Virus record (IMG/VR): IMGVR_UViG_3300002143_000172
Span: 1-64,000 of that record
Strand: one strand, 5' to 3'
From: a virus
Length of the DNA stretch: 64,000 nt
The position numbers and the translations under genes were made by a program. This document shows, piece after piece, positions 1 to 64,000 of this stretch. Positions within the stretch are counted from its first letter, which is position 1, and each line of letters starts with the position of its first letter. The notes below the pieces were generated by a model. The model was given only the letters and a program-made list of their open reading frames with translations. It had not been told where the DNA came from and made no database searches.

Positions 1-231
1 TCATTCTTCAATTCCCAATGTAGTTGGATTGTGATCTAATATATTGCCTTTGTCATCTGAATAGAAAGTAGCATCCTCATCTGTTATTGTGATACACAAA
101 TCACTATGACGCAAGTCATAATCAGTATAATCAAAATTGGCTTTATATACTCTAAACCGATACCGACCATCAAAGCACCGAATCAATAATCCTTCTACGC
201 CATTAGCTGATTGTTTAAGTTGTTTGTTCAT
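1..231 (-). CDS. hypothetical protein, 76 aa
   Basis: Complete small acidic protein with no recognised domain, signal peptide or membrane segment. Its ATG overlaps the TGA of the larger upstream gene (ATGA), so it is probably translated by coupling and cotranscribed from the promoter at 1462-1490. Function unknown. Confidence 0.6.
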   Translation of the reverse strand: MNKQLKQSANGVEGLLIRCFDGRYRFRVYKANFDYTDYDLRHSDLCITITDEDATFYSDDKGNILDHNPTTLGIEE

Positions 232-1430
232 TTCATTACTTTTAAGATAATGAGGTCTTCGTTAAACCGCCCATTCATTACAGTTTCAGTTGCCTTGATC
301 TTACCAAACCAAGCTTCAATACGCTTCTGTGTATTCTGCTCTTTGAACTCTTTGAGCTGTTCTGGAGGCTTACGCAAAGTCTTTTGGAAACTCTTGTCAG
401 TAAAGTTAGTAAGGCTTGTACCTTTTACCCCCAACCCTTCGGAACTCTTGGCAATGTACATACCCATCTTTCTATTCTTAGTATTGTAGATTACCACATA
501 CTGTGAACCGATGATTGTTGCCGGAGGTACTGACACGATTCCAAGTTTATCGTCTACTTGACGGAACTTCAACTTCTTGACCAATTCCTCTGCCGGCTTA
601 ACTTTCTTAGCACGGGGCTTCTTCATAATCTTTGCTTCAGCAATAATTTGGTCGCAAGCAGATTGGATGCTTTGATGGAAGTCAATCAATTTTTTAACAT
701 TCTTACGACTAACATTCTTGTAGCCTTCGCGCAACTGTTCATCGGCATTACCACTCGCAAGCTCAAGAAGCTCGTTAAGATTTGACTCAAAGAAATTCTT
801 AATTTGTCGAGCGTGAACACCTTTGGCATTCTTTCCACGCAACAGATTAATCATCTTAAATGCTTTTGGATCAAATTCTTCAGGATCGGTAATCCAGCTA
901 TCGATAGCATAGTCCAGTTCTTCAGTCATCTGACCAGCTTGTTCACGGATACGATCTTGGATGCTAATTTCCGGAACCTTGACAGTAACGACAATTTCCT
1001 CTGGTACTTCTTTAATGTCATTAGCGCCGTCTTTAACGATACGCTTAATTTCAGCCTTAAGCCATTCTGCACTATTTTTACCGTTGTTAAATCCAGGATG
1101 AACAGCGGGCATACCTCTAAGCAAACATGCGGCAATAGCGCCGGCGGTTCCACTACACCGAGTGTCTTTAGTGTCTTTGAATGCTTGGATTTGGTCTCTG
1201 CTATATTCGTTCGCCGCCATCCAATTGATAATAAGGGGCTTCAAATCCTTAGCAGATTTTTCCAAACGGTAATAACCCATAGCACCGTGAAAGAACCTAG
1301 TAAATTGATCACTGGTCCATGTTTCGGTACCCTCCCATTTTGGGCTGTTATCTCTTTTAGCGGTTGTGCGATGCGCCTGCACCTGCTGGCTTGTCACTCG
1401 AACTTTGCGAACTGCGGATTTGGTTGCCAT
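228..1430 (-). CDS. conserved phage-type hypothetical protein, 400 aa
   Basis: Large basic protein rich in Lys, Gln and Glu, with no domain I can name. It has no signal peptide or membrane segment, so it is probably cytoplasmic. A run of basic residues lies near residues 275-290 (KKPRAKKVKP). The ATG is preceded by a good ribosome site (AAAGGAG), and a perfect TTGACA-17-TATAAT promoter lies about 35 bp upstream, so it is the first gene of a leftward unit with the 76-aa gene after it. Early timing is inferred from the promoter type. Function unknown. Confidence 0.75.
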   Translation of the reverse strand: MATKSAVRKVRVTSQQVQAHRTTAKRDNSPKWEGTETWTSDQFTRFFHGAMGYYRLEKSAKDLKPLIINWMAANEYSRDQIQAFKDTKDTRCSGTAGAIAACLLRGMPAVHPGFNNGKNSAEWLKAEIKRIVKDGANDIKEVPEEIVVTVKVPEISIQDRIREQAGQMTEELDYAIDSWITDPEEFDPKAFKMINLLRGKNAKGVHARQIKNFFESNLNELLELASGNADEQLREGYKNVSRKNVKKLIDFHQSIQSACDQIIAEAKIMKKPRAKKVKPAEELVKKLKFRQVDDKLGIVSVPPATIIGSQYVVIYNTKNRKMGMYIAKSSEGLGVKGTSLTNFTDKSFQKTLRKPPEQLKEFKEQNTQKRIEAWFGKIKATETVMNGRFNEDLIILKVMK

Positions 1431-1461
1431 TTACTGCTCCTTTAAGTTTCAATATAGATAT

Positions 1462-1490
1462 ATTATAGCACCGTTTTACCACTTTGTCAA
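1462..1490 (-). promoter_or_regulatory. sigma-70-like promoter
   Basis: On the minus strand TTGACA (1490-1485), a 17-bp spacer and TATAAT (1467-1462). It faces the 400-aa gene. Its -35 shares an extended match (TTGACAAAGTGGTAAAA) with the promoter at 31655-31683. Confidence 0.9.
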
Positions 1491-1795
1491 GGGTGTCGCA
1501 GATCAATTTTACCAGAATTTGTTAAAAAGTCAGAGTATCTGAGAAAGAAAAGGGTCTTCTTTTTGGCATCAAAAAAATCCAAAGCAATTGAATCCTCACA
1601 ATAGCTTCCACCTATATCTTGACTCCATTTTTGCTGTCGTCTTACGGTAAATCCTAAAACGGATTTCGTCTTTTCTCGAATTAGCAAAACGGATGATGGG
1701 TAATCTTTAGCAATCTGTGTATATATTTTGTTCCATTGTTCGAGAGTCAGGGCCACGCTTTTGATACGGTCAGTAGTTTCTATGTCATTCATCAT
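1487..1795 (-). CDS. hypothetical protein, 102 aa
   Basis: Small protein with alternating charged and hydrophobic residues and no recognised motif. It overlaps the upstream 184-aa gene by 11 bp, and its stop overlaps the -35 box of the next promoter, so transcription units are packed end to end. An alternative start is the second Met. Function unknown. Confidence 0.6.
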   Translation of the reverse strand: MMNDIETTDRIKSVALTLEQWNKIYTQIAKDYPSSVLLIREKTKSVLGFTVRRQQKWSQDIGGSYCEDSIALDFFDAKKKTLFFLRYSDFLTNSGKIDLRHP

Positions 1796-2339
1796 CGTCC
1801 CAAGGCACAGTAACCCATCCCAATTTTTTTAGATCTTCTCGGATTTCGTCAGTTACTACCCCCTCCGGGACATAGTCTCGTCCATCAGGGTCTGGCGTAG
1901 GCTCGTATCCATCCAATCCAAAACCATTTTCCTTGTTTCCAATTCCGCTACAGTACCAGTCAATGTAGTCACCTTTTTCTTGCATGTCAGCAACAATGCC
2001 GCCCGCCGAGCGCCAACTGGCACTCCAGCGTTGATCTTTTAGAATAGGGATTACATCCAATTTGATGAACTGCATATTGCACATGGCCGCATATAAGTTT
2101 TGGGCATAGTTATCCGACCCCTTGACTTTGTCGCATATCCATGCGGTGCCACGGAGATCATACTCCATATTGTCTTTTTGCCATTCTGGATCGTTAATCT
2201 TGTTAGCTTCGTCAATTTTGATCTGTTCCCACATGTCAATATATGCTTGGTTAGGTTCTTCACCCTTTTCTTCTGCTCGCTTGATTGCGCCTTCTTTTTG
2301 GAAGGTGTGTCGTTCAGGACTACTGTTTACTTTGGTCAT
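1785..2339 (-). CDS. conserved phage hypothetical protein, 184 aa
   Basis: Acidic soluble protein rich in Trp, Asp and Tyr, with a distinctive central segment (YAQNLYAAMCNMQ, about residues 78-90, then a WSASWRSAGG segment). It looks like a conserved uncharacterised protein of T4-like phages, judged from memory and not searched. It overlaps both the zinc-ribbon gene upstream and the 102-aa gene downstream, as in a polycistronic phage operon. Function unknown. Confidence 0.65.
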   Translation of the reverse strand: MTKVNSSPERHTFQKEGAIKRAEEKGEEPNQAYIDMWEQIKIDEANKINDPEWQKDNMEYDLRGTAWICDKVKGSDNYAQNLYAAMCNMQFIKLDVIPILKDQRWSASWRSAGGIVADMQEKGDYIDWYCSGIGNKENGFGLDGYEPTPDPDGRDYVPEGVVTDEIREDLKKLGWVTVPWDDDE

Positions 2340-2484
2340 TTGGTTTAGTGGGCCTATTATTACAAAAAAGACAATGCCTATCGGCGCAAGTATCCTCTAA
2401 CCATCTGTTACAGGACTCGCAGTAATAGGCATCGTGCTCTGCTGAGTATTGTTTAGTTTCTTCGCAATTATGTCCAGAGTCCAT
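2320..2484 (-). CDS. small zinc-ribbon-like protein, 54 aa
   Basis: Short gene between two larger leftward genes, overlapping both (20 bp with the 184-aa gene, 17 bp with the 279-aa gene). It encodes CESC followed about 14 residues later by CADRHCLFC, a spacing that suits a small zinc knuckle or ribbon. An AAGG ribosome site lies about 6 bp before ATG. The product is likely a small metal-binding phage protein; target and function are unknown. The overlap arrangement and cysteine pattern are the only evidence that it is real. Confidence 0.5.
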   Translation of the reverse strand: MDSGHNCEETKQYSAEHDAYYCESCNRWLEDTCADRHCLFCNNRPTKPNDQSKQ

Positions 2485-3307
2485 GTCGTACCTTAATAAG
2501 CCGAATCATCATGGCCTCATCTTCTTTTTCATAAGCCGCTTCGATCTTTTGAAGTAGCTTGTGTGCCTTGTCGCTCATCTTTTTCATTTCAGGAGTTTTG
2601 TCTCCACCAAAACTTAGACGACCGCCGTTGGCAATTCGGCTTGCCTCGCAGTATTCAGTCCAACCACTTGCATCATAAGCATCTGGACGATTGCGATAGG
2701 TAGTAGTCCACCAAGTATACAAGTCCAGGATCTCCTGAGCTTTGACTGCTTGTTGGGTGAGCTCGCCTAGACCTTTAAAGTCCTTGCCTACTTCTTCTTC
2801 TTTCCAACGAAGCTGTCGTTGCCATTCCAAATTGGCAAGTCCGGCTTCGGGACTGCGCCATGTGCGCCAGCGGAACCATCCTGTGGCATACCAAGGTGAC
2901 TCGAATTGTTTACGGGCTTCTTCATCCCAGACAATATGCCACCAGGCTAACTCCACCTCAACAAAATCAACCAGCTCATTGAATAGGCAAGGCAAAAAGC
3001 GGTCCCCCACATCCTGCCAGTTGCCAGGTTTAATATCGCGGGCATGAGCGGTAAGACTATGAGTCCGACTAACCCAACGGTTGTTAATGTAGTACTTGAT
3101 ATCATATATTTTCCTTACAGGCCATGTGACAAAATCTTGGATGTGTCCCAGTGCTTCTTCCGCCAACCAGTAACGAAAGTTGTGTTTCATTTGGGCCGCA
3201 GTTGTCCAGTCATCCCATTCTTCACTTGTGCCCGCACTGAGTTTCTTAGTTCCGCGAAGCCAATCTGCGAACGGAGTGCAACTCCAGTAGTTTGTATGTT
3301 GTGCCAT
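2468..3307 (-). CDS. conserved phage hypothetical protein, 279 aa
   Basis: Protein unusually rich in Trp (about 20), with no domain I can name. I chose the ATG at 3307 rather than one 54 bp upstream. The upstream gene's stop and this ATG sit together in GGATAAAATG, with GAGGA just ahead, so the two are translationally coupled. The protein is soluble. It probably belongs to a conserved family of large T4-like phages, but that is inference. Confidence 0.7.
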   Translation of the reverse strand: MAQHTNYWSCTPFADWLRGTKKLSAGTSEEWDDWTTAAQMKHNFRYWLAEEALGHIQDFVTWPVRKIYDIKYYINNRWVSRTHSLTAHARDIKPGNWQDVGDRFLPCLFNELVDFVEVELAWWHIVWDEEARKQFESPWYATGWFRWRTWRSPEAGLANLEWQRQLRWKEEEVGKDFKGLGELTQQAVKAQEILDLYTWWTTTYRNRPDAYDASGWTEYCEASRIANGGRLSFGGDKTPEMKKMSDKAHKLLQKIEAAYEKEDEAMMIRLIKVRHGLWT

Positions 3308-3308
3308 T

Positions 3309-3548
3309 TTATCCTCTTGAACTTGTTTGTGTTCGGCTAATAGTTGGACCGTTGCTAACAAAGTCTAGTCCAGCCATTCTGCCTTCGTATAGATATCCAT
3401 TCCATTTCATCGGAAGTTTAACGCTTTTATTAATAATAACAGTAAGACGATCTTTCTCTTCAAAATCGTGAACTACGGCTTCGATAGACTTTTTTGTTTG
3501 ATCCTGCCGAACTTCACAAGTACTGCTGTATCTAATTATTTCGCCCAT
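3309..3548 (-). CDS. hypothetical protein, 79 aa
   Basis: Small basic protein ending two bases before the next gene's ATG. No motif recognised; the predicted structure is mainly beta strand. Part of the leftward small-gene operon between the BI-1-like gene and the Trp-rich gene. Function unknown. Confidence 0.55.
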   Translation of the reverse strand: MGEIIRYSSTCEVRQDQTKKSIEAVVHDFEEKDRLTVIINKSVKLPMKWNGYLYEGRMAGLDFVSNGPTISRTQTSSRG

Positions 3549-3559
3549 CGCTGTTTTCC

Positions 3560-3760
3560 TTATGCCATTTTATCTACATTCTGACCAGCTCGATTCATAT
3601 ATCGATTCATTTCAATTCGTTTTTCTTCTTCGTGCTTATGTTGTGCCGCTATTCGATTTTCTTCAACCCGTCGGTCTTCCATCCTATCGCACTCTTTTCT
3701 AATTTCTGCCTGTCTATACAACTCGGCATTCTGTCGGGTAACTCTGGAAATTTCTGACAT
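3560..3760 (-). CDS. small coiled-coil protein, 66 aa
   Basis: Highly charged protein rich in Arg, Glu and Asn, likely one long helix or coiled coil. I chose the ATG at 3760 because AAGGA stands about 9 bp before it; an ATG 24 bp further upstream would overlap the BI-1-like gene. It lies 4 bp downstream of that gene, so the two are cotranscribed. Function unknown. Confidence 0.55.
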   Translation of the reverse strand: MSEISRVTRQNAELYRQAEIRKECDRMEDRRVEENRIAAQHKHEEEKRIEMNRYMNRAGQNVDKMA

Positions 3761-3764
3761 AATA

Positions 3765-4475
3765 TCAGTCCTTCTTGCCGCCAAACAACTGTAGTAGGTT
3801 AACGAATATGTTAATAAAATCCATATACAAACTTAATGCACCTCGAACTTCGGCAGCATCACTAGTTTCAATACTTAGGTCTTCACGAATCTTTTGTGTA
3901 TCATAAGCGGTTAGTCCGAGAAAAATGATAATAGCCAATGCTGAGATCACCATCTGCCCCACACTACTTCCTACGAATATGTTGATTATACTAGCAATCA
4001 CGATTGCGATCAACCCCACAAGCATAAACTTACCAAGACTGTCTAGATTTTTCTTTGTGAAGTATCCGTAGAAACTTAGCACACCAAACAACACAGCCGC
4101 TCCCATAAAGGCATTAACAATACTGCCCATTTGATAAACTGCAAAGATCATGGAAAAACTTAGACCCATTAGGGCCGCAAAACCATGTAGGCATAATTGG
4201 GCAATTGGTTTGCTTGGATTACTTCCCAATACCATGCTAACACCAAACACTGCTACTAGCGGTGCAAAAATAACTACCCACTTCATTGCACCCGTAAAAA
4301 AGAATTTTAGTAATTCTGGACTCGTACCAACAAAATAACTAACAATCATTGATACAAGGACGGCTAGTCCCATGTGGCCATAGACACGCCCCATGGCACT
4401 ATTAATTTCTTCTGCTGAACGATAATTTAAACGATAATTTAAAATACCGCCATCTGTATAATTTGCACCAAACAT
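3765..4475 (-). CDS. Bax inhibitor-1 (BI-1/YbhL) family membrane protein
   Basis: About seven hydrophobic helices across 236 residues, with the family hallmark near the C-terminus (DTQKIRED, then GALSLYMDFINIFVNLLQLFG, about 190-230). Length matches bacterial YbhL/YccA members. The family forms inner-membrane pH- or calcium-sensitive channels; YccA modulates the FtsH protease. A phage copy could protect phage membrane proteins or alter host physiology, which is inference. Its gene lies 1 bp from the MazG-like gene upstream and 4 bp from a coiled-coil gene downstream, in one operon. Confidence 0.9.
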   Translation of the reverse strand: MFGANYTDGGILNYRLNYRSAEEINSAMGRVYGHMGLAVLVSMIVSYFVGTSPELLKFFFTGAMKWVVIFAPLVAVFGVSMVLGSNPSKPIAQLCLHGFAALMGLSFSMIFAVYQMGSIVNAFMGAAVLFGVLSFYGYFTKKNLDSLGKFMLVGLIAIVIASIINIFVGSSVGQMVISALAIIIFLGLTAYDTQKIREDLSIETSDAAEVRGALSLYMDFINIFVNLLQLFGGKKD

Positions 4476-4476
4476 T

Positions 4477-4845
4477 TTATTCTCCTTTGATAAATGGTTT
4501 AAGATTGGGAGGTACCCAGCCCACGGGTTTCAAAACTTTCCCATCTTCACGCTTACGCACCTTGCCTGTGTCATGATCGACCTTGGCAAAGTTAGTACTC
4601 ATAACTTCTTTCCAAGCACCTTCGGCATCAAACCCTGCGCTATGAATAGCACCAATGGTAACAACCAATATGTCAATAAGTGCATCAAGTTGTTCAACTC
4701 GGTCATTGTTTTGTTCCGCAACAGTTAACTCTCCAACTTCCTCATGTATAAGGCTAATATACATATTATATTGTTTTTCGTTAAACTTGTCAACCTCTTG
4801 GTCACATGCCCGCATAAACTTTTCTTGATCTCTAAATGGATTCAC
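4477..4845 (-). CDS. MazG-like nucleotide pyrophosphohydrolase
   Basis: All-alpha NTP pyrophosphohydrolase fold. The metal-binding signature EEVGEL lies near residues 35-40 and a DALIDILVV helix near 54-62, followed by the C-terminal GKVLKPVGWVPP segment seen in phage MazG or phosphoribosyl-ATP pyrophosphatase-like proteins. Such enzymes hydrolyse (d)NTPs to monophosphates. In phages they are proposed to clear modified or non-canonical nucleotides or to lower ppGpp. At 122 aa it is a single-domain form. It precedes the BI-1 gene by 1 bp in the same operon. Confidence 0.8.
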   Translation of the reverse strand: MNPFRDQEKFMRACDQEVDKFNEKQYNMYISLIHEEVGELTVAEQNNDRVEQLDALIDILVVTIGAIHSAGFDAEGAWKEVMSTNFAKVDHDTGKVRKREDGKVLKPVGWVPPNLKPFIKGE

Positions 4846-4868
4846 TTTACTATTCCTTAGTTAATGTA

Positions 4869-5183
4869 TTATTTAATATCTGGTTTACCAAAACGCAGAT
4901 AAAACTCTGAAAGTTTCTTCTTTTCCATCTCAACGATGATTGCATACCGCCATCCCATATGATAGTGGCTTAGCTCTCGACGCCATTCCGGACTTTCTGG
5001 TATAGCATTTGCCATTGCAAATTTTCCAGCGTCAGATTGTTGCCATTCATATATGGGTGCCGCAACCATTAAGTCCGGATCCTCAACATCGCCCATATTG
5101 ATCGTATGGACTACGACTTTGTGAATCTCTTTAACAATTCGTTCACCGTCTTCATCAGATACTTGCCATCTTACTGTTCCCAT
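4869..5183 (-). CDS. hypothetical protein, 104 aa
   Basis: Soluble mixed alpha/beta protein with no recognised domain. It overlaps the upstream 113-aa gene by 13 bp and lies 23 bp ahead of the MazG-like gene, so it is operonic. Function unknown. Confidence 0.6.
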   Translation of the reverse strand: MGTVRWQVSDEDGERIVKEIHKVVVHTINMGDVEDPDLMVAAPIYEWQQSDAGKFAMANAIPESPEWRRELSHYHMGWRYAIIVEMEKKKLSEFYLRFGKPDIK

Positions 5184-5512
5184 GATAAATGAAACACCGT
5201 CAAAAATTTTTCAGCATCCCGTTTTTTTCGAAACTGCCAGGTGTCGTAACTGGTTCTCCGAACATTGGGCCAATTTTCTAATTGGGCAATAGCCCATTCA
5301 ATATGAGTAGCTAAATTATTATCTGCCATTGAAGTATCGATTAAGTTTCTATCTGTGCCGTGCAGTTCTTCTTCTATTCGAACATTCCAGAAATTGCCTT
5401 TCTTATAACAACTTAAAAACAATTCTGGACCTTCTTCGCATAATTTTTTATGTTTTAAATAATCTGGCATTAGCCCTACTAGCATCTCTTGCCACTGGGG
5501 CAATGTGATCAT
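5171..5512 (-). CDS. hypothetical protein, 113 aa
   Basis: Small soluble prot ein with several Trp residues and a conserved-looking RKKRDAEKFL segment near residue 94. It overlaps both neighbouring genes by 4-13 bp (ATGA junction upstream), so translation is coupled. Function unknown. Confidence 0.6.
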   Translation of the reverse strand: MITLPQWQEMLVGLMPDYLKHKKLCEEGPELFLSCYKKGNFWNVRIEEELHGTDRNLIDTSMADNNLATHIEWAIAQLENWPNVRRTSYDTWQFRKKRDAEKFLTVFHLSWEQ

Positions 5513-6003
5513 GCTTTAGGCTTTTTCTTAAAGTATCTTCGCTTTGGCGGATGGTCTTTTAAATTCAACGGGGGCATTGTGGAACTTTGCTTGGCTCGTT
5601 CCATTGCGGCATGAATTTCATCGGGACTTGGGTCGTAGTCATCCGAAGTTGATCCCATGCCGTCGTGCCCATCTCCAGTATATTCTTCATCTGGATCATG
5701 TAATGCACCATCTTCCATGACTATACCAACTCGAGACAAAAACTTTTTAGCAGTGACTGGGTCTTGTACAGCTTCTCTAAACGACCCAACCGGTCCTCGT
5801 TGGTCTTGGCTAATATTATGCCAAGTACGAACTTCTAACAGATCTTCAATTTCAGTTGGAACAGCAACAATATAGAAGACTCCGTCATATCCGGTCATTT
5901 GGAATGAATGGACTACTTTTCCTTGCGTAGCTTTATTGCTTAAGGAATTGATACCATAGATCCAAACGATATCTCCTATGTTGTAATGTTTTTTAACTTT
6001 CAT
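5509..6003 (-). CDS. hypothetical protein, 164 aa, with acidic linker
   Basis: The N-terminal half (residues 1-80) resembles a small SH3-like beta barrel (GDIVWIYG start). It is followed by an Asp/Gly/Ser-rich flexible stretch (about 100-130) and a basic tail (KRRYFKKK). No enzyme motif is visible. The ATG overlaps the TGA of a 54-aa gene upstream, and its own end overlaps the next gene. The SH3-like reading is a guess from sequence character. Confidence 0.6.
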   Translation of the reverse strand: MKVKKHYNIGDIVWIYGINSLSNKATQGKVVHSFQMTGYDGVFYIVAVPTEIEDLLEVRTWHNISQDQRGPVGSFREAVQDPVTAKKFLSRVGIVMEDGALHDPDEEYTGDGHDGMGSTSDDYDPSPDEIHAAMERAKQSSTMPPLNLKDHPPKRRYFKKKPKA

Positions 6004-6164
6004 GATGTGGTGCTAACTTGTCCTTTTGAGTCCAGCAAATCTTTGATGAATTTGATTGCCTTACGATCAGTATCGTAAACATACTCTTGGTCTTCATCTT
6101 CGTGTCGTAATGTTACTATGACACCGTTACATACTTTTCGAATTTCTATGCTTTCAAATAACAT
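6000..6164 (-). CDS. small conserved-looking protein, 54 aa
   Basis: Short gene beginning MLFESIEIRK with AAGGA 6-10 bp before ATG and ending in an ATGA overlap with the 164-aa gene. It has an alternating beta pattern followed by an amphipathic helix (KAIKFIKDLL). The ribosome site and overlap support a real gene; function unknown. Confidence 0.6.
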   Translation of the reverse strand: MLFESIEIRKVCNGVIVTLRHEDEDQEYVYDTDRKAIKFIKDLLDSKGQVSTTS

Positions 6165-6176
6165 AGGGTTCCTTTC

Positions 6177-6899
6177 TTATTTAGGAACTGATAGATTGTA
6201 GTTAAAGTGGAAAATTCCAATGTGTGCTACTTCTCTACTCAGCTCTTGATCGCACCAGATTTCAAATCCTGCCTTCTGTGCTTGTTGACAAAAATAGATA
6301 TCCTCACCAATTTCAAGATTTAGCGAAGGAATAAATTCCTGTAGATAATGCGGATGCGGTATTTTTTCATATACTGCTCGCTTAACTAACACTACACCAT
6401 GTGGCAGAACATCTATCAACTCCATTGCAGGACTATTATCGGTCGTTTGAAATTCACTAAACTTCCCACTGGTTCCTACCATCCCTGTAAAATTGGGATT
6501 TGGGAAACGGCGTCTACGATAGTTTGCACCTACAATATCTTTGTTGCGGCTTAACAATCTTAGTGGAGTGTCGATAGGGAATTTCATATCGCTATCAATC
6601 CACCAAATATAATCAAAATCGCTCTTTAAGAAAATGTCAACTAGGTTTCTTCGAGCAATAGTGATCACACTACCAATGTTAAACGCACAATTAATTTTAA
6701 TACCATTTGCAACTAAGTTAGCGGCTGACATGGCCAAGTGCTGTGCAAATTCAGCATTAACCATTTCCATTGACGGAACAGCAATCATAATGCTGGGACG
6801 ATTTCCTTGTGCTGGCGCCATAGTCGGTTGGGCCGCTGGTGCCGGCGGCCGTTGTGCCATTTGCTGGCGGTTCGGAATATTGAGTTTGGGTTTTTTCAT
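6177..6899 (-). CDS. GT-A type glycosyltransferase-like protein
   Basis: A low-complexity Pro/Ala/Gln N-terminus (1-33) precedes a GT-A fold. It has a beta strand IMIAVPS, a metal-binding DSD in YIWWIDSDMKFP (about 95-106) and later a GEDIYFCQQAQKAG acceptor-side motif (about 200-213). Family members transfer sugars from nucleotide sugars; in phages they may glycosylate phage DNA, virion proteins or host surface glycans. The 240-aa length is usual for the phage form. A promoter lies just upstream (6916-6944). Confidence 0.75.
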   Translation of the reverse strand: MKKPKLNIPNRQQMAQRPPAPAAQPTMAPAQGNRPSIMIAVPSMEMVNAEFAQHLAMSAANLVANGIKINCAFNIGSVITIARRNLVDIFLKSDFDYIWWIDSDMKFPIDTPLRLLSRNKDIVGANYRRRRFPNPNFTGMVGTSGKFSEFQTTDNSPAMELIDVLPHGVVLVKRAVYEKIPHPHYLQEFIPSLNLEIGEDIYFCQQAQKAGFEIWCDQELSREVAHIGIFHFNYNLSVPK

Positions 6900-6915
6900 T
6901 TTTTACCTTAAGTTA

Positions 6916-6944
6916 ATTATAACAGAACACTTTTAAAAAAGCAA
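6916..6944 (-). promoter_or_regulatory. sigma-70-like promoter
   Basis: TTGCTT (6944-6939), a 17-bp spacer and TATAAT (6921-6916) on the minus strand. The -10 lies about 17 bp before the glycosyltransferase ATG. Weaker -35 than the others in the window. Confidence 0.7.
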
Positions 6945-6959
6945 CCTTAAATTTTGCCA

Positions 6960-7064
6960 TTATCGTGGAGCAAATTCTTGTTGCAATTTAATATTATCAA
7001 AGAATTCTTTCTTTGTACTTTGGTCAGTATTAAACGCACCCTTAAGTACAGTAGTCTGTGTCAT
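6960..7064 (-). pseudogene. duplicated C-terminal fragment of GTP cyclohydrolase I, 34 aa
   Basis: Short reading frame starting MTQTTVLKGAF and running into a KKEFFDNI segment. It closely matches the last ~33 residues of the intact GTP cyclohydrolase I encoded 350 bp upstream (LTQTTVLKGAF, KKEFFDNIQL). It lacks the catalytic core, so it cannot act as the enzyme. Its ATG overlaps the TGA of the 99-aa gene (ATGA), so it may still be translated. Either a recombination remnant or a retained small peptide. Confidence 0.7.
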
Positions 7065-7360
7065 TCTTCAACTCCTTCAACTCCGAAATGTTGTTTAATC
7101 TTCTCAATCGCTGTTTCAGTAGTCCAAAGTATATGATTCAACCCACCCCTATCGGTTCTATCACCAAATACTTCATTTGCTTTTCCAATGTAGGCAATCT
7201 CGTTTATACATTCTGCCACAATCAACTCGGCGAACTTTTCCAGTCCATCAAGTGGTTCTATAACTGTGCCTTCTTTGCTGACAGCAACCATAAACTTGGG
7301 TTCATCGCGAAGTCTGCTGATGCCCGCTTCTAATCTCAGTTCATTTAATTTTGATTTCAT
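7061..7360 (-). CDS. conserved phage hypothetical protein, 99 aa
   Basis: Mainly helical protein with a conserved-looking AELIVAEC segment and the C-terminal motif IEKIKQHFGVE, a pattern I associate with a family common in T4-like phages of aquatic bacteria (from memory). It sits between the intact GTP cyclohydrolase gene and the duplicated C-terminal fragment of it. A TATAAT-like box (about 7393-7398) with a weak -35 lies upstream. Function unknown. Confidence 0.65.
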   Translation of the reverse strand: MKSKLNELRLEAGISRLRDEPKFMVAVSKEGTVIEPLDGLEKFAELIVAECINEIAYIGKANEVFGDRTDRGGLNHILWTTETAIEKIKQHFGVEGVEE

Positions 7361-7418
7361 TTGTCACAACATCCATTTTGATAATGTTTATATTATACAA
7401 CAAGTATTTAGGTTTGGA

Positions 7419-8153
7419 TTAGTTTCCATTCCTTGATTGTAATTGAATATTATCAAAAAACTCTTTCTTTGTTCCAGGGTCTGATAAGAAAGCACCTTTT
7501 AACACAGTTGTTTGTGTTAAACTGTTATGAGCCATTACGCCTCGATTCTCTACACACCCGTGTGTCATTTCGATATAAACGCCGACATTTTCCGAATCTG
7601 TGGCCTTACTTATTTCTCTAGCAATATCATTACAAAGTTCCTCTTGAAGAGTACCACGGCGAGCACACCACTGAGCAATACGAGTATACTTGCTAAGACC
7701 AATAAGTTTGTTGGCAGCGATGATACCAATATAAGCAACACCACTAACAGGCTGGTGATGATGACTACACATGCTACGAAGCTCACTACGCACAACCAAC
7801 ATACCTTCGTATCTATCTTTGCCATCATTTGGGAAAGATGTTGCATCTGGTGCAGTAACATATCGTCCCTCCATTACTTCGTTAAAATACATTTTGGCCA
7901 ATCGCTTGGCTGTACCTCTTGAGTTAGGATCCGTTTCGCGATCAATAAGCAATGTATCTAATACTTTTTCAAATGCTTCTGTGGCTTCTTTTATTAGGAT
8001 ATCTTTATGTTCTTCAGTTACATATTCGCTAATGTTATCGCCGGCCCAAAAGCGTTTGCCTTCGCGCTTCATTTTAAAGCGGATAACATCTGCTAGGTTA
8101 CATTCTTCATATCCCTTGTCGTCTATGTTATTATATGTTACTGGTTCGCTCAT
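7419..8153 (-). CDS. folE: GTP cyclohydrolase I
   Basis: Converts GTP to 7,8-dihydroneopterin triphosphate, the first step to folate and also to 7-deazaguanines (preQ0). Zinc ligands are visible: Cys129 and the His cluster in CSHHHQPVSG (about 129-138), and Cys200 in THGCVENRG. The substrate-loop lysine is in GLSKYTRIAQ (about 152-161). Length (244 aa) is near the bacterial enzyme's. With the QueC-like gene at 35.7 kb it suggests preQ0 production for DNA or tRNA modification, which is inference; no QueD, QueE or transglycosylase is seen here. A strong promoter lies upstream (8200-8228). Confidence 0.95.
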   Translation of the reverse strand: MSEPVTYNNIDDKGYEECNLADVIRFKMKREGKRFWAGDNISEYVTEEHKDILIKEATEAFEKVLDTLLIDRETDPNSRGTAKRLAKMYFNEVMEGRYVTAPDATSFPNDGKDRYEGMLVVRSELRSMCSHHHQPVSGVAYIGIIAANKLIGLSKYTRIAQWCARRGTLQEELCNDIAREISKATDSENVGVYIEMTHGCVENRGVMAHNSLTQTTVLKGAFLSDPGTKKEFFDNIQLQSRNGN

Positions 8154-8199
8154 TTTTATTTTTCTCCGATGTTAAGGCAGAGGATTGCCGTTTGTATTA

Positions 8200-8228
8200 A
8201 TAATACAGAGTTATTTAGGTTCTGTCAA
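8200..8228 (-). promoter_or_regulatory. sigma-70-like promoter for folE
   Basis: TTGACA (8228-8223), 17-bp spacer, TATTAT (8205-8200). The -35 lies inside the last codons of the dehydrogenase gene. Confidence 0.85.
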
Positions 8229-9080
8229 CCTTAGTAGTGTATTTTTCTTAACGGCTGCGTCTAAAATATTAAGAGCCACATTGTGCTGTTCGGCAAATTT
8301 TAACATTGCACTTGTGTCTTTTGGAAAACATGCCCCGCCAAACCCAAAGTTACCATCTGGTCCCGGTACTTGTAAGTGACTCGATCCAATGCGATGATCC
8401 ATTCTGATCATTCCGGCAATATTATCATAGTTTAGATTCATTGCCTGAGCAAGTTGATACACCTCGTTCATAAAGACAACCTTAGTGCTCATAAACGAAT
8501 TAATTGCATATTTGGCAAGGCTTGCTTCGCCTATGGTACAATGAACTACATTTTCGCCTAGAGATTGTTGCCCAATTCGGATAAGTCTTTCAGCTTCTCG
8601 TTGATAAACGCCCACCCGTCCGCCAATCATAGCAAACCTACCATTGGCATAATCTGCCTTGGCATTGGCCGCAGTTAGGAATTCCGGAGCATGAACTAGG
8701 TTAGGATACAGTATGTTTAATTGTTCATAGGCATCTGGAGGTGCTGTACACTTACTAATAACCACACCTTGGTAGTACAGTTTTGCTAGATTAGCAAGTA
8801 CATCTTCTAAAATACTTGTATCACAGGTACCGTCTGCATCTTGAGGACTAGGTACACAAACAAACACACCATCACAATCTAACAAATCTTTATATGTATT
8901 ATTGTATCCTTTAGCGGGATCTATCGCTGTTATTCCGCCAAATCCGTGATCCATGGCGGCGGCGATTGCACTACCCACAAATCCCATTCCTACAATTCCA
9001 ACTCTTGTCATCATTTTTTGATTCTTAAAAACTATTTTAGCACCACCTATGGTGCCTGGCATTGACATATTTAAGGTCAT
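8211..9080 (-). CDS. UDP-glucose/GDP-mannose dehydrogenase-like protein
   Basis: NAD-binding Rossmann start GIVGMGFVGSA (about 28-38) and the catalytic-cysteine motif FGFGGACFPKD (about 249-259) of nucleotide-sugar 6-dehydrogenases, which oxidise UDP-glucose or GDP-mannose to the uronic acid. At 289 aa it lacks the C-terminal nucleotide-binding domain of the usual 390-440 aa enzymes, as other short phage versions appear to. The start is uncertain: an internal MMTR at codons 23-24 begins immediately before the Rossmann strand. It overlaps the 75-aa gene upstream by 4 bp. Confidence 0.85.
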   Translation of the reverse strand: MTLNMSMPGTIGGAKIVFKNQKMMTRVGIVGMGFVGSAIAAAMDHGFGGITAIDPAKGYNNTYKDLLDCDGVFVCVPSPQDADGTCDTSILEDVLANLAKLYYQGVVISKCTAPPDAYEQLNILYPNLVHAPEFLTAANAKADYANGRFAMIGGRVGVYQREAERLIRIGQQSLGENVVHCTIGEASLAKYAINSFMSTKVVFMNEVYQLAQAMNLNYDNIAGMIRMDHRIGSSHLQVPGPDGNFGFGGACFPKDTSAMLKFAEQHNVALNILDAAVKKNTLLRLTEPK

Positions 9081-9304
9081 TTAGTGAGACCCATAAAAAT
9101 AAGTTCCCTCTCGTGGACATGAGCAACAGGTTTGAGCCAGCTGTGACGCATACATTCTAGAATAAGATCTTTATAATTTTCCGGGCATCGTTGACTGATT
9201 TCAATTCCTGCTCGATGGGCTTGGACTAATCCGTCATGAATTATAAAATTAGAATCGCCCGGCCTAATGGTGTGTATTTGAGTGCAATGTGTTGTGATAT
9301 TCAT
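9077..9304 (-). CDS. hypothetical protein, 75 aa
   Basis: Small His- and Cys-containing protein without a recognised family. It follows a strong promoter (9311-9339) by a few bases, so its leader is very short, and its stop overlaps the dehydrogenase start. Function unknown. Confidence 0.55.
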   Translation of the reverse strand: MNITTHCTQIHTIRPGDSNFIIHDGLVQAHRAGIEISQRCPENYKDLILECMRHSWLKPVAHVHERELIFMGLTK

Positions 9305-9310
9305 ACTATA

Positions 9311-9339
9311 AGTATAGCATGAATTTTGGATTAGGTCAA
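9311..9339 (-). promoter_or_regulatory. sigma-70-like promoter
   Basis: TTGACC (9339-9334), 17-bp spacer, TATACT (9316-9311), immediately upstream of the 75-aa gene and overlapping the stop of the HExxH gene. Confidence 0.8.
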
Positions 9340-10070
9340 CGGTTTATCCAATCCTTATTGAAGTATGGTTTTCCAACTTCAGCTTTGGGCAAATATCGTA
9401 TGATCTTTTTTTGGAGTTTACGGATAACAGGATGTTTGTGTTCGTAGTCAAATGTTTTTAAATACATTCGCCACCCATTAAATCGTCTCTGTAATCCTTT
9501 TTGATCCTGGCCTAGATACTTTATAACTGCTCGCTGGTCGTTTTTAAATTTGTCCATAAGTTCACATGCAATATTAAAACCATATGCATCTATTTCGTCA
9601 GTATTGCCCAGATAAGTTTGCTCGTTTCGTTTTTTTCTAAGTTCTGCTTTACTTTCATATGCAGGTATTTCTTTAAATTTGCGCCTGCGGTATTGTCTCA
9701 TGTGGATTATTTCATGTAGTATGGTGTCAGCAATTAGATAACAAACACGATGGTATCTCCTCGGACTCATTGTTATTTTATCTTCAAACGGATTAAAAAG
9801 AAAAACAACTTCGATGCATCGTTGTTTGTCCCTATCAAGATCGCTGTAGTACGATCCACCTACATAGCAATATCCAAACTCAACCTCCGAGTCTTTTCCT
9901 TTTGTAATTTTTACAGGAAAATAAGTTCTAACAATTTTAGAAAGAGTTGAATGAAACTTAGAGATTAAAATTGACTGGTTGCATAATTCAAAGCGATGTA
10001 ACCAAAGTGTTTGGGCAATAGTTTCCCGATCCAAAATTGACCAGTTGAAATTAACTTTCCGAGAAGCCAC
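9336..10070 (-). CDS. HExxH putative zinc metalloprotease
   Basis: Protein of 244 aa with the zinc-protease signature HEIIH (119-123) in a helix (ADTILHEIIHMRQY) and a downstream glutamate-rich segment (TDEIDAYGFNIA) that could supply the third ligand. No signal peptide, so probably cytoplasmic. It resembles SprT- or zincin-type phage proteins, but the exact family is not clear and no substrate can be named. A promoter with TTGACA-17-TATAAA lies 30-60 bp upstream. Confidence 0.65.
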   Translation of the reverse strand: MASRKVNFNWSILDRETIAQTLWLHRFELCNQSILISKFHSTLSKIVRTYFPVKITKGKDSEVEFGYCYVGGSYYSDLDRDKQRCIEVVFLFNPFEDKITMSPRRYHRVCYLIADTILHEIIHMRQYRRRKFKEIPAYESKAELRKKRNEQTYLGNTDEIDAYGFNIACELMDKFKNDQRAVIKYLGQDQKGLQRRFNGWRMYLKTFDYEHKHPVIRKLQKKIIRYLPKAEVGKPYFNKDWINR

Positions 10071-10102
10071 GGTTTTCCTCCTGAACTATCCATAGTATTT
10101 AT

Positions 10103-10131
10103 TTTATAATTAAATACATGGTTAATGTCAA
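10103..10131 (-). promoter_or_regulatory. sigma-70-like promoter
   Basis: TTGACA (10131-10126), 17-bp spacer, TATAAA (10108-10103), upstream of the HExxH gene. The -35 lies at the end of the carbamoyltransferase gene. Confidence 0.8.
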
Positions 10132-11585
10132 TAAACTTTTACTCCATTTATCTGTTCCCATCGAACAGCATCTTCTAAGCTATTTACTAAAGGCTCGCCT
10201 TTTACATTCAAACTAGTATTCATTAGCATCGGGCAACCGGTTTTTTCATACCAAAGTTCAAGTATTGCCCTGAAGTTTTCATTATCTGCGCGGTTAACTG
10301 TCTGTACTCTGCTGGTATTATCAACATGGCAAATACCCGGAAAATCATCGGGCAACCGGCATCGTGCTACGAACTGCATGTAAGGACTAGATTTTACGGG
10401 CATGTCGAAATATGTATCCGCATGTTCTTCTAAGATAGCAGGGGCGAACGGTCTAAATTCTTCACGCTTTTTAAGTTGGTTCATTCGAAGTTTGGCATCT
10501 TTTCCTCTAGGATCGCATAGTAAACTACGATTGCCCAATGCCCTAGGACCAAACTCTGCTCGACCGTTTGCAACTGCTACTACCTTGCCCTTGAGTAGAT
10601 CATTGACGATATTCTCTATGTCTAATGGTCTATCTATATTAGTTCCTAAGAACGGGCCTTTCCAGTATAGTGGTCTTTTCTCCACTGCGGCCACTGCTCC
10701 TATAGCACTACCTGCATCTCCGGGATTGGGCATGACCCACATGTTTTCAAATCCTGCCTTCTTTGCGATAATGCTATTGGCTACACAGTTTAACGCACAC
10801 CCACCCATGAATATTAAATTTTTGCTAGGTAGATTTTGTTTAATCCATTGTGCGGTTTTTAAAAGATATTCTTCCATAACAGCCTGCACACTTGCGGCAA
10901 TATCAAATTTGCTAGCCCCGCTCATGTTGTTCCACCATAGACATCCTTGATGCAGATTATGTCTTAGTTTAAAGTCAGGACCTTCAAACTTTTTAAAGAA
11001 TTGTCTTTTAAAATACTCAGATAACACCGGTTTTCCAAATGCCGCCATGCCCATTAAAATATATTCTTCTTCATTGGGTTTTAGTCCAAGGTACTGCGTC
11101 ATTGCGGTATAGAACAGCCCAATGCTATTTGGATAATTTTTTGACCAAACTTTTTCTAATCCAGCATAGCTTGTTGCTTTCCAGATTGAAACTGTATTCC
11201 ATTCGCCGATAGCATCTACTACTAGTATGCTAGCATCTGAAAAGTTGCTGGTATAAAACCCTGCGGCAGCATGACTATGATGATGCTGTACATGTTCTAC
11301 AGGTAAATGTCCCAACCCCACCCTGGCTAGTTCTTCTTTTGGATCACACCACCACGGTCGTTGACCGCTATAAAGTTTTCTAAGAGATTTAGTAAGGGGG
11401 TTTTCAAACCATACGATAGATTTAGGAGATCCGTACTCGTACATCTCCTTAACCATCTCTAGATTTAGTCTATTGTCGTTTTTAACACGAGAATATCTTT
11501 CTGCGTGTGCGGCCCAGACAATTTCTTCCCCGTCAATTAATGCTAGGCTAGAGTCATGATTCTGCCCATTAATGCCAAGTATCAT
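10128..11585 (-). CDS. NodU/CmcH/TobZ-family carbamoyltransferase
   Basis: 485-aa two-domain enzyme that transfers carbamoyl phosphate-derived carbamoyl to a hydroxyl on a sugar or small molecule. The N-terminus carries the ASKHA-type start ILGINGQNHDSSLALI, the metal-site HHHSHA (about 102-107) and a VVDAIGEW strand. The C-terminal YrdC-like half has GRAEFGPRALGNRS (about 337-350) and the NTSLNVKGEP motif (about 455). The C-terminus is slightly short but the motifs are intact. Probable targets are surface glycans or a modified nucleotide, by analogy only. It follows a 35-aa gene. Confidence 0.92.
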   Translation of the reverse strand: MILGINGQNHDSSLALIDGEEIVWAAHAERYSRVKNDNRLNLEMVKEMYEYGSPKSIVWFENPLTKSLRKLYSGQRPWWCDPKEELARVGLGHLPVEHVQHHHSHAAAGFYTSNFSDASILVVDAIGEWNTVSIWKATSYAGLEKVWSKNYPNSIGLFYTAMTQYLGLKPNEEEYILMGMAAFGKPVLSEYFKRQFFKKFEGPDFKLRHNLHQGCLWWNNMSGASKFDIAASVQAVMEEYLLKTAQWIKQNLPSKNLIFMGGCALNCVANSIIAKKAGFENMWVMPNPGDAGSAIGAVAAVEKRPLYWKGPFLGTNIDRPLDIENIVNDLLKGKVVAVANGRAEFGPRALGNRSLLCDPRGKDAKLRMNQLKKREEFRPFAPAILEEHADTYFDMPVKSSPYMQFVARCRLPDDFPGICHVDNTSRVQTVNRADNENFRAILELWYEKTGCPMLMNTSLNVKGEPLVNSLEDAVRWEQINGVKVY

Positions 11586-11588
11586 AAT

Positions 11589-11696
11589 TTAGTAGATAAA
11601 TGGATCACGCTTGCGAAGCTCTGCTAGGCGCTTTTCCAATAACCTTTTTTGTTTTCTTCTATGGAACCAATTTTTTATAAGAGTAAAGATGTTCAT
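11589..11696 (-). CDS. small basic protein, 35 aa
   Basis: Very basic helical peptide beginning MNIFTLIKNWFHRR and ending KRDPFIY. The ATG lies exactly 5 bp after a late-promoter motif AATAAATA (11709-11702) with no ribosome site, the same layout as a dozen other genes here. This supports it being real. It ends 4 bp before the carbamoyltransferase ATG. Function unknown. Confidence 0.55.
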   Translation of the reverse strand: MNIFTLIKNWFHRRKQKRLLEKRLAELRKRDPFIY

Positions 11697-11701
11697 GCGT
11701 A

Positions 11702-11709
11702 TATTTATT
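11702..11709 (-). promoter_or_regulatory. T4-type late promoter motif
   Basis: AATAAATA on the minus strand, 5 bp before the ATG at 11696. Confidence 0.6.
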
Positions 11710-11725
11710 ATGTATGTAGTTAACT

Positions 11726-11733
11726 AATAAATA
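11726..11733 (+). promoter_or_regulatory. T4-type late promoter motif
   Basis: AATAAATA, 6 bp before the ATG at 11740. The flanking bases (AACTAATAAATATTC) are repeated upstream of 26771. Confidence 0.65.
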
Positions 11734-11739
11734 TTCAAT

Positions 11740-12471
11740 ATGCTAAACTTTGAAGAAATTTTAAAAAATGGTATTACCATAAGTAGTTCTGGAACTAGCG
11801 GAGCTCCAAAGACTTTCTTTCAATCCCCTGCTAAACTCATATCATCAAACCAGGTAGCAATAGAAGCGCAACATATAGTTTCAACTAGTAGAATTTATAC
11901 TTGTTGTAAAACTACCCATGCAGGCGGATTGTTAGCACAAACTCTCCCCGGGTACTCTGTTGGTGCTCAAGTTGACATTGTCCAATTTAATGCTTATCGA
12001 TTTATTGACGAGATAGTAGGGTATACCCATACGCACATAACGCCTCTACACGCAAAAGCCATAATGCTAACCAAGAATTTTAAAAACTTAGATCTTTCTA
12101 ACATATGGGTAACTTGTGGTGCTGATCCAGTTACTTGGGACATTATCGAAGCGTTTGTTGAACGCGGCGCTACTTTTATGACTAATTGGGGTATGAGTGA
12201 AGTGGGTCCGATAGCAATTAACACTACATTTAGATCATTGACAGATGTTAAAGTATATAAGAATGACGCACCTAAAAATTCTACATTATTAGGTAGTACT
12301 GCTTGGTGCCGTTATAAGATCGTTGACCGTGAATTGTATGTAAAAGGTCCTATATCAATTTTTGATGATTGGTACAATACCGGAGATCAAGTTGTAATGC
12401 ATCAAGGTTCGTTATATTATTTAGGCAGGTCAAATACTGAAATAGATTTATGGAATCCAAAAAAAGGTTAA
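11740..12471 (+). CDS. minimal AMP-dependent synthetase/ligase (ANL) protein
   Basis: Adenylate-forming core motifs are present in order: SSSGTSGAPK (15-24, the P-loop), NWGMSEVGP (about 148-156) and YNTGDQ (about 213-218), followed by YLGR. ANL enzymes activate carboxylates with ATP and then pass them to CoA or a carrier. At 243 aa it is less than half the usual 500-600 aa, starts almost at the P-loop and lacks the mobile C-terminal domain, so it may only adenylate or need a partner. It overlaps the next gene by 22 bp. A late promoter and no Shine-Dalgarno precede it. Confidence 0.8.
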   Translation: MLNFEEILKNGITISSSGTSGAPKTFFQSPAKLISSNQVAIEAQHIVSTSRIYTCCKTTHAGGLLAQTLPGYSVGAQVDIVQFNAYRFIDEIVGYTHTHITPLHAKAIMLTKNFKNLDLSNIWVTCGADPVTWDIIEAFVERGATFMTNWGMSEVGPIAINTTFRSLTDVKVYKNDAPKNSTLLGSTAWCRYKIVDRELYVKGPISIFDDWYNTGDQVVMHQGSLYYLGRSNTEIDLWNPKKG

Positions 12472-13031
12472 CAACGGTTCCTTTCTCAGAGGACCATATA
12501 GATGATCTAGCAGTATTCTGCCGGGCTTGCGATCTGCATGGCTATAAAAATAATAATAGTTTTGACACTATGAGATTAACATGGTGTTTAGAAAACGGGG
12601 GACAATTTTTTCTAACCTATTGCGATGGAATTGTAATAAGTGTAAGTGGATGCCACCCGTTGCCCGAAGTCGGTCCCGATGTATACAGGATTTTATTTAG
12701 GGGAGCAACTCTTAGAAATTATCAAAATCTTTTGGGAATATTAAGTAAAACCCATATGACTTCTATTCCATTTTACGAGCATATTCCGTTAGCACTAGAC
12801 TGGGCTAAAGACAGGGCATCAACTTTTGTAATCACTACTAATTGGTCCAATCCCGATGGTATTGAGTCAATGAGTCGTAGTCATAGCGTTTTAGGACTAC
12901 TTGCACGACAAGGCATTGTTGATTGCTTAATTGAAAAAGTAAATTTATTTCACACAGATCAAACTGTTTGGAAATTAAATGTAGAAAAATACTTTGATGC
13001 TAGAGAAAAATTTAAACAACGAAATGGTTGA
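12450..13031 (+). CDS. hypothetical protein, 193 aa, possibly GNAT-like
   Basis: Soluble alpha/beta protein with a strand-turn pattern (FFLTYCDGIVISVSGCHPL, about 55-73) that resembles the central sheet of N-acyltransferases. No acetyl-CoA-binding Q/RxxGxG/A motif is clear. It overlaps the AMP-ligase gene by 22 bp and the next P-loop gene by 8 bp, so the three are cotranscribed. An acyl transfer step after carboxylate activation would fit, but this is inference. Confidence 0.55.
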   Translation: MESKKRLTTVPFSEDHIDDLAVFCRACDLHGYKNNNSFDTMRLTWCLENGGQFFLTYCDGIVISVSGCHPLPEVGPDVYRILFRGATLRNYQNLLGILSKTHMTSIPFYEHIPLALDWAKDRASTFVITTNWSNPDGIESMSRSHSVLGLLARQGIVDCLIEKVNLFHTDQTVWKLNVEKYFDAREKFKQRNG

Positions 13032-13752
13032 TAATAAAAACTATCTTTTTATTTTAGCAAATCCGGGATCTGGAGGACACAGGTTAGGTCGAGGAATTAG
13101 TTCACTTGATTCAGTGTATTGGTATAGTTGCAGCCGCAATGGTATTTCTCCTACCGATGTATACTCTTCTAACAATGTTATTGGAAAAACAATCAGTCAC
13201 TACCATTATGACAGGATTGTAGGAACACAAATGGTTCCCCTAGTAGGAGAACGGATAGAGCAATGGTGGAACACAGATGATCTGGATTTCTTTTATAAAG
13301 AAGTATGGACTTCTCAAATGATTAAATTTTCTAAAGTGCTAGAAACCCAATACTTACATTGGATATTACACGATAATCCTATGCACCTGTTGACTCGATT
13401 TTCAAATGCTAAGGTTATTTCTCTTATCGATACAGACATGCCTGCGATTGTTGATCGACACATGGAAACTACTGCAAAGTTTCCAGCGTATTATAGGATG
13501 GTTAATTTGCGGCCAACTTACTTAACTCAATATTCCCAAGATGTTGAAACTTTAGAACAATTGCGTCCTGGTGCAACTTTACAAGATCTGTGGGAATATC
13601 AAAACCCAAATGGAAATTACAAACAATTTGTTAAGAATAAATTAGAAGAAGATAATAATGAACGCTTAAAAGTAGATCATCCCAGGCATTTAAAAGTTAC
13701 CTGGGATGATCTAAATTTAAAAACTATTGAAGATTTTTTACAAACTGCCTAA
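13024..13752 (+). CDS. P-loop sulfotransferase-like protein
   Basis: Starts YLFILANPGSGGHRLGRGIS: an N-terminal strand followed by a Walker-like loop (GSGGHR). This is the same architecture as the GPQGSGNH family encoded downstream, suggesting a PAPS-dependent sulfotransferase or kinase-like fold. I chose the ATG at 13024, which overlaps the previous stop, over one 30 bp upstream. The C-terminal third is acidic (EEDNNERLK). The gene converges with, and overlaps by 15 bp, the minus-strand gene that follows. Reaction unknown. Confidence 0.6.
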   Translation: MVDNKNYLFILANPGSGGHRLGRGISSLDSVYWYSCSRNGISPTDVYSSNNVIGKTISHYHYDRIVGTQMVPLVGERIEQWWNTDDLDFFYKEVWTSQMIKFSKVLETQYLHWILHDNPMHLLTRFSNAKVISLIDTDMPAIVDRHMETTAKFPAYYRMVNLRPTYLTQYSQDVETLEQLRPGATLQDLWEYQNPNGNYKQFVKNKLEEDNNERLKVDHPRHLKVTWDDLNLKTIEDFLQTA

Positions 13753-14283
13753 TATCGATATCATCTGCATTGAGGTAGTGCTAGTAGTGTTAACTGTAAG
13801 ATCGGAATTAAAAATATGGAGTGCAGTAACATAATTCCACGATGCTGTTACCGCATTATTAATAAAAAAATTGTCCATATCAGTTAGTTGGAGTTCTACA
13901 GTAGTTGCTAAAGTTGCCGTGGTCAAATTCCTTAATTTTCCTCTAGAGAATTCTTTTTGTGCTTCTGGTGTACCTGCTTTTACAAATATAAAAGTTGCGG
14001 TATCTTTATACTGGTTGTAAATACTCTGAATATTTTCTATGATTTGCCATCCGTCAAAGACCAATGCTTCGGCAGATTCTTGTAAAGACATCGTGTTTGA
14101 TATCTCAAACAATGTAGCATTAGCTGGAGTTGTACCATATTCTGCTATTGCAGGATCTTTTCCTAAACTTTGAACAAATATGGTTCCAGGTGTATACTTC
14201 GTTCGTAGTAAGTCAACTAGATCTCCGGCCATTGATCTGTGACCAGAACCAATATAGCCTACGAAAAAATAAATTTTTGCCAT
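13738..14283 (-). CDS. hypothetical protein, 181 aa, P-loop-like N-terminus and beta-rich C-terminus
   Basis: The N-terminus YFFVGYIGSGHRSMAGDL (about 5-22) looks like a nucleotide-binding loop with His in place of the usual Lys. The C-terminal half is Thr/Asn-rich and beta-like (VTASWNYVTALHIFNS), more like a phage fibre or carbohydrate-binding domain. It is a lone minus-strand gene among plus-strand ones, with an AT-rich 165-bp leader region. Function unresolved. Confidence 0.5.
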   Translation of the reverse strand: MAKIYFFVGYIGSGHRSMAGDLVDLLRTKYTPGTIFVQSLGKDPAIAEYGTTPANATLFEISNTMSLQESAEALVFDGWQIIENIQSIYNQYKDTATFIFVKAGTPEAQKEFSRGKLRNLTTATLATTVELQLTDMDNFFINNAVTASWNYVTALHIFNSDLTVNTTSTTSMQMISILGSL

Positions 14284-14448
14284 TTGAAATATCCCATAAG
14301 ATGTTTATTAATGTTATTTAGCAGTTATTTAAAAAGATTTAACTAAATAGGTTGACAAAAAAATTTGTGATTTATCTAAATTTTTTTAACTCTTGAAGAA
14401 ATTTGTTAAATAAAGAGTAAATTTTACATCTACATTAGGAAAAAACAC
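14284..14448. other. AT-rich divergent intergenic region
   Basis: Separates a minus-strand gene from the rightward dioxygenase-TctA-TctC set. It holds long A/T runs and AAATA motifs on both strands (for example CTAAATAAC near 14315 on minus, GTTAAATAAAG near 14405 on plus) that could be late promoters. No convincing sigma-70 pair was found. Confidence 0.4.
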
Positions 14449-15186
14449 ATGACTACACAAAAATTAGACTTAATGGAAGAAGCGACGGCATTGAGCAACT
14501 ATCATTTTGATAAAAATAAAATTGACCCTAGATTTGACGGAGCACAGGTTTTAGGCAGATTTGAGGGAGACTGGGCAGACGAAGTTACGCAAATGATTGA
14601 AATTTCAAAATCTCGATCATTTGGAACTAGGAATTTACTCGAAGGCCAAGTAAATGTTGATCTAGATAATCCAACCGGTGAAAAAGTTGATTATAAAGAA
14701 ATGATTGAAGGATTTCGTCCTTACGAAAAAGAGTTCTTTGATAAAACTGATTTAGATTATTACGGGTATCCGATCATTAATAAAACTAATGAAATTGGAC
14801 CAAAAGTAACAGCCTTGTTTAATGCATTTAAATTTGCGGCTCCTACCACATACACTGTTCATATTCAAAAGGTAGGACAAATTTTTCCATACCATATTGA
14901 CTTTTTTCATCGCCGCCGATGGAAAGATGCACCGCAAGACAAAGTTATCCGCATTCAAGTTATGTTAAATGACTGGACTCCTGGGCAAGTTTTAGGATAC
15001 GGCAATGATGTTTACACACAATGGAAAGCTGGCGAATTTCATACTTTTGATCATGCTAGTGTACCTCACTGGACTGCTAACGCCGCATACGAACCGCGTG
15101 TATCTTTGCTAATAACCGGTGTTAAAACACTAGAAACTGAAGAATTTCTTTACCAAGCACGAACACAAAAAACTGTAAAAGCATAA
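14449..15186 (+). CDS. aspartyl/asparaginyl beta-hydroxylase-like 2-oxoglutarate oxygenase
   Basis: Double-stranded beta-helix with the iron triad pattern: HID in GQIFPYHIDFF (about 145-155), a distal His in FDHASVPHWTAN (about 203-214) and a 2OG-binding Arg in EPRVSLLITG. Such enzymes hydroxylate protein side chains or small molecules using Fe(II), O2 and 2-oxoglutarate. The ATG follows AGGA by about 9 bp. It is 10 bp upstream of TctA and so likely in one transcript with the carboxylate transporter. Confidence 0.8.
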   Translation: MTTQKLDLMEEATALSNYHFDKNKIDPRFDGAQVLGRFEGDWADEVTQMIEISKSRSFGTRNLLEGQVNVDLDNPTGEKVDYKEMIEGFRPYEKEFFDKTDLDYYGYPIINKTNEIGPKVTALFNAFKFAAPTTYTVHIQKVGQIFPYHIDFFHRRRWKDAPQDKVIRIQVMLNDWTPGQVLGYGNDVYTQWKAGEFHTFDHASVPHWTANAAYEPRVSLLITGVKTLETEEFLYQARTQKTVKA

Positions 15187-15196
15187 AAGGAAATAA

Positions 15197-16654
15197 ATGG
15201 ATTTGCTAACACATTATTTGCCATTTGTACTTGCAGGAACATTATACGGTTTTATTTTTGGAATTATTCCAGTAGCAGGTGCTACCACTGCCCTCTTAAC
15301 TCTATTTGGGTTTATAGAATATTTTAAAGGTGAACCTTACGGACTTGTTGCCTTTTGTGTAGCGGTGTCGGTATCGGCTAGTGTAGGAGATTTGTTTGCT
15401 AGTGTAGTACTGAATATTCCCGGCGGCGGCGGCAGCACTGCTACAATGCTTGACGGATATCCTATGGCTAGGCGTGGAGAATCTGCTAGAGCAATGAGTG
15501 CCGCCGTATTTAGTGCTACTCTGCAGGGGCTATTTTGGGGTGTACTTGCTATTATGCTTTTACCCTACTATAAAGGATTAGTATTAGCATTTGGAATTCC
15601 GGAGATGCTAGCATTCTTAATCTTAGCCTTTGCCTGCGTAACAATGATCAGTAGCGATTATTGGGTTAGGGGTATCATTGGACTAGCATTAGGTATTTTT
15701 GTAGGTCTGATTGGGACTGATCCAGTTAGCGGAGATCAACGATTTACACTTGGCTGGCTATACCTAGCAGATGGAATACAAGCCGCTCCGCTGATGGCAG
15801 GTGTAATGGCCATACCAGAAATTTTAGAAGCATTCAGATCAAAATCGGTATATCTAGAAAGCGCAAAAAATAACTGGGAACAAATTAAACAAGGCGCTCG
15901 AGATGTTTGGGATTCAAAGAAAGATAGTTTTCAGGGTGGAGTCATTGGGGCCATTGTTGGAGCATTGCCTGCCCTAGGCGGTAGCATTAGCGAATGGCTA
16001 TCATATGGACAAGCTGTAGCATCTAATAAAAATCCATCCCCACCGTTTGGTGAGGGCAATGTCAAAGGTATCATTGCACCCGAAGGTGCTAATTTGGCAC
16101 ACAAGGCCACCGCATTTGTACCGACGGTATTATTTGGTGTTCCGGGTGCTCCATTTGAAGTAATTATTATTTCGTTACTAGCCGTCGTAGGATTAGACAT
16201 GGGCAGTAGTAGACTACTAGCCGACACTACTTTTTATTCGGTATTATCGTTTGGGTATATGACTAGTTTAGTAGTCACATTCTTTATTGCGATTGCTTTT
16301 ATTAGATATGCAACATTAATCACTCGTGTTCCATTCATCTATTGGGGGACACCAACTGTGATGTTATTGGTATGGGCATGTGTACAATACACAGGGCTTT
16401 GGGAAGATTATGCCGTCCTAATAGTTTGTATTGCTGTTGGATTTAGTTTAAAATATTTAAAAATAAGTAGGATTAGTTTCATTATTGGTTTTGCCTTGGC
16501 AGATAAAATAGCATTAGTTGGGTTGCAGTTTTTAACATTGTTCAGTATTTCTGATTTGCTAACTCGCCCTATCAGTTTATCACTACTGCTGATTACAGTG
16601 GGGATAATTATTAGAGGATTGTTTTTTACACAATCAAAAATCAAATACATTTAA
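15197..16654 (+). CDS. tctA: tripartite tricarboxylate transporter, large membrane subunit TctA
   Basis: 485-aa polytopic membrane protein with about 11-12 hydrophobic helices. It has the two TctA signatures: NIPGGGGSTATMLDGYPMA (about 74-92) and, after the midpoint, GVPGAPFEVIIISLL (about 316-330). TctA forms the Na+-coupled permease that receives di- or tricarboxylates from a periplasmic TctC protein. Length is normal. A ribosome site (AAAGGA) precedes ATG. The small TctB subunit is missing, and the next gene is the binding protein. Very unusual cargo for a phage. Confidence 0.93.
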   Translation: MDLLTHYLPFVLAGTLYGFIFGIIPVAGATTALLTLFGFIEYFKGEPYGLVAFCVAVSVSASVGDLFASVVLNIPGGGGSTATMLDGYPMARRGESARAMSAAVFSATLQGLFWGVLAIMLLPYYKGLVLAFGIPEMLAFLILAFACVTMISSDYWVRGIIGLALGIFVGLIGTDPVSGDQRFTLGWLYLADGIQAAPLMAGVMAIPEILEAFRSKSVYLESAKNNWEQIKQGARDVWDSKKDSFQGGVIGAIVGALPALGGSISEWLSYGQAVASNKNPSPPFGEGNVKGIIAPEGANLAHKATAFVPTVLFGVPGAPFEVIIISLLAVVGLDMGSSRLLADTTFYSVLSFGYMTSLVVTFFIAIAFIRYATLITRVPFIYWGTPTVMLLVWACVQYTGLWEDYAVLIVCIAVGFSLKYLKISRISFIIGFALADKIALVGLQFLTLFSISDLLTRPISLSLLLITVGIIIRGLFFTQSKIKYI

Positions 16655-16664
16655 AGGATATAAA

Positions 16665-17720
16665 ATGAAAAAAGTGTTAATGGGTATTGTATTTTTAATG
16701 ATGTCAGTAATGTCCCATGCTGAGATGAAAATTGTTGTCCCGGGCAACGGTGGATGGTGGGCGGTAGTTATCCCTGAATTATCAAAGGCGTTAGGTGAAC
16801 CAATTACTCCCGTAGTTATTGAAGGTGCTAAAGCTATCCCTGCTGGAAATAAATTCCATGAAAAATTCCGTTTTGATAACAACACAATGTGGTTTTCACA
16901 AGGCGGGCAAGCAGAGGCGTTTCTAATTGATAGTGCTACTACATACAATTATAAAGATTATGAGCCAATTATAGCACATAACAACACAATCTTAGTTGCT
17001 GTTCAAAAAGGAATTGATCCTTATAAGCTAGACAAGTTTAAGTTTGGATATTCAAACGGATCTAACCCGGATGTTATGTCAATGTTAATGCTGACTTGTG
17101 GAGAACTTCCTAACATGAACGCATACTTAGAATGTTACAAAAAGAAGTTTATCTATGTTAAGGGTATTAGCCAAGCTGAAATTTATCTATCATTCACCCG
17201 CGGCGAATTAAATTCTATGCGTGGACATCCGTCAGAGTGGACTAAAAACTTTGCAGACAAAGATATTGGGTTTGTTTGGTATTCGGGCGGCATCACAAAT
17301 CACAAAACCGGTTCTATTGAACCAGATACTAATTTTCCGGTAGGCAAACAAAGTTTTGAGCAAGTGTACAAAGCCAAATATGGTAAATTACCAAAGGGTG
17401 AATTCTACGATGCCTATGTGCTAGTTAAGAGCTACCGAGATGTATTACAAAAAGTTATTTGGGTCAATAAAGGTAACCCAAATAAGGATCGGTTAATTGC
17501 TGCCGCAAAGAAAATGATTGCTGATTCAGAAAGCCAAAAAGTTATTGAAGAGCGTGTTGGCAAGTATCCTTGGTTAATTGGAGATGAAGTTATTCAGGCT
17601 AAATCTCAGCTTGACAAAAAGTTAACTAAGAAGAATCTAGAAAATCTTGTGTGGTGGACTAAAAACGCTTATGAAATGACCGCTGTTATGAAACCAGAGA
17701 TTGTTAGTATCGCCAAGTAA
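16665..17720 (+). CDS. tctC: TctC/Bug-type periplasmic solute-binding protein
   Basis: Signal peptide MKKVLMGIVFLMMSVMSHA cleaved near residue 19, then a two-lobed binding protein beginning MKIVVPGNGGWWAVV. The family delivers carboxylates (citrate, tartrate, glutarate and others) to TctA. It is placed 10 bp after tctA with its own AAAGGA site. At 351 aa it is longer and more divergent than typical ~325-aa Bug proteins, with several Cys residues, so the ligand cannot be predicted. A 10-bp hairpin follows the stop. Confidence 0.8.
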   Translation: MKKVLMGIVFLMMSVMSHAEMKIVVPGNGGWWAVVIPELSKALGEPITPVVIEGAKAIPAGNKFHEKFRFDNNTMWFSQGGQAEAFLIDSATTYNYKDYEPIIAHNNTILVAVQKGIDPYKLDKFKFGYSNGSNPDVMSMLMLTCGELPNMNAYLECYKKKFIYVKGISQAEIYLSFTRGELNSMRGHPSEWTKNFADKDIGFVWYSGGITNHKTGSIEPDTNFPVGKQSFEQVYKAKYGKLPKGEFYDAYVLVKSYRDVLQKVIWVNKGNPNKDRLIAAAKKMIADSESQKVIEERVGKYPWLIGDEVIQAKSQLDKKLTKKNLENLVWWTKNAYEMTAVMKPEIVSIAK

Positions 17721-17726
17721 TATAAC

Positions 17727-17753
17727 GCAGATAGAGGCAACTCTATCTGCTTT
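17727..17753 (+). terminator. hairpin with GCAA tetraloop, probable terminator
   Basis: Perfect 10-bp stem GCAGATAGAG / CTCTATCTGC with a GCAA loop, followed by a short TTT, 7 bp after the tctC stop. The weak U tract means it may also serve as an RNA 3'-end stabiliser. Confidence 0.7.
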
Positions 17754-17784
17754 AACGCCATAAAAAATTATAACGAGGCAATAT

Positions 17785-18453
17785 TTGAAAAAATTATTAA
17801 TACTAGCAGGCCCCCAAGGTTCAGGAAATCATATTTTTTCTAGAATCTTTAGTATTCATCCCGATGTGCATGGATGGAAAGATCTCAAAGATAAGTATTG
17901 GTTAAAGCATCACGATGAACCATTTAATGAATCGTTTCTTTATCCTAATTTGTTAACTGAAGATCAGTTTGACGGATTTCAACATATATGCACTGGAATC
18001 AGTTATCCTTCAAATTTCGACAGTATCAAATATCAACCTAAAATTTTAGAATTTGCAGCCAAAGCAGATAGTTGGGGGATTGATGTTACTATTGCAATTA
18101 TATGTAGAGATGAACAGATCGTTAGAGAACAACAGATGAGATTGCGTAAAAATGAAACAATTGATGAGTTTAAACTTTATGTAACTAGTGTTTTATTACC
18201 TAGCAAATTTCCTGTACATTTCTTAAGTTTAGAAACATTTTTCTGTTACAAGCAAGAGTACTTGCAGTATCTTTCAAAAGTATTAGATTTTCCTATCGAT
18301 TATACCAATCCTGATATTTTAAAATTTATTACAGAAAGCCCTAATAAAAAATATATCACCCCTATAACAGAACATTGGTTAGATAAAGAGAATTCTGTAG
18401 GCATATTATTAACAGATTTAATACACACCGGGGGTAAAAAACATAATGGGTAA
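17785..18453 (+). CDS. P-loop sulfotransferase-like protein (copy 1)
   Basis: Starts KKLLILAGPQGSGNHIFSRIF: a strand plus Walker-type loop GPQGSGNH, then HPDVHGW. The same layout, with a C-terminal HWLDKENSVG motif, is found in the protein at 20026-20718, so the two are paralogues. The loop resembles PAPS-binding sulfotransferases (GxxxSG), but catalytic residues cannot be assigned. The start is TTG, with GAGG 8 bp ahead; no in-frame ATG fits. It overlaps the next gene by 8 bp. Probable role: tailoring of a glycan or small molecule. Confidence 0.65.
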   Translation: MKKLLILAGPQGSGNHIFSRIFSIHPDVHGWKDLKDKYWLKHHDEPFNESFLYPNLLTEDQFDGFQHICTGISYPSNFDSIKYQPKILEFAAKADSWGIDVTIAIICRDEQIVREQQMRLRKNETIDEFKLYVTSVLLPSKFPVHFLSLETFFCYKQEYLQYLSKVLDFPIDYTNPDILKFITESPNKKYITPITEHWLDKENSVGILLTDLIHTGGKKHNG

Positions 18454-18988
18454 TAGGATTATTTTTATAGTGGTTCCATTATCCCCCAAATGGGGTTGGA
18501 TGGCTAACCATATTGACTCTGTAATTGATATCGGTTCAACATCACGCCTTGAATTTAAATTTGGGTCAATGGGAAGAATTGAATCAGCAAAACGCAGAAT
18601 ATTACCAATAGATAGAATTAGAGAAACTATAAAAGAACATCGAGAATTATTTAAAGATGAAATTAAGATATATTATGGATGGGAACTAGTTGAGTGCATA
18701 CATGATCTTATTTTAGAATTTCCCAACGCAGAATTTTTGATAGGACTTTGTCCCTTTGATTCTCAAAAAATTATAGACGCCGCGACTTATCGTAAAGCAC
18801 ATAGTATAAAATCTCCCGAGCGTCGCCGCCGCGGAGATTTTGTAGATTTATTTTATAAAAAGGCAGAATTACAGTATAAGATATTGACTGAATTTTTAAA
18901 AAATCAAAAACTTGAAAATTTTAATATCCCAGATGCCCCTTCTAATTACAAATTTTATTATATTAATAACCCTAAGGCACCAAAATGA
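18446..18988 (+). CDS. hypothetical protein, 180 aa (paralogue of 19530-20024)
   Basis: Rossmann-like alternating protein starting RIIFIVVPLS. Its central segment YYGWELVECIHDLILEFP (about 72-89) matches YYGWEVTESLDNLIEEFP in the protein at 19530-20024, so both are copies of one unknown family. It overlaps both neighbours by 4-8 bp. No catalytic motif is evident. It may work with the adjacent P-loop protein, because each P-loop copy has one of these next to or near it. Confidence 0.6.
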   Translation: MGNRIIFIVVPLSPKWGWMANHIDSVIDIGSTSRLEFKFGSMGRIESAKRRILPIDRIRETIKEHRELFKDEIKIYYGWELVECIHDLILEFPNAEFLIGLCPFDSQKIIDAATYRKAHSIKSPERRRRGDFVDLFYKKAELQYKILTEFLKNQKLENFNIPDAPSNYKFYYINNPKAPK

Positions 18989-19533
18989 CCAACGAAGAAT
19001 ATCTTAAAGAATATTTTACAAATAATTCCGACCCTACAAAAAATGGGTATTGGAGGCCAACGCATCTAGATGGAGAGTTTAATGATTACGATGTTATAGC
19101 CTCTGAAATTACAGCCGACTTAGTTGTGCTCGATGTTGGGTGTGGATACCATCCATTTAAAGGAAAAATAAAAAATTTAACAGGGATAGACAAATATAAT
19201 TCCGCCGCCGATGTTGTGGTTGATTTACTAGATTTTCAGCAAGACCCAAATTTTTATGATGTTGTAATTGCGTTAGGGTCTACTAATTTACATTCCTTTG
19301 ATCTAATTGAAAAACAGATAGATAGATTAGTATATTGGTGTAAGCCCGGCGGAAGAATATACATGAGGGTCAATCCAGTATTAGAAAATATTATCTCTCC
19401 TAAGATGGCGGTGTATCCTTGGACACTTAACGATATCGTGTATTTTACCAATAAACATAATTTAAAAATTATCAAACCAGTAACATTAAGTGATAATTTA
19501 CGATTAACATTCACCTGGGTTAAGGAAGGATGA
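18985..19533 (+). CDS. class I SAM-dependent methyltransferase-like protein (copy 1)
   Basis: SAM-binding motif I LDVGCGYHPFKGKI (about 48-61) followed by a GID acidic strand end and the post-motif PGGRIYMRVNP (about 115-125). The protein at 23005-23742 carries near-identical motifs (DFGCGYNPFKGRI), so they are paralogues. This copy (182 aa) lacks that one's N-terminal extension. Substrate unknown. ATGA overlaps on both sides indicate an operon. Confidence 0.8.
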   Translation: MTNEEYLKEYFTNNSDPTKNGYWRPTHLDGEFNDYDVIASEITADLVVLDVGCGYHPFKGKIKNLTGIDKYNSAADVVVDLLDFQQDPNFYDVVIALGSTNLHSFDLIEKQIDRLVYWCKPGGRIYMRVNPVLENIISPKMAVYPWTLNDIVYFTNKHNLKIIKPVTLSDNLRLTFTWVKEG

Positions 19534-20024
19534 AACTAGTATTTGTATGCACACCATTAGGATTTAACAGATTGGGTATCCTGAACAAAATAGAAAAATA
19601 TTTTCCCGTAAGTAATGATGATAACAGAATTTATTTTAATTTTGGACAGTACAGTGACTTACCTAAGAGAGAGGATCCGTTTTTAAAAGTATCATCGGCA
19701 ATAACACAGAATTTAATTGAATTTCCAGACTCTACATTTTTTTATTACGGGTGGGAGGTAACGGAAAGTTTAGACAACTTAATTGAGGAATTTCCAGACG
19801 CAATATTTACCGGAGTCATAACTGATGACAGTAATGTGGATCAACTTACGCAACCAAGGATATTCTCCGGTCGAAGAATGTTACCTTTTTCGGAAATTAA
19901 TCATTCTATCGTTGTAGAATATTATAGTAGACAATATAATAAGTTATATAATTTTTATAAAAACGCGAACAAAGATAATATCATATTTGAAAATAATGGA
20001 ACTAATTTTTTTTATATAAGATAA
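19530..20024 (+). CDS. hypothetical protein, 164 aa (paralogue of 18446-18988)
   Basis: Begins KLVFVCTPLGFNRLG and shares the YYGWE...LIEEFPDA segment with the protein at 18446-18988. It is shorter and more AT-rich. It overlaps the methyltransferase gene by 4 bp and is followed 1 bp later by the second P-loop protein, so the local order is a rearranged duplicate of the preceding genes. Function unknown. Confidence 0.6.
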   Translation: MKLVFVCTPLGFNRLGILNKIEKYFPVSNDDNRIYFNFGQYSDLPKREDPFLKVSSAITQNLIEFPDSTFFYYGWEVTESLDNLIEEFPDAIFTGVITDDSNVDQLTQPRIFSGRRMLPFSEINHSIVVEYYSRQYNKLYNFYKNANKDNIIFENNGTNFFYIR

Positions 20025-20025
20025 C

Positions 20026-20718
20026 ATGAAAAGAAGATTATTAATTTTAACTGGCCCCCAAGGATCGGGCAATCATATGTGGAGCAAAGTGTTCAGTCAA
20101 TCTCCCAAAGTACAAGGCTGGAAACAACTAACTCAAGAGTATTGGGTCGGTCACGGCCTTGAGCCATTTGCAGAAGTTTGGGAAAATCCATCATTGTTTA
20201 AAGACCTCAAATGGCCCCATGATTTTTATTTTACTAGTATAAGTTGCCCGTATGTTCCGTTTAATGGACCATTGATGACCGACGAGAACACTAAGATTCC
20301 TAAATACCAAGAATTTATCGAAACTGCTGAAGAAGCAGGGTTTGATGTTACAGTAGCAGTAATAAGCAGAGATGTAAATATTTTGAGTCATCAACAAACG
20401 AGAGTTAGGCAGCAAGTCACATGGCCTATCTTTATAGAAAATTTTGACAATGCTCTTTCAAAATATAATCCTGTTTTTGTAAGTACTGAGTCTTTGTTTT
20501 TATACAAAAGTCGATACATTTCTCAATTAGAAAGATTATTAGGTTGGCCAATTGAAATTTCTGATCAAAAATTAAATGAGATTCTTGAAACTAATACTAA
20601 CGAAAAGTATTTCAAATATGTCGAGTCATATTGGTTAGATAAACATATGGCCGATGTAGGGATAACACATGACATTCAAAAACCTAAAAATCCTAATTTA
20701 TATAGGGCAACGGAATAA
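20026..20718 (+). CDS. P-loop sulfotransferase-like protein (copy 2)
   Basis: RRLLILTGPQGSGNHMWSKVF (residues 3-23) is the same nucleotide-loop signature as the protein at 17785-18453. It is followed by VQGWKQL and a C-terminal SYWLDKHMADVGIT motif. Family placement (sulfotransferase-like P-loop protein) is by resemblance only. It overlaps the amidohydrolase gene by 1 bp (TAATG). It likely acts in the same tailoring pathway as its neighbours. Confidence 0.65.
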   Translation: MKRRLLILTGPQGSGNHMWSKVFSQSPKVQGWKQLTQEYWVGHGLEPFAEVWENPSLFKDLKWPHDFYFTSISCPYVPFNGPLMTDENTKIPKYQEFIETAEEAGFDVTVAVISRDVNILSHQQTRVRQQVTWPIFIENFDNALSKYNPVFVSTESLFLYKSRYISQLERLLGWPIEISDQKLNEILETNTNEKYFKYVESYWLDKHMADVGITHDIQKPKNPNLYRATE

Positions 20719-21677
20719 TGTCTTATACAGAAAAATTAATCGATGCAATGTCTCAACTTCCTATTGACGACGATCAAATAACGCTCAGGTCTTCTCTGGC
20801 ACAACATGACACCGATACCTCAGCTCAAGGACTAGTTAAAAAATTAGATGATAATAATATTGAAAAAATCGCGATTTTTTCAAGAAGGGGACAACAACCT
20901 AATAAGGTCAATTCTGTTAAAATGTTAAGAGATATGATTCCTGAAAGGATTATACTTGGTACCTCAAAAAGGTTTGATCAGAGGAAAGATTTAACTCCTG
21001 AATATTTTCAAAATTTACTGCATGAAATAGATAATGATGGTTGTGAATTTTTAGGAGAGTTAATGCTTAGCCATGCAGATAAACATGACGGCGAAGAAAA
21101 TGAAAGTTACGAACGACATGTTTGTGCATCGTCGGCCAATGTATGCAGATTGCTTGACGAGATTTCTAAAAATCCTCTACCAGTCATGTTTCATTGGGAA
21201 GTCTATCATTGGAATAGAGATATTGAACATATAACTTATATGCTTGGGTCATATCCTAACATACCATTTGTGTGGCCGCATTCCGGGTTCGGATCACCTG
21301 AGCAGGTAGATTATATCTTATCAAGGTTTTCAAATGTGTATGCTCTGTTGTCTAAAAGAGAAATGATACGAGTAGGTGATCTTTGGGTAAGTCATACAGG
21401 TGATGACCTGGGAGGTTACAATATTGTTAATCAAGAATTTTTAAATCGAGTTGATTGCGGAATGGTTGATAGACAGGGAATAATTAAATCAGATTGGGTA
21501 CAATTACTAGAAAGATACCCAGATAGGTTTATGTGGGGTACAGATGCACATAAGCCACTAAGATGGAAATCTTATGATAGGATTGTTAGGGTTTGGAGAG
21601 ATATTTTATCTCAACTTGACTTTGACTTAGCACAAAAGATTTCCTATTACAATGCAAAGAGATTATATAAAATATGA
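20718..21677 (+). CDS. amidohydrolase-2 family metal-dependent hydrolase
   Basis: TIM-barrel hydrolase with metal-ligand motifs in order: MFHWEVYHW (about 156-164), VWPHSGFG (about 184-191) and the C-terminal MWGTDAHKP (about 275-283), ending in the family's YYNAKRLY. Members hydrolyse or decarboxylate small ring or lactone substrates. The usual N-terminal HxH is not obvious (DQ..LRSSLAQHDTD near 18-32), so metal content is uncertain. ATG overlaps the preceding stop, and the end overlaps the next start. Confidence 0.75.
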   Translation: MSYTEKLIDAMSQLPIDDDQITLRSSLAQHDTDTSAQGLVKKLDDNNIEKIAIFSRRGQQPNKVNSVKMLRDMIPERIILGTSKRFDQRKDLTPEYFQNLLHEIDNDGCEFLGELMLSHADKHDGEENESYERHVCASSANVCRLLDEISKNPLPVMFHWEVYHWNRDIEHITYMLGSYPNIPFVWPHSGFGSPEQVDYILSRFSNVYALLSKREMIRVGDLWVSHTGDDLGGYNIVNQEFLNRVDCGMVDRQGIIKSDWVQLLERYPDRFMWGTDAHKPLRWKSYDRIVRVWRDILSQLDFDLAQKISYYNAKRLYKI

Positions 21678-22405
21678 CTGAAAAAATAAAAAGAATTTTT
21701 ATTACTGGGGGACCGGGATCTATGTGGTCCGGAGCCGATCGACTCATTCGTTCAGGATTTGCTGGACAAGTAGACAATTCGGACATAAATCATTCTAGGA
21801 ATTGGATTGGACATAGAGGTGTATACTTCAATCCAGGAAACGAACCCGGATATGATTGGATATTAAATTTTGACAAATATGATCGAGAGGAGATTATTCG
21901 TATGTTAGATGGGACACAATCATTTCGTAAATCGACAGACGACAATGAAGACGGGGTGATTAGAACATATAAGAGTCATAATTTTTGTTACTTTTTTGAT
22001 CATATAGAAAAACTATTTCCAGAAGCGGATATTGTGGCAATGACCCAGATACCCTACAAGGCGCTTTATTGGTGGACAGTTTGTGGCGGACATGACCATG
22101 TACACGACCCGTATGATTATTACGATCGAGATTTAGAAAAAATTTGGAATGAAATTAATACGCAAACATCACTAGTTGATGCATGGATAGAAAAACACAA
22201 TCTAAAAAAAGAATATTTAAATTTAGATTTTTTTAGAAACCATTTTGGAGAGCCGTCAGAATTTATGTTAAAAGAATATGAAGATAGGACCCGGTCTCCT
22301 GATGGATTAGATCATCGATGCGGCGCCGGGTCTTTATGTAAAAATTTATCAAATACAGCAATGGTAGTGATAAAGTATGGAACCCCTAGGCAGTTTGAAA
22401 AATGA
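21674..22405 (+). CDS. P-loop protein with GGPGSMWSG loop (copy 1)
   Basis: Starts RIFITGGPGSMWSGADRLI, a second type of nucleotide-loop family, with paralogue FTGAPGSKWSG at 23743-24444 on the other strand. Both contain a following segment with HRGVYFNPG / HTGAYFGPG and a K-S-H motif (YKSHNF / VKSHFL), reminiscent of sulfotransferase 3'-phosphate binding. Sulfotransferase-like function is inference. Coupled by ATGA to the amidohydrolase gene. Confidence 0.6.
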   Translation: MTEKIKRIFITGGPGSMWSGADRLIRSGFAGQVDNSDINHSRNWIGHRGVYFNPGNEPGYDWILNFDKYDREEIIRMLDGTQSFRKSTDDNEDGVIRTYKSHNFCYFFDHIEKLFPEADIVAMTQIPYKALYWWTVCGGHDHVHDPYDYYDRDLEKIWNEINTQTSLVDAWIEKHNLKKEYLNLDFFRNHFGEPSEFMLKEYEDRTRSPDGLDHRCGAGSLCKNLSNTAMVVIKYGTPRQFEK

Positions 22406-22420
22406 GGATGAATTAAAATT

Positions 22421-23008
22421 ATGCGATTAAACTTTTTTTTAGGTGTCCAACATTCACACCACTTGATTAGAGGGGTATTAAAGGACGACGAGAGGGTAAC
22501 ATCACCGGTGCTGCCTATATATAGGTTAGATGCCTATAACGATCAATCATTATATGATGCTATAAAAAGAATTGGATTCTCAAAACCACTGCTAGAACTG
22601 ATGTTTAACGACCTTACAAAGGAAGAAGGCAATATTGGGTGGATGCAATGGGAAAGAAAAATATTTGATGATCTTCTAAATGCATCTCCTACAGGAACTA
22701 GATTTTGGTTTTTTAAACACAAAAAAATTCAAGAATTAACTAGTAATCATTATGAGTTTGCGTCCAAGTACAAAGACGATGTATCTATAATTAGATCACT
22801 GAATTTTAGAAAATTTCCATTAACTAGAGATACATTGCATGATTTGTTTAACGAAAGGATTGAATATTTTTCTTTATTAGCCAACGGGGTAGGAGCTAGT
22901 AAGTGGGTAGATTTTAACCTAAAAGATTATTTTGAAGATGGAGTAGATAATCCTGTTTTTAATGTAGAAGTGGCATTATATACAAAACCGTTGGTAAACA
23001 ACAAATGA
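22421..23008 (+). CDS. hypothetical protein, 195 aa
   Basis: Begins RLNFFLGVQHSHHLIRGVL, which looks like a degenerate P-loop start (GVQHSHH in place of GPQGSGNH), so it may be a distant member of the neighbouring P-loop family. The rest is helical and charged. AGGATG lies before the ATG. It overlaps the next methyltransferase by 4 bp. Function unknown. Confidence 0.55.
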   Translation: MRLNFFLGVQHSHHLIRGVLKDDERVTSPVLPIYRLDAYNDQSLYDAIKRIGFSKPLLELMFNDLTKEEGNIGWMQWERKIFDDLLNASPTGTRFWFFKHKKIQELTSNHYEFASKYKDDVSIIRSLNFRKFPLTRDTLHDLFNERIEYFSLLANGVGASKWVDFNLKDYFEDGVDNPVFNVEVALYTKPLVNNK

Positions 23009-23742
23009 ACTTAAGAATATATAATTTAATAAACAGAAAGGTAAAGGATGCATTTTCTTTGCCGAGATATGAGACTGCTATTCTAACATTATCTCCATTG
23101 ACTATCTTTTTAGAACTACCATGGACTCCGGTTCGATTAGAGAAATTTAAAGAATCGATTGAAGCAGAACTGCAACTTGATAACATTAACTATGAGGGTA
23201 ATATACAAGAGCTTGTTAGTCGACTAAATGACCGGTATATGCATAGATTTTTTGGTGAAATATGGAAACCACGAACTGGATCGTACCAATACAGTGGATG
23301 GGGTTTAGTGGAGGAAATTAATAAAGCAGACCCTAAGGCTGTGTTAGACTTTGGTTGCGGCTACAATCCATTCAAAGGTCGTATCAAGAATCTAGTGGGT
23401 ATTGATCCGTATAACAACTGTGCTGACTATATGGTTGACATTCTAGAGTTTAAGGGTGAGCCCGAAAGTTTTGATCACATTATTGTCTTTGGTAGTTTAA
23501 ACTTTAACAGTAGAGAAGAGATTGAGGAAAGATTTTCTCGTCTAGTTGAAGTGCTTATGCCAGGCGGAAAAATGTACTTTAGGGCTAACCCTGGCATATT
23601 ATGGCCAACTGGTCCATATGTGGATATTTTTCCTTGGAGTTTTGAAGTTGCGTACGAACTAGGAAAGAAACATAATCTAGAACTAGAGACCTTTAAAAAA
23701 GATAACAACGATAGATTATATTTTGTATATGCTAAGTCTTAA
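23005..23742 (+). CDS. class I SAM-dependent methyltransferase-like protein (copy 2)
   Basis: Residues about 110-125 carry LDFGCGYNPFKGRIK (motif I), then GIDPYNN and a PGGKMYFRANPG segment. These closely match the protein at 18985-19533 but with a ~65-residue N-terminal extension of unknown fold. It is the last rightward gene before convergent transcription: its TAA directly abuts the stop of the minus-strand gene at 23743. Substrate unknown. Confidence 0.8.
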   Translation: MNLRIYNLINRKVKDAFSLPRYETAILTLSPLTIFLELPWTPVRLEKFKESIEAELQLDNINYEGNIQELVSRLNDRYMHRFFGEIWKPRTGSYQYSGWGLVEEINKADPKAVLDFGCGYNPFKGRIKNLVGIDPYNNCADYMVDILEFKGEPESFDHIIVFGSLNFNSREEIEERFSRLVEVLMPGGKMYFRANPGILWPTGPYVDIFPWSFEVAYELGKKHNLELETFKKDNNDRLYFVYAKS

Positions 23743-24444
23743 TTAACTTAGCTTATCTTGATTATATATTGCTATAGTAACATCGTCCATGGTGTTGGTA
23801 TGTGTTAGATGTTTTTCTACCCATGCGCGATGTGTTAAATCTATAATCTCGTCAGTTGTCCAACTAAAGTGTTCTTTTAGAAATTGTGCGTCAAATTTAT
23901 GTTCGACTAAATTATGCTTGTTACAAAAATCTTTCATTAATTGATTGTGTTCAGCTATCATAGCTCTCATTGTATTATCGTCTTTATAGTAAGGGCGATA
24001 ATTAGGATATGATATATTCCACCCATCTGCACCAACCCAACCCCGTTCGCATCTATCATTTGGCCTAAACACCATTATGATAGGATTATTTGTCCATTGT
24101 TCTGCAATAAAATCCAATTGATGCGATAAGAAATGACTCTTTACTAACAGCTTACCGACAGCAGGTTCGTGCCATTCTTTTAAAATTTGTGTTTCAATAT
24201 CAACTGGGTCTAATGTACTCAGTTGATCCCAGTCTTCTCCTATGCCGTGACCGGGTCCAAAATATGCCCCAGTGTGCATAATTCCTCTAGTTAACTCAGT
24301 AGCCCCGGTGTGCTTATATTCTCGCTCGGGAGACCGGTCGGTTGTATTAAAATTTAATGATTGAATAGCCTGCAGAACATTTGCAGTACCTGACCACTTT
24401 GATCCCGGAGCCCCAGTAAACCATACTAATCTATTGTTTCTCAT
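23743..24444 (-). CDS. P-loop protein with GAPGSKWSG loop (copy 2)
   Basis: RLVWFTGAPGSKWSGTANVL (5-24), paralogue of the protein at 21674-22405 on the opposite strand. It has an HTGAYFGPGHG segment and LLVKSHFLSH (about 96-105). A VFRPNDR segment (about 125-131) could be the sulfotransferase 3'-phosphate region (Arg/Ser). It heads the 3' end of a leftward operon (23.7-26.7 kb) with an oxygenase, a methyltransferase-like protein and a glycosyltransferase, joined by ATGA-type overlaps. Confidence 0.6.
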   Translation of the reverse strand: MRNNRLVWFTGAPGSKWSGTANVLQAIQSLNFNTTDRSPEREYKHTGATELTRGIMHTGAYFGPGHGIGEDWDQLSTLDPVDIETQILKEWHEPAVGKLLVKSHFLSHQLDFIAEQWTNNPIIMVFRPNDRCERGWVGADGWNISYPNYRPYYKDDNTMRAMIAEHNQLMKDFCNKHNLVEHKFDAQFLKEHFSWTTDEIIDLTHRAWVEKHLTHTNTMDDVTIAIYNQDKLS

Positions 24445-24941
24445 TTTGATACCTCTACAAGTAAATGGTATCGATCACTCTCTCCTGTATTTACAGAAGT
24501 GTGAAGTTTAGTAGTATTAGTCCACCAAATTTTTCCTCGTTCAAGATATCTTGATTCATTCTCGATAATCATCAAACTAGCCGGAGTTGTGACTATTGGT
24601 ACATGCACTCTTGGCGTTAGATCCTTATGTAGAGAAAAGCAGGTACGGGCCCCCAGTCTCATAATTCGTATTCTTCCAATGTCGCAATCAGTAAACAAAT
24701 CTAAGAATTTTAACATCCATCCAGATTTTAATGTATCGTCTCTCCATATATTCCATTCAGTTAACCTAACCCCACTTCTAGTTTTGCCTTCACCGTAATC
24801 TATACCGTCCCAAGTTTTTCTTCCTGTTAATCCGTATTGGGTTATATTTTCCGTACGCATTTTTGACATTAATGGAATGAAATAGTTAACCATTTCTGCT
24901 TGGTTTTCAACATTAGATATTACCCTAAAATTCTCACTCAT
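24441..24941 (-). CDS. 2-oxoglutarate oxygenase-like protein (Asp/Asn hydroxylase type)
   Basis: A cupin-like core with HKD in CFSLHKDLTPRVHVPI (about 103-118) and a distal His and Arg in LHTSVNTGESDRYHLLVEV (about 146-164) fits the aspartyl/asparaginyl hydroxylase fold (HxD...H...R). Substrate unknown. It overlaps both neighbours by 4 bp. At 166 aa it is a compact version. One of seven such proteins in the window. Confidence 0.7.
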   Translation of the reverse strand: MSENFRVISNVENQAEMVNYFIPLMSKMRTENITQYGLTGRKTWDGIDYGEGKTRSGVRLTEWNIWRDDTLKSGWMLKFLDLFTDCDIGRIRIMRLGARTCFSLHKDLTPRVHVPIVTTPASLMIIENESRYLERGKIWWTNTTKLHTSVNTGESDRYHLLVEVSK

Positions 24942-25528
24942 TTCTTTTCTCCAATTAGCATAAATCTATTGTAGTAATCGAGGTTGATCGTCTCCGAGAT
25001 CGTTATTAATAACGGATATTTTTCTTTCATCTCTTCTAGAGAGTTACATGTGTTAGGGTGATCGACTGCTGGATAATCTGTACTATGTAATACTACTATT
25101 GATCCTTTTGAAATATTTAAAAACCAGGTGTTGTCTAAAATATGTTCGCAACTCGGGTTGATAATTAAATCGTATCTCGATATGTCTATATCGTTAACAT
25201 CTAGACTAACACGAGAAAACGATGGGTTACCTCTGTTTAAGTGTGTGGAAAATTTTTCAAGTCTACCATCGGAGTCGACCTCGGTAATATTTTTAAAACC
25301 TAACTTATATAAACACAATGAAGTAAATCCAAACCATCCCCCAACAACCAATACTGTGCTATTTCTATCTTCGCAATGTTTATCTATCGCATTTATTAAA
25401 GATTGCTTGCCCGTGATCTGTTTCCTTCGAAATGCATCTCGTATTTCTTTCAATGATGTTGATTCAAATACTGATTGATCATACAAAGCATTCATTACTT
25501 CTGGTATAAGGTCACATACATTAAGCAT
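24938..25528 (-). CDS. methyltransferase-like Rossmann protein
   Basis: VLVVGGWFGFTSLCLYKLGF (about 69-88) resembles SAM motif I with a following ITEVDSDGRLE acidic strand and a YDLIINPSCEHI segment (about 119-130). Arrangement suits a class I methyltransferase, although the glycine motif (GGWFG) is atypical. Part of the leftward operon; overlaps neighbours by 4-8 bp. Substrate unknown. Confidence 0.65.
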   Translation of the reverse strand: MLNVCDLIPEVMNALYDQSVFESTSLKEIRDAFRRKQITGKQSLINAIDKHCEDRNSTVLVVGGWFGFTSLCLYKLGFKNITEVDSDGRLEKFSTHLNRGNPSFSRVSLDVNDIDISRYDLIINPSCEHILDNTWFLNISKGSIVVLHSTDYPAVDHPNTCNSLEEMKEKYPLLITISETINLDYYNRFMLIGEKK

Positions 25529-26210
25529 CGTATTTTTCTTTAAAGTAATTTTTTAACCAATCGTAGTCGTTAATAACCAGTGGATCTATATTGTTATTTA
25601 CATACTTAGTTGCATCGAGATAACCATTGTAGCACCACAATGCGTTATTAGACCCATTATCTAAATCCTTGCATGATTTCCAATGGTTTATATATCGATC
25701 AATATTCGTAGCCCGTGGGCGATCCTTAAATATTGTAATTAATTTAACACAGTGTCTAAAAGCAGTTTTCCACGCATCGTACGGCGACGAATTATATTTG
25801 GTAATAGAAAATGGGGGAGCAGGACAGTAATATGTACTCTTTGGTTTTACCGCATTTAAACAAAAATCTCCCTTGCTCATATCACTATTAACTAACGATC
25901 CCTTCCTCCAAAGTTTAACTCCGCCGAGATTAGTAGGTTCGTTTGATATCGGGTCGTCTGCTGTAAACATTATTAAGTCAAGCCATGGAACGATATGTCC
26001 GGGATGTTTTAGCGGTTCTTTTAAGTAATTATCGCCATCTACGGTCCAGAACCAAGTGAATTTTGCCAGATTATCACAGATAACATGCACAATATCAATA
26101 CCTTTTATCCCGTGTAATCTTATTGCCGTGGGATGTAAACTTAAAACTCTTTGCCAGTTTTCTTCTTGGTCTGTTTCGTTGTAACTAATAAAGAAAACAT
26201 CAAACTTCAT
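25521..26210 (-). CDS. glycosyltransferase-like protein, 229 aa
   Basis: Strand FDVFFISYNE at the N-terminus and DGD in FTWFWTVDGDNYL (about 50-62) match the metal-binding DxD of GT-A folds. The remaining sequence contains a GGVKLWRKGS turn typical of donor-specific phage sugar transferases. I prefer the ATG at 26210 just inside the previous gene's end; an ATG 27 bp upstream is possible. Donor and acceptor unknown. Confidence 0.65.
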   Translation of the reverse strand: MKFDVFFISYNETDQEENWQRVLSLHPTAIRLHGIKGIDIVHVICDNLAKFTWFWTVDGDNYLKEPLKHPGHIVPWLDLIMFTADDPISNEPTNLGGVKLWRKGSLVNSDMSKGDFCLNAVKPKSTYYCPAPPFSITKYNSSPYDAWKTAFRHCVKLITIFKDRPRATNIDRYINHWKSCKDLDNGSNNALWCYNGYLDATKYVNNNIDPLVINDYDWLKNYFKEKYDA

Positions 26211-26724
26211 TTTTAAAAAATTCCCTTGCTTCTTCAAAAGTAATACCTTTGGTGATGCTCCAACTCATAATGATCCTTCTTGCTGGACCATTTATAACAG
26301 AGTGAGGAACACTATTTTTAATTAATGTAGGGCGTGTTAGAGTAAATTCAAAAACTTTATCATTGTTATCACAGTTAACCCAGTTCAATTTTCTTTTATC
26401 GTCATATTCTAAATCTACGGTGTTTGGTAAATTATAGAAAGTGGTCGTTGATTGCTGGGTGCCCTTTAATGGTATGTTCAACGCACAGCTTCTTTCTGAA
26501 TCAATATGACACCCGAGAATCTTGTTGGGCTCAAGATCGTAGAAATTCCAAATTGGACTAAGGATTTGGAATTTGCTTTGTATGGAAGTTAGGTATTGGT
26601 CATTAGTAACTAATCTTTGGTGTTTTAAAAGTGATAGATCTTGTTTGTAGTTGTTTATTAAATTCAAAAGGTATTCAACATCAAAATCGATCGATAATTC
26701 GCAAATATATTCATTGTTAATCAT
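26200..26724 (-). CDS. 2-oxoglutarate oxygenase-like protein
   Basis: A cupin core with HID in LGCHIDSERSCALNIPL (about 71-87) and a late His-Arg pair in SVPHSVINGPARRIIMSW (about 139-156) fits an Fe(II)/2OG enzyme. It is the first gene of a leftward operon. AATAAATA lies 9 bp before its ATG (26741-26734), with no ribosome site. Substrate unknown. Confidence 0.7.
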   Translation of the reverse strand: MINNEYICELSIDFDVEYLLNLINNYKQDLSLLKHQRLVTNDQYLTSIQSKFQILSPIWNFYDLEPNKILGCHIDSERSCALNIPLKGTQQSTTTFYNLPNTVDLEYDDKRKLNWVNCDNNDKVFEFTLTRPTLIKNSVPHSVINGPARRIIMSWSITKGITFEEAREFFKNEV

Positions 26725-26733
26725 ATATGAAAA

Positions 26734-26741
26734 TATTTATT
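26734..26741 (-). promoter_or_regulatory. T4-type late promoter motif
   Basis: AATAAATA on the minus strand, 9 bp before the ATG at 26724; back to back with the plus-strand motif at 26757-26764. Confidence 0.55.
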
Positions 26742-26756
26742 CGTGCTACTATAACT

Positions 26757-26764
26757 AATAAATA
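26757..26764 (+). promoter_or_regulatory. T4-type late promoter motif
   Basis: AATAAATA, 6 bp before the ATG of a 23-codon leader at 26771; the flanks match those at 11726. Confidence 0.65.
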
Positions 26765-26770
26765 TTCTTT

Positions 26771-26842
26771 ATGCTACGAGACACAATGAAAAATAGATTT
26801 ACTGCCAAATGGTGGAAATCAACTATGATAAGGTCAATATGA
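26771..26842 (+). CDS. putative 23-aa leader peptide
   Basis: Short basic reading frame (MLRDTMKNRF start) right after a late promoter. Its TGA overlaps the ATG of the next gene (ATGA), a classic translational-coupling layout. It may only serve to deliver ribosomes to the downstream oxygenase; the peptide's own role is unknown. Confidence 0.45.
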   Translation: MLRDTMKNRFTAKWWKSTMIRSI

Positions 26843-27555
26843 ATCAGGGAACAAATAAAGTTGTGCCATTAGGAAAAAGTGGTCGACCTCCAAAGTTTGA
26901 GGTTAGTAAAGTAACACTTGAAACCGTTGCGAATGAGTTGGCATTATTAAATCTTGGAGATTTTGAACCATTAAACATTAGGATTGACACTAATCGATTC
27001 ATGTCGGAGATAGCTCAATTTAATGATGCATGGGTTGATTATCTTCCAAGGACTGATAGACCTAACAATAGACAGGGGTTGGTTCTATCAAATCTCCCGG
27101 GAAAAACGCATCAAGATAATCCTAGCTTACCGCAGGCTAGCATGGAAGCCGGATACCGGCTTAGTGAAAATAGCTTTAATCAACGAACTGAAGTATATGA
27201 TGCTTGTACAAGCCTGCACACATTATTAGATGAATTTCAACCACTCGGCCGAACATTCTTAGTTAAGTCAAATATTGGGGGATACTTTGTACCCCATAGA
27301 GATCATCCTACCATGCCTCGAGAAAGTTTTAGAATTGCAGTGTTCTTAAATAATTGTGCGCCATTGCAGTATGATTGGTTAATTGACACAGATAGAAAAT
27401 TACCTATTGAGCTAGGTCGAGCTTACTATATTAATACTAGAAAAACGCATCGGACCATAAGTTGGGTTAACGATAGCATACATTTAATCATTAACATACC
27501 ATTCACTTCGGCAAATGTTGCAAAAGTGATAGCTCATTTACAACACCCGCATTAA
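26839..27555 (+). CDS. 2-oxoglutarate oxygenase-like protein (Asp/Asn hydroxylase type)
   Basis: HRD in GGYFVPHRDHPTMPRESFR (about 151-169) and a distal His in TRKTHRTISWVND (about 207-219) outline the HxD...H triad; ESFRIAVFLNN follows as in aspartyl hydroxylases. I chose ATG 26839, which follows AAGG by 5 bp and overlaps a leader peptide stop, over an ATG 30 bp upstream. It converges with, and overlaps by 4 bp, another oxygenase-like gene on the other strand. Confidence 0.7.
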   Translation: MNQGTNKVVPLGKSGRPPKFEVSKVTLETVANELALLNLGDFEPLNIRIDTNRFMSEIAQFNDAWVDYLPRTDRPNNRQGLVLSNLPGKTHQDNPSLPQASMEAGYRLSENSFNQRTEVYDACTSLHTLLDEFQPLGRTFLVKSNIGGYFVPHRDHPTMPRESFRIAVFLNNCAPLQYDWLIDTDRKLPIELGRAYYINTRKTHRTISWVNDSIHLIINIPFTSANVAKVIAHLQHPH

Positions 27556-28256
27556 AGATGTGTGAATATACTCATTCCAAATTTTGATTTAATTCCTTGT
27601 CTTTCAAAATCACTGGCACAATGTAGTCGAGCACTATCAAAGAAAAGTGCGTCAGTTGGTTTCCATCGTAATGCAGAATTAAATGATAATCCTTCTAACC
27701 ATCTAATTTTCAGATGCGTTAGATATTTTTCCATAGTATCCTTATCAATACCCGTGTTGTTCTTATTCAATACTTGCGAATATTCGTAAACTTGTTTATT
27801 GTAATAGGTTGGAATATCACTTGATTTGTTAAAGAATTTAGCACCACCTTCTAGGTACAATTGATCAAAAAAACATAAACTAGGATATCCTGTATCCTTT
27901 CCGATGTATGCTAGTTCTAATGGTAGCGTGATTCCCCTATATACAATTGGGTAATTTATATTATCGTCGTTGTGTATGATATGGGGGCGTTCAACATAAA
28001 AAAAGAAAGCACTGTATATTTCGCAAGGTCCTATAACTTGTTTTATTTTATCAAAAATTGTAACTAAAAGTGGACTAGTTTTAAATTCATCCTTTAGTTC
28101 TATACTGGTTATCGGACCAGTATTTTTACGAATCGTTTTATAGGAATTTGAAAGATCAATAAGACCTGTGACTTCTTCTATAGAAAGGAATCCTTCTTTT
28201 GAAAACGGATCTATTAAATTTTCAATTATTGTTTGTCGATTGAGATCCGTTCTCAT
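27552..28256 (-). CDS. Fe(II)/2OG dioxygenase-like protein, 234 aa
   Basis: HND in RPHIIHNDDNINYPIVYRG (about 89-107) and a distal His-Arg region in FDSARLHCASDFERQGIKSK (about 207-226) match phytanoyl-CoA-hydroxylase-like or prolyl-hydroxylase-like oxygenases. A central EGGAKFFNKSSD insertion precedes the second half. It overlaps the dCMP deaminase gene by 4 bp, so it is likely cotranscribed with that gene and tRNA-Arg from the promoter at 28807. Substrate unknown. Confidence 0.7.
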   Translation of the reverse strand: MRTDLNRQTIIENLIDPFSKEGFLSIEEVTGLIDLSNSYKTIRKNTGPITSIELKDEFKTSPLLVTIFDKIKQVIGPCEIYSAFFFYVERPHIIHNDDNINYPIVYRGITLPLELAYIGKDTGYPSLCFFDQLYLEGGAKFFNKSSDIPTYYNKQVYEYSQVLNKNNTGIDKDTMEKYLTHLKIRWLEGLSFNSALRWKPTDALFFDSARLHCASDFERQGIKSKFGMSIFTHL

Positions 28257-28708
28257 ACTTGGGTAACCTCTACTCCGGATTTAGTTAAGAATTTGATTCC
28301 CGAATCATCTCTATAGTTTTCACTATAGAAAACACGACTAATGCCTGACTGATAAATGAGCTTGGCACAGTCGAGACAGGGCATGTGAGTAACAAATAGG
28401 TCAGCCCCAGCACCACTGTTGTTAGACTTCGCCAGCTTCGCAATAGCATTTGACTCCGCATGAAGCACCTCTGGTTTGGTTTTTAAATATTTTTCTTCCC
28501 TCATGGGCATACCATATCCGGCACTCACATGTTCTACAAGTTCATCTTCGCAGTTGTTATCCCAGCCTGCGGGCATGCCGTTATACCCGTAACTGATAAC
28601 ACTGTCATCCTTTACAACGACTGCGCCGACCTGTAGCCTACGGGCGTGACTCAATTGGGCTGTTCTTTTTGCCCAGTCCATGTACAACTTTACAAACTTT
28701 TCTTTCAT
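28253..28708 (-). CDS. dCMP deaminase
   Basis: Converts dCMP to dUMP for thymidylate synthesis. Zinc site: HAESNA (His-Ala-Glu, about 86-91) and PCLDCAKLI (about 112-120). The N-terminal domain with the CGAVVV-like strand and the allosteric insertion (NNCEDELVEHVSAGY) match T4-type dCMP deaminases; length 151 aa is close to theirs. It sits 16 bp after a tRNA-Arg gene, so both probably share the promoter at 28807-28835. Confidence 0.9.
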   Translation of the reverse strand: MKEKFVKLYMDWAKRTAQLSHARRLQVGAVVVKDDSVISYGYNGMPAGWDNNCEDELVEHVSAGYGMPMREEKYLKTKPEVLHAESNAIAKLAKSNNSGAGADLFVTHMPCLDCAKLIYQSGISRVFYSENYRDDSGIKFLTKSGVEVTQV

Positions 28709-28724
28709 AATTGCCTTATAAATT

Positions 28725-28799
28725 TGGCCGGCCTTGCAGGAGTCGAACCCGCGACTTTTGTTTCGAAGACAAAGATGATATCCATTTCACCAAAGACCG
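28725..28799 (-). tRNA. tRNA-Arg (UCG)
   Basis: Full cloverleaf with encoded CCA. Acceptor CGGTCTT/AAGGCCG, anticodon loop CTTCGAA, discriminator G. First gene of a unit continuing into dCMP deaminase; its own TTGACT-17-TATAAT promoter lies upstream. Confidence 0.92.
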
Positions 28800-28806
28800 A
28801 TAATTG

Positions 28807-28835
28807 ATTATACACTAATAACATATTTAAGTCAA
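28807..28835 (-). promoter_or_regulatory. sigma-70-like promoter for tRNA-Arg(UCG)
   Basis: TTGACT (28835-28830), 17-bp spacer, TATAAT (28812-28807). Its -35 overlaps the U tract of the upstream UUCG terminator. Confidence 0.85.
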
Positions 28836-28862
28836 AAAAATAGGACTCCGAAGAGTCCTATT
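28832..28862 (-). terminator. rho-independent terminator with UUCG loop
   Basis: On the minus strand a TAGGACTC/GAGTCCTA stem with a TTCG loop, then seven T residues. It ends transcription coming from the Ro-like gene and the structured RNA downstream of it. Confidence 0.9.
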
Positions 28863-29264
28863 AACAGGATGATCGTGCCAATTTGTTTAGTATTCTGGTC
28901 TGGCCAATTATAGCACCCAGACCCTATCAACATTCATGTTGACTATTACATGTTTTTCTGTATGTAAATCATACCCGGTGCTTTGCCGGTCTATCAGTTA
29001 TATTAGCGTCTATTGCTAGAAAGTGTTGCCACTTGCCTTACGGGCCGCCGTCTACTGCATTAAGCGTTAGGTTTAAATTGCTGTATTCATCCAAAAATAA
29101 CAGGCTAGTTGTCTACTTTTGTTTTTTATCGAGGCAAATATCGAAAACCCTCTATCTAATCCTACTTCATTGCTAACCTTCAAAGCCAATTAAGGCTCCA
29201 GTTAGTAACATAAGATTAGCATTCCATGTAATTATGGATTGCTGAACCTAGCCTAAAAAACTAT
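28863..29264 (-). ncRNA. structured 400-nt noncoding region downstream of the Ro-like gene
   Basis: No open reading frame. On the minus strand, between the Ro-like stop and the UUCG terminator, I see a dense set of hairpins: GGTCTGG/CCAGACC (about 28897-28922), CAACA-TGAA-TGTTG (about 28929-28942), ACCGG/CCGGT (about 28975-28990), AAGTG-GCAA-CACTT (about 29021-29034), and a stem pairing CTAAC with GTTAG around GAGCC/GGCTT (about 29173-29206). It begins with copy D of the repeated element (29100-29261). Could be a Y-RNA-like partner of the Ro-like protein or another ornate phage RNA; neither is shown. Confidence 0.55.
29100..29261 (-). repeat. covarying RNA element, copy D (long form)
   Basis: Minus-strand AGGCTAG (29254-29248) and CTAGCCTGTTATTTT (starting 29108) close a long loop. 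The conserved GTTCAGCAA follows the first strand as in the other copies. Here the interior is about 140 nt instead of about 45. It starts 3 bases after the Ro-like stop codon. Confidence 0.7.
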
Positions 29265-30656
29265 TTATAAAACACTGTAGCGTTCGGTGTCTACAGTTGC
29301 CATCATGATACCATATGGAGTCATGTCAGTGCCCGATAGGACACCCTTCATAACTGCTGGACTGAACCCAGACACCAGAGCAGTTCCCTTCTTATCAAAC
29401 TTAACAGGGACATTGTCCTTAGAGTTTAAGTTCCAGAAAACTACATTTGGTACTTCGTATCCTGCTTCCTTGTACTTACGCTTGATCATCTGCATAGCAG
29501 AGTCGTCGTGCTTGACGCAAGCGTCAAATTGCATGTCGGACAAGATCAGCAAAGTCTTTGGCATGTCACTTGCGTTCACACCGCCCTTGACTGCAATGCG
29601 TAGAATTTCTTCAAACGCCGCATGTAGGTTAGTGTTCATGCCCCAATCGCTAGAGTTCATTTGTGCCATCTTTTCAGATAGCGAACCCTTAACGACCTGT
29701 GCCTTTGGCTTAGCACTGAAAGTCAAGAATGTATCCTTGAATACACCTGTGTTCTTATCAGCACAGTACAGACCTAACGACAAGGCAACATCGATGCACA
29801 TCAAGTTAGCGTTTCCGCCAACTGCACAGCTCATCGAACCGCTAACATCAACCAACGGCATAACGCTAGCATCACCAATGTAGTTTGGTAGTGATGCCCA
29901 TTGAGCATCTGCTACCACGCTATCGCCACCATGACGCAAGGTCTTGATGACATCGTATGGGTAAACAGCCGAAGCATTTACCTTGTCTGTACCCGCAGTC
30001 AACCGAGCCTTGTAGGCTTCGTATGACGCCTTGGCATTACGACCAAAAGCCTTGTTGTAACGAGCAGAAGCCAATGAAGGCAACTTGCCAAACTCGATGC
30101 CATCCCAGTCTTGGGCACACATCTTTGTTTCTACAACATTGGTAAGAGCCACTAGACTCTTACGGTACTGCTTTGGAGTCATCCCGTAAAACTTACGGAT
30201 CTCCACTGCGATCGGCCCTTGACGAGGTATCCACTTGGCACAAAGACCGTTGCGTTCACGCAAAGCATCACCGATTAAAGTATATGCCATGTGCTTGAAC
30301 TTTTCGGTCTTGAATACCAACAGATCATCCCATCGACCAAATTCACTTACGAAAGGCAACACTGATTCCAGAATCTCTGGGTGAAGCATTTCTAGGTGAA
30401 CAAGGAGATCACGAAACAACTGGCGCTCACCAGCACCGCCACGAACATCGCGTGTCCATAAAGCAATTTTCATTGCGATATTGCTATCTTCCTGGAAAGC
30501 CTTTTCGAAGTCTGCGGTTACAGACTTACCACGGCTTGCACCAATCTTGTAGAATAGATCTACAAGGGCATTGCCCGAATGAGCCTTTGCCTTCATACCG
30601 TTTTCGGTACGAGCTACCTCTGGGGTAGACTTAACTGCTTCTGCGAATGTAGTCAT
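29265..30656 (-). CDS. Ro60/TROVE-like (DUF2828-type) RNA-binding protein with vWA domain
   Basis: 463 aa. The N-terminal two thirds is an alpha-solenoid with IALWTRDVRGGAGERQLFR (about 64-82) and PFVSEFGRWDDLLVF (101-115), as in Ro/TROVE and DUF2828 proteins. The C-terminal third is a von Willebrand A domain whose metal site DVSGS (270-274) is intact, with ILSDMQFD later. Ro proteins bind Y RNAs and misfolded RNA ends. Strong ribosome site AAGGAG. Upstream are a perfect sigma-70 promoter and element copy A; downstream are copy D and a structured RNA, then tRNAs, so an RNA-related role is likely. Confidence 0.8.
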   Translation of the reverse strand: MTTFAEAVKSTPEVARTENGMKAKAHSGNALVDLFYKIGASRGKSVTADFEKAFQEDSNIAMKIALWTRDVRGGAGERQLFRDLLVHLEMLHPEILESVLPFVSEFGRWDDLLVFKTEKFKHMAYTLIGDALRERNGLCAKWIPRQGPIAVEIRKFYGMTPKQYRKSLVALTNVVETKMCAQDWDGIEFGKLPSLASARYNKAFGRNAKASYEAYKARLTAGTDKVNASAVYPYDVIKTLRHGGDSVVADAQWASLPNYIGDASVMPLVDVSGSMSCAVGGNANLMCIDVALSLGLYCADKNTGVFKDTFLTFSAKPKAQVVKGSLSEKMAQMNSSDWGMNTNLHAAFEEILRIAVKGGVNASDMPKTLLILSDMQFDACVKHDDSAMQMIKRKYKEAGYEVPNVVFWNLNSKDNVPVKFDKKGTALVSGFSPAVMKGVLSGTDMTPYGIMMATVDTERYSVL

Positions 30657-30679
30657 CTCGTTCTCCTTTCGTTAAAATG

Positions 30680-30742
30680 ACAGGTTGCTTATTTTTCAAT
30701 TACAAGTTGAATTTTAAAATTTGCTGAACGCAACCTAAAAAC
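30680..30742 (-). repeat. covarying RNA element, copy A (5' leader of Ro-like gene)
   Basis: Minus-strand AGGTTGC (30736-30730) pairs with GCAACCT (30688-30682); between them a conserved GTTCAGCAAATTT and an internal TTCAA/TTGAA hairpin. It lies between the promoter at 30766 and the gene's ribosome site, so it is in the 5' leader. Confidence 0.8.
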
Positions 30743-30765
30743 TTATTTTCTTAACTTAAACATTT

Positions 30766-30794
30766 ATTATAGACGAAATAGACATCGTTGTCAA
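30766..30794 (-). promoter_or_regulatory. sigma-70-like promoter for the Ro-like gene
   Basis: TTGACA (30794-30789), 17-bp spacer, TATAAT (30771-30766): a perfect consensus. Predicted start near 30759 gives a ~100-nt leader containing element A. Confidence 0.93.
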
Positions 30795-30812
30795 CATCTA
30801 TTTCATCTATTT

Positions 30813-31424
30813 TTACATCGTAGGACCGTTACCGCTTCTAAAACCTACACTACCACCTTCTTCTTCGATGCGTTTGATAACATCCTCAAACAAGATAGGA
30901 GCAAAGTCTGGAAGTTGTTCCACGCAAACGCAGTGGTATCTTACATCAATCTCATCGCTGTACAAGATCTCTCCTGTCCTTGCGTCAACCCCCCTGGCCT
31001 TACGCACACGATTTGCGTGAGTATGACCGTGGATGTTAACCCCAAAGCGACCAAGACTATCTGAGTGCAACGGAATGTGACTCAAAATCATCCCATTCAT
31101 AACATGATAGGCCCTAAGCTCTCTAAAGTATTGACGGTATTCGTCATCTCTGAAGATGTCGTGGTTACCGCGGATCAATACCTTATCACCATTTAACCTA
31201 GCCAATGTTGATATAGCCTTTCGGTTAATAACAACATCGCCCAAATGGTAAATTTTATCAGTGGGCTTAACTCTTTCGTTCCAAGCCTTGATCATGGCTT
31301 CGTCCATATCCTCTGGACTATCCCACGGTCTCAATTTGGTAACACCATCTTTACGAGTGAATTTACACACGCCCAGGTGTCCAAAATGAGTATCGCTGAC
31401 TAAAAATACACTAGGCATATTCAA
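30813..31424 (-). CDS. calcineurin-like metallophosphoesterase
   Basis: All five metallophosphoesterase motifs: SDTHFGH (9-15), HLGDVV (about 60-65), RGNHD (about 84-88), LSHIPLH (about 114) and HGHTH (about 131-135). Such phage enzymes hydrolyse phosphomonoesters or diesters, for example nucleic acid ends. The gene follows a 75-aa gene with a 4-bp overlap from the promoter at 31655. With the polynucleotide-kinase-like and phosphatase genes next door it may take part in RNA end repair. Confidence 0.85.
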   Translation of the reverse strand: MNMPSVFLVSDTHFGHLGVCKFTRKDGVTKLRPWDSPEDMDEAMIKAWNERVKPTDKIYHLGDVVINRKAISTLARLNGDKVLIRGNHDIFRDDEYRQYFRELRAYHVMNGMILSHIPLHSDSLGRFGVNIHGHTHANRVRKARGVDARTGEILYSDEIDVRYHCVCVEQLPDFAPILFEDVIKRIEEEGGSVGFRSGNGPTM

Positions 31425-31648
31425 CTCCTTTCTTTTTTAACGCGGCCAATGCGGCTCGCTTTGTTCCAATCGTAAGCAACGCCATCTGGGCACTTGCCGT
31501 CCTTGATACTGTCAACTCCAAATATACCTACCATTTCAAAGTCTGCACCTTTAATGGTCACAAACTCGTTCATTGACTTAGCAACATTCATTGCCTCGGC
31601 AAGTGTAAGAACTTTGAAGATTTCTTCTTTTCCTATTACTTTATACAT
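31421..31648 (-). CDS. hypothetical protein, 75 aa
   Basis: Small protein of mixed charge with no known domain. It follows a perfect TTGACA-17-TATAAT promoter within about 7 bp of the -10, so its leader is very short; its end overlaps the metallophosphoesterase start. Function unknown. Confidence 0.6.
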   Translation of the reverse strand: MYKVIGKEEIFKVLTLAEAMNVAKSMNEFVTIKGADFEMVGIFGVDSIKDGKCPDGVAYDWNKASRIGRVKKERS

Positions 31649-31654
31649 GCCTTA

Positions 31655-31683
31655 ATTATAACATGATTTTACCACTTTGTCAA
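31655..31683 (-). promoter_or_regulatory. sigma-70-like promoter
   Basis: TTGACA (31683-31678), 17-bp spacer, TATAAT (31660-31655). Shares its extended -35/spacer sequence with 1462-1490. Confidence 0.9.
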
Positions 31684-32240
31684 TCATTATCTTCTAACTT
31701 TCTACGCTCGCGCCTTGCTTGGGCAAGCATAAAAACCTTTTCATTATCATTGGTCCAATCTACTGCGTGTTTGGGTACAATTAACCCAGAATCCAATGTC
31801 ACACCATTAATGGTGTGAGGCTCATTCTCATCATAAGTCCACCCTAGGTGCTTCATCATACGATGCTTGACACATAGGTTAGGACTGCGGAACACTTCTG
31901 TGTCATCAAAGCCCATCATAACGCCAACCTCGCATACTGCTCCACTACGGCACACACCTGCATGACAATGAACAACGACATTCATACGATTGTCTAATGC
32001 ATGTTGTAGCAAACGGACAAGCTCTGCGGCCTGTTCATTACTACATCGCATTGCTTCTTCCAAACACTCATCGTGTTCTTCAATATCTAAAAATTGGAAT
32101 TGATGGACTTCTTTGAATTGGTGCTTGGGAGTTGGAAAATCTCCGGGCGGATCACAAATTTGGATCAGCATGGAGTTAGGACCACAATCGTGGTGCCGAC
32201 CTTGCTTAATATCAGATAACGCTACATTTTCAATCCACAT
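31680..32240 (-). CDS. dual-specificity/tyrosine phosphatase-like protein
   Basis: Catalytic P-loop VVHCHAGVCRSGAVCEVG (about 93-110), matching the HCx5R signature of cysteine-based phosphatases; an upstream acidic QFLDIEEHDE region could provide the general acid. I chose ATG 32240, preceded by GGAG at -8 and overlapping the kinase-like stop, instead of an ATG 51 bp upstream. Substrate unknown: protein, nucleotide or RNA 5' triphosphate are all possible. Confidence 0.8.
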   Translation of the reverse strand: MWIENVALSDIKQGRHHDCGPNSMLIQICDPPGDFPTPKHQFKEVHQFQFLDIEEHDECLEEAMRCSNEQAAELVRLLQHALDNRMNVVVHCHAGVCRSGAVCEVGVMMGFDDTEVFRSPNLCVKHRMMKHLGWTYDENEPHTINGVTLDSGLIVPKHAVDWTNDNEKVFMLAQARRERRKLEDND

Positions 32241-32700
32241 ACCAAATCTCCTTAAATCCTTCTTCTTCAGTGGGCTCTTCCCAACTGGCAATCATACTGG
32301 CAACAACATGTTCCGGAACGATCTTTCCAGACTCCCATCGACTGGATAGTCGACGAACAAGTTCTTTATGTTCAGGTGTACGAAACACCACAGCAATATG
32401 TTCATAGTCTGGCAACATACGAAACTTCTTAGCCCGACTAGCAATCGTAGTGCTGGTTTGATCCCAAATAATATCATTGCCCATTTCTCGAATGGCTACA
32501 ACATTTGCGGCCATTAAATTAACTGCCTTGGGCATGTATTCTGTAAAAATTTCCGAATAGGTTTTCTTCAAGCGAGCGGCTTCTAATTCAACCCAATAGT
32601 CAGTCGATACGATATGACATCTCTTGGCCCATTCTTGATTGGCGATCCAGGTACTTTTGCCCGAACCAGGCACTCCGACCATCTGATAACATCTTAGCAT
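32230..32700 (-). CDS. polynucleotide-kinase-like P-loop kinase
   Basis: Walker A GVPGSGKST (about 8-16) right after an N-terminal strand, a ISTD-like segment (HIVSTD, about 29-34), and IIWDQTSTTIASR (about 77-89), the usual AAA_33/T4 Pnk kinase pattern. It lacks the C-terminal 3'-phosphatase of T4 Pnk (156 aa versus ~300). Start set at ATG 32700, because upstream codons overlap tRNA-Arg(CCU). Could repair tRNA ends after host nuclease attack; inference. Confidence 0.75.
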   Translation of the reverse strand: MLRCYQMVGVPGSGKSTWIANQEWAKRCHIVSTDYWVELEAARLKKTYSEIFTEYMPKAVNLMAANVVAIREMGNDIIWDQTSTTIASRAKKFRMLPDYEHIAVVFRTPEHKELVRRLSSRWESGKIVPEHVVASMIASWEEPTEEEGFKEIWYVD

Positions 32701-32721
32701 ATAATACTTTCTAAAATAGGT

Positions 32722-32796
32722 TGGTCCCGCTAGGAGGAATCGAACCTCCATCTTAACCTTAGGAGTGTTTTATTCTATCCATTGAACTATAGCGAG
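32722..32796 (-). tRNA. tRNA-Arg (CCU)
   Basis: Acceptor CTCGCTA/TAGCGGG, T arm GGAGG/CCTCC, encoded CCA, loop CTCCTAA. The anticodon stem has two mismatches (27-43 and 31-39), so folding is weaker than in its neighbours. Confidence 0.75.
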
Positions 32797-32809
32797 GGGT
32801 TAATAACAC

Positions 32810-32838
32810 ATTATAGCATGATAAATGATTTGTGTCAA
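32810..32838 (-). promoter_or_regulatory. sigma-70-like promoter for tRNA-Arg(CCU)
   Basis: TTGACA (32838-32833), 17-bp spacer, TATAAT (32815-32810); drives tRNA-Arg, kinase and phosphatase genes. Confidence 0.9.
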
Positions 32839-32845
32839 ATGAAAA

Positions 32846-32908
32846 ACAGGATCCGCTTTTTTCAAAGTTGAAGTTTGATTTTTTAATTTGCTGAAAGGAT
32901 CCTAAAAC
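32846..32908 (-). repeat. covarying RNA element, copy B
   Basis: Minus-strand AGGATCC (32903-32897) pairs with GGATCCT (32854-32848); conserved TTTCAGCAAATT and an internal TCAAA/TTTGA hairpin between. It abuts the CCA end of tRNA-fMet directly. Confidence 0.8.
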
Positions 32909-32985
32909 TGGTTGCAGTGGCAGGATTCGAACCTGCGATTCCCGGCTTATGAGACCGGACGGATAGACCACTTCCATACACTGCG
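32909..32985 (-). tRNA. initiator-like tRNA-Met (CAU)
   Basis: Acceptor CGCAGTG/CACTGCA leaves C1 opposite A72 unpaired, the hallmark of bacterial initiator tRNA; 3' end GCAACCA, loop CTCATAA. The anticodon stem lacks the three consecutive G-C pairs of E. coli initiator. Confidence 0.85.
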
Positions 32986-32990
32986 ATAAT

Positions 32991-33025
32991 TGGTGGAGGA
33001 GACAGGGATCGAACCGATATCTCCT
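32991..33025 (-). pseudogene. tRNA 3'-half remnant
   Basis: Minus-strand T arm (ATCGG, loop TTCGATC, CCTGT), acceptor strand CTCCTCC, A73 and CCA, but no 5' half attached. It could pair with the orphan 5' half at 33562-33597 (GGGGGTG) with one mismatch. Confidence 0.65.
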
Positions 33026-33536
33026 AAATGGTGGAGGTTAAGGGGATCGAACCCTTAACTCTGCCTTGCAAAGGCAGCGTGTTCCCATTAGCACTAAACC
33101 CCCATTTGTATTCAACTGCTTGCTCTATTAAAGGAGCAACTTCGTCTTTCCATTTGCTATGTACCATTTCGTGATGATTTGGACATAATGGTATTAAGTT
33201 CTGCGGATCGTTATTATCGTGATTCTCATCTATATGATGTATTGCTACAATCTTATCAAATCCGCAAATAACACATTCGTGTTTCCAATGCTGTAAAGCA
33301 ATAGTCTTATAATGCGTAGCATTATCATTCCACCACTCTTGTCTATTGTTAGCACAACTACGACTACAGAACTTTGCTCGTTCATATGTCTTAGTTTTTA
33401 TGCGTCCTTCAAATATAAACTCTGTACCACAGCGTTCACATTCTTTAGTATGTTTTGCAACAGGACCAAATCGTTTATCGTTCTTTTCCTGTTGTAGGAG
33501 TTTGTATTGTTCAGTGTTATATTTTCCGTTGTTCAT
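33024..33536 (-). CDS. HNH homing-type endonuclease, 170 aa
   Basis: Two N-terminal Cys pairs (CERCGTEF and CSRSCANN, about 33-61), then the HNH core HECVICG...IVAIHHIDENHDNN...LCPNHHEMVH (about 85-127) with catalytic His and ligand residues intact. The frame runs through the whole of tRNA-Ala and ends beyond it, so the last ~30 residues are translated tRNA sequence. A late-type motif GATAAATA lies 4 bp before ATG with no ribosome site. The flanking orphan tRNA halves suggest it invaded a tRNA gene. Confidence 0.85.
   Translation of the reverse strand: MNNGKYNTEQYKLLQQEKNDKRFGPVAKHTKECERCGTEFIFEGRIKTKTYERAKFCSRSCANNRQEWWNDNATHYKTIALQHWKHECVICGFDKIVAIHHIDENHDNNDPQNLIPLCPNHHEMVHSKWKDEVAPLIEQAVEYKWGFSANGNTLPLQGRVKGSIPLTSTI
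33029..33103 (-). tRNA. tRNA-Ala (UGC), copy 1
   Basis: Acceptor GGGGGTT/AACCTCC, T arm AAGGG/CCCTT, loop TTTGCAA, A73, encoded CCA. Lies wholly inside the 3' end of the HNH reading frame on the same strand. Confidence 0.9.
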
Positions 33537-33540
33537 ACTT

Positions 33541-33548
33541 TATTTATC
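33541..33548 (-). promoter_or_regulatory. T4-type late promoter motif
   Basis: GATAAATA, 4 bp before the HNH ATG at 33536. Confidence 0.5.
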
Positions 33549-33561
33549 ATAAAGTGCGAAA

Positions 33562-33597
33562 TACGAACGCTGTTCTATCAACTGAGCTACACCCCCA
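33562..33597 (-). pseudogene. tRNA 5'-half remnant
   Basis: Minus-strand GGGGGTG acceptor strand, TA, a D arm (GCTCAGTTGATAGAAC) and the beginning of an anticodon stem, after which homology stops at the HNH gene. Probable partner of the 3' half at 32991-33025. Confidence 0.65.
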
Positions 33598-33637
33598 TTT
33601 ATTCTTTTCTGCTAACAATCCTACAAGGGAACAAACT

Positions 33638-33714
33638 TGGTCGGAGTACAAGGATTCGAACCTTGGACCTCCTGGTCCCAAACCAGGCGCACTACCAGGC
33701 TGTGCTACACTCCG
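33638..33714 (-). tRNA. tRNA-Pro (UGG), copy 1
   Basis: Acceptor CGGAGTG/TACTCCG, T arm CAAGG/CCTTG, loop TTTGGGA, A73, CCA encoded. Confidence 0.92.
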
Positions 33715-33721
33715 AATATTC

Positions 33722-33796
33722 TGGTGGGTGATGAGAGGATCGAACTCCCGACAAACTGCGTGTAAGGCAGCGACTCTACCGCTGAGCTAATCACCC
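33722..33796 (-). tRNA. tRNA-Val (UAC)
   Basis: Acceptor GGGTGAT/ATCACCC, loop CTTACAC, A73, CCA encoded; 7 bp from tRNA-Pro. Confidence 0.92.
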
Positions 33797-33801
33797 AAAT
33801 A

Positions 33802-33875
33802 TGGAGCGGGATGGGAGAATCGAACTCCCAACTTCAGTTTGGAAAACTGAGGTAATACCATTTTACGAATCCCGC
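33802..33875 (-). tRNA. tRNA-Gly (UCC)
   Basis: Acceptor GCGGGAT/ATCCCGC, loop TTTCCAA, U73, CCA encoded. First tRNA of this cluster on the transcribed strand. Confidence 0.92.
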
Positions 33876-34003
33876 ACTCTCTAATCAAATACATCCATGC
33901 CGTTTTCCTAGAGGGTGGCCGTTCCCAATACCTAGACTACATCTAAGTTAAATGTGTTTTAAAAAAGTTTATCACAGATATTTAGTTTATCAATTTAGTG
34001 GTA

Positions 34004-34011
34004 TATAAATA
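34004..34011 (+). promoter_or_regulatory. T4-type late promoter
   Basis: Perfect TATAAATA, exactly 5 bp before the ATG at 34017. Confidence 0.8.
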
Positions 34012-34016
34012 TCTTG

Positions 34017-34697
34017 ATGAATATCGATCACAATCCTTATCAATGCTACGCCAATCAAGAATTGAAATGGCTCCCAATGGATACGGAAAATTTGTATAAA
34101 CGAAATCTCAAAGTTAACTATTTTCTTCTTGAAAAATTTAATTGGCTAAATTCAAATTTTACTTATAAATTTAACAGCCAAGGATTTCGTTGCGATGAGT
34201 TTACTAACAGTCCTTCTATTGTTTTTTTAGGATGTAGTATAACAGTAGGCATTGGAATACCTGTAGAAACAACCTGGGCAAGTTTAGTATCTAATCAATT
34301 AAATCTTTCTTGTTATAACTTAGGTATAGGCGGCTCATCAAACAATACTGCATTTCGATTAGCACATATATGGTTAAAAAAAATTAAACCTAAAGTGGTT
34401 GTATTTTGTCAAACCTATCCAGAAAGATTAGAAGTGTTTAACGAAAATGGAATAATATCTAATATAGCATCGGATTGCGGTGAGTTTTATAATCACTGGT
34501 TGTCCAATGAAAACAACAGCGCATTAAACCAAATTAAAAACAGGTTAGCAATTCAACAGTTATGCAATTCTTTTGATATTAAATTTGTGCATACCAGTGT
34601 GCATAATTTTGAATTTATTGATCAAGCAAGAGACCTGGCACATCCAGGAATTACATCAAATCAAAAGTTTTCGAAGTTAGTGCTAGAACTGATATAG
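34017..34697 (+). CDS. SGNH/GDSL-type hydrolase-like protein
   Basis: Nucleophile block IVFLGCSITVGIGIP (about 69-83, GCS in place of GDS), a glycine/asparagine block NLGIGGSSNN (about 102-111) and a C-terminal DLAHPG (about 209-214) that supplies Asp/His. The fold hydrolyses esters, often deacetylating glycans. It is a lone rightward gene within the leftward tRNA array, transcribed from a perfect late promoter 5 bp before its ATG with no ribosome site. Confidence 0.75.
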   Translation: MNIDHNPYQCYANQELKWLPMDTENLYKRNLKVNYFLLEKFNWLNSNFTYKFNSQGFRCDEFTNSPSIVFLGCSITVGIGIPVETTWASLVSNQLNLSCYNLGIGGSSNNTAFRLAHIWLKKIKPKVVVFCQTYPERLEVFNENGIISNIASDCGEFYNHWLSNENNSALNQIKNRLAIQQLCNSFDIKFVHTSVHNFEFIDQARDLAHPGITSNQKFSKLVLELI

Positions 34698-34915
34698 TTA
34701 TAAAAGTGTTACTGCCACTTCCACCACAGAAGCCCAATAACTGAGTAGTTACCCTGTCCATAACATTTATTCTTATGGGATGGCGTTAGACCACACCCTA
34801 GACAGTTCTCGGTATTCCCTAAAGAGGAACCGTAAGGTCAAGTTCTAGTGTACCCCCTGGTCTCTCGTTACAGGGACGCTCTTTTATTTACGGCAAAGAG
34901 TAAACCGGGTTATTC
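34698..34915 (-). ncRNA. structured noncoding region downstream of tRNA-Thr(UGU)
   Basis: No gene. On the minus strand I see ACTCTTT/AAAGAG, CCCTG/CAGGG around TAACGAGAGAC, a long-range ACACTAG/CTAGGGTGT pairing enclosing GGTTCC/GGGAATACC, and CCATAA/TTATGG. Such consistent pairing suggests a ~200-nt RNA made as the 3' part of the tRNA-Thr transcript. Class unknown. Confidence 0.45.
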
Positions 34916-34989
34916 TGGTGCCCCTTGACAGAATCGAACTGCCATCAACGGATTACAAAACCATTGTATTACCATTATACTAAAGGGGC
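34916..34989 (-). tRNA. tRNA-Thr (UGU)
   Basis: Acceptor GCCCCTT/AAGGGGC, T arm GGCAG/CTGTC, loop TTTGTAA, A73, CCA encoded. Confidence 0.9.
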
Positions 34990-35017
34990 CTTAAGTTTTT
35001 TGTAACACTTCATTATT

Positions 35018-35257
35018 TCACTTATTTTTAGATCCTAATTTATATTCTAAATCTTTAGAAGCATCTAGTATTGTATCTTCGGTGCTCAATATATCTTGAT
35101 ACTCATTCTTACTTACACCTGTATTATCTTCTACCGGAGTATCTGGAATTAGTTTCTTCATATATGTTGGAACATGTTTCCCAAAGATACTTTCAAAATT
35201 ATTATCAAAAGTTTTCCCATCCACACTTTTTGGACGAGGCCTCGAACCTTTACTCAT
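35018..35257 (-). CDS. small conserved phage-type protein, 79 aa
   Basis: Basic start MSKGSRPRPKSVDGKTF, then an acidic, flexible C-terminal half. No domain. Its ATG overlaps the stop of the omega-subunit gene (ATGA). The N-terminal pattern is one I have seen in T4-like aquatic phages (from memory). Function unknown. Confidence 0.6.
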   Translation of the reverse strand: MSKGSRPRPKSVDGKTFDNNFESIFGKHVPTYMKKLIPDTPVEDNTGVSKNEYQDILSTEDTILDASKDLEYKLGSKNK

Positions 35258-35481
35258 CTAATCTTCCTTAAATGATCTCTACCAATTTTACCTTCTTCAA
35301 TTTCTTTTAAGGCCAATACTGCGGCGGTACTTCCGTTGTTGTTTTCTACCAACGGCATTGCACCACGCTTCAATTCTCGAACACGGGTTGATGCAATTAA
35401 TACCAAGTCAAATCTACTGCCCCCAACATTCTTAACACATTTTTCAATGTCGTTCATTGTTCGTTCTAGTTTTTTTGTCAT
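35254..35481 (-). CDS. rpoZ: RNA polymerase omega subunit-like protein
   Basis: 75 aa: GSRFDLVLIASTRVRELKRG (about 20-39) and VLALKEIEEGKIG (about 54-66) are the two conserved helices of bacterial RpoZ, which clamps the beta-prime C-terminus and helps assemble RNA polymerase. I chose ATG 35481 (AAGG 9 bp ahead); longer frames run into tRNA-Leu. A phage-encoded omega could replace or modify the host subunit during late transcription, fitting the late promoters here; inference. Confidence 0.85.
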   Translation of the reverse strand: MTKKLERTMNDIEKCVKNVGGSRFDLVLIASTRVRELKRGAMPLVENNNGSTAAVLALKEIEEGKIGRDHLRKIR

Positions 35482-35503
35482 AGTTGCCTTAGTTAAAAAA
35501 TTG

Positions 35504-35587
35504 TGGTGCCCCAGGCGAGACTCGAACTCGCAACCCTTTCGGGGACGGCTTCTAAGACCGCTGTGTAAACCATTCCACCACCGGGGC
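35504..35587 (-). tRNA. tRNA-Leu (UAG), class II
   Basis: Acceptor GCCCCGG/CTGGGGC, long variable arm, loop CTTAGAA, A73, CCA encoded. Confidence 0.92.
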
Positions 35588-35599
35588 ATAATAAAATAC

Positions 35600-35628
35600 A
35601 TTGTAGCAGGATATTTATATCTTGTCAA
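35600..35628 (-). promoter_or_regulatory. sigma-70-like promoter for tRNA-Leu(UAG)
   Basis: TTGACA (35628-35623), 17-bp spacer, TACAAT (35605-35600). Confidence 0.85.
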
Positions 35629-35645
35629 CCTGCTTAAAACAAAAT

Positions 35646-35722
35646 TGGTGGGCCAGATCGGATTCGAACCGATGATCAACGGCTTATGAGGCCGCTGCTT
35701 TAGGCCTCTAAGCTACTGGCCC
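35646..35722 (-). tRNA. tRNA with CAU anticodon (elongator Met or Ile2)
   Basis: Fully paired acceptor GGGCCAG/CTGGCCC, loop CTCATAA, A73, CCA encoded. Met versus lysidine-modified Ile cannot be decided by eye. Confidence 0.88.
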
Positions 35723-35732
35723 AATTTTAAAT

Positions 35733-35740
35733 ACTAAATA
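35733..35740 (+). promoter_or_regulatory. T4-type late promoter motif
   Basis: ACTAAATA, 5 bp before the ATG at 35746. Confidence 0.65.
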
Positions 35741-35745
35741 TTGTT

Positions 35746-36321
35746 ATGAACTTTAACATCTCTGTAGATACACAGTATGGCATAATGCTTAGTGGCGGTA
35801 TTGATAGTGCTATATTGTTCTATCTGTTAATTAAAGAGGAACCAAAAATAAGACTCCAACCGTTTACTATTCCCAAAGTTGACGGCGCATACTTATATGC
35901 TGATCCGCTCATTGATTATTTTAATAATAAATTTAACTTAACAATTCCACACACGATTAAAGTAGGTGATCCGACTTTACATCACACAAAACAGGGTCAA
36001 AGTGGATATACTGATATTCGAAAGTTTTATAAAAATATACAGATCGTATTCTGTGCTCTTAACGCAGTTCCTTTAGAATTACAAGACGGTCGTCATCCTA
36101 TAAGGCTGATGCACGGACCTACTAACCTTAAATTGCCATTTGTTAATATGTTCAAGGATCAAATTCTTCAAATTATGTATGATGAAGGGCAAACTGATCT
36201 TATTGATCTCACCCATTCGTGTACAGAAAGAACTGTGGGACGATGTAATCATTGTTGGCAATGCGGTGAACGCAGTTGGGCATTTAATAAACTAAACAAA
36301 GTTGATACCGGAACAAAATAA
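35746..36321 (+). CDS. QueC-like PP-loop ATPase
   Basis: PP-loop SGGIDSAILF (about 15-24) and the C-terminal zinc-type segment SCTERTVGRCNHCWQCGERSWAF (about 157-179), matching QueC (7-cyano-7-deazaguanine synthase), which converts 7-carboxy-7-deazaguanine and ammonia to preQ0. The middle is shorter and diverged (191 aa versus ~220-230), so another PP-loop reaction is possible. With folE in the window it hints at deazaguanine modification of phage DNA. Leaderless-type late promoter in front. Confidence 0.7.
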   Translation: MNFNISVDTQYGIMLSGGIDSAILFYLLIKEEPKIRLQPFTIPKVDGAYLYADPLIDYFNNKFNLTIPHTIKVGDPTLHHTKQGQSGYTDIRKFYKNIQIVFCALNAVPLELQDGRHPIRLMHGPTNLKLPFVNMFKDQILQIMYDEGQTDLIDLTHSCTERTVGRCNHCWQCGERSWAFNKLNKVDTGTK

Positions 36322-36323
36322 CA

Positions 36324-36397
36324 TGGTGCCCGGAGCCGGACTCGAACTTGTGATAAAGGCTTATCAAGCCTCCGTTATACCGTTTAACTACAGAGCT
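36324..36397 (-). pseudogene. chimeric tRNA-Ile (GAU)-like pseudogene
   Basis: The 5' two thirds is a tRNA-Ile with loop TTGATAA, but the T stem (ACAAG/CCGGC) and acceptor (AGCTCTG/TCCGGGC) do not pair. The last ~20 nt plus CCA differ only slightly from the 3' end of the adjacent tRNA-Leu(UAA), suggesting conversion or recombination between neighbours. Confidence 0.7.
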
Positions 36398-36409
36398 GTC
36401 TTACTAACT

Positions 36410-36708
36410 TGGTGCTCCGAGCCGGAATCGAACCGGCACGCCATTACAGCGAGGGATTTTCTTACCACTATAGTTTTCACTACCTTTGCAGTTTGGTGGT
36501 CTGGACTATACCTTCATCATAGCATTACTGCCTTAGATGCTCGCCGTCTAGTCTCTACACGTTCAAAGTAATTTCTTACTAAGCTTCGCTCGGTATTAGC
36601 ATGTTAAAGCCTTCACCGAATTTGACGAGTTCTACTCCCGGCATTTCCACCGGGGCACTCAAATTTTACTCTCAAGTCCCTTGTGTCTACCTATTTCACC
36701 ATCAGAGC
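36410..36708 (-). tRNA. tRNA-Leu (UAA) interrupted by a group I intron
   Basis: 5' exon 36708-36674 (35 nt: acceptor GCTCTGA, D arm, stem AGGGA, CTT) and 3' exon 36460-36410 (AAAATCCCT, variable arm CGC/GCG, T arm GCCGG/CCGGC, TCGGAGC, A73, CCA). Joined, they give a perfect class II tRNA-Leu with loop CTTAAAA. The interruption is after U34, the same site as in cyanobacterial and plastid tRNA-Leu(UAA). The first 18 nt overlap the end of the HNH gene upstream. Confidence 0.93.
36461..36673 (-). ncRNA. group I self-splicing intron, 213 nt, in tRNA-Leu(UAA)
   Basis: Minus strand. The 5' exon ends in U and the intron in G (omega-G, 36461). P7 elements GTAGAGACTA (36558-36549) and AAGGTATAGTCC (36514-36503) pair through GACTA/TAGTC. 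AAATTCGGTGAAGG (36623-36610) fits the P4 strand. P2-like CCCCGG/CCGGG hairpin near 36632-36655. The internal guide GAGTG pairs with exon GACTT, with U-G at the splice site. No internal ORF. It resembles the cyanobacterial/plastid trnL intron type (IC3). Confidence 0.93.
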
Positions 36709-37293
36709 AATTAATCTTTTCATTCTTTCGTAGTTGCCGCCTTTTGCAGCTAGTCCTACTTCTAATAATGCTTGTCGTATGTTACTACATTTTGCATATG
36801 CTGTCAATAGCTCTTGGTCAGTTACTTTAACTTTCCCCGAGTTGATATTTCTACCTCTCCATGTTGGAGTTAATGCATGACAGTTACAACATAATAGTTT
36901 AAGATTTTCCCTTGTATTATGTTTGTTATCACCGTCGACATGCTCTAATTCTAACGGTATAGGACTGGACTGCCACTCGGTCAATCCACACCCTTCACAT
37001 TGGTAACCTCGCTCTTGTATAAGAGCCGATTTGTGATTACCAATACCATCGTACTCAAATTTTGTATTGGAATAATTACCTTTATTCCAATTCATTTTAG
37101 TTTTGGTGTCCGCTGGCAAATTTGCATACCTGATTTTTGCAGGCAAACGATTACCTAACTCGTATACTGCTTTAGTTCTTTCTGAGTTAATTGCTTTAAG
37201 TACACTGCATCCTGCGGGTCTGGCGCAACAGCAATTTTTACCATTTTTTAAAACAAACTTAGATGCAGTGTTGCATCCGTAATCACATAACAT
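36691..37293 (-). CDS. HNH homing-type endonuclease, 200 aa
   Basis: N-terminal Cys-rich segment (CDYGC...CCCARPAGC, 3-28) and an HNH core CEGCGLTEW...LELEHVDGDNKHNTRENLKLLCCNCH (about 105-145) with the catalytic His in LEHVDGD. A C-terminal helical DNA-binding tail follows. Its stop lies 18 nt inside the intron-bearing tRNA-Leu, so the nuclease gene abuts the intron host gene and may mobilise it. AGGAG before ATG; ACTAAATA further upstream. Confidence 0.88.
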   Translation of the reverse strand: MLCDYGCNTASKFVLKNGKNCCCARPAGCSVLKAINSERTKAVYELGNRLPAKIRYANLPADTKTKMNWNKGNYSNTKFEYDGIGNHKSALIQERGYQCEGCGLTEWQSSPIPLELEHVDGDNKHNTRENLKLLCCNCHALTPTWRGRNINSGKVKVTDQELLTAYAKCSNIRQALLEVGLAAKGGNYERMKRLIALMVK

Positions 37294-37370
37294 AACATAC
37301 TCCTGTTATGTGTATTTAGTAGGTAGGCACAGAATGCTTAACTTAAACTACCAATTACTCTATAAAAACT

Positions 37371-37438
37371 TGGTACACCGTGCGGAATGCGTACCCGCCG
37401 TGAAAGGGTGATGTCCTAGGCCTCTAGACGAACGGGAC
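37371..37438 (-). pseudogene. decayed tRNA-Glu (UUC)
   Basis: The 5' part (GTCCCGT, D arm, loop CTTTCAC) is nearly identical to bacterial tRNA-Glu, but the gene is about 8 nt short; the T loop reads TACGCAT and the acceptor strands pair poorly (GTCCCGT/ACGGTGT). Probably non-functional; another UUC tRNA occurs at 42813. Confidence 0.7.
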
Positions 37439-37492
37439 AAAAATGTTACTTTTAATTTTTAAAGAGCGTGTTAATTTCTTAACTTATGCATT

Positions 37493-37521
37493 ATTATAGC
37501 ATACTACTGCAGGTGTGTCAA
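37493..37521 (-). promoter_or_regulatory. sigma-70-like promoter
   Basis: TTGACA (37521-37516), 17-bp spacer, TATAAT (37498-37493), facing the decayed tRNA-Glu and the HNH/tRNA-Leu genes; the -35 lies at the end of the oxygenase gene. Confidence 0.9.
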
Positions 37522-38195
37522 GCAGTTTTAACGCTTTGGGAAGGTAATATAAAGTTTCCCGCCTGTGCTTTTTCGATAACTTGCGAAAAATTCATCGATA
37601 AACATTTCAACCTTAGGAACACCCGCTGTTTATCATTGTTCCTTACACCGTGTATGGTATGACCGTTAAACATGCTTGGGTGATCTAGACTGTAATTATA
37701 ACTATAAATTAGATCTCTTTTTGGTATTACTGGATAACTTGTTGCCCGCTGCCAAACAGACCCCGGTGGCATCCTGTAAAAATCAATTGGACTTGCATCA
37801 CTATCGGGTAAGATCGGGAACATGATCCCACAATACATATGAAAGTCTATGTGAGGTACAAAATTATAACCTGGACCATAGATTAAGATATCTACATCGG
37901 CTCCCTGCAACGGTTGGTCAAAGTTGAATTGTTCCACTAATTTTTTTATCGGATCAAAATCTTTTACATGTTTACCCAATGTAAAATAGGTATCGATCGA
38001 ATCAAATAGTCCAGCTGAATCTTCCTTAAACCGTTTATTGTGCGTCATGTTGTTTGATGCGTGTTTATTGGAAAACTTATTCATTAGTTTGCCAAAACTG
38101 ACTTGGTATTGTTTTACACTTTCATACCAATCTTTTAACTCTTCTCGATCGTATGTTATTTCGTCAAACACTACATGATGATCGAATACTTGCAT
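37518..38195 (-). CDS. 2-oxoglutarate oxygenase-like protein, 225 aa
   Basis: HID in NFVPHIDFHMYCGIMFPIL (about 112-130) and a distal His...Arg in GHTIHGVRNNDKQRVFLRLK (about 180-199) give the HxD...H...R pattern of aspartyl hydroxylase-like enzymes. Substrate unknown. ATG lies 5 bp after ACTAAATA (38208-38201), with no ribosome site, so probably a leaderless late transcript inside the tRNA array. Confidence 0.7.
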   Translation of the reverse strand: MQVFDHHVVFDEITYDREELKDWYESVKQYQVSFGKLMNKFSNKHASNNMTHNKRFKEDSAGLFDSIDTYFTLGKHVKDFDPIKKLVEQFNFDQPLQGADVDILIYGPGYNFVPHIDFHMYCGIMFPILPDSDASPIDFYRMPPGSVWQRATSYPVIPKRDLIYSYNYSLDHPSMFNGHTIHGVRNNDKQRVFLRLKCLSMNFSQVIEKAQAGNFILPSQSVKTA

Positions 38196-38200
38196 GGAAT

Positions 38201-38208
38201 TATTTAGT
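38201..38208 (-). promoter_or_regulatory. T4-type late promoter motif
   Basis: ACTAAATA, 5 bp before the ATG at 38195. Confidence 0.65.
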
Positions 38209-38217
38209 AACCTAACT

Positions 38218-38291
38218 TGGTGCTCAAGAATAGAATCGAACTATTGATTGCTCCTTACCATGGAGCCGTTATTCCATTTAACTACAAGAGC
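38218..38291 (-). tRNA. tRNA-Thr (GGU)
   Basis: Loop ATGGTAA, perfect anticodon stem GCTCC/GGAGC, T arm AATAG/CTATT, CCA encoded. The acceptor (GCTCTTG/CTTGAGC) has two adjacent U-U mismatches. Confidence 0.78.
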
Positions 38292-38298
38292 AAAAATA

Positions 38299-38390
38299 TG
38301 GTGGAGAGTGAGAGATTCGAACTCTCGGACCCACTTGCGTGGATCGACAGGTTAGCAACCTGCTGCCTTAGACCACTCGGCCAACTCTCC
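38299..38390 (-). tRNA. tRNA-Ser (GCU), class II
   Basis: Acceptor GGAGAGT/ACTCTCC, long variable arm, loop TTGCTAA, CCA encoded. Discriminator reads A, where G is usual for tRNA-Ser. Confidence 0.9.
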
Positions 38391-38404
38391 TAAATCTATT
38401 CGGT

Positions 38405-38497
38405 ACGACCGGTAGGGTTCGAACCTACAAGGGCTATGTCTAAGACGGTGCCCCATCCTGCTCAACGCAGAGGTCTGCCAATTCCACTCACGGTCGC
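38405..38497 (-). tRNA. class II tRNA-like gene, anticodon unclear
   Basis: Acceptor GCGACCG/CGGTCGT and T arm GTAGG/CCTAC are good, but the middle has no canonical anticodon arm. Candidates are a CTGC/GCAG hairpin around GTTGA and a second GTCTTAGAC hairpin within the long variable region (GGGC/GCCC). The 3' end reads CCG instead of CCA. It has its own strong promoter. Confidence 0.55.
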
Positions 38498-38503
38498 AAG
38501 TAT

Positions 38504-38532
38504 ATTATATACTTATCCGTGGTACTTGTCAA
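38504..38532 (-). promoter_or_regulatory. sigma-70-like promoter
   Basis: TTGACA (38532-38527), 17-bp spacer, TATAAT (38509-38504), before the class II tRNA-like gene. Confidence 0.9.
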
Positions 38533-38541
38533 CTAAAATAT

Positions 38542-38616
38542 TGGTCCGCCCACCAGGAATCGAACCTGGAATCACACTTTAGAAGAATGTTGTTATATCC
38601 ATTTAACTATGGGCAG
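38542..38616 (-). tRNA. tRNA-Arg (UCU)
   Basis: Acceptor CTGCCCA/TGGGCGG, T arm CCAGG/CCTGG, loop CTTCTAA, A73, CCA encoded. Confidence 0.92.
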
Positions 38617-38625
38617 TGAGTCTCT

Positions 38626-38654
38626 AGTATAACATACTATTTTGTTTATGTCAA
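38626..38654 (-). promoter_or_regulatory. sigma-70-like promoter for tRNA-Arg(UCU)
   Basis: TTGACA (38654-38649), 17-bp spacer, TATACT (38631-38626). Confidence 0.88.
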
Positions 38655-38711
38655 TTCTGCTCATATAAATAGCTTTATGAATGTTATTTTTTGGAACGGC
38701 GGAATTAAAAT

Positions 38712-38785
38712 TGGCAGGGGCACTAGGGATCGAACCTAGACTAACAGAGTCAAAGTCTGTTGTGCTACCATTACACAATGCCCCA
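38712..38785 (-). tRNA. tRNA-Gln (UUG)
   Basis: Acceptor TGGGGCA/TGCCCCT with a weak first pair as usual for Gln, loop CTTTGAC, G73, CCA encoded. Confidence 0.92.
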
Positions 38786-38894
38786 ACAAAAAGGTTTTCA
38801 AGAGCCCAACTATCCTCCTGGGAGGACTCATTGGATTGTCTCGACAAGGCAAGTTTATACAACCGTCATCGCCGTCTGCGGTGTCATACAGCCA

Positions 38895-38940
38895 ACCAAA
38901 ACTGTACTAGGCTTGCGGGACTCGAACCTTGCGTCTATCT
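38895..38940 (-). pseudogene. possible tRNA 3'-end remnant
   Basis: A GGTTCGAGTCCCGC T-loop-like segment between tRNA-Gln and the next tRNA, without a pairable stem, CCA or anticodon arm. The 160-nt spacer around it holds no gene. Confidence 0.35.
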
Positions 38941-38947
38941 TGAAATT

Positions 38948-39022
38948 TGGTAGTAATGGAAAGAGTCGAACTTTCACAGCGCACCGTATGAAGGTGTTGC
39001 ACTACCATTATGCTACATTACC
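38948..39022 (-). tRNA. tRNA with CAU anticodon (Met or Ile2), third CAU copy
   Basis: Acceptor GGTAATG/CATTACT (G1-U72), loop TTCATAC, stem ACACC/GGTGC, A73, CCA encoded. Confidence 0.85.
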
Positions 39023-39097
39023 ATATGTAAACACACTCAGAGGAGGCGTTCTCCGGCGCCGGAGTACCAAGCTGATCGTAAATGTGTTTGCATATGG
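39021..39097. repeat. inverted repeat joining two tRNA genes
   Basis: CCATATGTAAACACA (39021-39035) and TGTGTTTGCATATGG (39083-39097) form a 15-bp stem with one wobble. Inside is a perfect palindrome CTCCGGCGCCGGAG (39051-39064). The stem includes the CCA end of tRNA-Lys and the first bases of the CAU tRNA, so it could present both ends for RNase processing. Confidence 0.7.
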
Positions 39098-39168
39098 TAG
39101 GACCACCCGGACTCGAACCGGGATAGATCGGTTAAAAGCCGACTATTCTACCTTTGAATTATGATCCC
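39095..39168 (-). tRNA. tRNA-Lys (UUU)
   Basis: Acceptor GGGATCA/TGGTCCT, T arm CCGGG-type (CCCGG), loop CTTTTAA, A73, CCA encoded. Confidence 0.9.
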
Positions 39169-39172
39169 GTAT

Positions 39173-39247
39173 TGGTCCATGCTCTGAGAATCGAACTCAG
39201 TTCCTCCGGTTAAGAGCCGGTTACTTCGCCACTAAAGTTTAGCATGG
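39173..39247 (-). tRNA. tRNA-Lys (CUU)
   Basis: Acceptor CCATGCT/AGCATGG, T arm CTGAG/CTCAG, loop CTCTTAA, A73, CCA encoded. Confidence 0.92.
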
Positions 39248-39329
39248 GTTGTGTATTAAATTGATTTAATGTGCCAACCCTAGACCAATACGGGATCTAG
39301 AGCGACACTATCGTTTACCTCGTTTCATG

Positions 39330-39458
39330 TCAATCTCCTTTTTTGATATTACGATTTTGTGCTTGGCGTTCTGATTTCCAGAACACTCGTTTCCAATCTT
39401 TCAAATGCTTCCACCATTGTGGAGGCGCTGTCAAGTTACCCTTTTTGACATTTGCCAT
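39330..39458 (-). CDS. small basic Trp-rich protein, 42 aa
   Basis: Begins MANVKKGNLTAPPQWWKHL and continues with a basic helix. AAGGA lies about 8 bp before ATG, and codon use is normal, so it looks real. Such Lys/Trp-rich mini-proteins are common between T4-like phage genes. Possibly nucleic-acid binding; function unknown. Confidence 0.6.
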   Translation of the reverse strand: MANVKKGNLTAPPQWWKHLKDWKRVFWKSERQAQNRNIKKGD

Positions 39459-39485
39459 ACTGGTTCCTTTTTTAATTTAAAACTA

Positions 39486-40130
39486 TTATTTGCTGTGCAG
39501 TAAATTTACAAACTCTAACAATAGAGCATGATGTCTGCGATTATGCCAATGCTCCGGCATCCATGTATAACTGTCATACCAAAATTTTTCACTTTCTAAA
39601 TGACAGCCCATTAAACCTAAATTTCCCTGTATTATTGCCATAGGGTCTCCGTTGGCATAGGTAGCAACGGTAGTAAACTTTGTTTGATCTCCAATGAAAC
39701 AACATCCGTCATTGTAGAACATCTTGTCCGACTGTCCATTCCAGGTAACTGATATTGCTTTAGTATGTGGTCTATGAGTATCTGCGGTAGGTTGCTTGTA
39801 ATACTGTACAGCGTCTACATCCTCAAGCAGATCAAAGTAATAATGATTGGCCCAATATGCGCCCATACATATTCCTAGATACTTGCCCCCACTATTAACA
39901 AACTCTTTAATAAGATCGGCGTTATTTTTTAGCAGATAATCGTAGCTATCGGAATTTCCAAAACCACCGGGAAATGCAACTATATCAACATCATTGAAAA
40001 AATCTTCTTCTAGCTCGTGCTTGGTAAAGATTTTAAAATCATAATGGCTTTTAAGTGCTTGCATGATACCATTGCCCGACTGTACAGAACACATCGGTTG
40101 ATGTATGAACAGTGCAATCTTAGGTTTCAT
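39486..40130 (-). CDS. class I glutamine-amidotransferase-like (BPL-N/DJ-1 type) protein
   Basis: FPGGFGNSDSYDYLL (about 49-63) and the nucleophile elbow GGKYLGICMGAYWAN (about 76-90, Cys) match GATase1-like folds such as the biotin-ligase N-terminal family. A partner His is plausible in GCHLES (about 188). Whether it hydrolyses glutamine or peptides is unknown. ATG 40130 lies 5 bp after a perfect TATAAATA; an upstream ATG would begin inside tRNA-Arg. Confidence 0.7.
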   Translation of the reverse strand: MKPKIALFIHQPMCSVQSGNGIMQALKSHYDFKIFTKHELEEDFFNDVDIVAFPGGFGNSDSYDYLLKNNADLIKEFVNSGGKYLGICMGAYWANHYYFDLLEDVDAVQYYKQPTADTHRPHTKAISVTWNGQSDKMFYNDGCCFIGDQTKFTTVATYANGDPMAIIQGNLGLMGCHLESEKFWYDSYTWMPEHWHNRRHHALLLEFVNLLHSK

Positions 40131-40135
40131 AACTT

Positions 40136-40143
40136 TATTTATA
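40136..40143 (-). promoter_or_regulatory. T4-type late promoter
   Basis: Perfect TATAAATA, 5 bp before ATG 40130 and immediately next to the CCA end of tRNA-Arg(ACG). Confidence 0.8.
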
Positions 40144-40219
40144 TGGCACCCCCGGAGAGAATCGAACTCCCATTCCTGCGTTCGTAGCACAGTGTATGAA
40201 TCCATTATACGACAGGGGT
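40144..40219 (-). tRNA. tRNA-Arg (ACG)
   Basis: Acceptor ACCCCTG/CGGGGGT, loop CTACGAA, G73, CCA encoded. Flanked on both sides by late promoters facing outward; A34 needs deamination to inosine for full decoding. Confidence 0.9.
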
Positions 40220-40226
40220 ATAAATA
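40219..40226 (+). promoter_or_regulatory. T4-type late promoter
   Basis: Perfect TATAAATA, 5 bp before ATG 40232; its first base is the first base of tRNA-Arg on the other strand. Confidence 0.8.
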
Positions 40227-40231
40227 ATTTT

Positions 40232-41437
40232 ATGAAAAACTGGGAAAATGTTAAAAAACTGCACATAGAAATAAGTTCTCAATGTAACGCTGTATGTCCT
40301 ATGTGTACTCGGTATCCAACCGCTAGTTACTTTGAGCACCCGCATATACAGAAAGACTGGATGTGGACTGTAGACACAGTAAAACAACGACTACCTAAAG
40401 AAGATTTAATAGGTATAACTTCATACCTTATCAATGGCACCTTTGGAGATTTTATTATGAACTCCGAAGCAATAGAAATAATACAGTATCTAAATGAATG
40501 TTCACCCGATGCTAGTCTTTATATCAATACCAACGGTTCTGCTAGAAACGCAAGTTGGTGGAAAGAACTTGCAAAGATTCCTAATGTAGTAGTAAATTTT
40601 GCAATCGACGGATTAGAAGATACTCATTCACTTTACAGGAGAAACACTAGCTGGTCTAAGATTATTGACAATGCTAAAACATTTATAAATTCGGGCGGTC
40701 ATGCAGAATGGACAATGATTATATTTGAGCATAATAAGCATCAAGTTGATGCTTGCTTTAATCTCAGCACAACTATTGGATTTAAATCATTTACCAGCCG
40801 AAATAGCGACCGAATCAATACTGATGTTCTTGATAAAAATGGCCTTAGTAAATACGGAATAAAATCTGCCGATCCTACCATTACCAGTTATCGATCCTAC
40901 CATCAATTACAGTGGAAAGAAACTATATTAAAGAAAGGTCAGTTTTACGCAAAGCAAACATACCAAACCGGCGCATTGCCTAGTATAGACTCATGCTCGA
41001 GTATTTCGGAAAGTTCGGTATACATAGGATCAAATTGGTCCGTAATGCCGTGTTGTTTCTTAGGAAACATTACGATGGGTAGGCAGACTGATCATAGGTG
41101 GGCAAATTTCTTAGATGCACTCACTAACGCAGGATTTTCCTTAACCGACTTTGATGCAACAAGTACCAAAACAGTTCGTCAAGTATTTGAGCAAGGGTTT
41201 GACTGGGTATACAATCGCATATTAACCGACAATGCGTTAGTTGCTTGTTCAACAAATTGTCATCCTGTGGACAGTGCATTTCAGAGAAGTATGGCAAGTC
41301 GTCAACATGAAACCCTTAAAAATATGGTGCCGCCCCCAGGGATCGAACCTGGTTCCTCGGTGCTTCAAACCGGTGCTATGACCACATCAGCTAAAGCGGC
41401 ATTGGTACCAGCGGAGGGTATCGAACCCTCTCACTGA
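40232..41437 (+). CDS. radical SAM protein with SPASM-like C-terminus
   Basis: Radical SAM cluster motif CNAVCPMC (about 16-23), binding [4Fe-4S] and S-adenosylmethionine, then YINTNGS (about 99-105) and FAIDGLEDTHSLYRR as in SPASM/twitch enzymes. C-terminal cysteines at DSCSS, MPCCFLG and ACSTNCH could hold a second cluster. Such enzymes modify peptides, sugars or nucleotides. The last ~37 codons run antisense through tRNA-Phe and a tRNA remnant, so the original C-terminus has probably been replaced. ATG 40232 follows a perfect late promoter by 5 bp. Confidence 0.85.
   Translation: MKNWENVKKLHIEISSQCNAVCPMCTRYPTASYFEHPHIQKDWMWTVDTVKQRLPKEDLIGITSYLINGTFGDFIMNSEAIEIIQYLNECSPDASLYINTNGSARNASWWKELAKIPNVVVNFAIDGLEDTHSLYRRNTSWSKIIDNAKTFINSGGHAEWTMIIFEHNKHQVDACFNLSTTIGFKSFTSRNSDRINTDVLDKNGLSKYGIKSADPTITSYRSYHQLQWKETILKKGQFYAKQTYQTGALPSIDSCSSISESSVYIGSNWSVMPCCFLGNITMGRQTDHRWANFLDALTNAGFSLTDFDATSTKTVRQVFEQGFDWVYNRILTDNALVACSTNCHPVDSAFQRSMASRQHETLKNMVPPPGIEPGSSVLQTGAMTTSAKAALVPAEGIEPSH
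41325..41400 (-). tRNA. tRNA-Phe (GAA)
   Basis: Acceptor GCCGCTT/GGGCGGC, T arm CCAGG/CCTGG, loop TTGAAGC, A73, CCA encoded. Lies antisense within the 3' end of the radical SAM frame. Confidence 0.9.
41403..41432 (-). pseudogene. tRNA 3'-end remnant
   Basis: T arm GAGGG/CCCTC, acceptor strand CGCTGGT, A73 and CCA, but no anticodon or 5' half before the next tRNA begins at 41448. Confidence 0.7.
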
Positions 41438-41447
41438 TGTTATCTAT

Positions 41448-41524
41448 TGGTACCTCCGGCGGGAGTCGAACCCCCAACCACCTGCTTCTAAGGCAAGCCG
41501 CACTACCAATTAGCGTACGAAGGC
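41448..41524 (-). tRNA. class I tRNA with UAG (Leu) anticodon
   Basis: Acceptor GCCTTCG/CGGAGGT, anticodon stem CTTGC/GCAGG, loop CTTAGAA, A73, CCA encoded. The variable loop has only 5 nt, unlike the long arm of bacterial leucine tRNAs; identity therefore uncertain. Confidence 0.8.
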
Positions 41525-41529
41525 ATATA

Positions 41530-41606
41530 TGGTACCCCGTGTCTGATTCGAACAGACATCCAACTCCTTTTGAGAGAATTCGCACTACCAATTAGCGTAA
41601 CGGGGC
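41530..41606 (-). tRNA. class I tRNA with CAA (Leu) anticodon
   Basis: Acceptor GCCCCGT/ACGGGGT, T arm GTCTG/CAGAC, loop CTCAAAA, stem ATTCT/GGAGT, A73, CCA encoded. Short variable loop; its D arm is identical to that of the preceding UAG tRNA. Confidence 0.78.
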
Positions 41607-41616
41607 ATAAAAACTT

Positions 41617-41692
41617 TGGGGTGCTCTATGAGGATCGAACTCATACTACCGGGGTCACAGACCAGTGTGCAGGCCACTACACTAAGAACACC
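41617..41692 (-). tRNA. tRNA-His (GUG)
   Basis: Acceptor GTGTTCT/AGAGCAC, loop CTGTGAC, C73 and an extra G at -1 that pairs with it, as required for HisRS; CCA encoded. Confidence 0.93.
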
Positions 41693-41698
41693 ATTGTT

Positions 41699-41775
41699 TG
41701 GAGCACAGGGTGGGACTCGAACCCACGACTTTACGGATTTGCAATCCGCTACATTGGCCGCTCTGTCACCTGTGC
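41699..41775 (-). tRNA. tRNA-Cys (GCA)
   Basis: Acceptor GCACAGG/CCTGTGC, T arm GTGGG/CCCAC, loop TTGCAAA, U73 as expected for Cys, CCA encoded. Confidence 0.93.
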
Positions 41776-41782
41776 ATATAAT

Positions 41783-41856
41783 TGGAGCGGGTAGCGAGAA
41801 TCGAACTCGCGATTAAACTTCGGCAAAGTTTTAGGTTACCATTACATCATACCCGC
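41783..41856 (-). tRNA. tRNA-Gly (GCC)
   Basis: Acceptor GCGGGTA/TACCCGC, T arm GCGAG/CTCGC, loop TTGCCGA, U73, CCA encoded. Confidence 0.92.
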
Positions 41857-41864
41857 ATTGTTTG

Positions 41865-42464
41865 TTAGCCAAATAATATTTTTTTGGCATCTTTAAAATA
41901 TGTATTACTTTGAATATTTTCCATTATTCTTAGAGTTAATACAACTCTAAGTGAGTTTGATCGACTATTGTCAAAATCATGAAAAATATCTGTGTTAAAC
42001 AATATACATTCATTTGATTTTGCGACCATACTTTTTATCGGTGTATGTTTTGTTTTATCGAAACCAGCACATTCTCTTGAAGTTTTTTTCTGCAAATTGT
42101 CTATTAGATACTCTTTTAAATCTTCATCACTATACCAATTAGTAACACACGCTTCGTCTAAAATTTGAACGGTATAGTTGATACTAAATCGATCAGACAT
42201 TCCGTCCTTGTGTGCCCTGTAATATCCACCGGGCTTTGTCATAAACAAACTAACACGATGTGGCCTTAATGGCATTTGCTTTGCCATTGGTAGTAATGAA
42301 AGAAGATGATTCGCTTGATCTTTTGGAAAAGGGTAATGAATAAAAGTCTCATTATCCTCGATTGAAGGCATATTCTTTTTACAATAGTCAACGATCTTAT
42401 CTAGCCCGTCGTGGGTAAATCTAATATAGTACGGACTGCAATCTTCGATTATTGTATAGGTCAT
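41865..42464 (-). CDS. 2-oxoglutarate oxygenase-like protein, 199 aa
   Basis: HKD in GGYYRAHKDGMSDRFSINY (about 78-96) and a distal His and Arg in NTDIFHDFDNSRSNSLRVVLTL (about 157-178) fit the HxD...H...R iron/2OG pattern. ATG is 5 bp after TGTAAATA (42477-42470) with no ribosome site. It lies between tRNA-Gly and tRNA-Ser; substrate unknown. Confidence 0.7.
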   Translation of the reverse strand: MTYTIIEDCSPYYIRFTHDGLDKIVDYCKKNMPSIEDNETFIHYPFPKDQANHLLSLLPMAKQMPLRPHRVSLFMTKPGGYYRAHKDGMSDRFSINYTVQILDEACVTNWYSDEDLKEYLIDNLQKKTSRECAGFDKTKHTPIKSMVAKSNECILFNTDIFHDFDNSRSNSLRVVLTLRIMENIQSNTYFKDAKKILFG

Positions 42465-42469
42465 ATAAC

Positions 42470-42477
42470 TATTTACA
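42470..42477 (-). promoter_or_regulatory. T4-type late promoter motif
   Basis: TGTAAATA, 5 bp before the ATG at 42464. Confidence 0.55.
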
Positions 42478-42487
42478 ATCTAAAATT

Positions 42488-42579
42488 TGGCGGAAGACGG
42501 AGGAGTCGAACCCCATCCCATTTCTGAGAACCCAGTTTTCAAGGCTGGTCGGCGCACCAACGCACCTGCATCATCTTCC
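42488..42579 (-). tRNA. tRNA-Ser (UGA), class II
   Basis: Acceptor GGAAGAT/GTCTTCC, long variable arm, loop CTTGAAA, G73, CCA encoded; one mismatch at the base of the anticodon loop. Confidence 0.88.
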
Positions 42580-42585
42580 ATAACT

Positions 42586-42659
42586 TGGTCCTCTCGTATG
42601 GAATCGAACCATCATCTACCGGTTATCAGCCGATTGCTCTACCATTGAGCTACAAGAGG
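42586..42659 (-). tRNA. tRNA-Ile (GAU)
   Basis: Acceptor CCTCTTG/CGAGAGG, D arm GCTC/GAGC, loop CTGATAA, A73, CCA encoded. Intact counterpart of the chimeric copy at 36324. Confidence 0.92.
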
Positions 42660-42666
42660 AAATAAA

Positions 42667-42731
42667 ACAGGATGCATTTTTGGCTTTTTTTCAAGAAAAG
42701 ATTTTTAAATTTGCTGGAAGCATCCTAAAAC
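42667..42731 (-). repeat. covarying RNA element, copy C
   Basis: Minus-strand AGGATGC (42726-42720) pairs with GCATCCT (42675-42669); conserved TTCCAGCAAATTT and an internal CTTTT/AAAAG hairpin. Begins one or two bases after the CCA of tRNA-Asp. Confidence 0.8.
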
Positions 42732-42732
42732 T

Positions 42733-42807
42733 TGGCGGTCTGTGGGGGAATCGAACCCCCGTAAGTGGATAGACAATCCACAGTAATAACCTCTATACGA
42801 ACAGACC
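42733..42807 (-). tRNA. tRNA-Asp (GUC)
   Basis: Acceptor GGTCTGT/ACAGACC, T arm GGGGG/CCCCC, loop TTGTCTA, G73, CCA encoded. Confidence 0.93.
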
Positions 42808-42812
42808 TAAAC

Positions 42813-42887
42813 TGGTACTGCGTACGGGAATCGAACCCGTCTCTTTGGCTTGAAGGGCCAAGGACCTACCCAGAAGTCCAACGCAGT
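42813..42887 (-). tRNA. tRNA-Glu (UUC) with C33
   Basis: Perfect acceptor ACTGCGT/ACGCAGT and T arm ACGGG/CCCGT, loop CCTTCAA: the universal U33 before the anticodon is C, and the discriminator is A. Glu by anticodon only. Confidence 0.78.
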
Positions 42888-42894
42888 GTAAAAT

Positions 42895-42970
42895 TGGTCT
42901 CGCATGAAGGACTCGAACCTTCGAAATCCTGGCCCCAAACCAGGTGGCATAGCCGCTAACCGAATGCGAG
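42895..42970 (-). tRNA. tRNA-Pro (UGG), copy 2
   Basis: Acceptor CTCGCAT/ATGCGAG, perfect anticodon stem CCTGG/CCAGG, loop TTTGGGG, A73, CCA encoded. Confidence 0.92.
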
Positions 42971-42977
42971 ATAAACT

Positions 42978-43052
42978 TGGCGTACCGGGAGGGATTTGAA
43001 CCCCCACTAGCAGTTTTGGAGACTGTCGTGCTGCCGTTAACACTACCGATAC
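42978..43052 (-). tRNA. tRNA-Trp (CCA)
   Basis: Acceptor GTATCGG/CCGGTAC, loop CTCCAAA, G73, CCA encoded; T loop reads TTCAAAT. Confidence 0.92.
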
Positions 43053-43098
43053 ATAACTTGGTGGACTCAACAAGCTCATGCTTGCATTTGTCCTTAAT

Positions 43099-43173
43099 TG
43101 GTGGAGGCCGAGGGAATCGAACCCTTCTAGTCACGATGCTTGCAAGGCAACGCCGTAGCCCATTACTGCCCCC
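43099..43173 (-). tRNA. tRNA-Ala (UGC), copy 2
   Basis: Acceptor GGGGGCA/GGCCTCC, loop CTTGCAA, A73, CCA encoded. D arm is weak and one acceptor pair is mismatched. Follows an HNH gene by 5 bp. Confidence 0.8.
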
Positions 43174-43178
43174 AATTG

Positions 43179-43721
43179 TTAGACGACAAGTAATTCTTGC
43201 CATCTTATAACTTTTGATTCATCATAAACATCACGCTTACCTTTTCTTGCGTTTTCGCTTGCCGGTAAGTACTGTAAATTGTCTTGATGATGTAGTCCTC
43301 CGTTTGCTAACGGAATCCTATGATCAACTTGATATCCTTCCGGAACAAATTGATAAATTTTTCTGATTAAATCTAAATCAGCATTGTCAGGTATAGCATT
43401 TCTTTTCCGTGCTCTGTAAGCATAGACATTTGCTTTATTACCTGCTCTTTTATGTTCTTCAGTCACTCTGCCTCTATGGTCCCAGTAAGCATTTCTAGCT
43501 TCTGAAATTTTAGCAGAATGTTCTTGTGTCCTAGGAGGAAGTTTTACACCCTTTCTGTTCGGCATTTTAGACTTACCAGAAACAATAGCTTTCTTAACAC
43601 CGTTAGCAATTTTTTCTTTAGTATCTGCTGTTCTAATTCTACTGTTAGCACATGCTCTTGAGCAAAATTTTCCAGATCCAAAAGATCCATTGTGTGTAGT
43701 GTTACATTTCAGACATTTCAT
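43179..43721 (-). CDS. HNH homing-type endonuclease, 180 aa
   Basis: N-terminal Cys pairs (CLKCNTT and CSRACANS, 3-27), a basic helical NUMOD-like middle (KEKIANGVKKAI; RTQEHSAKISEARNAYW), then the HNH core GYQVDHRIPLANGGLHHQDNLQYLPASENARKGKR (about 129-163). It sits between tRNA-Asn and tRNA-Ala like the others. A perfect TATAAATA (43746-43739) and AGGAG lie upstream. Confidence 0.88.
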   Translation of the reverse strand: MKCLKCNTTHNGSFGSGKFCSRACANSRIRTADTKEKIANGVKKAIVSGKSKMPNRKGVKLPPRTQEHSAKISEARNAYWDHRGRVTEEHKRAGNKANVYAYRARKRNAIPDNADLDLIRKIYQFVPEGYQVDHRIPLANGGLHHQDNLQYLPASENARKGKRDVYDESKVIRWQELLVV

Positions 43722-43738
43722 ATTAGTTCTCCTAATTG

Positions 43739-43746
43739 TATTTATA
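43739..43746 (-). promoter_or_regulatory. T4-type late promoter
   Basis: Perfect TATAAATA 17 bp before the HNH ATG, with an AGGAG ribosome site between; not leaderless. Confidence 0.7.
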
Positions 43747-43776
43747 CAATCGTACTCAGCTAATACAAATTACATT

Positions 43777-43852
43777 TGGCTCCCCAGGTATGGATCGAAC
43801 ATACGACATCTTCGTTAACAGCGAAGCGCAACTACCTCTGTGCTACTGGGGA
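43777..43852 (-). tRNA. tRNA-Asn (GUU)
   Basis: Acceptor TCCCCAG/CTGGGGA, perfect anticodon stem CTTCG/CGAAG, loop CTGTTAA, G73, CCA encoded. Confidence 0.93.
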
Positions 43853-43886
43853 ATAAATTAGTGAAGGATTTCACGGAATAGAAAAT

Positions 43887-43974
43887 TGGTGAAGAATGAT
43901 GGAATCGAACCACTTGCCGCCACCCCGCTTAACAATGGCCACCGGGTTACAGCCGGCGACGGGGAACATCCTCC
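43887..43974 (-). tRNA. tRNA-Tyr (GUA)-like, D arm shortened
   Basis: Acceptor GGAGGAT/ATTCTTC (wobble-rich), stem GCCGG/CCGGT, loop CTGTAAC, long variable region, CCA encoded. Only about 10 nt separate acceptor and anticodon stem, so there is no normal D arm; function doubtful. Confidence 0.6.
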
Positions 43975-44237
43975 AAAACACACTCTAGCAGTTTATCTTT
44001 CTGCCTCTTTGTACTATGTACTCGGAACGAATGTGTGTATTAAAACAAACTGACTAGCTACGCTCCGACACTAACTTCACAGGTTAGCCGTGTGCCAATT
44101 TGCTTTAATACGAACTAATTTTTAGTCCCACAAGAGGGATTCCATCCTAGTCGCCGCCCGTTTAAGACTTGTTTTAAGTGCGTCTTCAGGACCTCGTTTC
44201 CTGGGCATTGCTGCTCTTACTTTCACACTTTGCGATT
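43975..44237 (-). other. structured spacer upstream of tRNA-Tyr
   Basis: A 13-bp inverted repeat (44037-44049 with 44099-44111) encloses a CTAAC/GTTAG hairpin, suggesting a ~75-nt folded RNA. A 28-codon frame (MPRKRGPEDA start, near 44194-44110) may or may not be real. Confidence 0.4.
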
Positions 44238-44390
44238 CTAACGACCTCCGCAGAGTATCTCTCGCTTTCTCATAGTTTCATAACTTTCTACAGCTCTTGT
44301 TAACTTGTTCTGAATAAGTTGTTTAACCTGTTCAGGAGTTAGCGTATGCTGTCGAAGCCAATCTACTTCTTTAATCTTTTTCTCTATCAT
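44238..44390 (-). CDS. small protein, 50 aa
   Basis: Begins MIEKKIKEVDWLRQH, mostly helical and charged. GGAG lies 5-8 bp before ATG, and its start overlaps the end of the HNH gene upstream by 20 bp, so it is probably cotranscribed. It could be a DNA-binding helper of the nuclease; no homology recognised. Confidence 0.5.
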   Translation of the reverse strand: MIEKKIKEVDWLRQHTLTPEQVKQLIQNKLTRAVESYETMRKREILCGGR

Positions 44391-44763
44391 TTCTCTCCTG
44401 CTCTACAAATTGTTCAAATCTTGTTGCTAGGTCATCATTTGCAGGATCTGTTGGTATGTTGTATGCGTGTATTCTGCGATGGCAGTTAGCACACACTACA
44501 ACACACTTTCTTAGTTCCCTTAAAACAGAACTTATACTTTTTGTTATTTGTCTAATAACCCCTACCTCTTTCTGGCTAGGATCACTATGATGGAAATCTA
44601 AACAAGCAGAGTCGGTCTCGCCGCATCTACTACATTTTAGTGTTCCTTTCCATTCCTGGAAAACATCAAGTAATTCTTTGTATCTGTTTTTTTGATACTC
44701 TAACAACCTTTCTTTGTTCTTTTCGTAAAACTCTTTTCTCTTCTGTTTGTGTTCTTGTTCCAT
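44371..44763 (-). CDS. HNH endonuclease, 130 aa
   Basis: A basic Lys/Glu-rich helix (1-35) then LKCSRCGETDSACLDFHHSDPSQKE (about 43-67) and VCANCHRRIH (about 93-102), an HNH core with the catalytic His in DFHHSDP. Fourth HNH gene in the tRNA region. I chose ATG 44763 (AGGAGAT 8 bp ahead); TATAAATA lies 20 bp further upstream. Confidence 0.85.
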   Translation of the reverse strand: MEQEHKQKRKEFYEKNKERLLEYQKNRYKELLDVFQEWKGTLKCSRCGETDSACLDFHHSDPSQKEVGVIRQITKSISSVLRELRKCVVVCANCHRRIHAYNIPTDPANDDLATRFEQFVEQERNDREKD

Positions 44764-44782
44764 AAAGTATCTCCTGATACTG

Positions 44783-44790
44783 TATTTATA
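44783..44790 (-). promoter_or_regulatory. T4-type late promoter
   Basis: Perfect TATAAATA 19 bp before the HNH ATG at 44763. Confidence 0.7.
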
Positions 44791-44823
44791 CAAAAACACA
44801 TTGTTTTTTGTAATATTTTTAAG

Positions 44824-44866
44824 GACTACAAAAAACGAAACCCCAGGGTTTTTAATCCTGGGGTCC
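44824..44866 (-). terminator. rho-independent terminator
   Basis: Minus-strand ACCCCAGG/CCTGGGGT stem with a ~9-nt A-rich loop, followed by TTTCGTTTTTT. Ends the 43-aa early gene's transcript. Confidence 0.88.
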
Positions 44867-44890
44867 TTGAAGTTGTTGTGTATTTTTGTG

Positions 44891-45022
44891 TTACACTACA
44901 CGCTCCCGGGACCCCTGGCAAATCTCTGGTGTACGATCATTACTTGATAGTAACCAAGAGGTGGGCATAAAGCCTGCCTGTTTGGCATCTAATCTATAAT
45001 AATGTATCGAACAGTTTTTCAT
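44891..45022 (-). CDS. small early protein, 43 aa
   Basis: Begins MKNCSIHYYRLDAKQAGF; no known domain. It is the only frame between two tandem consensus promoters (45081 and 45171) and a strong terminator (44824-44866), which argues for a dedicated, highly expressed monocistronic transcript early in infection. Such isolated small early genes in T4-like phages often encode host-takeover factors; that role is inference. Confidence 0.55.
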   Translation of the reverse strand: MKNCSIHYYRLDAKQAGFMPTSWLLSSNDRTPEICQGSRERVV

Positions 45023-45080
45023 TTGCTTTCTCTTTATTTCCTAAAAATTTACAAACAGCATTATTGCTGCCTATGTGTTA

Positions 45081-45109
45081 ATTATACAGTTATTTAGCAT
45101 CGCTGTCAA
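45081..45109 (-). promoter_or_regulatory. sigma-70-like promoter, tandem copy 1
   Basis: TTGACA (45109-45104), 17-bp spacer, TATAAT (45086-45081). The -35 to spacer stretch (GGTTGACAGCGATGCTAAATA) repeats at 45171-45199. Confidence 0.92.
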
Positions 45110-45170
45110 CCTCTTTTTATATTTTTGACAAAAAAGATTTTTAACAACTCTTCTTCCTAACCATGTGTCT

Positions 45171-45199
45171 ATTGTATATTTATTTAGCATCGCTGTCAA
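45171..45199 (-). promoter_or_regulatory. sigma-70-like promoter, tandem copy 2
   Basis: TTGACA (45199-45194), 17-bp spacer, TACAAT (45176-45171); a 20-bp duplicate of the promoter 90 bp downstream. Confidence 0.88.
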
Positions 45200-45234
45200 C
45201 CCCTATATTTGTGGCAAAAATGCCACACTGCGAA

Positions 45235-45999
45235 TTATGCTAATTCATCTTTGATTGGCAAGGACACATGTCGTTGATGTCCGGTTGTGTTTACATAACC
45301 ATCTTGTTTATCGTTTGGACCAGCTAACATGAATGTGTGAAATCCATCCATGATGTAATGTCTGCAAAGATTTCTTTCAACCTGTGCTCCGTCTAATTTA
45401 TTAGCCCAGGGGGCAACATGATCTATGATTGCCTCATATCCTCCGTAGCGTAACCAGTCTTCCATCCTGTGTACACTGGGCTGGAATGTAAATCCGAGGC
45501 CCCATTCTCCATGCATACAGTTGTTAACATTCCAAAATGTAGTATCGTCTAGAGTAAACTGCCTGTGGTATGGAGGAAGTATCCTTGAATGATTTGTTAA
45601 GTTGTTGGGATCCTGGCTTGCAGGTTCCCAAGTAGGGTCGTACTCAGTAAGCCAAACATTTATACAGCAATCATCTGCTTCGAGTATCTTAATGCTAGGT
45701 TCAATAAAACTGTCACGAATAAAAACAAAGTCATCTTCACAATGGAAAACATAGGGAGTGCCGATCAATGGATAATATGTATCGATATTTTTCAATTGCC
45801 CCTGTCTACCTACGGTGTTGATTAAGTCTAATTTTGTAAATGGCAAAATCTCACGAACCCATTCTAGATCCATATCACTATCTTCAACAATGATTCCGTG
45901 TTCAATCGGATAGGTGTTATGTTTGACAAAAGTTTCCAAACACACCTTTAGTAGATCGTGCCGTTTACAGCTGGTTAAAAAGAAGGTTACATTACTCAT
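45235..45999 (-). CDS. GT-A glycosyltransferase-like protein, 254 aa
   Basis: Starts NVTFFLTSCKRHDLLKVCLETF (strand plus helix typical of GT2-like folds). The metal-binding acidic motif is in VFHCEDDFVF (about 93-102), with WGLGFTFQPS (about 173-182) in the acceptor half. I set the start at ATG 45999, 5 bp after TTTAAATA (46012-46005). A divergent promoter pair separates it from the methyltransferase gene. Likely part of the phage's surface-glycan set. Confidence 0.75.
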   Translation of the reverse strand: MSNVTFFLTSCKRHDLLKVCLETFVKHNTYPIEHGIIVEDSDMDLEWVREILPFTKLDLINTVGRQGQLKNIDTYYPLIGTPYVFHCEDDFVFIRDSFIEPSIKILEADDCCINVWLTEYDPTWEPASQDPNNLTNHSRILPPYHRQFTLDDTTFWNVNNCMHGEWGLGFTFQPSVHRMEDWLRYGGYEAIIDHVAPWANKLDGAQVERNLCRHYIMDGFHTFMLAGPNDKQDGYVNTTGHQRHVSLPIKDELA

Positions 46000-46004
46000 G
46001 CGTC

Positions 46005-46034
46005 TATTTAAACACACTTCACTGGTCTTGTCAA
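46005..46034 (-). promoter_or_regulatory. sigma-70-like promoter overlapping a late motif
   Basis: TTGACA (46034-46029), 17-bp spacer, TTAAAT (46011-46006); the -10 is embedded in TTTAAATA, 5 bp before ATG 45999. Confidence 0.6.
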
Positions 46035-46039
46035 ATAAT

Positions 46040-46068
46040 TTGACAACAAGTTAAGTATGTGCTTAAAT
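46040..46068 (+). promoter_or_regulatory. sigma-70-like promoter, divergent partner
   Basis: TTGACA (46040-46045), 17-bp spacer, TTAAAT (46063-46068), facing the methyltransferase at 46090; mirror image of the minus-strand promoter. Confidence 0.6.
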
Positions 46069-46089
46069 ATACGATTATGAGGACACCAC

Positions 46090-46815
46090 ATGAGTAGAAC
46101 TCCAGACATTATTAGACAGATCCATACAGTTGAAGAAACATCAATCCGATTATTCGGAGATTGGGAAAGTACAGAAGCAGACATCCTAAGTACATCCTGG
46201 TTAAATTCTTTGGCGCTTGATCATAAATTACCCGACGAAATTAAAACAATGGACGGCATGAGTGGTAAGAAGTACCGATACCTTATTAATAATCTAGTTG
46301 GACTATTGCCCGATGCCCGATATTTAGAAATTGGTAGTTGGGCAGGTAGTACGGCCTGTAGCGCCATGTGGGGTAATAAATGTAAAGTTACCTGTATTGA
46401 TAATTGGAGTGAGTTTGGCGGCCCAAAAGAAGCGTTTTTTGCCAATACTAAGTATTGCACAACTGATGACATTGATTTCAATTTTATTGAAAGTGATTTT
46501 AGAAAGGTTGACTACTCAAATATCGGAAAACACAATGTCTATATGTTTGACGGCCCCCACAGTGAACAAGATCAATACGACGGAATTGCGTTAGTCGAAG
46601 CCGCCCTCGATGATACATATATTTTAGTTGTAGACGACTACAACGGTAGTCATGTTCGTAAGGGAACACAAGACGCACTTGACAAGTGTGGGCATAAAAT
46701 CCTAGCAAAAATTGAAATCATCACCCACATGGTAGACGGAGAACACGCAATAGTTAGCCATCAGTTTAGTGATTGGCACAACGGGTATCTGTTTGCTGTT
46801 GTAAGCAAAAAGTAA
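46090..46815 (+). CDS. class I methyltransferase (Methyltransf_24-like)
   Basis: SAM motif YLEIGSWAGSTACSAMWG (about 77-94), VTCIDNWSEFG (about 100-110) and a VYMFDGPHSEQDQYDG segment (about 149-164), which is characteristic of the class that methylates or acts with glycan synthesis (TylF/CmcI-like). AGGA 7 bp before ATG. Stop overlaps the next ATG (TAATG). First gene of a rightward glycan operon. Confidence 0.8.
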   Translation: MSRTPDIIRQIHTVEETSIRLFGDWESTEADILSTSWLNSLALDHKLPDEIKTMDGMSGKKYRYLINNLVGLLPDARYLEIGSWAGSTACSAMWGNKCKVTCIDNWSEFGGPKEAFFANTKYCTTDDIDFNFIESDFRKVDYSNIGKHNVYMFDGPHSEQDQYDGIALVEAALDDTYILVVDDYNGSHVRKGTQDALDKCGHKILAKIEIITHMVDGEHAIVSHQFSDWHNGYLFAVVSKK

Positions 46816-48257
46816 TGAAAAGACATTTGTTAATTGTATTACGAACTTGTACCAGTGTTAACATGGTCAATGACACTGGGTCTGGCCGTTACATTAAAGT
46901 TCCAAAGGCACAATTAGTCAATGTGTGTGTTAGTAGTCTTGTTGACAGTATCAATCATGTACAAGGACACGATGTTGAGTTAGTAGTGTTAGATGATCAC
47001 AGCGATGACTCCTGCATAGCAGACATAAAAACAATATTATCTCACTGCAAATTTCCCACAACATTTATTCCTGTAGACGGCGGGACTGGAAACGGATATA
47101 CAATGGGGTTGGTCTATCAGGAAGTTGAGAAAAGGTGTAAAGATTTATGGTACCATGTAGAAGATGACTATCTACATGTACCTGAAGCAATACACGATAT
47201 GATTGATACTGTAGATACTTTTGAGCCAATGACTAATAAACTAGTTGCTATCAACCCCCATGATGACATCTGGCGATATAAGCAAGAAATATATCAAAGT
47301 TTTCTATTGTTGGGTCCTTATCGTCATTATCGAACCGTTCGACACACTACCTTTACCTGTTTAGCCAGTAGAGCGTTATTTGATAAGTATCGAAAATATT
47401 TTAATGACCTAGTTACTCTTACCACACAGAAAGAAGTCTGGGTTGAGAATAAGTCAATTAACTTGGTTTGGCAACAACCAGATGTGGCGTTGTTTAGTCC
47501 TATTCCCGGTTTGGGGTTTCATGTCATGGATGAGAGTGGGAAAGATCCTTTCTTTGATATCGGCGATCTTTGGGACAGTGTGCCTCAACTATGGAAAACT
47601 GAAGATCGCCCCAAACTTGCAATAGTTAGTTTATTCAATGACCGTCACCTTGATCTAGCAAGACATACCTGGAATAACAAATTAGAATATGCCAGGAAGC
47701 ACGGATATAGTGCTTACGCAAAAACTGATAATTTTAGTGCTGAACAGGTTCACTTTGATAAGTTTGTTCATATCTTAGATATCATGAATCAATTTCCATA
47801 TTTAGAATGGATCTGGTGGTTAGACAACGATGCTATGATCACAAATTATGACATTCGAGTTGAGGATCTATTGGATAATGCCTATCATGTTATTATGCCC
47901 ACAGACATCGCGGCATTAAACACAGGTAGCTTTATTGTGCGTAACAGTGTTCAAGGACGAGAATGGTTAGAGTTTCTACTGAGTAAAAAAGCAGAATATA
48001 AAAACGATAAGAAATGGTTTGAACAACAGGCCGTTATTGACTTCTATCCCAAGTTTCAAGAACTGTTTAAAATAATTCCACAACAATGGTTGAATTCCTA
48101 TGACTACAGAATGTATAATATAGAAGGAATTGACCTATTAGGACAAGACGGGCAATGGTATCCGGGCGACTTTGTTATACATTGGCCAGGATTACCGAAC
48201 GATACCCGTGTGAAGTTGGCACAGCAATACCAACCGTTAATACAGGATACAAGATGA
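46815..48257 (+). CDS. two-domain glycosyltransferase (GT2-like plus GT34-like)
   Basis: 480 aa. The N-terminal half is a GT2-like fold: LLIVLRTCTSV start, LVVLDDHSDD (about 55-64) and WYHVEDDYLHVP (about 111-122). The C-terminal half (from about 265) has KLAIVSLFNDRH and WIWWLDNDAMITNYD (about 331-345), matching GMA12/MNN10-type galactosyl/mannosyltransferases. Two different sugar transfers may be coupled in one chain. ATG overlaps the previous stop. Confidence 0.8.
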   Translation: MKRHLLIVLRTCTSVNMVNDTGSGRYIKVPKAQLVNVCVSSLVDSINHVQGHDVELVVLDDHSDDSCIADIKTILSHCKFPTTFIPVDGGTGNGYTMGLVYQEVEKRCKDLWYHVEDDYLHVPEAIHDMIDTVDTFEPMTNKLVAINPHDDIWRYKQEIYQSFLLLGPYRHYRTVRHTTFTCLASRALFDKYRKYFNDLVTLTTQKEVWVENKSINLVWQQPDVALFSPIPGLGFHVMDESGKDPFFDIGDLWDSVPQLWKTEDRPKLAIVSLFNDRHLDLARHTWNNKLEYARKHGYSAYAKTDNFSAEQVHFDKFVHILDIMNQFPYLEWIWWLDNDAMITNYDIRVEDLLDNAYHVIMPTDIAALNTGSFIVRNSVQGREWLEFLLSKKAEYKNDKKWFEQQAVIDFYPKFQELFKIIPQQWLNSYDYRMYNIEGIDLLGQDGQWYPGDFVIHWPGLPNDTRVKLAQQYQPLIQDTR

Positions 48258-49093
48258 AAGTTTATGATTGTTTTACATTCTTCAACGAATTAGATGTTTT
48301 AGAAATTAGATTACAAGAGTTATGGGATGTAGTTGATGTTTTTGTTCTAGCAGAATCTAACCTAAGTCATAGTGGTAAGCCTAAGGAGTACATCTTTGAA
48401 AATAACAAAGAACGCTTCACTAAGTATGCTAGTAAAATCCGTAGAGTGCAGGTTGACGATATGCCCAATACTCCGGATAGCTGGGTTCGAGAAAAGTTCC
48501 AACGCTTTTGTTTAAACCGGGGACTAAGCGATGCTGCCGCAGAAGATATTATTATTACTAGTGACCTTGACGAGATTCCTCGGGCCGATGCAATAGCAAT
48601 GATCAAAGAAGATGAAAACGATTGGGATCGTTACATCCTTACTATTCCAATGTTTCAATATAAAATCAATTATATGAAAATTCATGAGATTGTTAAACAA
48701 CCCAACATCATGGTTACCCGGGCAAGGGTCTATACCAATCCACAACAAGAACGAGAATATACATTTCCGTGGGTTCCAAAACCCAATAGTCTAGTAATGA
48801 TCGATCACGGCGGCTGGCATTTTACCTACTTTGGTGATAATGAACATTCTATTACTAAAATACAAAACTTTGCACACACGGAAACAGATACCCCAGAAAT
48901 GATCGCTAAACATAACCTTGAATGGTTTGTAAAGAACAAGTGCGGGCATCACGGACCCACACATCCAGAACGGTTTGAGTATGTTATAGTTGATGAATAT
49001 TTTCCAGATTGTATTACACAAAATTTAGATAAATGGCAACATATGATTGTACCAGATGCGGCATTTCATGTAACTGACCTATATAGAGACTAA
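48254..49093 (+). CDS. GT17-like glycosyltransferase
   Basis: Starts KVYDCFTFFNELDVLEIRL (2-20), with FVLAESNLSHSGKPK (about 36-50), IITSDLDEIPR (about 98-108) and a late HGGWHFTYFGD (about 188-198). This is the signature order of family GT17 (beta-1,4-N-acetylglucosaminyltransferase-like), also found in giant and large phages. ATGA overlap with the previous gene and 1-bp overlap with the next methyltransferase. Confidence 0.88.
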   Translation: MKVYDCFTFFNELDVLEIRLQELWDVVDVFVLAESNLSHSGKPKEYIFENNKERFTKYASKIRRVQVDDMPNTPDSWVREKFQRFCLNRGLSDAAAEDIIITSDLDEIPRADAIAMIKEDENDWDRYILTIPMFQYKINYMKIHEIVKQPNIMVTRARVYTNPQQEREYTFPWVPKPNSLVMIDHGGWHFTYFGDNEHSITKIQNFAHTETDTPEMIAKHNLEWFVKNKCGHHGPTHPERFEYVIVDEYFPDCITQNLDKWQHMIVPDAAFHVTDLYRD

Positions 49094-49809
49094 TGTTAAA
49101 CAATAATTTAATTAAAAAATGTTCCTGCGGCAACGATGTTGACTTTTCGGTGTTATTTGTTAACATGTTAGAAGTTGCCAGTTGCGACCAATGCGATGTT
49201 ATGCATCAATATTTAGAAGGTTGGACTGCTGAAAAATACATCAACTTCTATAAAACAGATTATCACACTGATTATCAAAAAAATAGAGGAACAATGACCT
49301 ATGAAGAACGATACGAGCACGATTGTAAAGTTTCAGATTTAAGACTAGATGCTTATAATCTTCCAGAAGGCTCTGTGGGCTTAGACATAGGAAGTAGTAA
49401 TAGCGCATTTGTTCATAGAGCAATATCTAGAAATCTTAGATTTCTAGGGCTTGAACCAGGTAACAACATTGGAGACGATAGTGTTACTATAAGAGGTACT
49501 CTAGAAACCGCATATTTTAATCCGGAGCATTTTGACTTTGTTACCATGCATGACAGTATTGAACATATGGTCAATGTGAATGGCGCACTGAATTCAGTGT
49601 GGGGTATTTTAAAATATGGTGGACAGGCTATTATTGATCTCCCAGATTATTTTAGTCCCCAGGGTCAGCATCATTGGAAACACATTGAGCATTTGTGGTT
49701 CTTTTCAGAAGAACAGTTTGCCAATGTGTTAACTAACAACGGGTTTGCGGTTACTAACATTACACGACCTATTCCCGGTAAGTTAGTATTTTATGCCAAG
49801 AAAGTATGA
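49093..49809 (+). CDS. methyltransferase with N-terminal zinc-ribbon (Methyltransf_23-like)
   Basis: Cys pairs near the N-terminus (KCSCG, CDQCD; about 9-38) followed by SAM motif VGLDIGSSNSAFVHRA (about 95-110), a FDFVTMHDSIEHM segment (about 148-160) and YGGQAIIDLPD. This layout is that of C-methyltransferases acting on sugars in nucleotide-linked form. Operonic with glycosyltransferases on both sides. Confidence 0.82.
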   Translation: MLNNNLIKKCSCGNDVDFSVLFVNMLEVASCDQCDVMHQYLEGWTAEKYINFYKTDYHTDYQKNRGTMTYEERYEHDCKVSDLRLDAYNLPEGSVGLDIGSSNSAFVHRAISRNLRFLGLEPGNNIGDDSVTIRGTLETAYFNPEHFDFVTMHDSIEHMVNVNGALNSVWGILKYGGQAIIDLPDYFSPQGQHHWKHIEHLWFFSEEQFANVLTNNGFAVTNITRPIPGKLVFYAKKV

Positions 49810-50585
49810 AAACATTTAGCCATTCAGGAACTACCGGTGACACATTTAGTAGTTGTGTTGCAGTTAAGATATTAGGTGGTGGTGAGTTTTATCTTCGCCT
49901 ACATAATCTCGACAATGTATTACGAGAAAAATTAGGATGGGGCCCGGCTGGCGGCAGACATGCAGGTCGTATGACTGAACATGACTACGAGATTATGCGT
50001 GAGTTCATGTTGCATCAAAAATACATCACAGACTTTAAGCCATGGAATGGTGAGCGCATTGACCATGAATTAGAAAATGCTGCCTTACATTTAGAAACAC
50101 ATCGATTTCCTCGAAACTTCCCTAACCAACATGCCCTGGCGCAGGGGATAAATCTGGATCTACACTATCGCGAACTACAAGTTGAGCCATACATGGAATG
50201 CCGAGAAGTACGCAAGTTTCCCGGAAGGCCAATTGTTATCAGTCGAGCTCCACATTATCAAGATGGTAATAAACTAGATAGTCCTGTATGGCGTGACATG
50301 ATTGATCGTGGACTATGCGAGCAAGCTGTGTATGTTGGATTGGAAAATGAACACGCATGGTTCGAAGATTGTTTTAAGGTCAAGGTTCCACATTATCGTA
50401 CGCCCGACTTTATGGAATTGGCCCGAGTTATACAGGGTAGTGAGCTGTTTGTTTGTAGCATGACTGCCCCTTGTGCAGTAGCATTGGCATTAGGTAAAAC
50501 TATGTGGGTTGAAACACGCAAGAACGAATCATTCGAACGCTTAGAGATTAATTACCCCGGCAGGATGAATATTAGGTATTTCTAA
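49806..50585 (+). CDS. GT-B-like glycosyltransferase-type protein
   Basis: Two Rossmann-like halves. The C-terminal half has GRPIVISRAPHYQD (about 139-152) and ELFVCSMTAPCAVALALGK (about 219-237), resembling donor-site helices of heptosyltransferase/GT9-like enzymes. The N-terminus (SHSGTTGDTFSSCVAVK) is glycine/serine rich as in ADP-heptose transferases. No signal peptide. Exact sugar unknown. Confidence 0.6.
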   Translation: MKTFSHSGTTGDTFSSCVAVKILGGGEFYLRLHNLDNVLREKLGWGPAGGRHAGRMTEHDYEIMREFMLHQKYITDFKPWNGERIDHELENAALHLETHRFPRNFPNQHALAQGINLDLHYRELQVEPYMECREVRKFPGRPIVISRAPHYQDGNKLDSPVWRDMIDRGLCEQAVYVGLENEHAWFEDCFKVKVPHYRTPDFMELARVIQGSELFVCSMTAPCAVALALGKTMWVETRKNESFERLEINYPGRMNIRYF

Positions 50586-51313
50586 TGAAGGTTGCGATAA
50601 TAACAGCAGGTCAGCCAAGGTTTACTGATGACTTCGTTACAGTATTAAATCAGTTAAAAGGTTTTAGCACCGCTGATCTTTATATTAATCTATGGGACAG
50701 CGATTGGGTAGACGATGTTGCCCAAGGAGTTAACAAGATCAATAAAATTTTACCCAGTAATGTTATTCTTAAAAAACTACAAATAACAACACCACCTGAT
50801 CGGGCGCTACCTACTTCAAATCGAACTGGTAACTTGCAATGGTGGTATGATCGAAGGGTAGGTCAAATACATTGTTTAAAACTAGCATTTGATTTAATTG
50901 AATCACCGTACGACTTAATTGTAAGAGTTAGACCGGACGGATCTCTAGACAGTGATTTAGATATATCGTTGTTGGACTTCACTGCTAATGATATTATATT
51001 TTGTAATAGATTAGTTGGAGCAAATCAAACAGCTCCTAATGATCAATTCTTTGTAGGAACACACCAGGGTATGGAATTCTTGTGTAACCTGTATCTAGAC
51101 TTTGACAGGTATATGATCGAGGGTTGTCCCGACTGGGAAACTAACGAGCACGAATGGGCATTAGAGCATGTAATACGCTACTATTTTGAATCAAATAATA
51201 AGCCTATAATTCGGGGAAACTTTAATCACGATATTAACCGGGTTGGGAAATCTAAGTATACCACAGACAAACATATACACAATCCAATAGCACCTGACCC
51301 AACAGCAACATAG
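50585..51313 (+). CDS. glycosyltransferase-like protein (paralogue of 51768-52598)
   Basis: KVAIITAGQPRFTDDFVTVL start, then DLYINLWDSDW, and an acidic RVRPDGSLDSDLD turn (about 115-127). The protein at 51768-52598 shares LLQGDPRF, YFLYMWEDN and RTRPDV at the same places, so both belong to one putative GT-A-like family. 1-bp overlap with the previous gene. Confidence 0.6.
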   Translation: MKVAIITAGQPRFTDDFVTVLNQLKGFSTADLYINLWDSDWVDDVAQGVNKINKILPSNVILKKLQITTPPDRALPTSNRTGNLQWWYDRRVGQIHCLKLAFDLIESPYDLIVRVRPDGSLDSDLDISLLDFTANDIIFCNRLVGANQTAPNDQFFVGTHQGMEFLCNLYLDFDRYMIEGCPDWETNEHEWALEHVIRYYFESNNKPIIRGNFNHDINRVGKSKYTTDKHIHNPIAPDPTAT

Positions 51314-51322
51314 GATAGACAA

Positions 51323-51790
51323 ATGAAATTAATCGCACATCGAGGACTTATAGATGGTCCTAATGAAGTTTTAGAAAATCGACCCGAACATATCAGAAGA
51401 GCAATAAAGTTAGGCTATGACTGTGAGATTGATTTATGGGTCGCTGATTCAAAATTGTATCTAGGTCACGACACAGCCGATTATCCAATATCTGAAGGAT
51501 TCCTTAAACAAGGTGGTCTGTGGATACATTGTAAAAATGTCGAAGCAGTTGAATATTGCCTCGATGATATTAAATTAAATTATTTTTGGCATGACAAGGA
51601 TGATAGGACAATAACTAGCAAAGGCTATATTTGGACTTATCCAGAAAAAGCTCTAACCAAATGGTCTATAAGATTACTGCCAGAATGGCATGACCCAGAA
51701 TTTAAAACTATTTTAGAAACTACATGCTATGGAATTTGTAGCGACTATGTTGGCCGCATTAAAGATATTATTGCCAACGGCCAAAATTAG
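51323..51790 (+). CDS. short glycerophosphodiester phosphodiesterase-like protein
   Basis: KLIAHRGLIDGPNEVLENRPE (2-22) with the catalytic HRG, then CEIDLWVADSKLYLGHD (about 35-51): the Glu/Asp/His pattern of GDPD enzymes, which hydrolyse glycerophosphodiesters. At 155 aa it is much shorter than the usual ~250 and lacks the last barrel strands, as in some phage and capsule-locus versions. It may cleave a phosphodiester-linked glycan. Its end overlaps the convergent gene by 23 bp. Confidence 0.7.
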   Translation: MKLIAHRGLIDGPNEVLENRPEHIRRAIKLGYDCEIDLWVADSKLYLGHDTADYPISEGFLKQGGLWIHCKNVEAVEYCLDDIKLNYFWHDKDDRTITSKGYIWTYPEKALTKWSIRLLPEWHDPEFKTILETTCYGICSDYVGRIKDIIANGQN

Positions 51791-52598
51791 AAATATAAAT
51801 TTTATTGTGCCATCCCGGAACACTACCAGACGACCATTCTTCGCCTGTAGTTAGGTCTTTCCACATACCTAAATGCCTAAATTCTATTTTAAAGCCGCCG
51901 AAGTTGTGTTTGCATCCATTCCGTTCTAGATGTCTGCCTAACAAAGTTTCTGGATGAAATTTAACACCTGCTTTATTATGATCTAGGGCTTGATTATAAA
52001 GATCGCAGTATATTGTCATAGTTTCCGAAGTACCCATTCCAAATAGGTCGCAAATCCAAACACCGTCATGCCCGCATCCTTTATTATCAGGTGTGATAAC
52101 TGTGTTTGGATTATTATCTAGTTTAGTCTTTACATTGGCCGCATCTATTGTACTTGTAACAGCCACATCGGGCCTAGTTCTGATCACTATATCATAGATA
52201 AAATTGTTTTCTGTCTCATACTTTCTACGAGCTTCGTTTGCCATAAAAAGACTGTACATCATTTTCCATAGATTATCTTGTCTAGTTTCGACAGCAAAAT
52301 TAGATTCTATTGGAAAAGTTTTTACAGAACTCTGATCTGCTAATTCTAATGTTACAATAGTATGCCCAGCAGGAAGTAGTTCCTTAAATTTGTTAAGAGC
52401 CCATTCTTTATCTATATGTTGCCACGCTGGTGCAACTACTTGATGTCCCCCGTTGGCTAATAATTCAGCTGTGGGAAAGTTATCTTCCCACATGTATAGG
52501 AAATAATCAACTTGATCGAATCCTTTTAAATTTTCTAAGAATTGATCAAATTCGGAACAAAATCTAGGATCACCCTGAAGTAGTATAGCGGCTCGCAT
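51768..52598 (-). CDS. glycosyltransferase-like protein, 276 aa
   Basis: AAILLQGDPRFCSEFDQFL (3-21), a YDIVIRTRPDVAVTS acidic turn (about 139-153) and a C-terminal FRHLGMWKDLTTGEEWSSG region. Paralogous to the rightward gene at 50585 but inverted. ATG lies 4 bp after GATAAATA (52610-52603), without a ribosome site. Donor unknown. Confidence 0.6.
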   Translation of the reverse strand: MRAAILLQGDPRFCSEFDQFLENLKGFDQVDYFLYMWEDNFPTAELLANGGHQVVAPAWQHIDKEWALNKFKELLPAGHTIVTLELADQSSVKTFPIESNFAVETRQDNLWKMMYSLFMANEARRKYETENNFIYDIVIRTRPDVAVTSTIDAANVKTKLDNNPNTVITPDNKGCGHDGVWICDLFGMGTSETMTIYCDLYNQALDHNKAGVKFHPETLLGRHLERNGCKHNFGGFKIEFRHLGMWKDLTTGEEWSSGSVPGWHNKIYISNFGRWQ

Positions 52599-52602
52599 TT
52601 GA

Positions 52603-52610
52603 TATTTATC
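52603..52610 (-). promoter_or_regulatory. T4-type late promoter motif
   Basis: GATAAATA, 4 bp before the ATG at 52598. Confidence 0.55.
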
Positions 52611-52673
52611 TGATTAAACACGCAGAGAAATATCTTAATGTGAGTTGTAAATAATATATATGGAGTGACACGT

Positions 52674-52952
52674 ATGGGCGATTTCTTTAAATTAGTAGCA
52701 GAACTAGGGTTTCCTATAGCAGGTGCGTGTGCTGCCGGCTATTTTGTTTTCCTTACATTGAAATTCATTCTTGCAGGTGTTACTAGCAGTGTAAATGGTA
52801 TGGGTGGTATTATTAAAGGGCTAGACAGCCGAGTTGATACTATGACCAATCAACTACAGCGTATTGATGTTAAAGTTAGCCATGCATTGGGATTACAACC
52901 AGATTATGATCGTATTTCTCGTGCAGAACAGTCAGATCAAAGAAAGGATTAA
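52674..52952 (+). CDS. small membrane protein with coiled-coil tail, 92 aa
   Basis: One hydrophobic segment (AGACAAGYFVFLTLKFILAG, about 16-35) after a short amphipathic start, then a helix with heptads (DSRVDTMTNQLQRIDVKV). The protein two genes on shares the pattern (GFPI...GYF...). One membrane span plus cytoplasmic helix suits a holin/spanin-like or membrane-anchor protein, not proven. I chose ATG 52674 (GGAG ahead) over an upstream GTG. Confidence 0.6.
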   Translation: MGDFFKLVAELGFPIAGACAAGYFVFLTLKFILAGVTSSVNGMGGIIKGLDSRVDTMTNQLQRIDVKVSHALGLQPDYDRISRAEQSDQRKD

Positions 52953-52953
52953 T

Positions 52954-53067
52954 ATGTTATCTAAAGAACAAATTCAATTAATACATGCAGTCGGGATCAA
53001 TGTAGATCAAAAATTACAGCCCGAGTTGTACCAGTACCTATGTAATATATTAGAAGGAACTGCGTAA
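52954..53067 (+). CDS. small protein, 37 aa
   Basis: Begins MLSKEQIQLIHAVGINVDQ; one amphipathic helix. AAAGGA lies 6-9 bp before ATG, and it fits precisely between two membrane-protein genes (1-bp gaps), so it is likely expressed. Function unknown. Confidence 0.55.
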   Translation: MLSKEQIQLIHAVGINVDQKLQPELYQYLCNILEGTA

Positions 53068-53068
53068 G

Positions 53069-53428
53069 ATGGAAGGCATAGTAGATTTAGTTAATAAGTA
53101 TGGATTTCCTATTGTCGCCGCAGGCGGTATGGGATATTTTATTTACTATGTGTGGACATGGGTAACTACTGAAATTAAACCTGTTATTGGACAAGCCAAT
53201 GGTACCCTTATCGCTCTGATTGATCGTATTCGTATGTTAGACAATGATCTTATACGATTAAATCAAAAAGTAGAAACAGTTATGGAACTACGCGGTAAAA
53301 CTATTGAGCAAGAGCGCATTGAAGCTGATAAAGATATTAATGCTAAACGCAAGAAGATTGTAGAAGAAGAACCAATTGGCAAGCGTAGAGCAACCCCCAA
53401 AGAAATCAAAGAAGCGTCGGGCGATTAA
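53069..53428 (+). CDS. small membrane protein with charged tail, 119 aa
   Basis: Same plan as the 92-aa protein upstream: VDLVNKYGFPIVAAGGMGYFIYYVWTWV (first ~30 residues, membrane span), a helix with LIDRIRMLDNDLIRLNQKV and a long Lys/Glu tail (KRKKIVEEE). The pair may be paralogues working together at the membrane. Its stop abuts the stop of the convergent cyclase gene. Confidence 0.6.
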   Translation: MEGIVDLVNKYGFPIVAAGGMGYFIYYVWTWVTTEIKPVIGQANGTLIALIDRIRMLDNDLIRLNQKVETVMELRGKTIEQERIEADKDINAKRKKIVEEEPIGKRRATPKEIKEASGD

Positions 53429-55480
53429 TTACTTGCTCGTTGCCCTAAAAATTCCGTCCCAATCAGCAGTAAGATTGGCATGACGCATTTCGTTAATTCG
53501 TTCAACCCATAAATCATAGTAGTGGTCCATGTAACCATTGAATTGACCACGCAGTTGGCTAACCGCTAATAAAGCAACATCCCAATTTTGTGTCCTGTAT
53601 GCATAAAGCATAGTATTATGTTGTTCTCTTGCTCGCTCCCACATATCCATATTAAATTCTGGATTATAGAATACTGTGTAAATGGTAACGCCGTCCTTCT
53701 TACCTTTAACAGCGATACAGTCTAGTTCTATAGTAAAGTATTCTCCATCAAGTCTTTCTGCTGTTGTAGGTCCGAGGACAATTAACACACCGTAATTTTT
53801 ACTCTGTCCTTCTAGGCGTGATGAAAGATTAACGGCATCTCCGAGACAGGTGTAATCAAATCTCTGTTCTCCTCCCATATTACCAACTACAACAACACCA
53901 GTATTACAACCAATACCAAGCCCAAAAGGAGGAACCCCTTCTTTACCAATTTCTTCATTAAATATCTTAACTGCATCTAACATCTCCAGTGCGGCTTTAA
54001 CACTATCTTTTGCATGTTTATGGTTGTCTAATGGTGCATTCCAAAAGCTCATAGTAGCATCGCCGATATACTTGTCTAGCGTTCCTTCATTTTCAAGAAT
54101 AACTTTTGTTACTACAGTCATATAACGATTCATGATTTTAGTAAGGCCTTGCACATCGGCGCCATAGTGCTCGCTGATACTAGTAAATCCACGGACATCA
54201 CTAAATTGAATTGTTAAGTCTTGACTATCGCCACCTAGTCTTAGTAAACTAGGATCCTTAACAAGTTTAGCAACCAAGTCCGGACTCAAATAACTACCGA
54301 ATTGTTTTTTAATCTGTTGCTTTTGTAAGAACTCACTGACGAACTTGACCATGTAGGCATGCAGAGCGACCAAAACTATGCCAACGGCAAAAGCAGTACT
54401 GTCGAATAGGTAAAGGTAATGGCTGTAAGCAAACATGCTACCGTAGATAACACCGCCAACCACAACAACCGTTGCCACAATACCTACATAAGTCCACCTC
54501 ATTAAAAATATTAAAAGAATACCTGCAAACAACATAGAATAAGTTTCTAACTCATCTGCATATCCGGGTCGCTGTATGCTAGTTCCGGAAATCATTGTTC
54601 CCAACAAACTAGCCTGTAGATCCTGGGGCCATATTTCTCCACGGCTAGTAGCAACGGGTTGTACTAGCCCGGCGGCGCTTAATCCTACGATAACAATCTC
54701 ACCGTTAAAATCTTTGGGCAATTTTGCCAGGCTGTGTTGTTTAGGTTGTTGGCTCCAATCGATCCATATTCGACTTAGTGAATCTACTGTGATTTTGCTT
54801 AACTTAGGAACACGGAGTGCTTCGACTCCCTCTTCACCTATTTTAACCTGTATCTTAGTGTCTCCCACTGCAATACGCAATGCATCTAATGACATAGCAG
54901 GATGTATAGTATCTTCGCTCATAATCAGCAAAGGCATACGGCGAACTACACCGTCAATTTCTGGAAAGGTATTTACGATTCCCTTGCCCGCGGCTTTTTC
55001 TTGTAGCATAGGAAGGTTAGCAATGATACCGGGATACTCAACCATTGTGCCGCCGGGTGCGTTCCCAATAACCTGCACTGCTGTTCCAAAGGTTTTATTT
55101 TTACCTTTGACGCTGGCAACTTCGGGTAATACTACAGGATATTTTTCTAGTACTTGGGCCAGTTGATTATCTTGACCAAACCTGTCTTTCTCAGGCATGA
55201 GGATATTAAGGACAACGAGTCCAGCATTTCTATCATACAGGTCTTTAATAATATTAGCATAGGTGCCCCTTGGAAAAGGAAATTGACCATACTTGTCTAA
55301 CGCATCTTCGTCAATATTAACCGTATGTACAGCGATATCTTTAACAGGCTGGCTAGTTACCAATTGATCAAAATAGCGTAGTCTTACAGATTCTATAAAA
55401 CTAGGATCTGTCCATCTTAAACATACCATTATGGCTAAGGTGATTAGTGCTGTCCACGGATTCAGTAATAGTTTTTTCAT
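53429..55480 (-). CDS. CHASE2-domain class III adenylate/guanylate cyclase
   Basis: 683 aa. N-terminal membrane segment, then a CHASE2 sensor (about 30-300, with FPFPRGTYANIIKDL and VIVGLSAAG), three adjacent transmembrane helices (about 305-380), and a class III cyclase domain starting LTIQFSDVRGFTSISEHYG (about 425) with YIGDATMSFWNAP (about 478) and a later FDYTCLGDAVNLSSRLEG. Both catalytic metal aspartates appear present. It would make cAMP or cGMP in response to a periplasmic signal. Start set at ATG 55480, 7 bp after ACTAAATA. Rare in phages. Confidence 0.92.
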   Translation of the reverse strand: MKKLLLNPWTALITLAIMVCLRWTDPSFIESVRLRYFDQLVTSQPVKDIAVHTVNIDEDALDKYGQFPFPRGTYANIIKDLYDRNAGLVVLNILMPEKDRFGQDNQLAQVLEKYPVVLPEVASVKGKNKTFGTAVQVIGNAPGGTMVEYPGIIANLPMLQEKAAGKGIVNTFPEIDGVVRRMPLLIMSEDTIHPAMSLDALRIAVGDTKIQVKIGEEGVEALRVPKLSKITVDSLSRIWIDWSQQPKQHSLAKLPKDFNGEIVIVGLSAAGLVQPVATSRGEIWPQDLQASLLGTMISGTSIQRPGYADELETYSMLFAGILLIFLMRWTYVGIVATVVVVGGVIYGSMFAYSHYLYLFDSTAFAVGIVLVALHAYMVKFVSEFLQKQQIKKQFGSYLSPDLVAKLVKDPSLLRLGGDSQDLTIQFSDVRGFTSISEHYGADVQGLTKIMNRYMTVVTKVILENEGTLDKYIGDATMSFWNAPLDNHKHAKDSVKAALEMLDAVKIFNEEIGKEGVPPFGLGIGCNTGVVVVGNMGGEQRFDYTCLGDAVNLSSRLEGQSKNYGVLIVLGPTTAERLDGEYFTIELDCIAVKGKKDGVTIYTVFYNPEFNMDMWERAREQHNTMLYAYRTQNWDVALLAVSQLRGQFNGYMDHYYDLWVERINEMRHANLTADWDGIFRATSK

Positions 55481-55487
55481 AGTCAAA

Positions 55488-55495
55488 TATTTAGT
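55488..55495 (-). promoter_or_regulatory. T4-type late promoter motif
   Basis: ACTAAATA, 7 bp before the ATG at 55480. Confidence 0.6.
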
Positions 55496-55500
55496 CAAGA

Positions 55501-55522
55501 TAATAGGGCCGAAGCCCTATCG
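55501..55522 (-). terminator. UUCG hairpin downstream of pstS
   Basis: Minus-strand GATAGGGC/GCCCTATT with TTCG loop, 11 bp after the pstS stop. The U tract is weak, so terminator or 3'-end protector. Confidence 0.6.
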
Positions 55523-55532
55523 ATTGTTAATG

Positions 55533-56522
55533 TTACTTAACCTGTTGTGCCCAATCTTTGCGGATCTGCGTTTTAACATGTTCGGGTAAAGGAACATAGT
55601 CTAGCTCAATTGCCGATTTGTTACCTTTAGTAAATGCCCAGTCAAAGAACTTAACTACTTCTTTAGTGTTAGCATTGCCTTCTTTAAATATCAGAATAAA
55701 TGTAGCCGCTGTTATTGGCCAGCCACCTTTGTTGTTTAAGTTAACAGCCATACCTGGTGTTTTCCAATCTGCTGACTTTGCGGCTTCGGCAAAAGTTGTA
55801 TCATCTGGTTCTACTGGTTTGCCTTTCTTATCTAGCATACGAACATAGTTCATCTTAGCCTGTTTAACATACGCATACTCTACATAACCGATCGTACCCT
55901 GTAATTGCTGTGTAAATGCCGCAACCCCTGCATTGCCTTTGCCAGCTGTGGTCTGTTGTGATTTCCAACTAACTGCCTTACCGGCGCCTATTTCATTTTT
56001 AAATTCTGTGCTAACCTGTGATAGATAGTCTGTAAAAACCGCTGTTGTTCCGCTACCATCTGCACGAACAACACGAATTATTGATTGGTCAGGAAGCGAA
56101 AGTTTTGGATTCAGCTTCTTGATCGCAGGATCGTTCCAATTGTTAATCTTACCCTGGAAAATATCTGCTAGTGTTTTTCCATCTAGAACTAATTGCCCAA
56201 TTTCAATACCTTTGATATTAATAACAGGAACCACTCCGCCGATCGCGGTAGGGAATTGATTATAGCCTTTGACTTTTATTTCTTCTGCGGTCATTGGATC
56301 GTCTGTTGCACCAAAATCGAGAGTTTTAGCCTCCATTTGTTTAATGCCGCCGGCTGAACCAATTGCTTGGTAATTTATTTTAATGCCGGTTTCTCTGTGG
56401 TATTCACCTGCCCATTTACTATAGATAGGTGCGGCAAATGTTGACCCGCCGCCGTTGATTACTGTCTGTGCCTGTGTGGACATTGCCACCATTGATAATA
56501 GAATAGCAAATAATTTTTTCAC
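55533..56522 (-). CDS. pstS: periplasmic phosphate-binding protein PstS
   Basis: Signal peptide (MKKLFAILLSMVAMSTQA), then INGGGSTFAAPIYSKW (about 22-37), NYQAIGSAGGIKQM (about 50-63) and DFGATDDPM, the phosphate-site loops of PstS. Length 329 is normal. It captures phosphate for the host Pst transporter; known in cyanophages and pelagiphages. Start codon is GTG with AAAGGAG 8 bp ahead. A 14-bp palindrome and TTTAAATA motif lie in the leader, suggesting control at the transcription start. Confidence 0.93.
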   Translation of the reverse strand: MKKLFAILLSMVAMSTQAQTVINGGGSTFAAPIYSKWAGEYHRETGIKINYQAIGSAGGIKQMEAKTLDFGATDDPMTAEEIKVKGYNQFPTAIGGVVPVINIKGIEIGQLVLDGKTLADIFQGKINNWNDPAIKKLNPKLSLPDQSIIRVVRADGSGTTAVFTDYLSQVSTEFKNEIGAGKAVSWKSQQTTAGKGNAGVAAFTQQLQGTIGYVEYAYVKQAKMNYVRMLDKKGKPVEPDDTTFAEAAKSADWKTPGMAVNLNNKGGWPITAATFILIFKEGNANTKEVVKFFDWAFTKGNKSAIELDYVPLPEHVKTQIRKDWAQQVK

Positions 56523-56550
56523 TGTAAATCTCCTTTAGTTAGTGAATATG

Positions 56551-56564
56551 TGTGCGATCGCACA
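56551..56564. promoter_or_regulatory. 14-bp palindrome at the pstS transcription start, possible operator
   Basis: Perfect palindrome TGTGCGATCGCACA just downstream of TTTAAATA (56576-56569, minus). It contains the octamer GCGATCGC. It could be a repressor site or, in RNA, a small hairpin. Confidence 0.55.
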
Positions 56565-56606
56565 TTACTATTTAAACACAAAGAGATTACAATATTATTA
56601 CAATAA

Positions 56607-56640
56607 TCAAGAAAAAAGCCCATACCGGGCTTTTTCTTTT
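56607..56640 (-). terminator. rho-independent terminator of the curli-like operon
   Basis: AAAAAGCCC/GGGCTTTTT stem with a 5-nt loop followed by T-rich sequence on the minus strand, 14 bp after the curlin-repeat stop; symmetric enough to work in both directions. Confidence 0.85.
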
Positions 56641-56653
56641 TTGCTATATGTAA

Positions 56654-57805
56654 TTACTGTTGACCTTGCGTCACGCTAACTGAACATCCGCTCAATGTGG
56701 CACATTGTTGAGTGATATTGATATTTTGTGCTGAAGAACCTTGTTGTACTACTCCGACAGTACTGGCACCACCAACATTGGTTAGATTGATAGTGGCTTT
56801 ATGACTACCTGCATCCCTTTGATTTACAGTGACACTATGGCCGTTGCCACTTAGTGCAAGGTCAAGGTAACTGCCGTTTCCTTGTTGACTGATATCAAAC
56901 ACATTGCTGTTACCATTTACTACTCCAAAGAATATCTTTTCGCCGTTGCCACTTTGTTTTAATGACCCTTGATTACTGTTGCCTACGATATCAATTAACG
57001 CAAAGTGTCCAGAAGAACTAGCACCGTCATTACTTTGTTTAGCGACTACGGTATTGGTATTTCCCGAGACATTCAATCCTAGATAGTGACCGCCGCTTTC
57101 GCTACCATCCTGTAGCCCTGTACTAGGACTCCGTGCTTGCCATACACTGATCGTATTAGAGTCCCCGGCTATGCTAAATTCAATTTGATTTTTCCCGCCC
57201 CCATCACCTTGTTTGATATTAATATTATTACTGCTACCGTTAAGAACAGCATAGTTGGCTCCCAACCCGCTTATCCGATTATAAAAACCTGTTTGCTCTA
57301 TTGTTGTACTGTTATTAGCACTACCTGTCTTAACATCTAAGTTAATTGAATTATTATTGAATAAGTTACCTACATTGGTTTTTGCACTATTGACCACTAT
57401 TGTCTGTGGATTAGTGATATTACTATCATATGATACAGAGCCACCGCCCACTATTACTGGCGGTGGAGGTGGACTGGCAAAACTATAATATCTTCCTGAG
57501 TCCGGCCAAGCTACATTGCCACTACTATCCCTTGTATAAAGTAATAAGGTATCACTGTCGGGTTGTGTGGCATGGTCAATTACATAGCTAGTGCCAGCAC
57601 ATTCTGCGCTAGTACAAGTTGCTGTCCATCCGGATAGATTGTTAAGTCCTTGGGCTACTAATGAATCAAACTCATTGGGATTATTTCCGCGATAGACAAA
57701 TATATAATCACTACCCTGTCCGCTAACATTCATAGCAGGGCCAACCGAAACAGCGCGGACATTGCTAGATATCAGTAAGAGTAGGATTAGTAAAAACTTT
57801 TTCAT
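56654..57805 (-). CDS. curlin-repeat (CsgA/CsgB-like) amyloid protein, 383 aa
   Basis: Signal peptide (KKFLLILLLLISSNVRA, 2-18), a ~110-residue N-terminal domain with paired Cys (CTSAEC), then about ten ~22-residue repeats with the curlin N-x-x-x-I/V-x-Q pattern (NNINIKQGD, NTVVAKQS, NQGSLKQSG, NVFDISQQG, NINITQQC). Curlin repeats stack as beta-strand turns of an extracellular amyloid. Last gene of the curli-like operon, before a terminator. The extra N-terminal domain is not seen in CsgA. Confidence 0.85.
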   Translation of the reverse strand: MKKFLLILLLLISSNVRAVSVGPAMNVSGQGSDYIFVYRGNNPNEFDSLVAQGLNNLSGWTATCTSAECAGTSYVIDHATQPDSDTLLLYTRDSSGNVAWPDSGRYYSFASPPPPPVIVGGGSVSYDSNITNPQTIVVNSAKTNVGNLFNNNSINLDVKTGSANNSTTIEQTGFYNRISGLGANYAVLNGSSNNINIKQGDGGGKNQIEFSIAGDSNTISVWQARSPSTGLQDGSESGGHYLGLNVSGNTNTVVAKQSNDGASSSGHFALIDIVGNSNQGSLKQSGNGEKIFFGVVNGNSNVFDISQQGNGSYLDLALSGNGHSVTVNQRDAGSHKATINLTNVGGASTVGVVQQGSSAQNINITQQCATLSGCSVSVTQGQQ

Positions 57806-58932
57806 CTGTAGCTCTGATTAATAACAATCGTTCCGTATGATTTACTGCTTTGGCTGTTAAAGTTGTAAGCATCAGTCTGTCGATCTTGCGTCACTATAAC
57901 CAATGCTTGTGAGTCCATGGATAGTTTTATGTCTACGAAATTACCGGCATTCTGTGTCGTGCTGGTATAACCCCATCCTATTTGCAGAGTCTGGCTGGCA
58001 TCTTTCCAGACTTTATATACATGGTCATTTCCAGTCGATAGATCAGTCACTGCTATATCTAATGATTTAGTATCGATCATCGCCTTGTTTCGATCTCCAT
58101 CTTCTTGTTCTTGCCTTGCCCGCCCCTGTCTTTGTTTATCTTGCTGATCTTTTGAAGCCTGTTGTTCTTCTTTACCGTGATCTTTATCGTCTTTATCATC
58201 TTTGCCGTCTTTATTGCCCTGTCGATCCTTAGTCTTATCCACGGCTGCTCTTGCTGCCGCTACGATGTTCTTACCACCTTCTGTTTTAGGTTGATTTAAT
58301 AATAAGTTTGTACCTATGGCCGTACCTGTTAAACTAACAACTATTGGAGGACTAGGTGCCGCGCCCAGTGTTTCGACCATAGTAGCTTGGAAAGGTTTAT
58401 CCATGGTAACTGTGCCATTACCACTATTAACATCGATCCTACCACTACTACATTTTCCACCCATTGGATCGCAGCCTGCATTTGGCATCAATATGACCAT
58501 AGATGATCCTATTTCATTCACTGCCATAACAAAGTCTGTGCCTCGTACAGCAATGCTAGCCGTAGGTGTTTTAATGTTTACTGACTTGGGATCGTTGTGT
58601 GCTATCTTGCCAGATGCATATCTGACTGTGCCTGCGGCTGCTTTGAGTCCTAACTTACCTGCACCGCTTTTAGGATCGTATACAAAATCGTCTATAACTA
58701 GTGCGCTATGCTCTGTAACTTTAACACTGGTATCATCTTTAAAAATAATAGTAAGACTACCATTTTTAGTTTCTATTTTATCATTCATCTCTATCTCTGC
58801 GCCTTTAGCTACAGAGATAGTTTCCTTACCTCGTTTGATTTGTGCTGATCCTGAAAGTTCAGTCACAGATCCTATACCTGCGTAACATTCTCCCGCAAGA
58901 AATAGTCCCAAGAGAAAGAGAGCAAGTCTCAT
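57802..58932 (-). CDS. FecR-domain protein of the curli-like cluster
   Basis: Signal peptide (MRLALFLLGLFLAGECYA), FecR-type beta domain (about 20-150: VTELSGSAQIKRGKE, IETKNGSLTIIF, IKTPTASIAVRGTDF), a highly charged Lys/Asp/Gln linker (about 235-285) and a C-terminal region with curlin-like spaced repeats (ALVIVTQDR, TIVINQSYR). It may anchor or nucleate fibre subunits at the surface. ATGA overlap with the curlin gene. Confidence 0.8.
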   Translation of the reverse strand: MRLALFLLGLFLAGECYAGIGSVTELSGSAQIKRGKETISVAKGAEIEMNDKIETKNGSLTIIFKDDTSVKVTEHSALVIDDFVYDPKSGAGKLGLKAAAGTVRYASGKIAHNDPKSVNIKTPTASIAVRGTDFVMAVNEIGSSMVILMPNAGCDPMGGKCSSGRIDVNSGNGTVTMDKPFQATMVETLGAAPSPPIVVSLTGTAIGTNLLLNQPKTEGGKNIVAAARAAVDKTKDRQGNKDGKDDKDDKDHGKEEQQASKDQQDKQRQGRARQEQEDGDRNKAMIDTKSLDIAVTDLSTGNDHVYKVWKDASQTLQIGWGYTSTTQNAGNFVDIKLSMDSQALVIVTQDRQTDAYNFNSQSSKSYGTIVINQSYR

Positions 58933-58941
58933 TTTGCTCCT

Positions 58942-59751
58942 TTAGTTCTTTTGCAGTATATTAAATGTACCGCTAGTTGTTCCCGAAGTCTTGATGTTAA
59001 GGTAATTGTTAACACTTCCACTTTGCTCAATGTTCATTGTAGAACCAGTAGTTGATGCCATATCTAAAGCAATATGACTACCGCCGACCGCTGTGCTCTT
59101 TTGAGAAATATTAAATGTGTTACTATCACCAGTTAGACTAATAACCTGACTATGGTCATTACCAAGTTGATCAATAACAAAAGTGTTGGTATTGCCAGTT
59201 ACATCAATATGGCTAAACAAGTTGTCACCTGTACCCCTGTACTGAATGGAGTTCGTGTTGCCGGTAACTCTCCAGTTTATATCTGCTGCCTTACATCCTG
59301 TAAGTGCGGTGCTTCCATCACTAGCTGTTCCGTATCCGCAAGCGGCATCGACAATGTTGCTATCACCTAGTTGACGAATGGTAACTGTAGCACCTTGACT
59401 AGAACCAGATGTTGCATTAGTAACTTCTAAGTTAAGTGTATTGTTGTCACCACTCTGTATAGTGATAATACTTTGATCGATACCCCTCAAACGAACTGCT
59501 CGGCTGGCATCACCTGCGGTGTTACCCGACCCTTCTTGTGTCATATTGACATTGGGATTGGCACCACTTTGATCTAAATAGATCTTGTTGGTTGTTCCAC
59601 TTAATGCCGCTGTGGCTGCTGAAGTGGCTGTTCCGGGAGCATTCATCGATGGAATGGTCGGAGATGTCGGTGCAGTTACCGTAGTCTGTGCCATACTAAC
59701 CATAGGTAGTAAGCAGGTTGCTATTAGTAATGCTATTAGTGTTTTTTTCAT
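58942..59751 (-). CDS. curlin-repeat (CsgA/CsgB-like) amyloid protein, 269 aa
   Basis: Signal peptide (KKTLIALLIATCLLPMVSMA), Thr/Pro/Ala-rich spacer (about 22-50), then about eight curlin-type repeats (IYLDQSGANPNVNMTQEG, SIITIQSGDNN, NTFVIDQLGND, NTFNISQKS, STMNIEQSG, TFNILQKN). Resembles CsgA/B but less regular, so likely a fibre or adhesin subunit. AAGGA precedes ATG. Confidence 0.85.
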   Translation of the reverse strand: MKKTLIALLIATCLLPMVSMAQTTVTAPTSPTIPSMNAPGTATSAATAALSGTTNKIYLDQSGANPNVNMTQEGSGNTAGDASRAVRLRGIDQSIITIQSGDNNTLNLEVTNATSGSSQGATVTIRQLGDSNIVDAACGYGTASDGSTALTGCKAADINWRVTGNTNSIQYRGTGDNLFSHIDVTGNTNTFVIDQLGNDHSQVISLTGDSNTFNISQKSTAVGGSHIALDMASTTGSTMNIEQSGSVNNYLNIKTSGTTSGTFNILQKN

Positions 59752-59803
59752 AATTTTGGTCCTTTAAGGTTGGTGTTAGTGTAAATTACCTTCCTATGTT
59801 ATT

Positions 59804-60658
59804 TTACTTAATTGGGTCCTTTTCAAACTTTAATCCTAAGTCCGATTTAGTTTCCGTAGGAACCTCCTTGTACTTCCACAGTCCTTGTTGCTCACCCTTC
59901 TTTAACATCTCGGTTATCCCAGTTTCAATAGCTGAACGCAGAGCATAGTTACCGGGTTCGTTAAATGTTTGGCTTGAATCAAATTCAAATGCTTCTGTTG
60001 CTTTGTTAAAAAATTTCAACGCAGTTATACCATCACTGGTGCTGAGTAGGTTCTTTTCTATCGTAACCGTGGTTAATATCTCTCCGCTGGTTACACTGAC
60101 TAATCGTAAACTAATCACAACAAGATCTTGTGTGTATTGCGTAAATGGGCCTATGCCTAAAAATCTGGCACCGGTTCCCCCTGTCAGAGTATTTGAATTA
60201 TAGTCAATTATACCACCTTCAATAATAACACCAGCTAGGGTTAATGGGGGCAACATCTTTGCCTTGTCGCCATCATAAATCTCGCGTGTCTGCTTGATCA
60301 TCTGTCTTTCTTTTAACAGGTTATCTAGCCCCACACGCTCAACAACGGTAAACCATTTTCCATTACTTGCTTCCTTCAAACTCTTGATCATGTATGCTTC
60401 AGCGCCTTGTGTAACTGCGGTGCTGAACAAACTCAATGTAGAGCTAGGTTTTCTCTGTCCTGTTAAATCTTTAAATCCATAAACTGCTACTGTGATAGGA
60501 GGACCTGCTGGTTCTGGAATATCTTTAAAGCCTTTGTTGATCATTCCAGAAACAGTGGCTTCGCCTTCGATACCAATATCACTCAACGGTCGTATAGTTG
60601 AACAACCTACAAGTGCTGTTAGTGCCAGCGTTAAAAGTGTATTTTTAAATAAGTTCAT
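59804..60658 (-). CDS. csgG: curli export pore CsgG
   Basis: Lipoprotein signal peptide with lipobox LVGCS (Cys near 19), then VAVYGFKDLTGQRKP (about 52-66) and AEAYMIKSLKEASNGKWFTVVERVGLDNLLKERQMI (central block, about 93-128), GGIIDYNSNT (about 150-159) and a ARFLGIGPFTQYTQD segment: the CsgG family order. CsgG forms the outer-membrane nonamer that secretes curlin. Length 284 near the typical 277. Lies 9 bp after csgF. Confidence 0.93.
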   Translation of the reverse strand: MNLFKNTLLTLALTALVGCSTIRPLSDIGIEGEATVSGMINKGFKDIPEPAGPPITVAVYGFKDLTGQRKPSSTLSLFSTAVTQGAEAYMIKSLKEASNGKWFTVVERVGLDNLLKERQMIKQTREIYDGDKAKMLPPLTLAGVIIEGGIIDYNSNTLTGGTGARFLGIGPFTQYTQDLVVISLRLVSVTSGEILTTVTIEKNLLSTSDGITALKFFNKATEAFEFDSSQTFNEPGNYALRSAIETGITEMLKKGEQQGLWKYKEVPTETKSDLGLKFEKDPIK

Positions 60659-60667
60659 TGATACCCT

Positions 60668-61144
60668 TTAAAATCCAAAACTAGCAATTGGTACTATAAC
60701 CGTTGTTACGGTTCCCTTAGAATCAACGACAGTTAATGTAACTTTATCAATAGTCTTTGTCCAAGTTACTGTGTTGCCGTCTAGCAAGAAATTACCTGTA
60801 GTTGGGTTAGTACATCCGGGTATTGTTCCACCATCTGCTGCCGCACAGTTATTTTTAAATAGGTTGTTACTTAATTGAGTTGATAACTGTGCGTAAACTT
60901 GGCTTTGGAACAAGCTCATAAATCTATTCAAAGGGGTATTTAAAAGTTCAGATTCTGCTTTTGCGATGTCTGATTTCTTTTGGGCGTCAATTGTGTCTCT
61001 GCGTGACTTTTCAATGCTGTCAATAGTCAACACATGACTGCTGTACCCTGCGCCACTAAAGGCGGGGTTCTTAAATTGTTGAACTAATTCGGCCGATGCG
61101 GTTCCGCTTAGTAACAAGCATAACGATACTAAGTGTAATCTCAT
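60668..61144 (-). CDS. csgF: curli assembly factor CsgF
   Basis: Signal peptide (RLHLVSLCLLLSGTASA), then ELVQQFKNPAFSGAGYSSHVL (19-39), the conserved N-terminal segment by which CsgF plugs into CsgG. The C-terminal half is a Cys-containing beta domain with CsgF-like ...VTLTVVDSKGTVTTVIVPI. 158 aa versus 138 in E. coli. First gene of the curli set; ACTAAATA and AAGGAG upstream. Confidence 0.88.
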   Translation of the reverse strand: MRLHLVSLCLLLSGTASAELVQQFKNPAFSGAGYSSHVLTIDSIEKSRRDTIDAQKKSDIAKAESELLNTPLNRFMSLFQSQVYAQLSTQLSNNLFKNNCAAADGGTIPGCTNPTTGNFLLDGNTVTWTKTIDKVTLTVVDSKGTVTTVIVPIASFGF

Positions 61145-61190
61145 GAATAACTCCTTTTACCAAGTATTTAGTAATTTTTAAGGAAAATTA

Positions 61191-61562
61191 TTAGAGTATT
61201 AAGAGGTACCAGGCGATTGCTATGTAGGATATTTGGTGAGCCATTTGGTCTAGACCAAATTGATTCCAAAATAGTGGTTTGGTATTATCTTTACAGCCGT
61301 ATCTAACCTTGGTGTAGTCAACTAGATAATGGTATATGCCCTCTATGGCTACTATTGCTAGGAGAGTTAGGGGTGCTATTGGATGTATGAACGAAAACAA
61401 CAGTAGCACAACTAAAGACGATAGCATATGGTCTCTAGTATGTGTCATTCCAATCGGATCTAACCATACACCCTTTTTAATGGTCTGCATGTAAGTTTGA
61501 ATCTTAAAGTCAGCAAACCAGTGCTTGACTTGTAGAAGGAATAGGAGTAATAGGATTTCCAT
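61191..61562 (-). CDS. DUF3307-family membrane protein
   Basis: 123 aa with four hydrophobic helices. Starts LLLLFLLQVKHWFADFKIQT, then THTRDHM and EGIYHYLVDYTKVRYG (about 75-90), FGLDQMAHQISY (about 104-115): the conserved His/Asp/Lys set of DUF3307. Function unknown; also in several bacteria and phages. ATG is 7 bp after a perfect TATAAATA. Confidence 0.82.
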   Translation of the reverse strand: MEILLLLFLLQVKHWFADFKIQTYMQTIKKGVWLDPIGMTHTRDHMLSSLVVLLLFSFIHPIAPLTLLAIVAIEGIYHYLVDYTKVRYGCKDNTKPLFWNQFGLDQMAHQISYIAIAWYLLIL

Positions 61563-61569
61563 CGTTAAG

Positions 61570-61577
61570 TATTTATA
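61570..61577 (-). promoter_or_regulatory. T4-type late promoter
   Basis: Perfect TATAAATA, 7 bp before the ATG at 61562. Confidence 0.75.
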
Positions 61578-61616
61578 TATCTACTTAACTTATGTATATA
61601 CTTATTTGAGCAAAAA

Positions 61617-62888
61617 TTACACAGTAGGCTGGTCTTGGGCTGTTTTTACAATACTTGTTTGTGGATATGCATATTGCCCGTCGTTGGCAATAGGATATGC
61701 TGTGCCTACGTGTAGACGCAAACCGCCAGCATTTAGGCTTGCATTATCCACAAAGAAGGTGAAAGTTGCAGGATTTATGGTAAGATCTATGTATAAAATA
61801 CCAGAATCTGTTTTATGTGCCATGTAGTTGTTTAGTACACCTACACCATATAATTGCTTTGCTTTACCAGAATTACCGCTTGTGATCGCTGTAACGACTG
61901 CTCCTGCATATTCCGGAACCTTAATAAAGATTTGATCTAGTACTTCGGTTAACTTTGCTTTGTATACAGCCTGCATGTCTGGAGTAAGTTTACCGTACAA
62001 TGTAATTAACCCATCAAGGTTAATACCTGATTTGGTTATCAGTCCTTTGGGAATCTTAGGTACTGCCGATGCTTTTGATTTAGCTTCAACTGTTGGAACT
62101 GGTTGTTCTGGTACCTCTGGCTGCGGAGCTATTACCGGCTGTGGAGCCACCGGTGTAGTTGGTTGTGTAGGAGCACTAGTAGGTTCTGCAGGCTGATCGT
62201 CTGCATAAGGTTTGAATGTTTTTATAAAATCGTTAACAGCATTTTGATAACCAGTACCTGGTTTAACTTGTCGATCAGTGAACCGTCCAGCACCGCCATC
62301 TGTTGTCTTAACTTCAACTGTGCCAAAATTTACAATCTCAATGTCACCTTTGTTTCCAGATGGGTTTTTAATGCGAGGACTTAACACTTTAAGCATAAAT
62401 TCGCCCTTGCCTTTACCTATGCTAGCAACTTGTAGCAAGTCGTCTGTTAATTCTTTAATAGCAGGATTATTGGAATAACCTCTTACAATTTGGTCAATTG
62501 TATGTGTGCCTTTTAGTAATAGGTCCACATTGATAAGACCCCCATCTTTCCACTGCGTTAACATGGATTTTTTATATTCCACCGGAGCATCAAGGCTAAC
62601 GATATATTTGGCCAGTAGTTCTTTGGCCGCCACAACATCTGCATCGGACCAAGAACCTAAATCAGTTAGTGCAGATTTTCTACGGCCGCCTAATTTAACA
62701 GTTGATAGAACATCATTAATTTCGTCTAATGCATGTTGTGTTTGTTCATCTGGTTCGAGTTCTTTAATCTTATGGACAATTGCCAGTTTAAGACTATACA
62801 ATGGATCCGATGTAGGGTCTCCAGGAGTAACCTGTGCAGGCGCCTGGTTTTTTGCTTCAATTAGTTTAAAGAATTCTTTTGCTCTCAT
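61617..62888 (-). CDS. virion-type protein with PD-(D/E)xK-like segment, 423 aa
   Basis: Begins MRAKEFFKLIE, an N-terminus shared by many structural or virion-packaged proteins of aquatic T4-like phages. Central GKGEFMLKVLSP...GDIEIVNFGTVEVKTTDG (about 160-195) resembles a restriction-like nuclease core (GD...EVK). A Pro/Thr-rich linker (about 233-270) leads to a C-terminal beta-rich domain. ATG lies 6 bp after GCTAAATA. A packaged endonuclease or decoration protein is possible; not established. Confidence 0.65.
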   Translation of the reverse strand: MRAKEFFKLIEAKNQAPAQVTPGDPTSDPLYSLKLAIVHKIKELEPDEQTQHALDEINDVLSTVKLGGRRKSALTDLGSWSDADVVAAKELLAKYIVSLDAPVEYKKSMLTQWKDGGLINVDLLLKGTHTIDQIVRGYSNNPAIKELTDDLLQVASIGKGKGEFMLKVLSPRIKNPSGNKGDIEIVNFGTVEVKTTDGGAGRFTDRQVKPGTGYQNAVNDFIKTFKPYADDQPAEPTSAPTQPTTPVAPQPVIAPQPEVPEQPVPTVEAKSKASAVPKIPKGLITKSGINLDGLITLYGKLTPDMQAVYKAKLTEVLDQIFIKVPEYAGAVVTAITSGNSGKAKQLYGVGVLNNYMAHKTDSGILYIDLTINPATFTFFVDNASLNAGGLRLHVGTAYPIANDGQYAYPQTSIVKTAQDQPTV

Positions 62889-62894
62889 AATGAA

Positions 62895-62902
62895 TATTTA
62901 GC
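62895..62902 (-). promoter_or_regulatory. T4-type late promoter motif
   Basis: GCTAAATA, 6 bp before the ATG at 62888; overlaps the stop of the bilin reductase. Confidence 0.6.
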
Positions 62903-63572
62903 CAATTTCCGGGAACAACATTTCTTGTACATAGGCCTTAGCTTCTTCTTCGGTAAACCCTAGATGCTGTAAACTAGCAGGGGTTCGGGGATTTTGCTTT
63001 TGATAGTAGCAATAGCGATTATGTGACATATGATAGTCATTTGGCCATTCTTGCGTGTCACCCACGGTATCTAGGTAGTATTTTAGGGTAGTTAGCCCTA
63101 CATCAATAAACTCGTCTAATTCTTCAGAGTTTACAGCGCCAATGGCTACCATGTGATTACTAAAGATATATCTGGCCCATTCCGGTAGATCTCTGGGCTT
63201 ATTCCAGTCAATTCCAGCTACTTTATTGGCAAACCAACGGCACATTGGGTGGTTTTGATCCCCGGATGCACTGTAGTCGTGGAAAGCACCGCTTACCTTA
63301 GTGGGCCCGCATACAATGTCGAATCCGTAAATTGGACTAGAATCGTTAGTATGGGGGAATATGGTAACATGGAGAAGATAGAGCTTTTTAGATTCTCTCG
63401 CATCGATAGTACTTATATGCGCCCTACGATACCGTGAACTAGTGAATACGATATCATTAGAATTAATTTTACTATTTGGACGAACTTCTACAACTTCGCC
63501 ACTTTCTCTTAACTGCTTTTCTATTTTACCTGCACAGGCAATTACTTTGTCAAACAACGAGCTCATTATCAT
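62898..63572 (-). CDS. ferredoxin-dependent bilin reductase (PcyA/PebS/PcyX family)
   Basis: Family motifs: SPIYGFDIVCGPTKVSGAFHDYS (about 79-101), RDLPEWARYIFSNHMVAIG (about 127-145), ELDEFIDVGLTTLKYYL (about 150-166) and NRYCYYQKQNPRTPASLQHLGF (about 181-202). FDBRs reduce biliverdin to phycobilins with ferredoxin electrons; phage members include PebS and PcyX. Length 224 suits the compact phage types. Its start overlaps the heme oxygenase gene by 23 bp, so the two act in sequence: heme to biliverdin to a reduced bilin. Confidence 0.9.
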   Translation of the reverse strand: MIMSSLFDKVIACAGKIEKQLRESGEVVEVRPNSKINSNDIVFTSSRYRRAHISTIDARESKKLYLLHVTIFPHTNDSSPIYGFDIVCGPTKVSGAFHDYSASGDQNHPMCRWFANKVAGIDWNKPRDLPEWARYIFSNHMVAIGAVNSEELDEFIDVGLTTLKYYLDTVGDTQEWPNDYHMSHNRYCYYQKQNPRTPASLQHLGFTEEEAKAYVQEMLFPEIG

Positions 63573-64000
63573 ATTCCTTCATCATGCGTATTGCCCAATC
63601 GAAGGCTATGTTAGCTTCATCTCCCATGCTGTCGTTTAACTTAGCACGGATGTTGGTCATCAAAGTTTTTGTATCTTCAAATTCTAAAGCACGGTGACTG
63701 CCTGGAACAATTTTCTTAATCATCTGTCCACCAAACATATCACCCATGTGCCATGTGTATAGATGCGCCATTACCTTATTGGGGTCTTTACTAATACTCA
63801 ATAGATAATTATGATAATCTTGTACCACGGGTCTATAATCTGGACGAGTTTGATCTTTGGACATTTCGCAGTAGTCTTGATAGATGTAGTATGTTCTACG
63901 AAGATCTGGAAGATCATTTAGAAGTCCACAGGCACCGGCAGCGCCTTCTATCGTTCCATAGAACAATGTTTTTTGATATGTCCAATCTACCCACAAACTA
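63550..64000 (-). CDS. ho1: heme oxygenase (partial, N-terminus beyond window)
   Basis: C-terminal ~148 residues: HLYTWHMGDMFGGQMIKKIVPG (about 80-101 of the visible part) is the distal helix with the conserved GD..GGQ of biliverdin-producing heme oxygenases; LLSISKDPNKVMAH and FDWAIRMMKEYD follow family order. The proximal His should lie in the missing ~80 N-terminal residues. It degrades heme to biliverdin, CO and iron. Coupled to the downstream bilin reductase. Confidence 0.88.
   Translation of the reverse strand, partial: SLWVDWTYQKTLFYGTIEGAAGACGLLNDLPDLRRTYYIYQDYCEMSKDQTRPDYRPVVQDYHNYLLSISKDPNKVMAHLYTWHMGDMFGGQMIKKIVPGSHRALEFEDTKTLMTNIRAKLNDSMGDEANIAFDWAIRMMKEYDNELVV

Follow-up and report, generated by a model that had tools for sequence, protein, structure and literature searches.

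The tRNA-Leu(UAA) gene (trnL) of a phage tRNA array is interrupted by a group I intron and overlaps the 3' end of a free-standing HNH endonuclease gene, and the three elements together probably form a collaborative-homing cassette, as judged from their sequences. The proposed cassette lies in the window, the 64,000-nt stretch of DNA analyzed here, which is part of a 159,170-base IMG/VR virus record. The ribozyme type and the insertion site are known, whereas the phage tRNA gene setting and the recurrent HNH-trnL cassette appear to be new. According to a 2014 review, all phage introns known at that time were located in protein genes, despite the many tRNA genes of phages (PMC3984707). One jumbo-phage paper describes predicted intronic sequences in tRNAs, which are not called group I (PMC13037316). 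In the open-access published papers searched, nothing since that review describes a group I intron in a tRNA gene of a phage. The features of the cassette are as follows.

36674..36708, minus strand: 5' exon of trnL(UAA), 35 nt, ending in U33-U34 (joined-exon tRNA call)
36461..36673, minus strand: group I intron of trnL(UAA), 213 nt, last base G (omega-G) (RF00028 and covariation)
36410..36460, minus strand: 3' exon of trnL(UAA), 51 nt including CCA (joined-exon tRNA call)
36549..36553, minus strand: 5' strand of P7, GACUA, 100% paired in 30 sequences
36504..36508, minus strand: 3' strand of P7, UAGUC, 100% paired in 30 sequences
36691..37293, minus strand: free-standing HNH endonuclease gene, 200 aa (open reading frame, PHROG match and invariant residues)
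36691..36708, minus strand: 18 bp shared by the 3' end of the HNH gene and the 5' end of the tRNA (similar abutment in relatives with an upstream HNH)
36409..37335, minus strand: homology island containing HNH, trnL and intron, the proposed mobile cassette (blastn against 18 loci)

Intron-bearing tRNA gene and ribozyme fold

Joining of 36674-36708 to 36410-36460 gives an 86-nt tRNA-Leu(taa) in ARAGORN, which with default settings missed the unspliced gene on the window. The first-pass annotation had given the intron and exon coordinates exactly to the base. Its insertion point after U34, its 213-nt insert with a terminal omega-G and its placement of the gene in a phage tRNA array are likewise supported, as is its claim that the HNH gene ends inside the tRNA, the stop codon TAG lying at 36693-36691 within the 5' exon. 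The same annotation called the joined exons a perfect class II tRNA-Leu; the 86-nt tRNA-Leu(taa) stands, but "perfect" is slightly generous, since one pair of the acceptor stem is G-U. The phage nature of the record rests on its IMG/VR class, a tail-spike match, ribonucleotide reductase, DNA ligase and the tRNA array. The terminase profiles PF03237 and PF17289 did not match the record, and a gp23 search of the record gave a weak match only, below the cut-off.

The Rfam model RF00028 (Intron_gpI), proposed as a check in the first-pass annotation, matches positions 36480-36683 on the minus strand with 50.2 bits, just above the cut-off of 50; the E value is 9e-10 over the window and 8.5e-12 over a 601-base stretch. 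The fold was examined in an alignment of 30 divergent phage homologues, one per cluster at approximately 86% identity, and the counted structure comprises 37 pairs in P2, P3, P4, P5, P7, P8 and two P9 helices. Across these introns 94.0% of the cells are paired, the P3/P7 pseudoknot included; the structure was drawn on the row of the window, which favours this percentage but does not account for the compensatory changes (both partners vary in 24 pairs, in 242 cells altogether). When the partners were slid by 1-3 columns, just 27-40% of the cells were paired, and shuffles were also far lower. The P3-P8 domain with the P7/P3 pseudoknot and P4-P5 are thus present and supported by covariation. The P7 (GACTA/TAGTC), P4 and guide elements named in the first-pass annotation were recovered at the places given above for P7, where one pair covaries between A-U and U-A, and within the covarying fold for P4. 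Exon ACUU is paired with the internal guide GAGU, and a U-G wobble marks the 5' splice site; the GAG part of the guide is invariant. Single-sequence folding is weakly better than that of shuffles (z -1.9), as expected because the ribozyme is pseudoknotted.

On the evidence of this fold the insert is a group I intron, likely of subgroup IC3 from the resemblance of its core, and the phage tRNA-Leu precursor is predicted to be self-splicing. An artefact (a pseudogene or a chance match) might be suspected from an Rfam score barely above threshold, but it is refuted by the covariation, the clean joining of the exons and more than 100 homologues, and its probability is negligible.

Distribution of the intron among phages

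A phage-derived intron pattern was used to scan IMG/VR and matched at least 119 viral contigs, for most of which IMG/VR membership is the sole evidence of viral status. The copy set is composed of these contigs, the window and three deposited records. Splicing in silico to tRNA-Leu(UAA) succeeded for 113 of the 123 viral copies examined, and most of the remaining 10 are interrupted by the contig end. The intron lengths of the copies examined form two groups, one of about 191-297 nt and the other of about 640-1090 nt. The three deposited records, the cultured Agrobacterium phage Atu_ph07 and the huge-phage records LR756501 and LR756511, contain introns of 278, 205 and 700 nt, respectively, the last with an HNH gene inside. 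No tRNA feature is annotated in the stretch of Atu_ph07, the genome paper of which does not mention introns, and the introns of both huge-phage records are unannotated. None of the three introns reaches the Rfam cut-off, which may be the reason for the missing annotation. Introns in tRNA-Leu genes occur widely among viral contigs and have gone without annotation in phage genomes already deposited, and since Atu_ph07 is cultured, the question of splicing is open to experiment.

That phages carry and spread this type of trnL(UAA) group I intron is strongly suggested by the copies that splice in silico and by the HNH-trnL cassettes, which recur in different tRNA neighbourhoods; the earlier idea of the phage as a vehicle for the spread of the intron gains from both. 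Many of the viral intron-bearing trnL genes are only 73-78 nt long once spliced. Two tRNA-Leu genes (UAG and CAA) at 41448-41606 of the window (minus strand) have 77 nt each, which leaves no room for a long variable arm.

HNH gene and probable homing cassette

The HNH protein matches PHROG 14736 with E = 4e-27, and its Pfam HNH match is below the cut-off (17.7 vs 21.4 bits). Residues C99, C102, H118, N130, C135, C138 and H139 are invariant in nine aligned homologues, and a C-terminal conserved region extends over approximately residues 153-195. The invariant residues and the PHROG match indicate the HNH motif and the zinc-binding cysteines of a putative homing endonuclease. A second HNH-like open reading frame of the window (33024-33536, minus strand), without a Pfam match, runs through tRNA-Ala (33029-33103) and also ends on a tRNA.

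A first protein search, in which no tRNA context was used, returned 16 relatives, and 14 loci were examined. The HNH gene is located directly before trnL(UAA) in all 14, with an intron in 13 and an intact intronless trnL in L262; identities range from 51 to 100%, some of the loci are partial or repeated, L250, with a 100% identical HNH, may represent almost the same phage, and L255-L258 have one common HNH sequence. A widened search, with repeated proteins removed, gave 77 distinct HNH genes. Fourteen of these precede an intron-bearing trnL(UAA), at least 16 an intronless trnL(UAA) and 10 another intronless tRNA-Leu, three are inside a trnL intron and three face a tRNA-Leu on the opposite strand; 21 have no assigned neighbour class, and the rest are located by other tRNAs. 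The intronless same-strand neighbours are Leu in 26 of 35 cases and other tRNAs in nine, against a background of 17% Leu among the tRNAs in the loci (p = 2e-13, a binomial value that treats related phages as independent, for loci fetched by HNH similarity).

Seen from the intron, a related HNH gene is present inside 30 of 38 long viral trnL introns and directly upstream of the intron-bearing trnL in six viral loci including the window. A related HNH gene immediately follows each of 16 short trnL introns, in most cases on the other strand, with its start approximately 39-50 bases past the 3' splice site (L011, L014, L023, L028, L066, L069, L078, L086, L102, L108, L117 and others). The long introns of L057, L067, L027, L118 and L090 contain open reading frames outside the main HNH family, several of which show different HNH-like motifs by eye.

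Positions 34400-39400 of the window were compared by blastn with 18 HNH-trnL loci. One main block is common to otherwise dissimilar phages; it begins shortly ahead of the HNH gene and runs to the 3' end of trnL; the other matches are short and mostly represent other tRNAs at different places. Among the 12 intron-bearing loci compared, 11 have an island that ends no more than 7 bases from 36410; in the intronless L280 and L282 the island stops exactly at 36674, the exon/intron border. In L260 and L263 the sequence from the C-terminal part of the HNH through the tRNA is 91-93% identical and the rest of the HNH is divergent or unmatched; in L260 the middle of the HNH differs, with the C-terminal part, exons and intron 93% identical. 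This pattern fits repeated exchange centred on trnL. The islands fit joint transfer of nuclease and intron but do not prove it.

Next to the island, a degenerate tRNA-like stretch (36327-36396, minus strand) scores 27.0 bits against an Rfam cut-off of 29, and over its last 27-34 bases it matches the 3' ends of trnL genes from other phages at 86-94%; it looks as if it were the scar of a tRNA exchange. A QueC-like gene (35746-36321, plus strand) adjoins trnL, and a homologue is located near the intronless trnL of L262. This queuosine-like neighbour, used as a query, returned one near-identical contig and nothing more.

Collaborative homing has been described for cyanophage psbA/F-CphI, T3-like phages and ICP1 terL (PMC10448857). 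At those loci, as in the window, a free-standing nuclease gene lies by an intron-bearing gene (PMC10448857), and intronless counterparts of the gene exist for the window type. The window differs in that the putative target is a tRNA gene, the nuclease gene overlaps this target and the whole tRNA appears to travel. The group I ribozyme in the anticodon loop would remove itself from the precursor to yield a normal tRNA-Leu. The upstream HNH protein, the last codons of which are also the first tRNA bases, is most likely a homing endonuclease that would cut the intronless tRNA-Leu genes of co-infecting phages, and repair from the carrier phage would then copy the intron along with both tRNA exons and the HNH gene. 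Cutting of trnL by the HNH, the position of the cut and co-conversion are predictions from sequence.

A different role for the nuclease is suggested by SegB of T4/T6, which cuts tRNA genes, co-localizes with tRNAs and amplifies a tRNA-Tyr/segB unit (PMC13096335). The 3' end of segB has microhomology to the 5' end of the tRNA, and SegB has no isotype preference (PMC13096335). Like the HNH of the window, SegB is a free-standing nuclease beside phage tRNAs with a gene 3' end similar to a tRNA 5' end (PMC13096335), whereas it is a GIY-YIG enzyme and is not tied to an intron. On this precedent, the HNH could be a SegB-like nuclease through which tRNA genes are exchanged or amplified, for example against tRNA-targeting defences, with the intron as a passenger, and many HNH relatives do abut an intronless tRNA-Leu. 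The strong Leu bias of the HNH set and the related HNH genes inside the same intron argue against this reading, which is considered somewhat unlikely.

The linkage of HNH and trnL might also result from gene overlap alone, around a real but immobile intron in tRNA arrays that are shuffled in blocks. Recombination between the two genes would damage both, so that the 18-bp overlap makes their separation costly, and the tRNA arrays of these phages are heavily rearranged. However, HNH genes that are close relatives of one another lie against trnL with the intron as well as without it, related HNH genes are also found inside the intron or downstream of it, and the divergent HNH middle of L260 beside its well-conserved C-terminal part, exons and intron looks like the outcome of repeated trnL-centred exchange. 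An immobile intron is regarded as unlikely.

Several points weaken the preferred homing reading, among them the Pfam match below its cut-off and the relatedness of the phages behind the binomial value. No related HNH gene is present within 2.5 kb of 53 of the 113 resolved viral introns, and the intronless trnL beside the HNH mostly retains the CTT/AAA junction, so that avoidance of self-cutting is not accounted for. A wider proposal has two parts: the unit of approximately 0.93 kb (HNH gene, overlapping complete tRNA-Leu gene and group I intron) would move from one phage tRNA array to another as a single homing cassette, and extant phages would display together the successive stages in which a mobile intron forms (HNH by intronless trnL, HNH by intron-bearing trnL, HNH in the intron, and intron alone). 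The chances of both parts being correct are judged to be even. The phage tRNA-Leu introns offer a natural series in which the joining of a stand-alone homing nuclease with an intron can be followed, as well as a candidate route for tRNA introns into new genomes.

Cellular relatives of the intron

Bacterial trnL(UAA) group I introns (alphaproteobacterial and others) occupy the same site after U34 and contain the core motifs GGTGTAGAGACT and TAGTCCAG. The introns of bacterial tRNA genes are 202-246 nt long, small enough to be without an open reading frame, and are located in cellular chromosomal genes, whereas the window type belongs to the tRNA arrays of phages and frequently has an HNH gene within it or next to it. 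A similar ribozyme core has been found in the capsid region of Pelagibacter phage HTVC120P and in a crAss-like helicase region; those introns interrupt protein genes, whereas that of the window interrupts a tRNA gene.

By BLAST, the nearest introns to that of the window are phage introns (85%), followed by bacterial trnL introns (best 76% identity), and the closest cellular introns are mostly alphaproteobacterial. The Azoarcus tRNA-Ile and Anabaena trnL introns, included as references in one BLAST set, were not among the matches listed, and none of the conclusions draws on them. A pattern scan of bacterial genomes detected the same intron type, among the matches listed, in trnL of mainly alphaproteobacterial genomes and in different tRNA genes from several phyla.

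The first-pass annotation had placed the intron at the cyanobacterial/plastid position and proposed a tree with cyanobacterial and plastid introns. The cyanobacterial/plastid trnL(UAA) intron does have the same host gene, the same position after U34 and a small ribozyme, and capture from a cyanobacterial host, within the ancestral cyanobacterial/plastid trnL lineage, would explain this likeness. Cyanobacterial trnL introns were collected with a strict pattern that had matches in 31 of 194 genomes. A quick tree of the introns was set aside, constrained trees having outscored the free tree. In a careful tree of 136 columns, which is poorly resolved with unsettled bootstrap values and includes cyanobacterial but not plastid introns, the 14 cyanobacterial introns form a separate 100/100 clade with no phage intron inside. 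Their P7 region and 3' end also differ from those of the window. On the same short tree, the AU test does not reject a grouping of the window with cyanobacteria (p = 0.22), nor do the tests reject monophyly of the phage introns. A cyanobacterial-type core pattern matched one viral contig, which was already in the intron set. The separate cyanobacterial clade, this single match and the mostly alphaproteobacterial BLAST matches make cyanobacterial capture highly unlikely. The tie to the cyanobacterial lineage thus comes down to the common insertion site and is unsupported rather than disproved, and the direction of transfer between phages and bacteria cannot be told from the short tree.

Several bacterial contigs of Omnitrophota and candidate phyla (L131, L158, L183, L191, L229 and L240) contain introns of this type in other tRNA genes; the 3' exon begins with CATAACC and the host is probably a tRNA with anticodon CAU or a neighbour of it. 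Among the other genes of the window, a ferredoxin-dependent bilin reductase (PF05996) is encoded in this phage record at 62898-63572 (minus strand), and CHASE2-cyclase, solute-binding, FecR-domain and CsgG-like proteins are encoded close together at 53429-60658 (minus strand).
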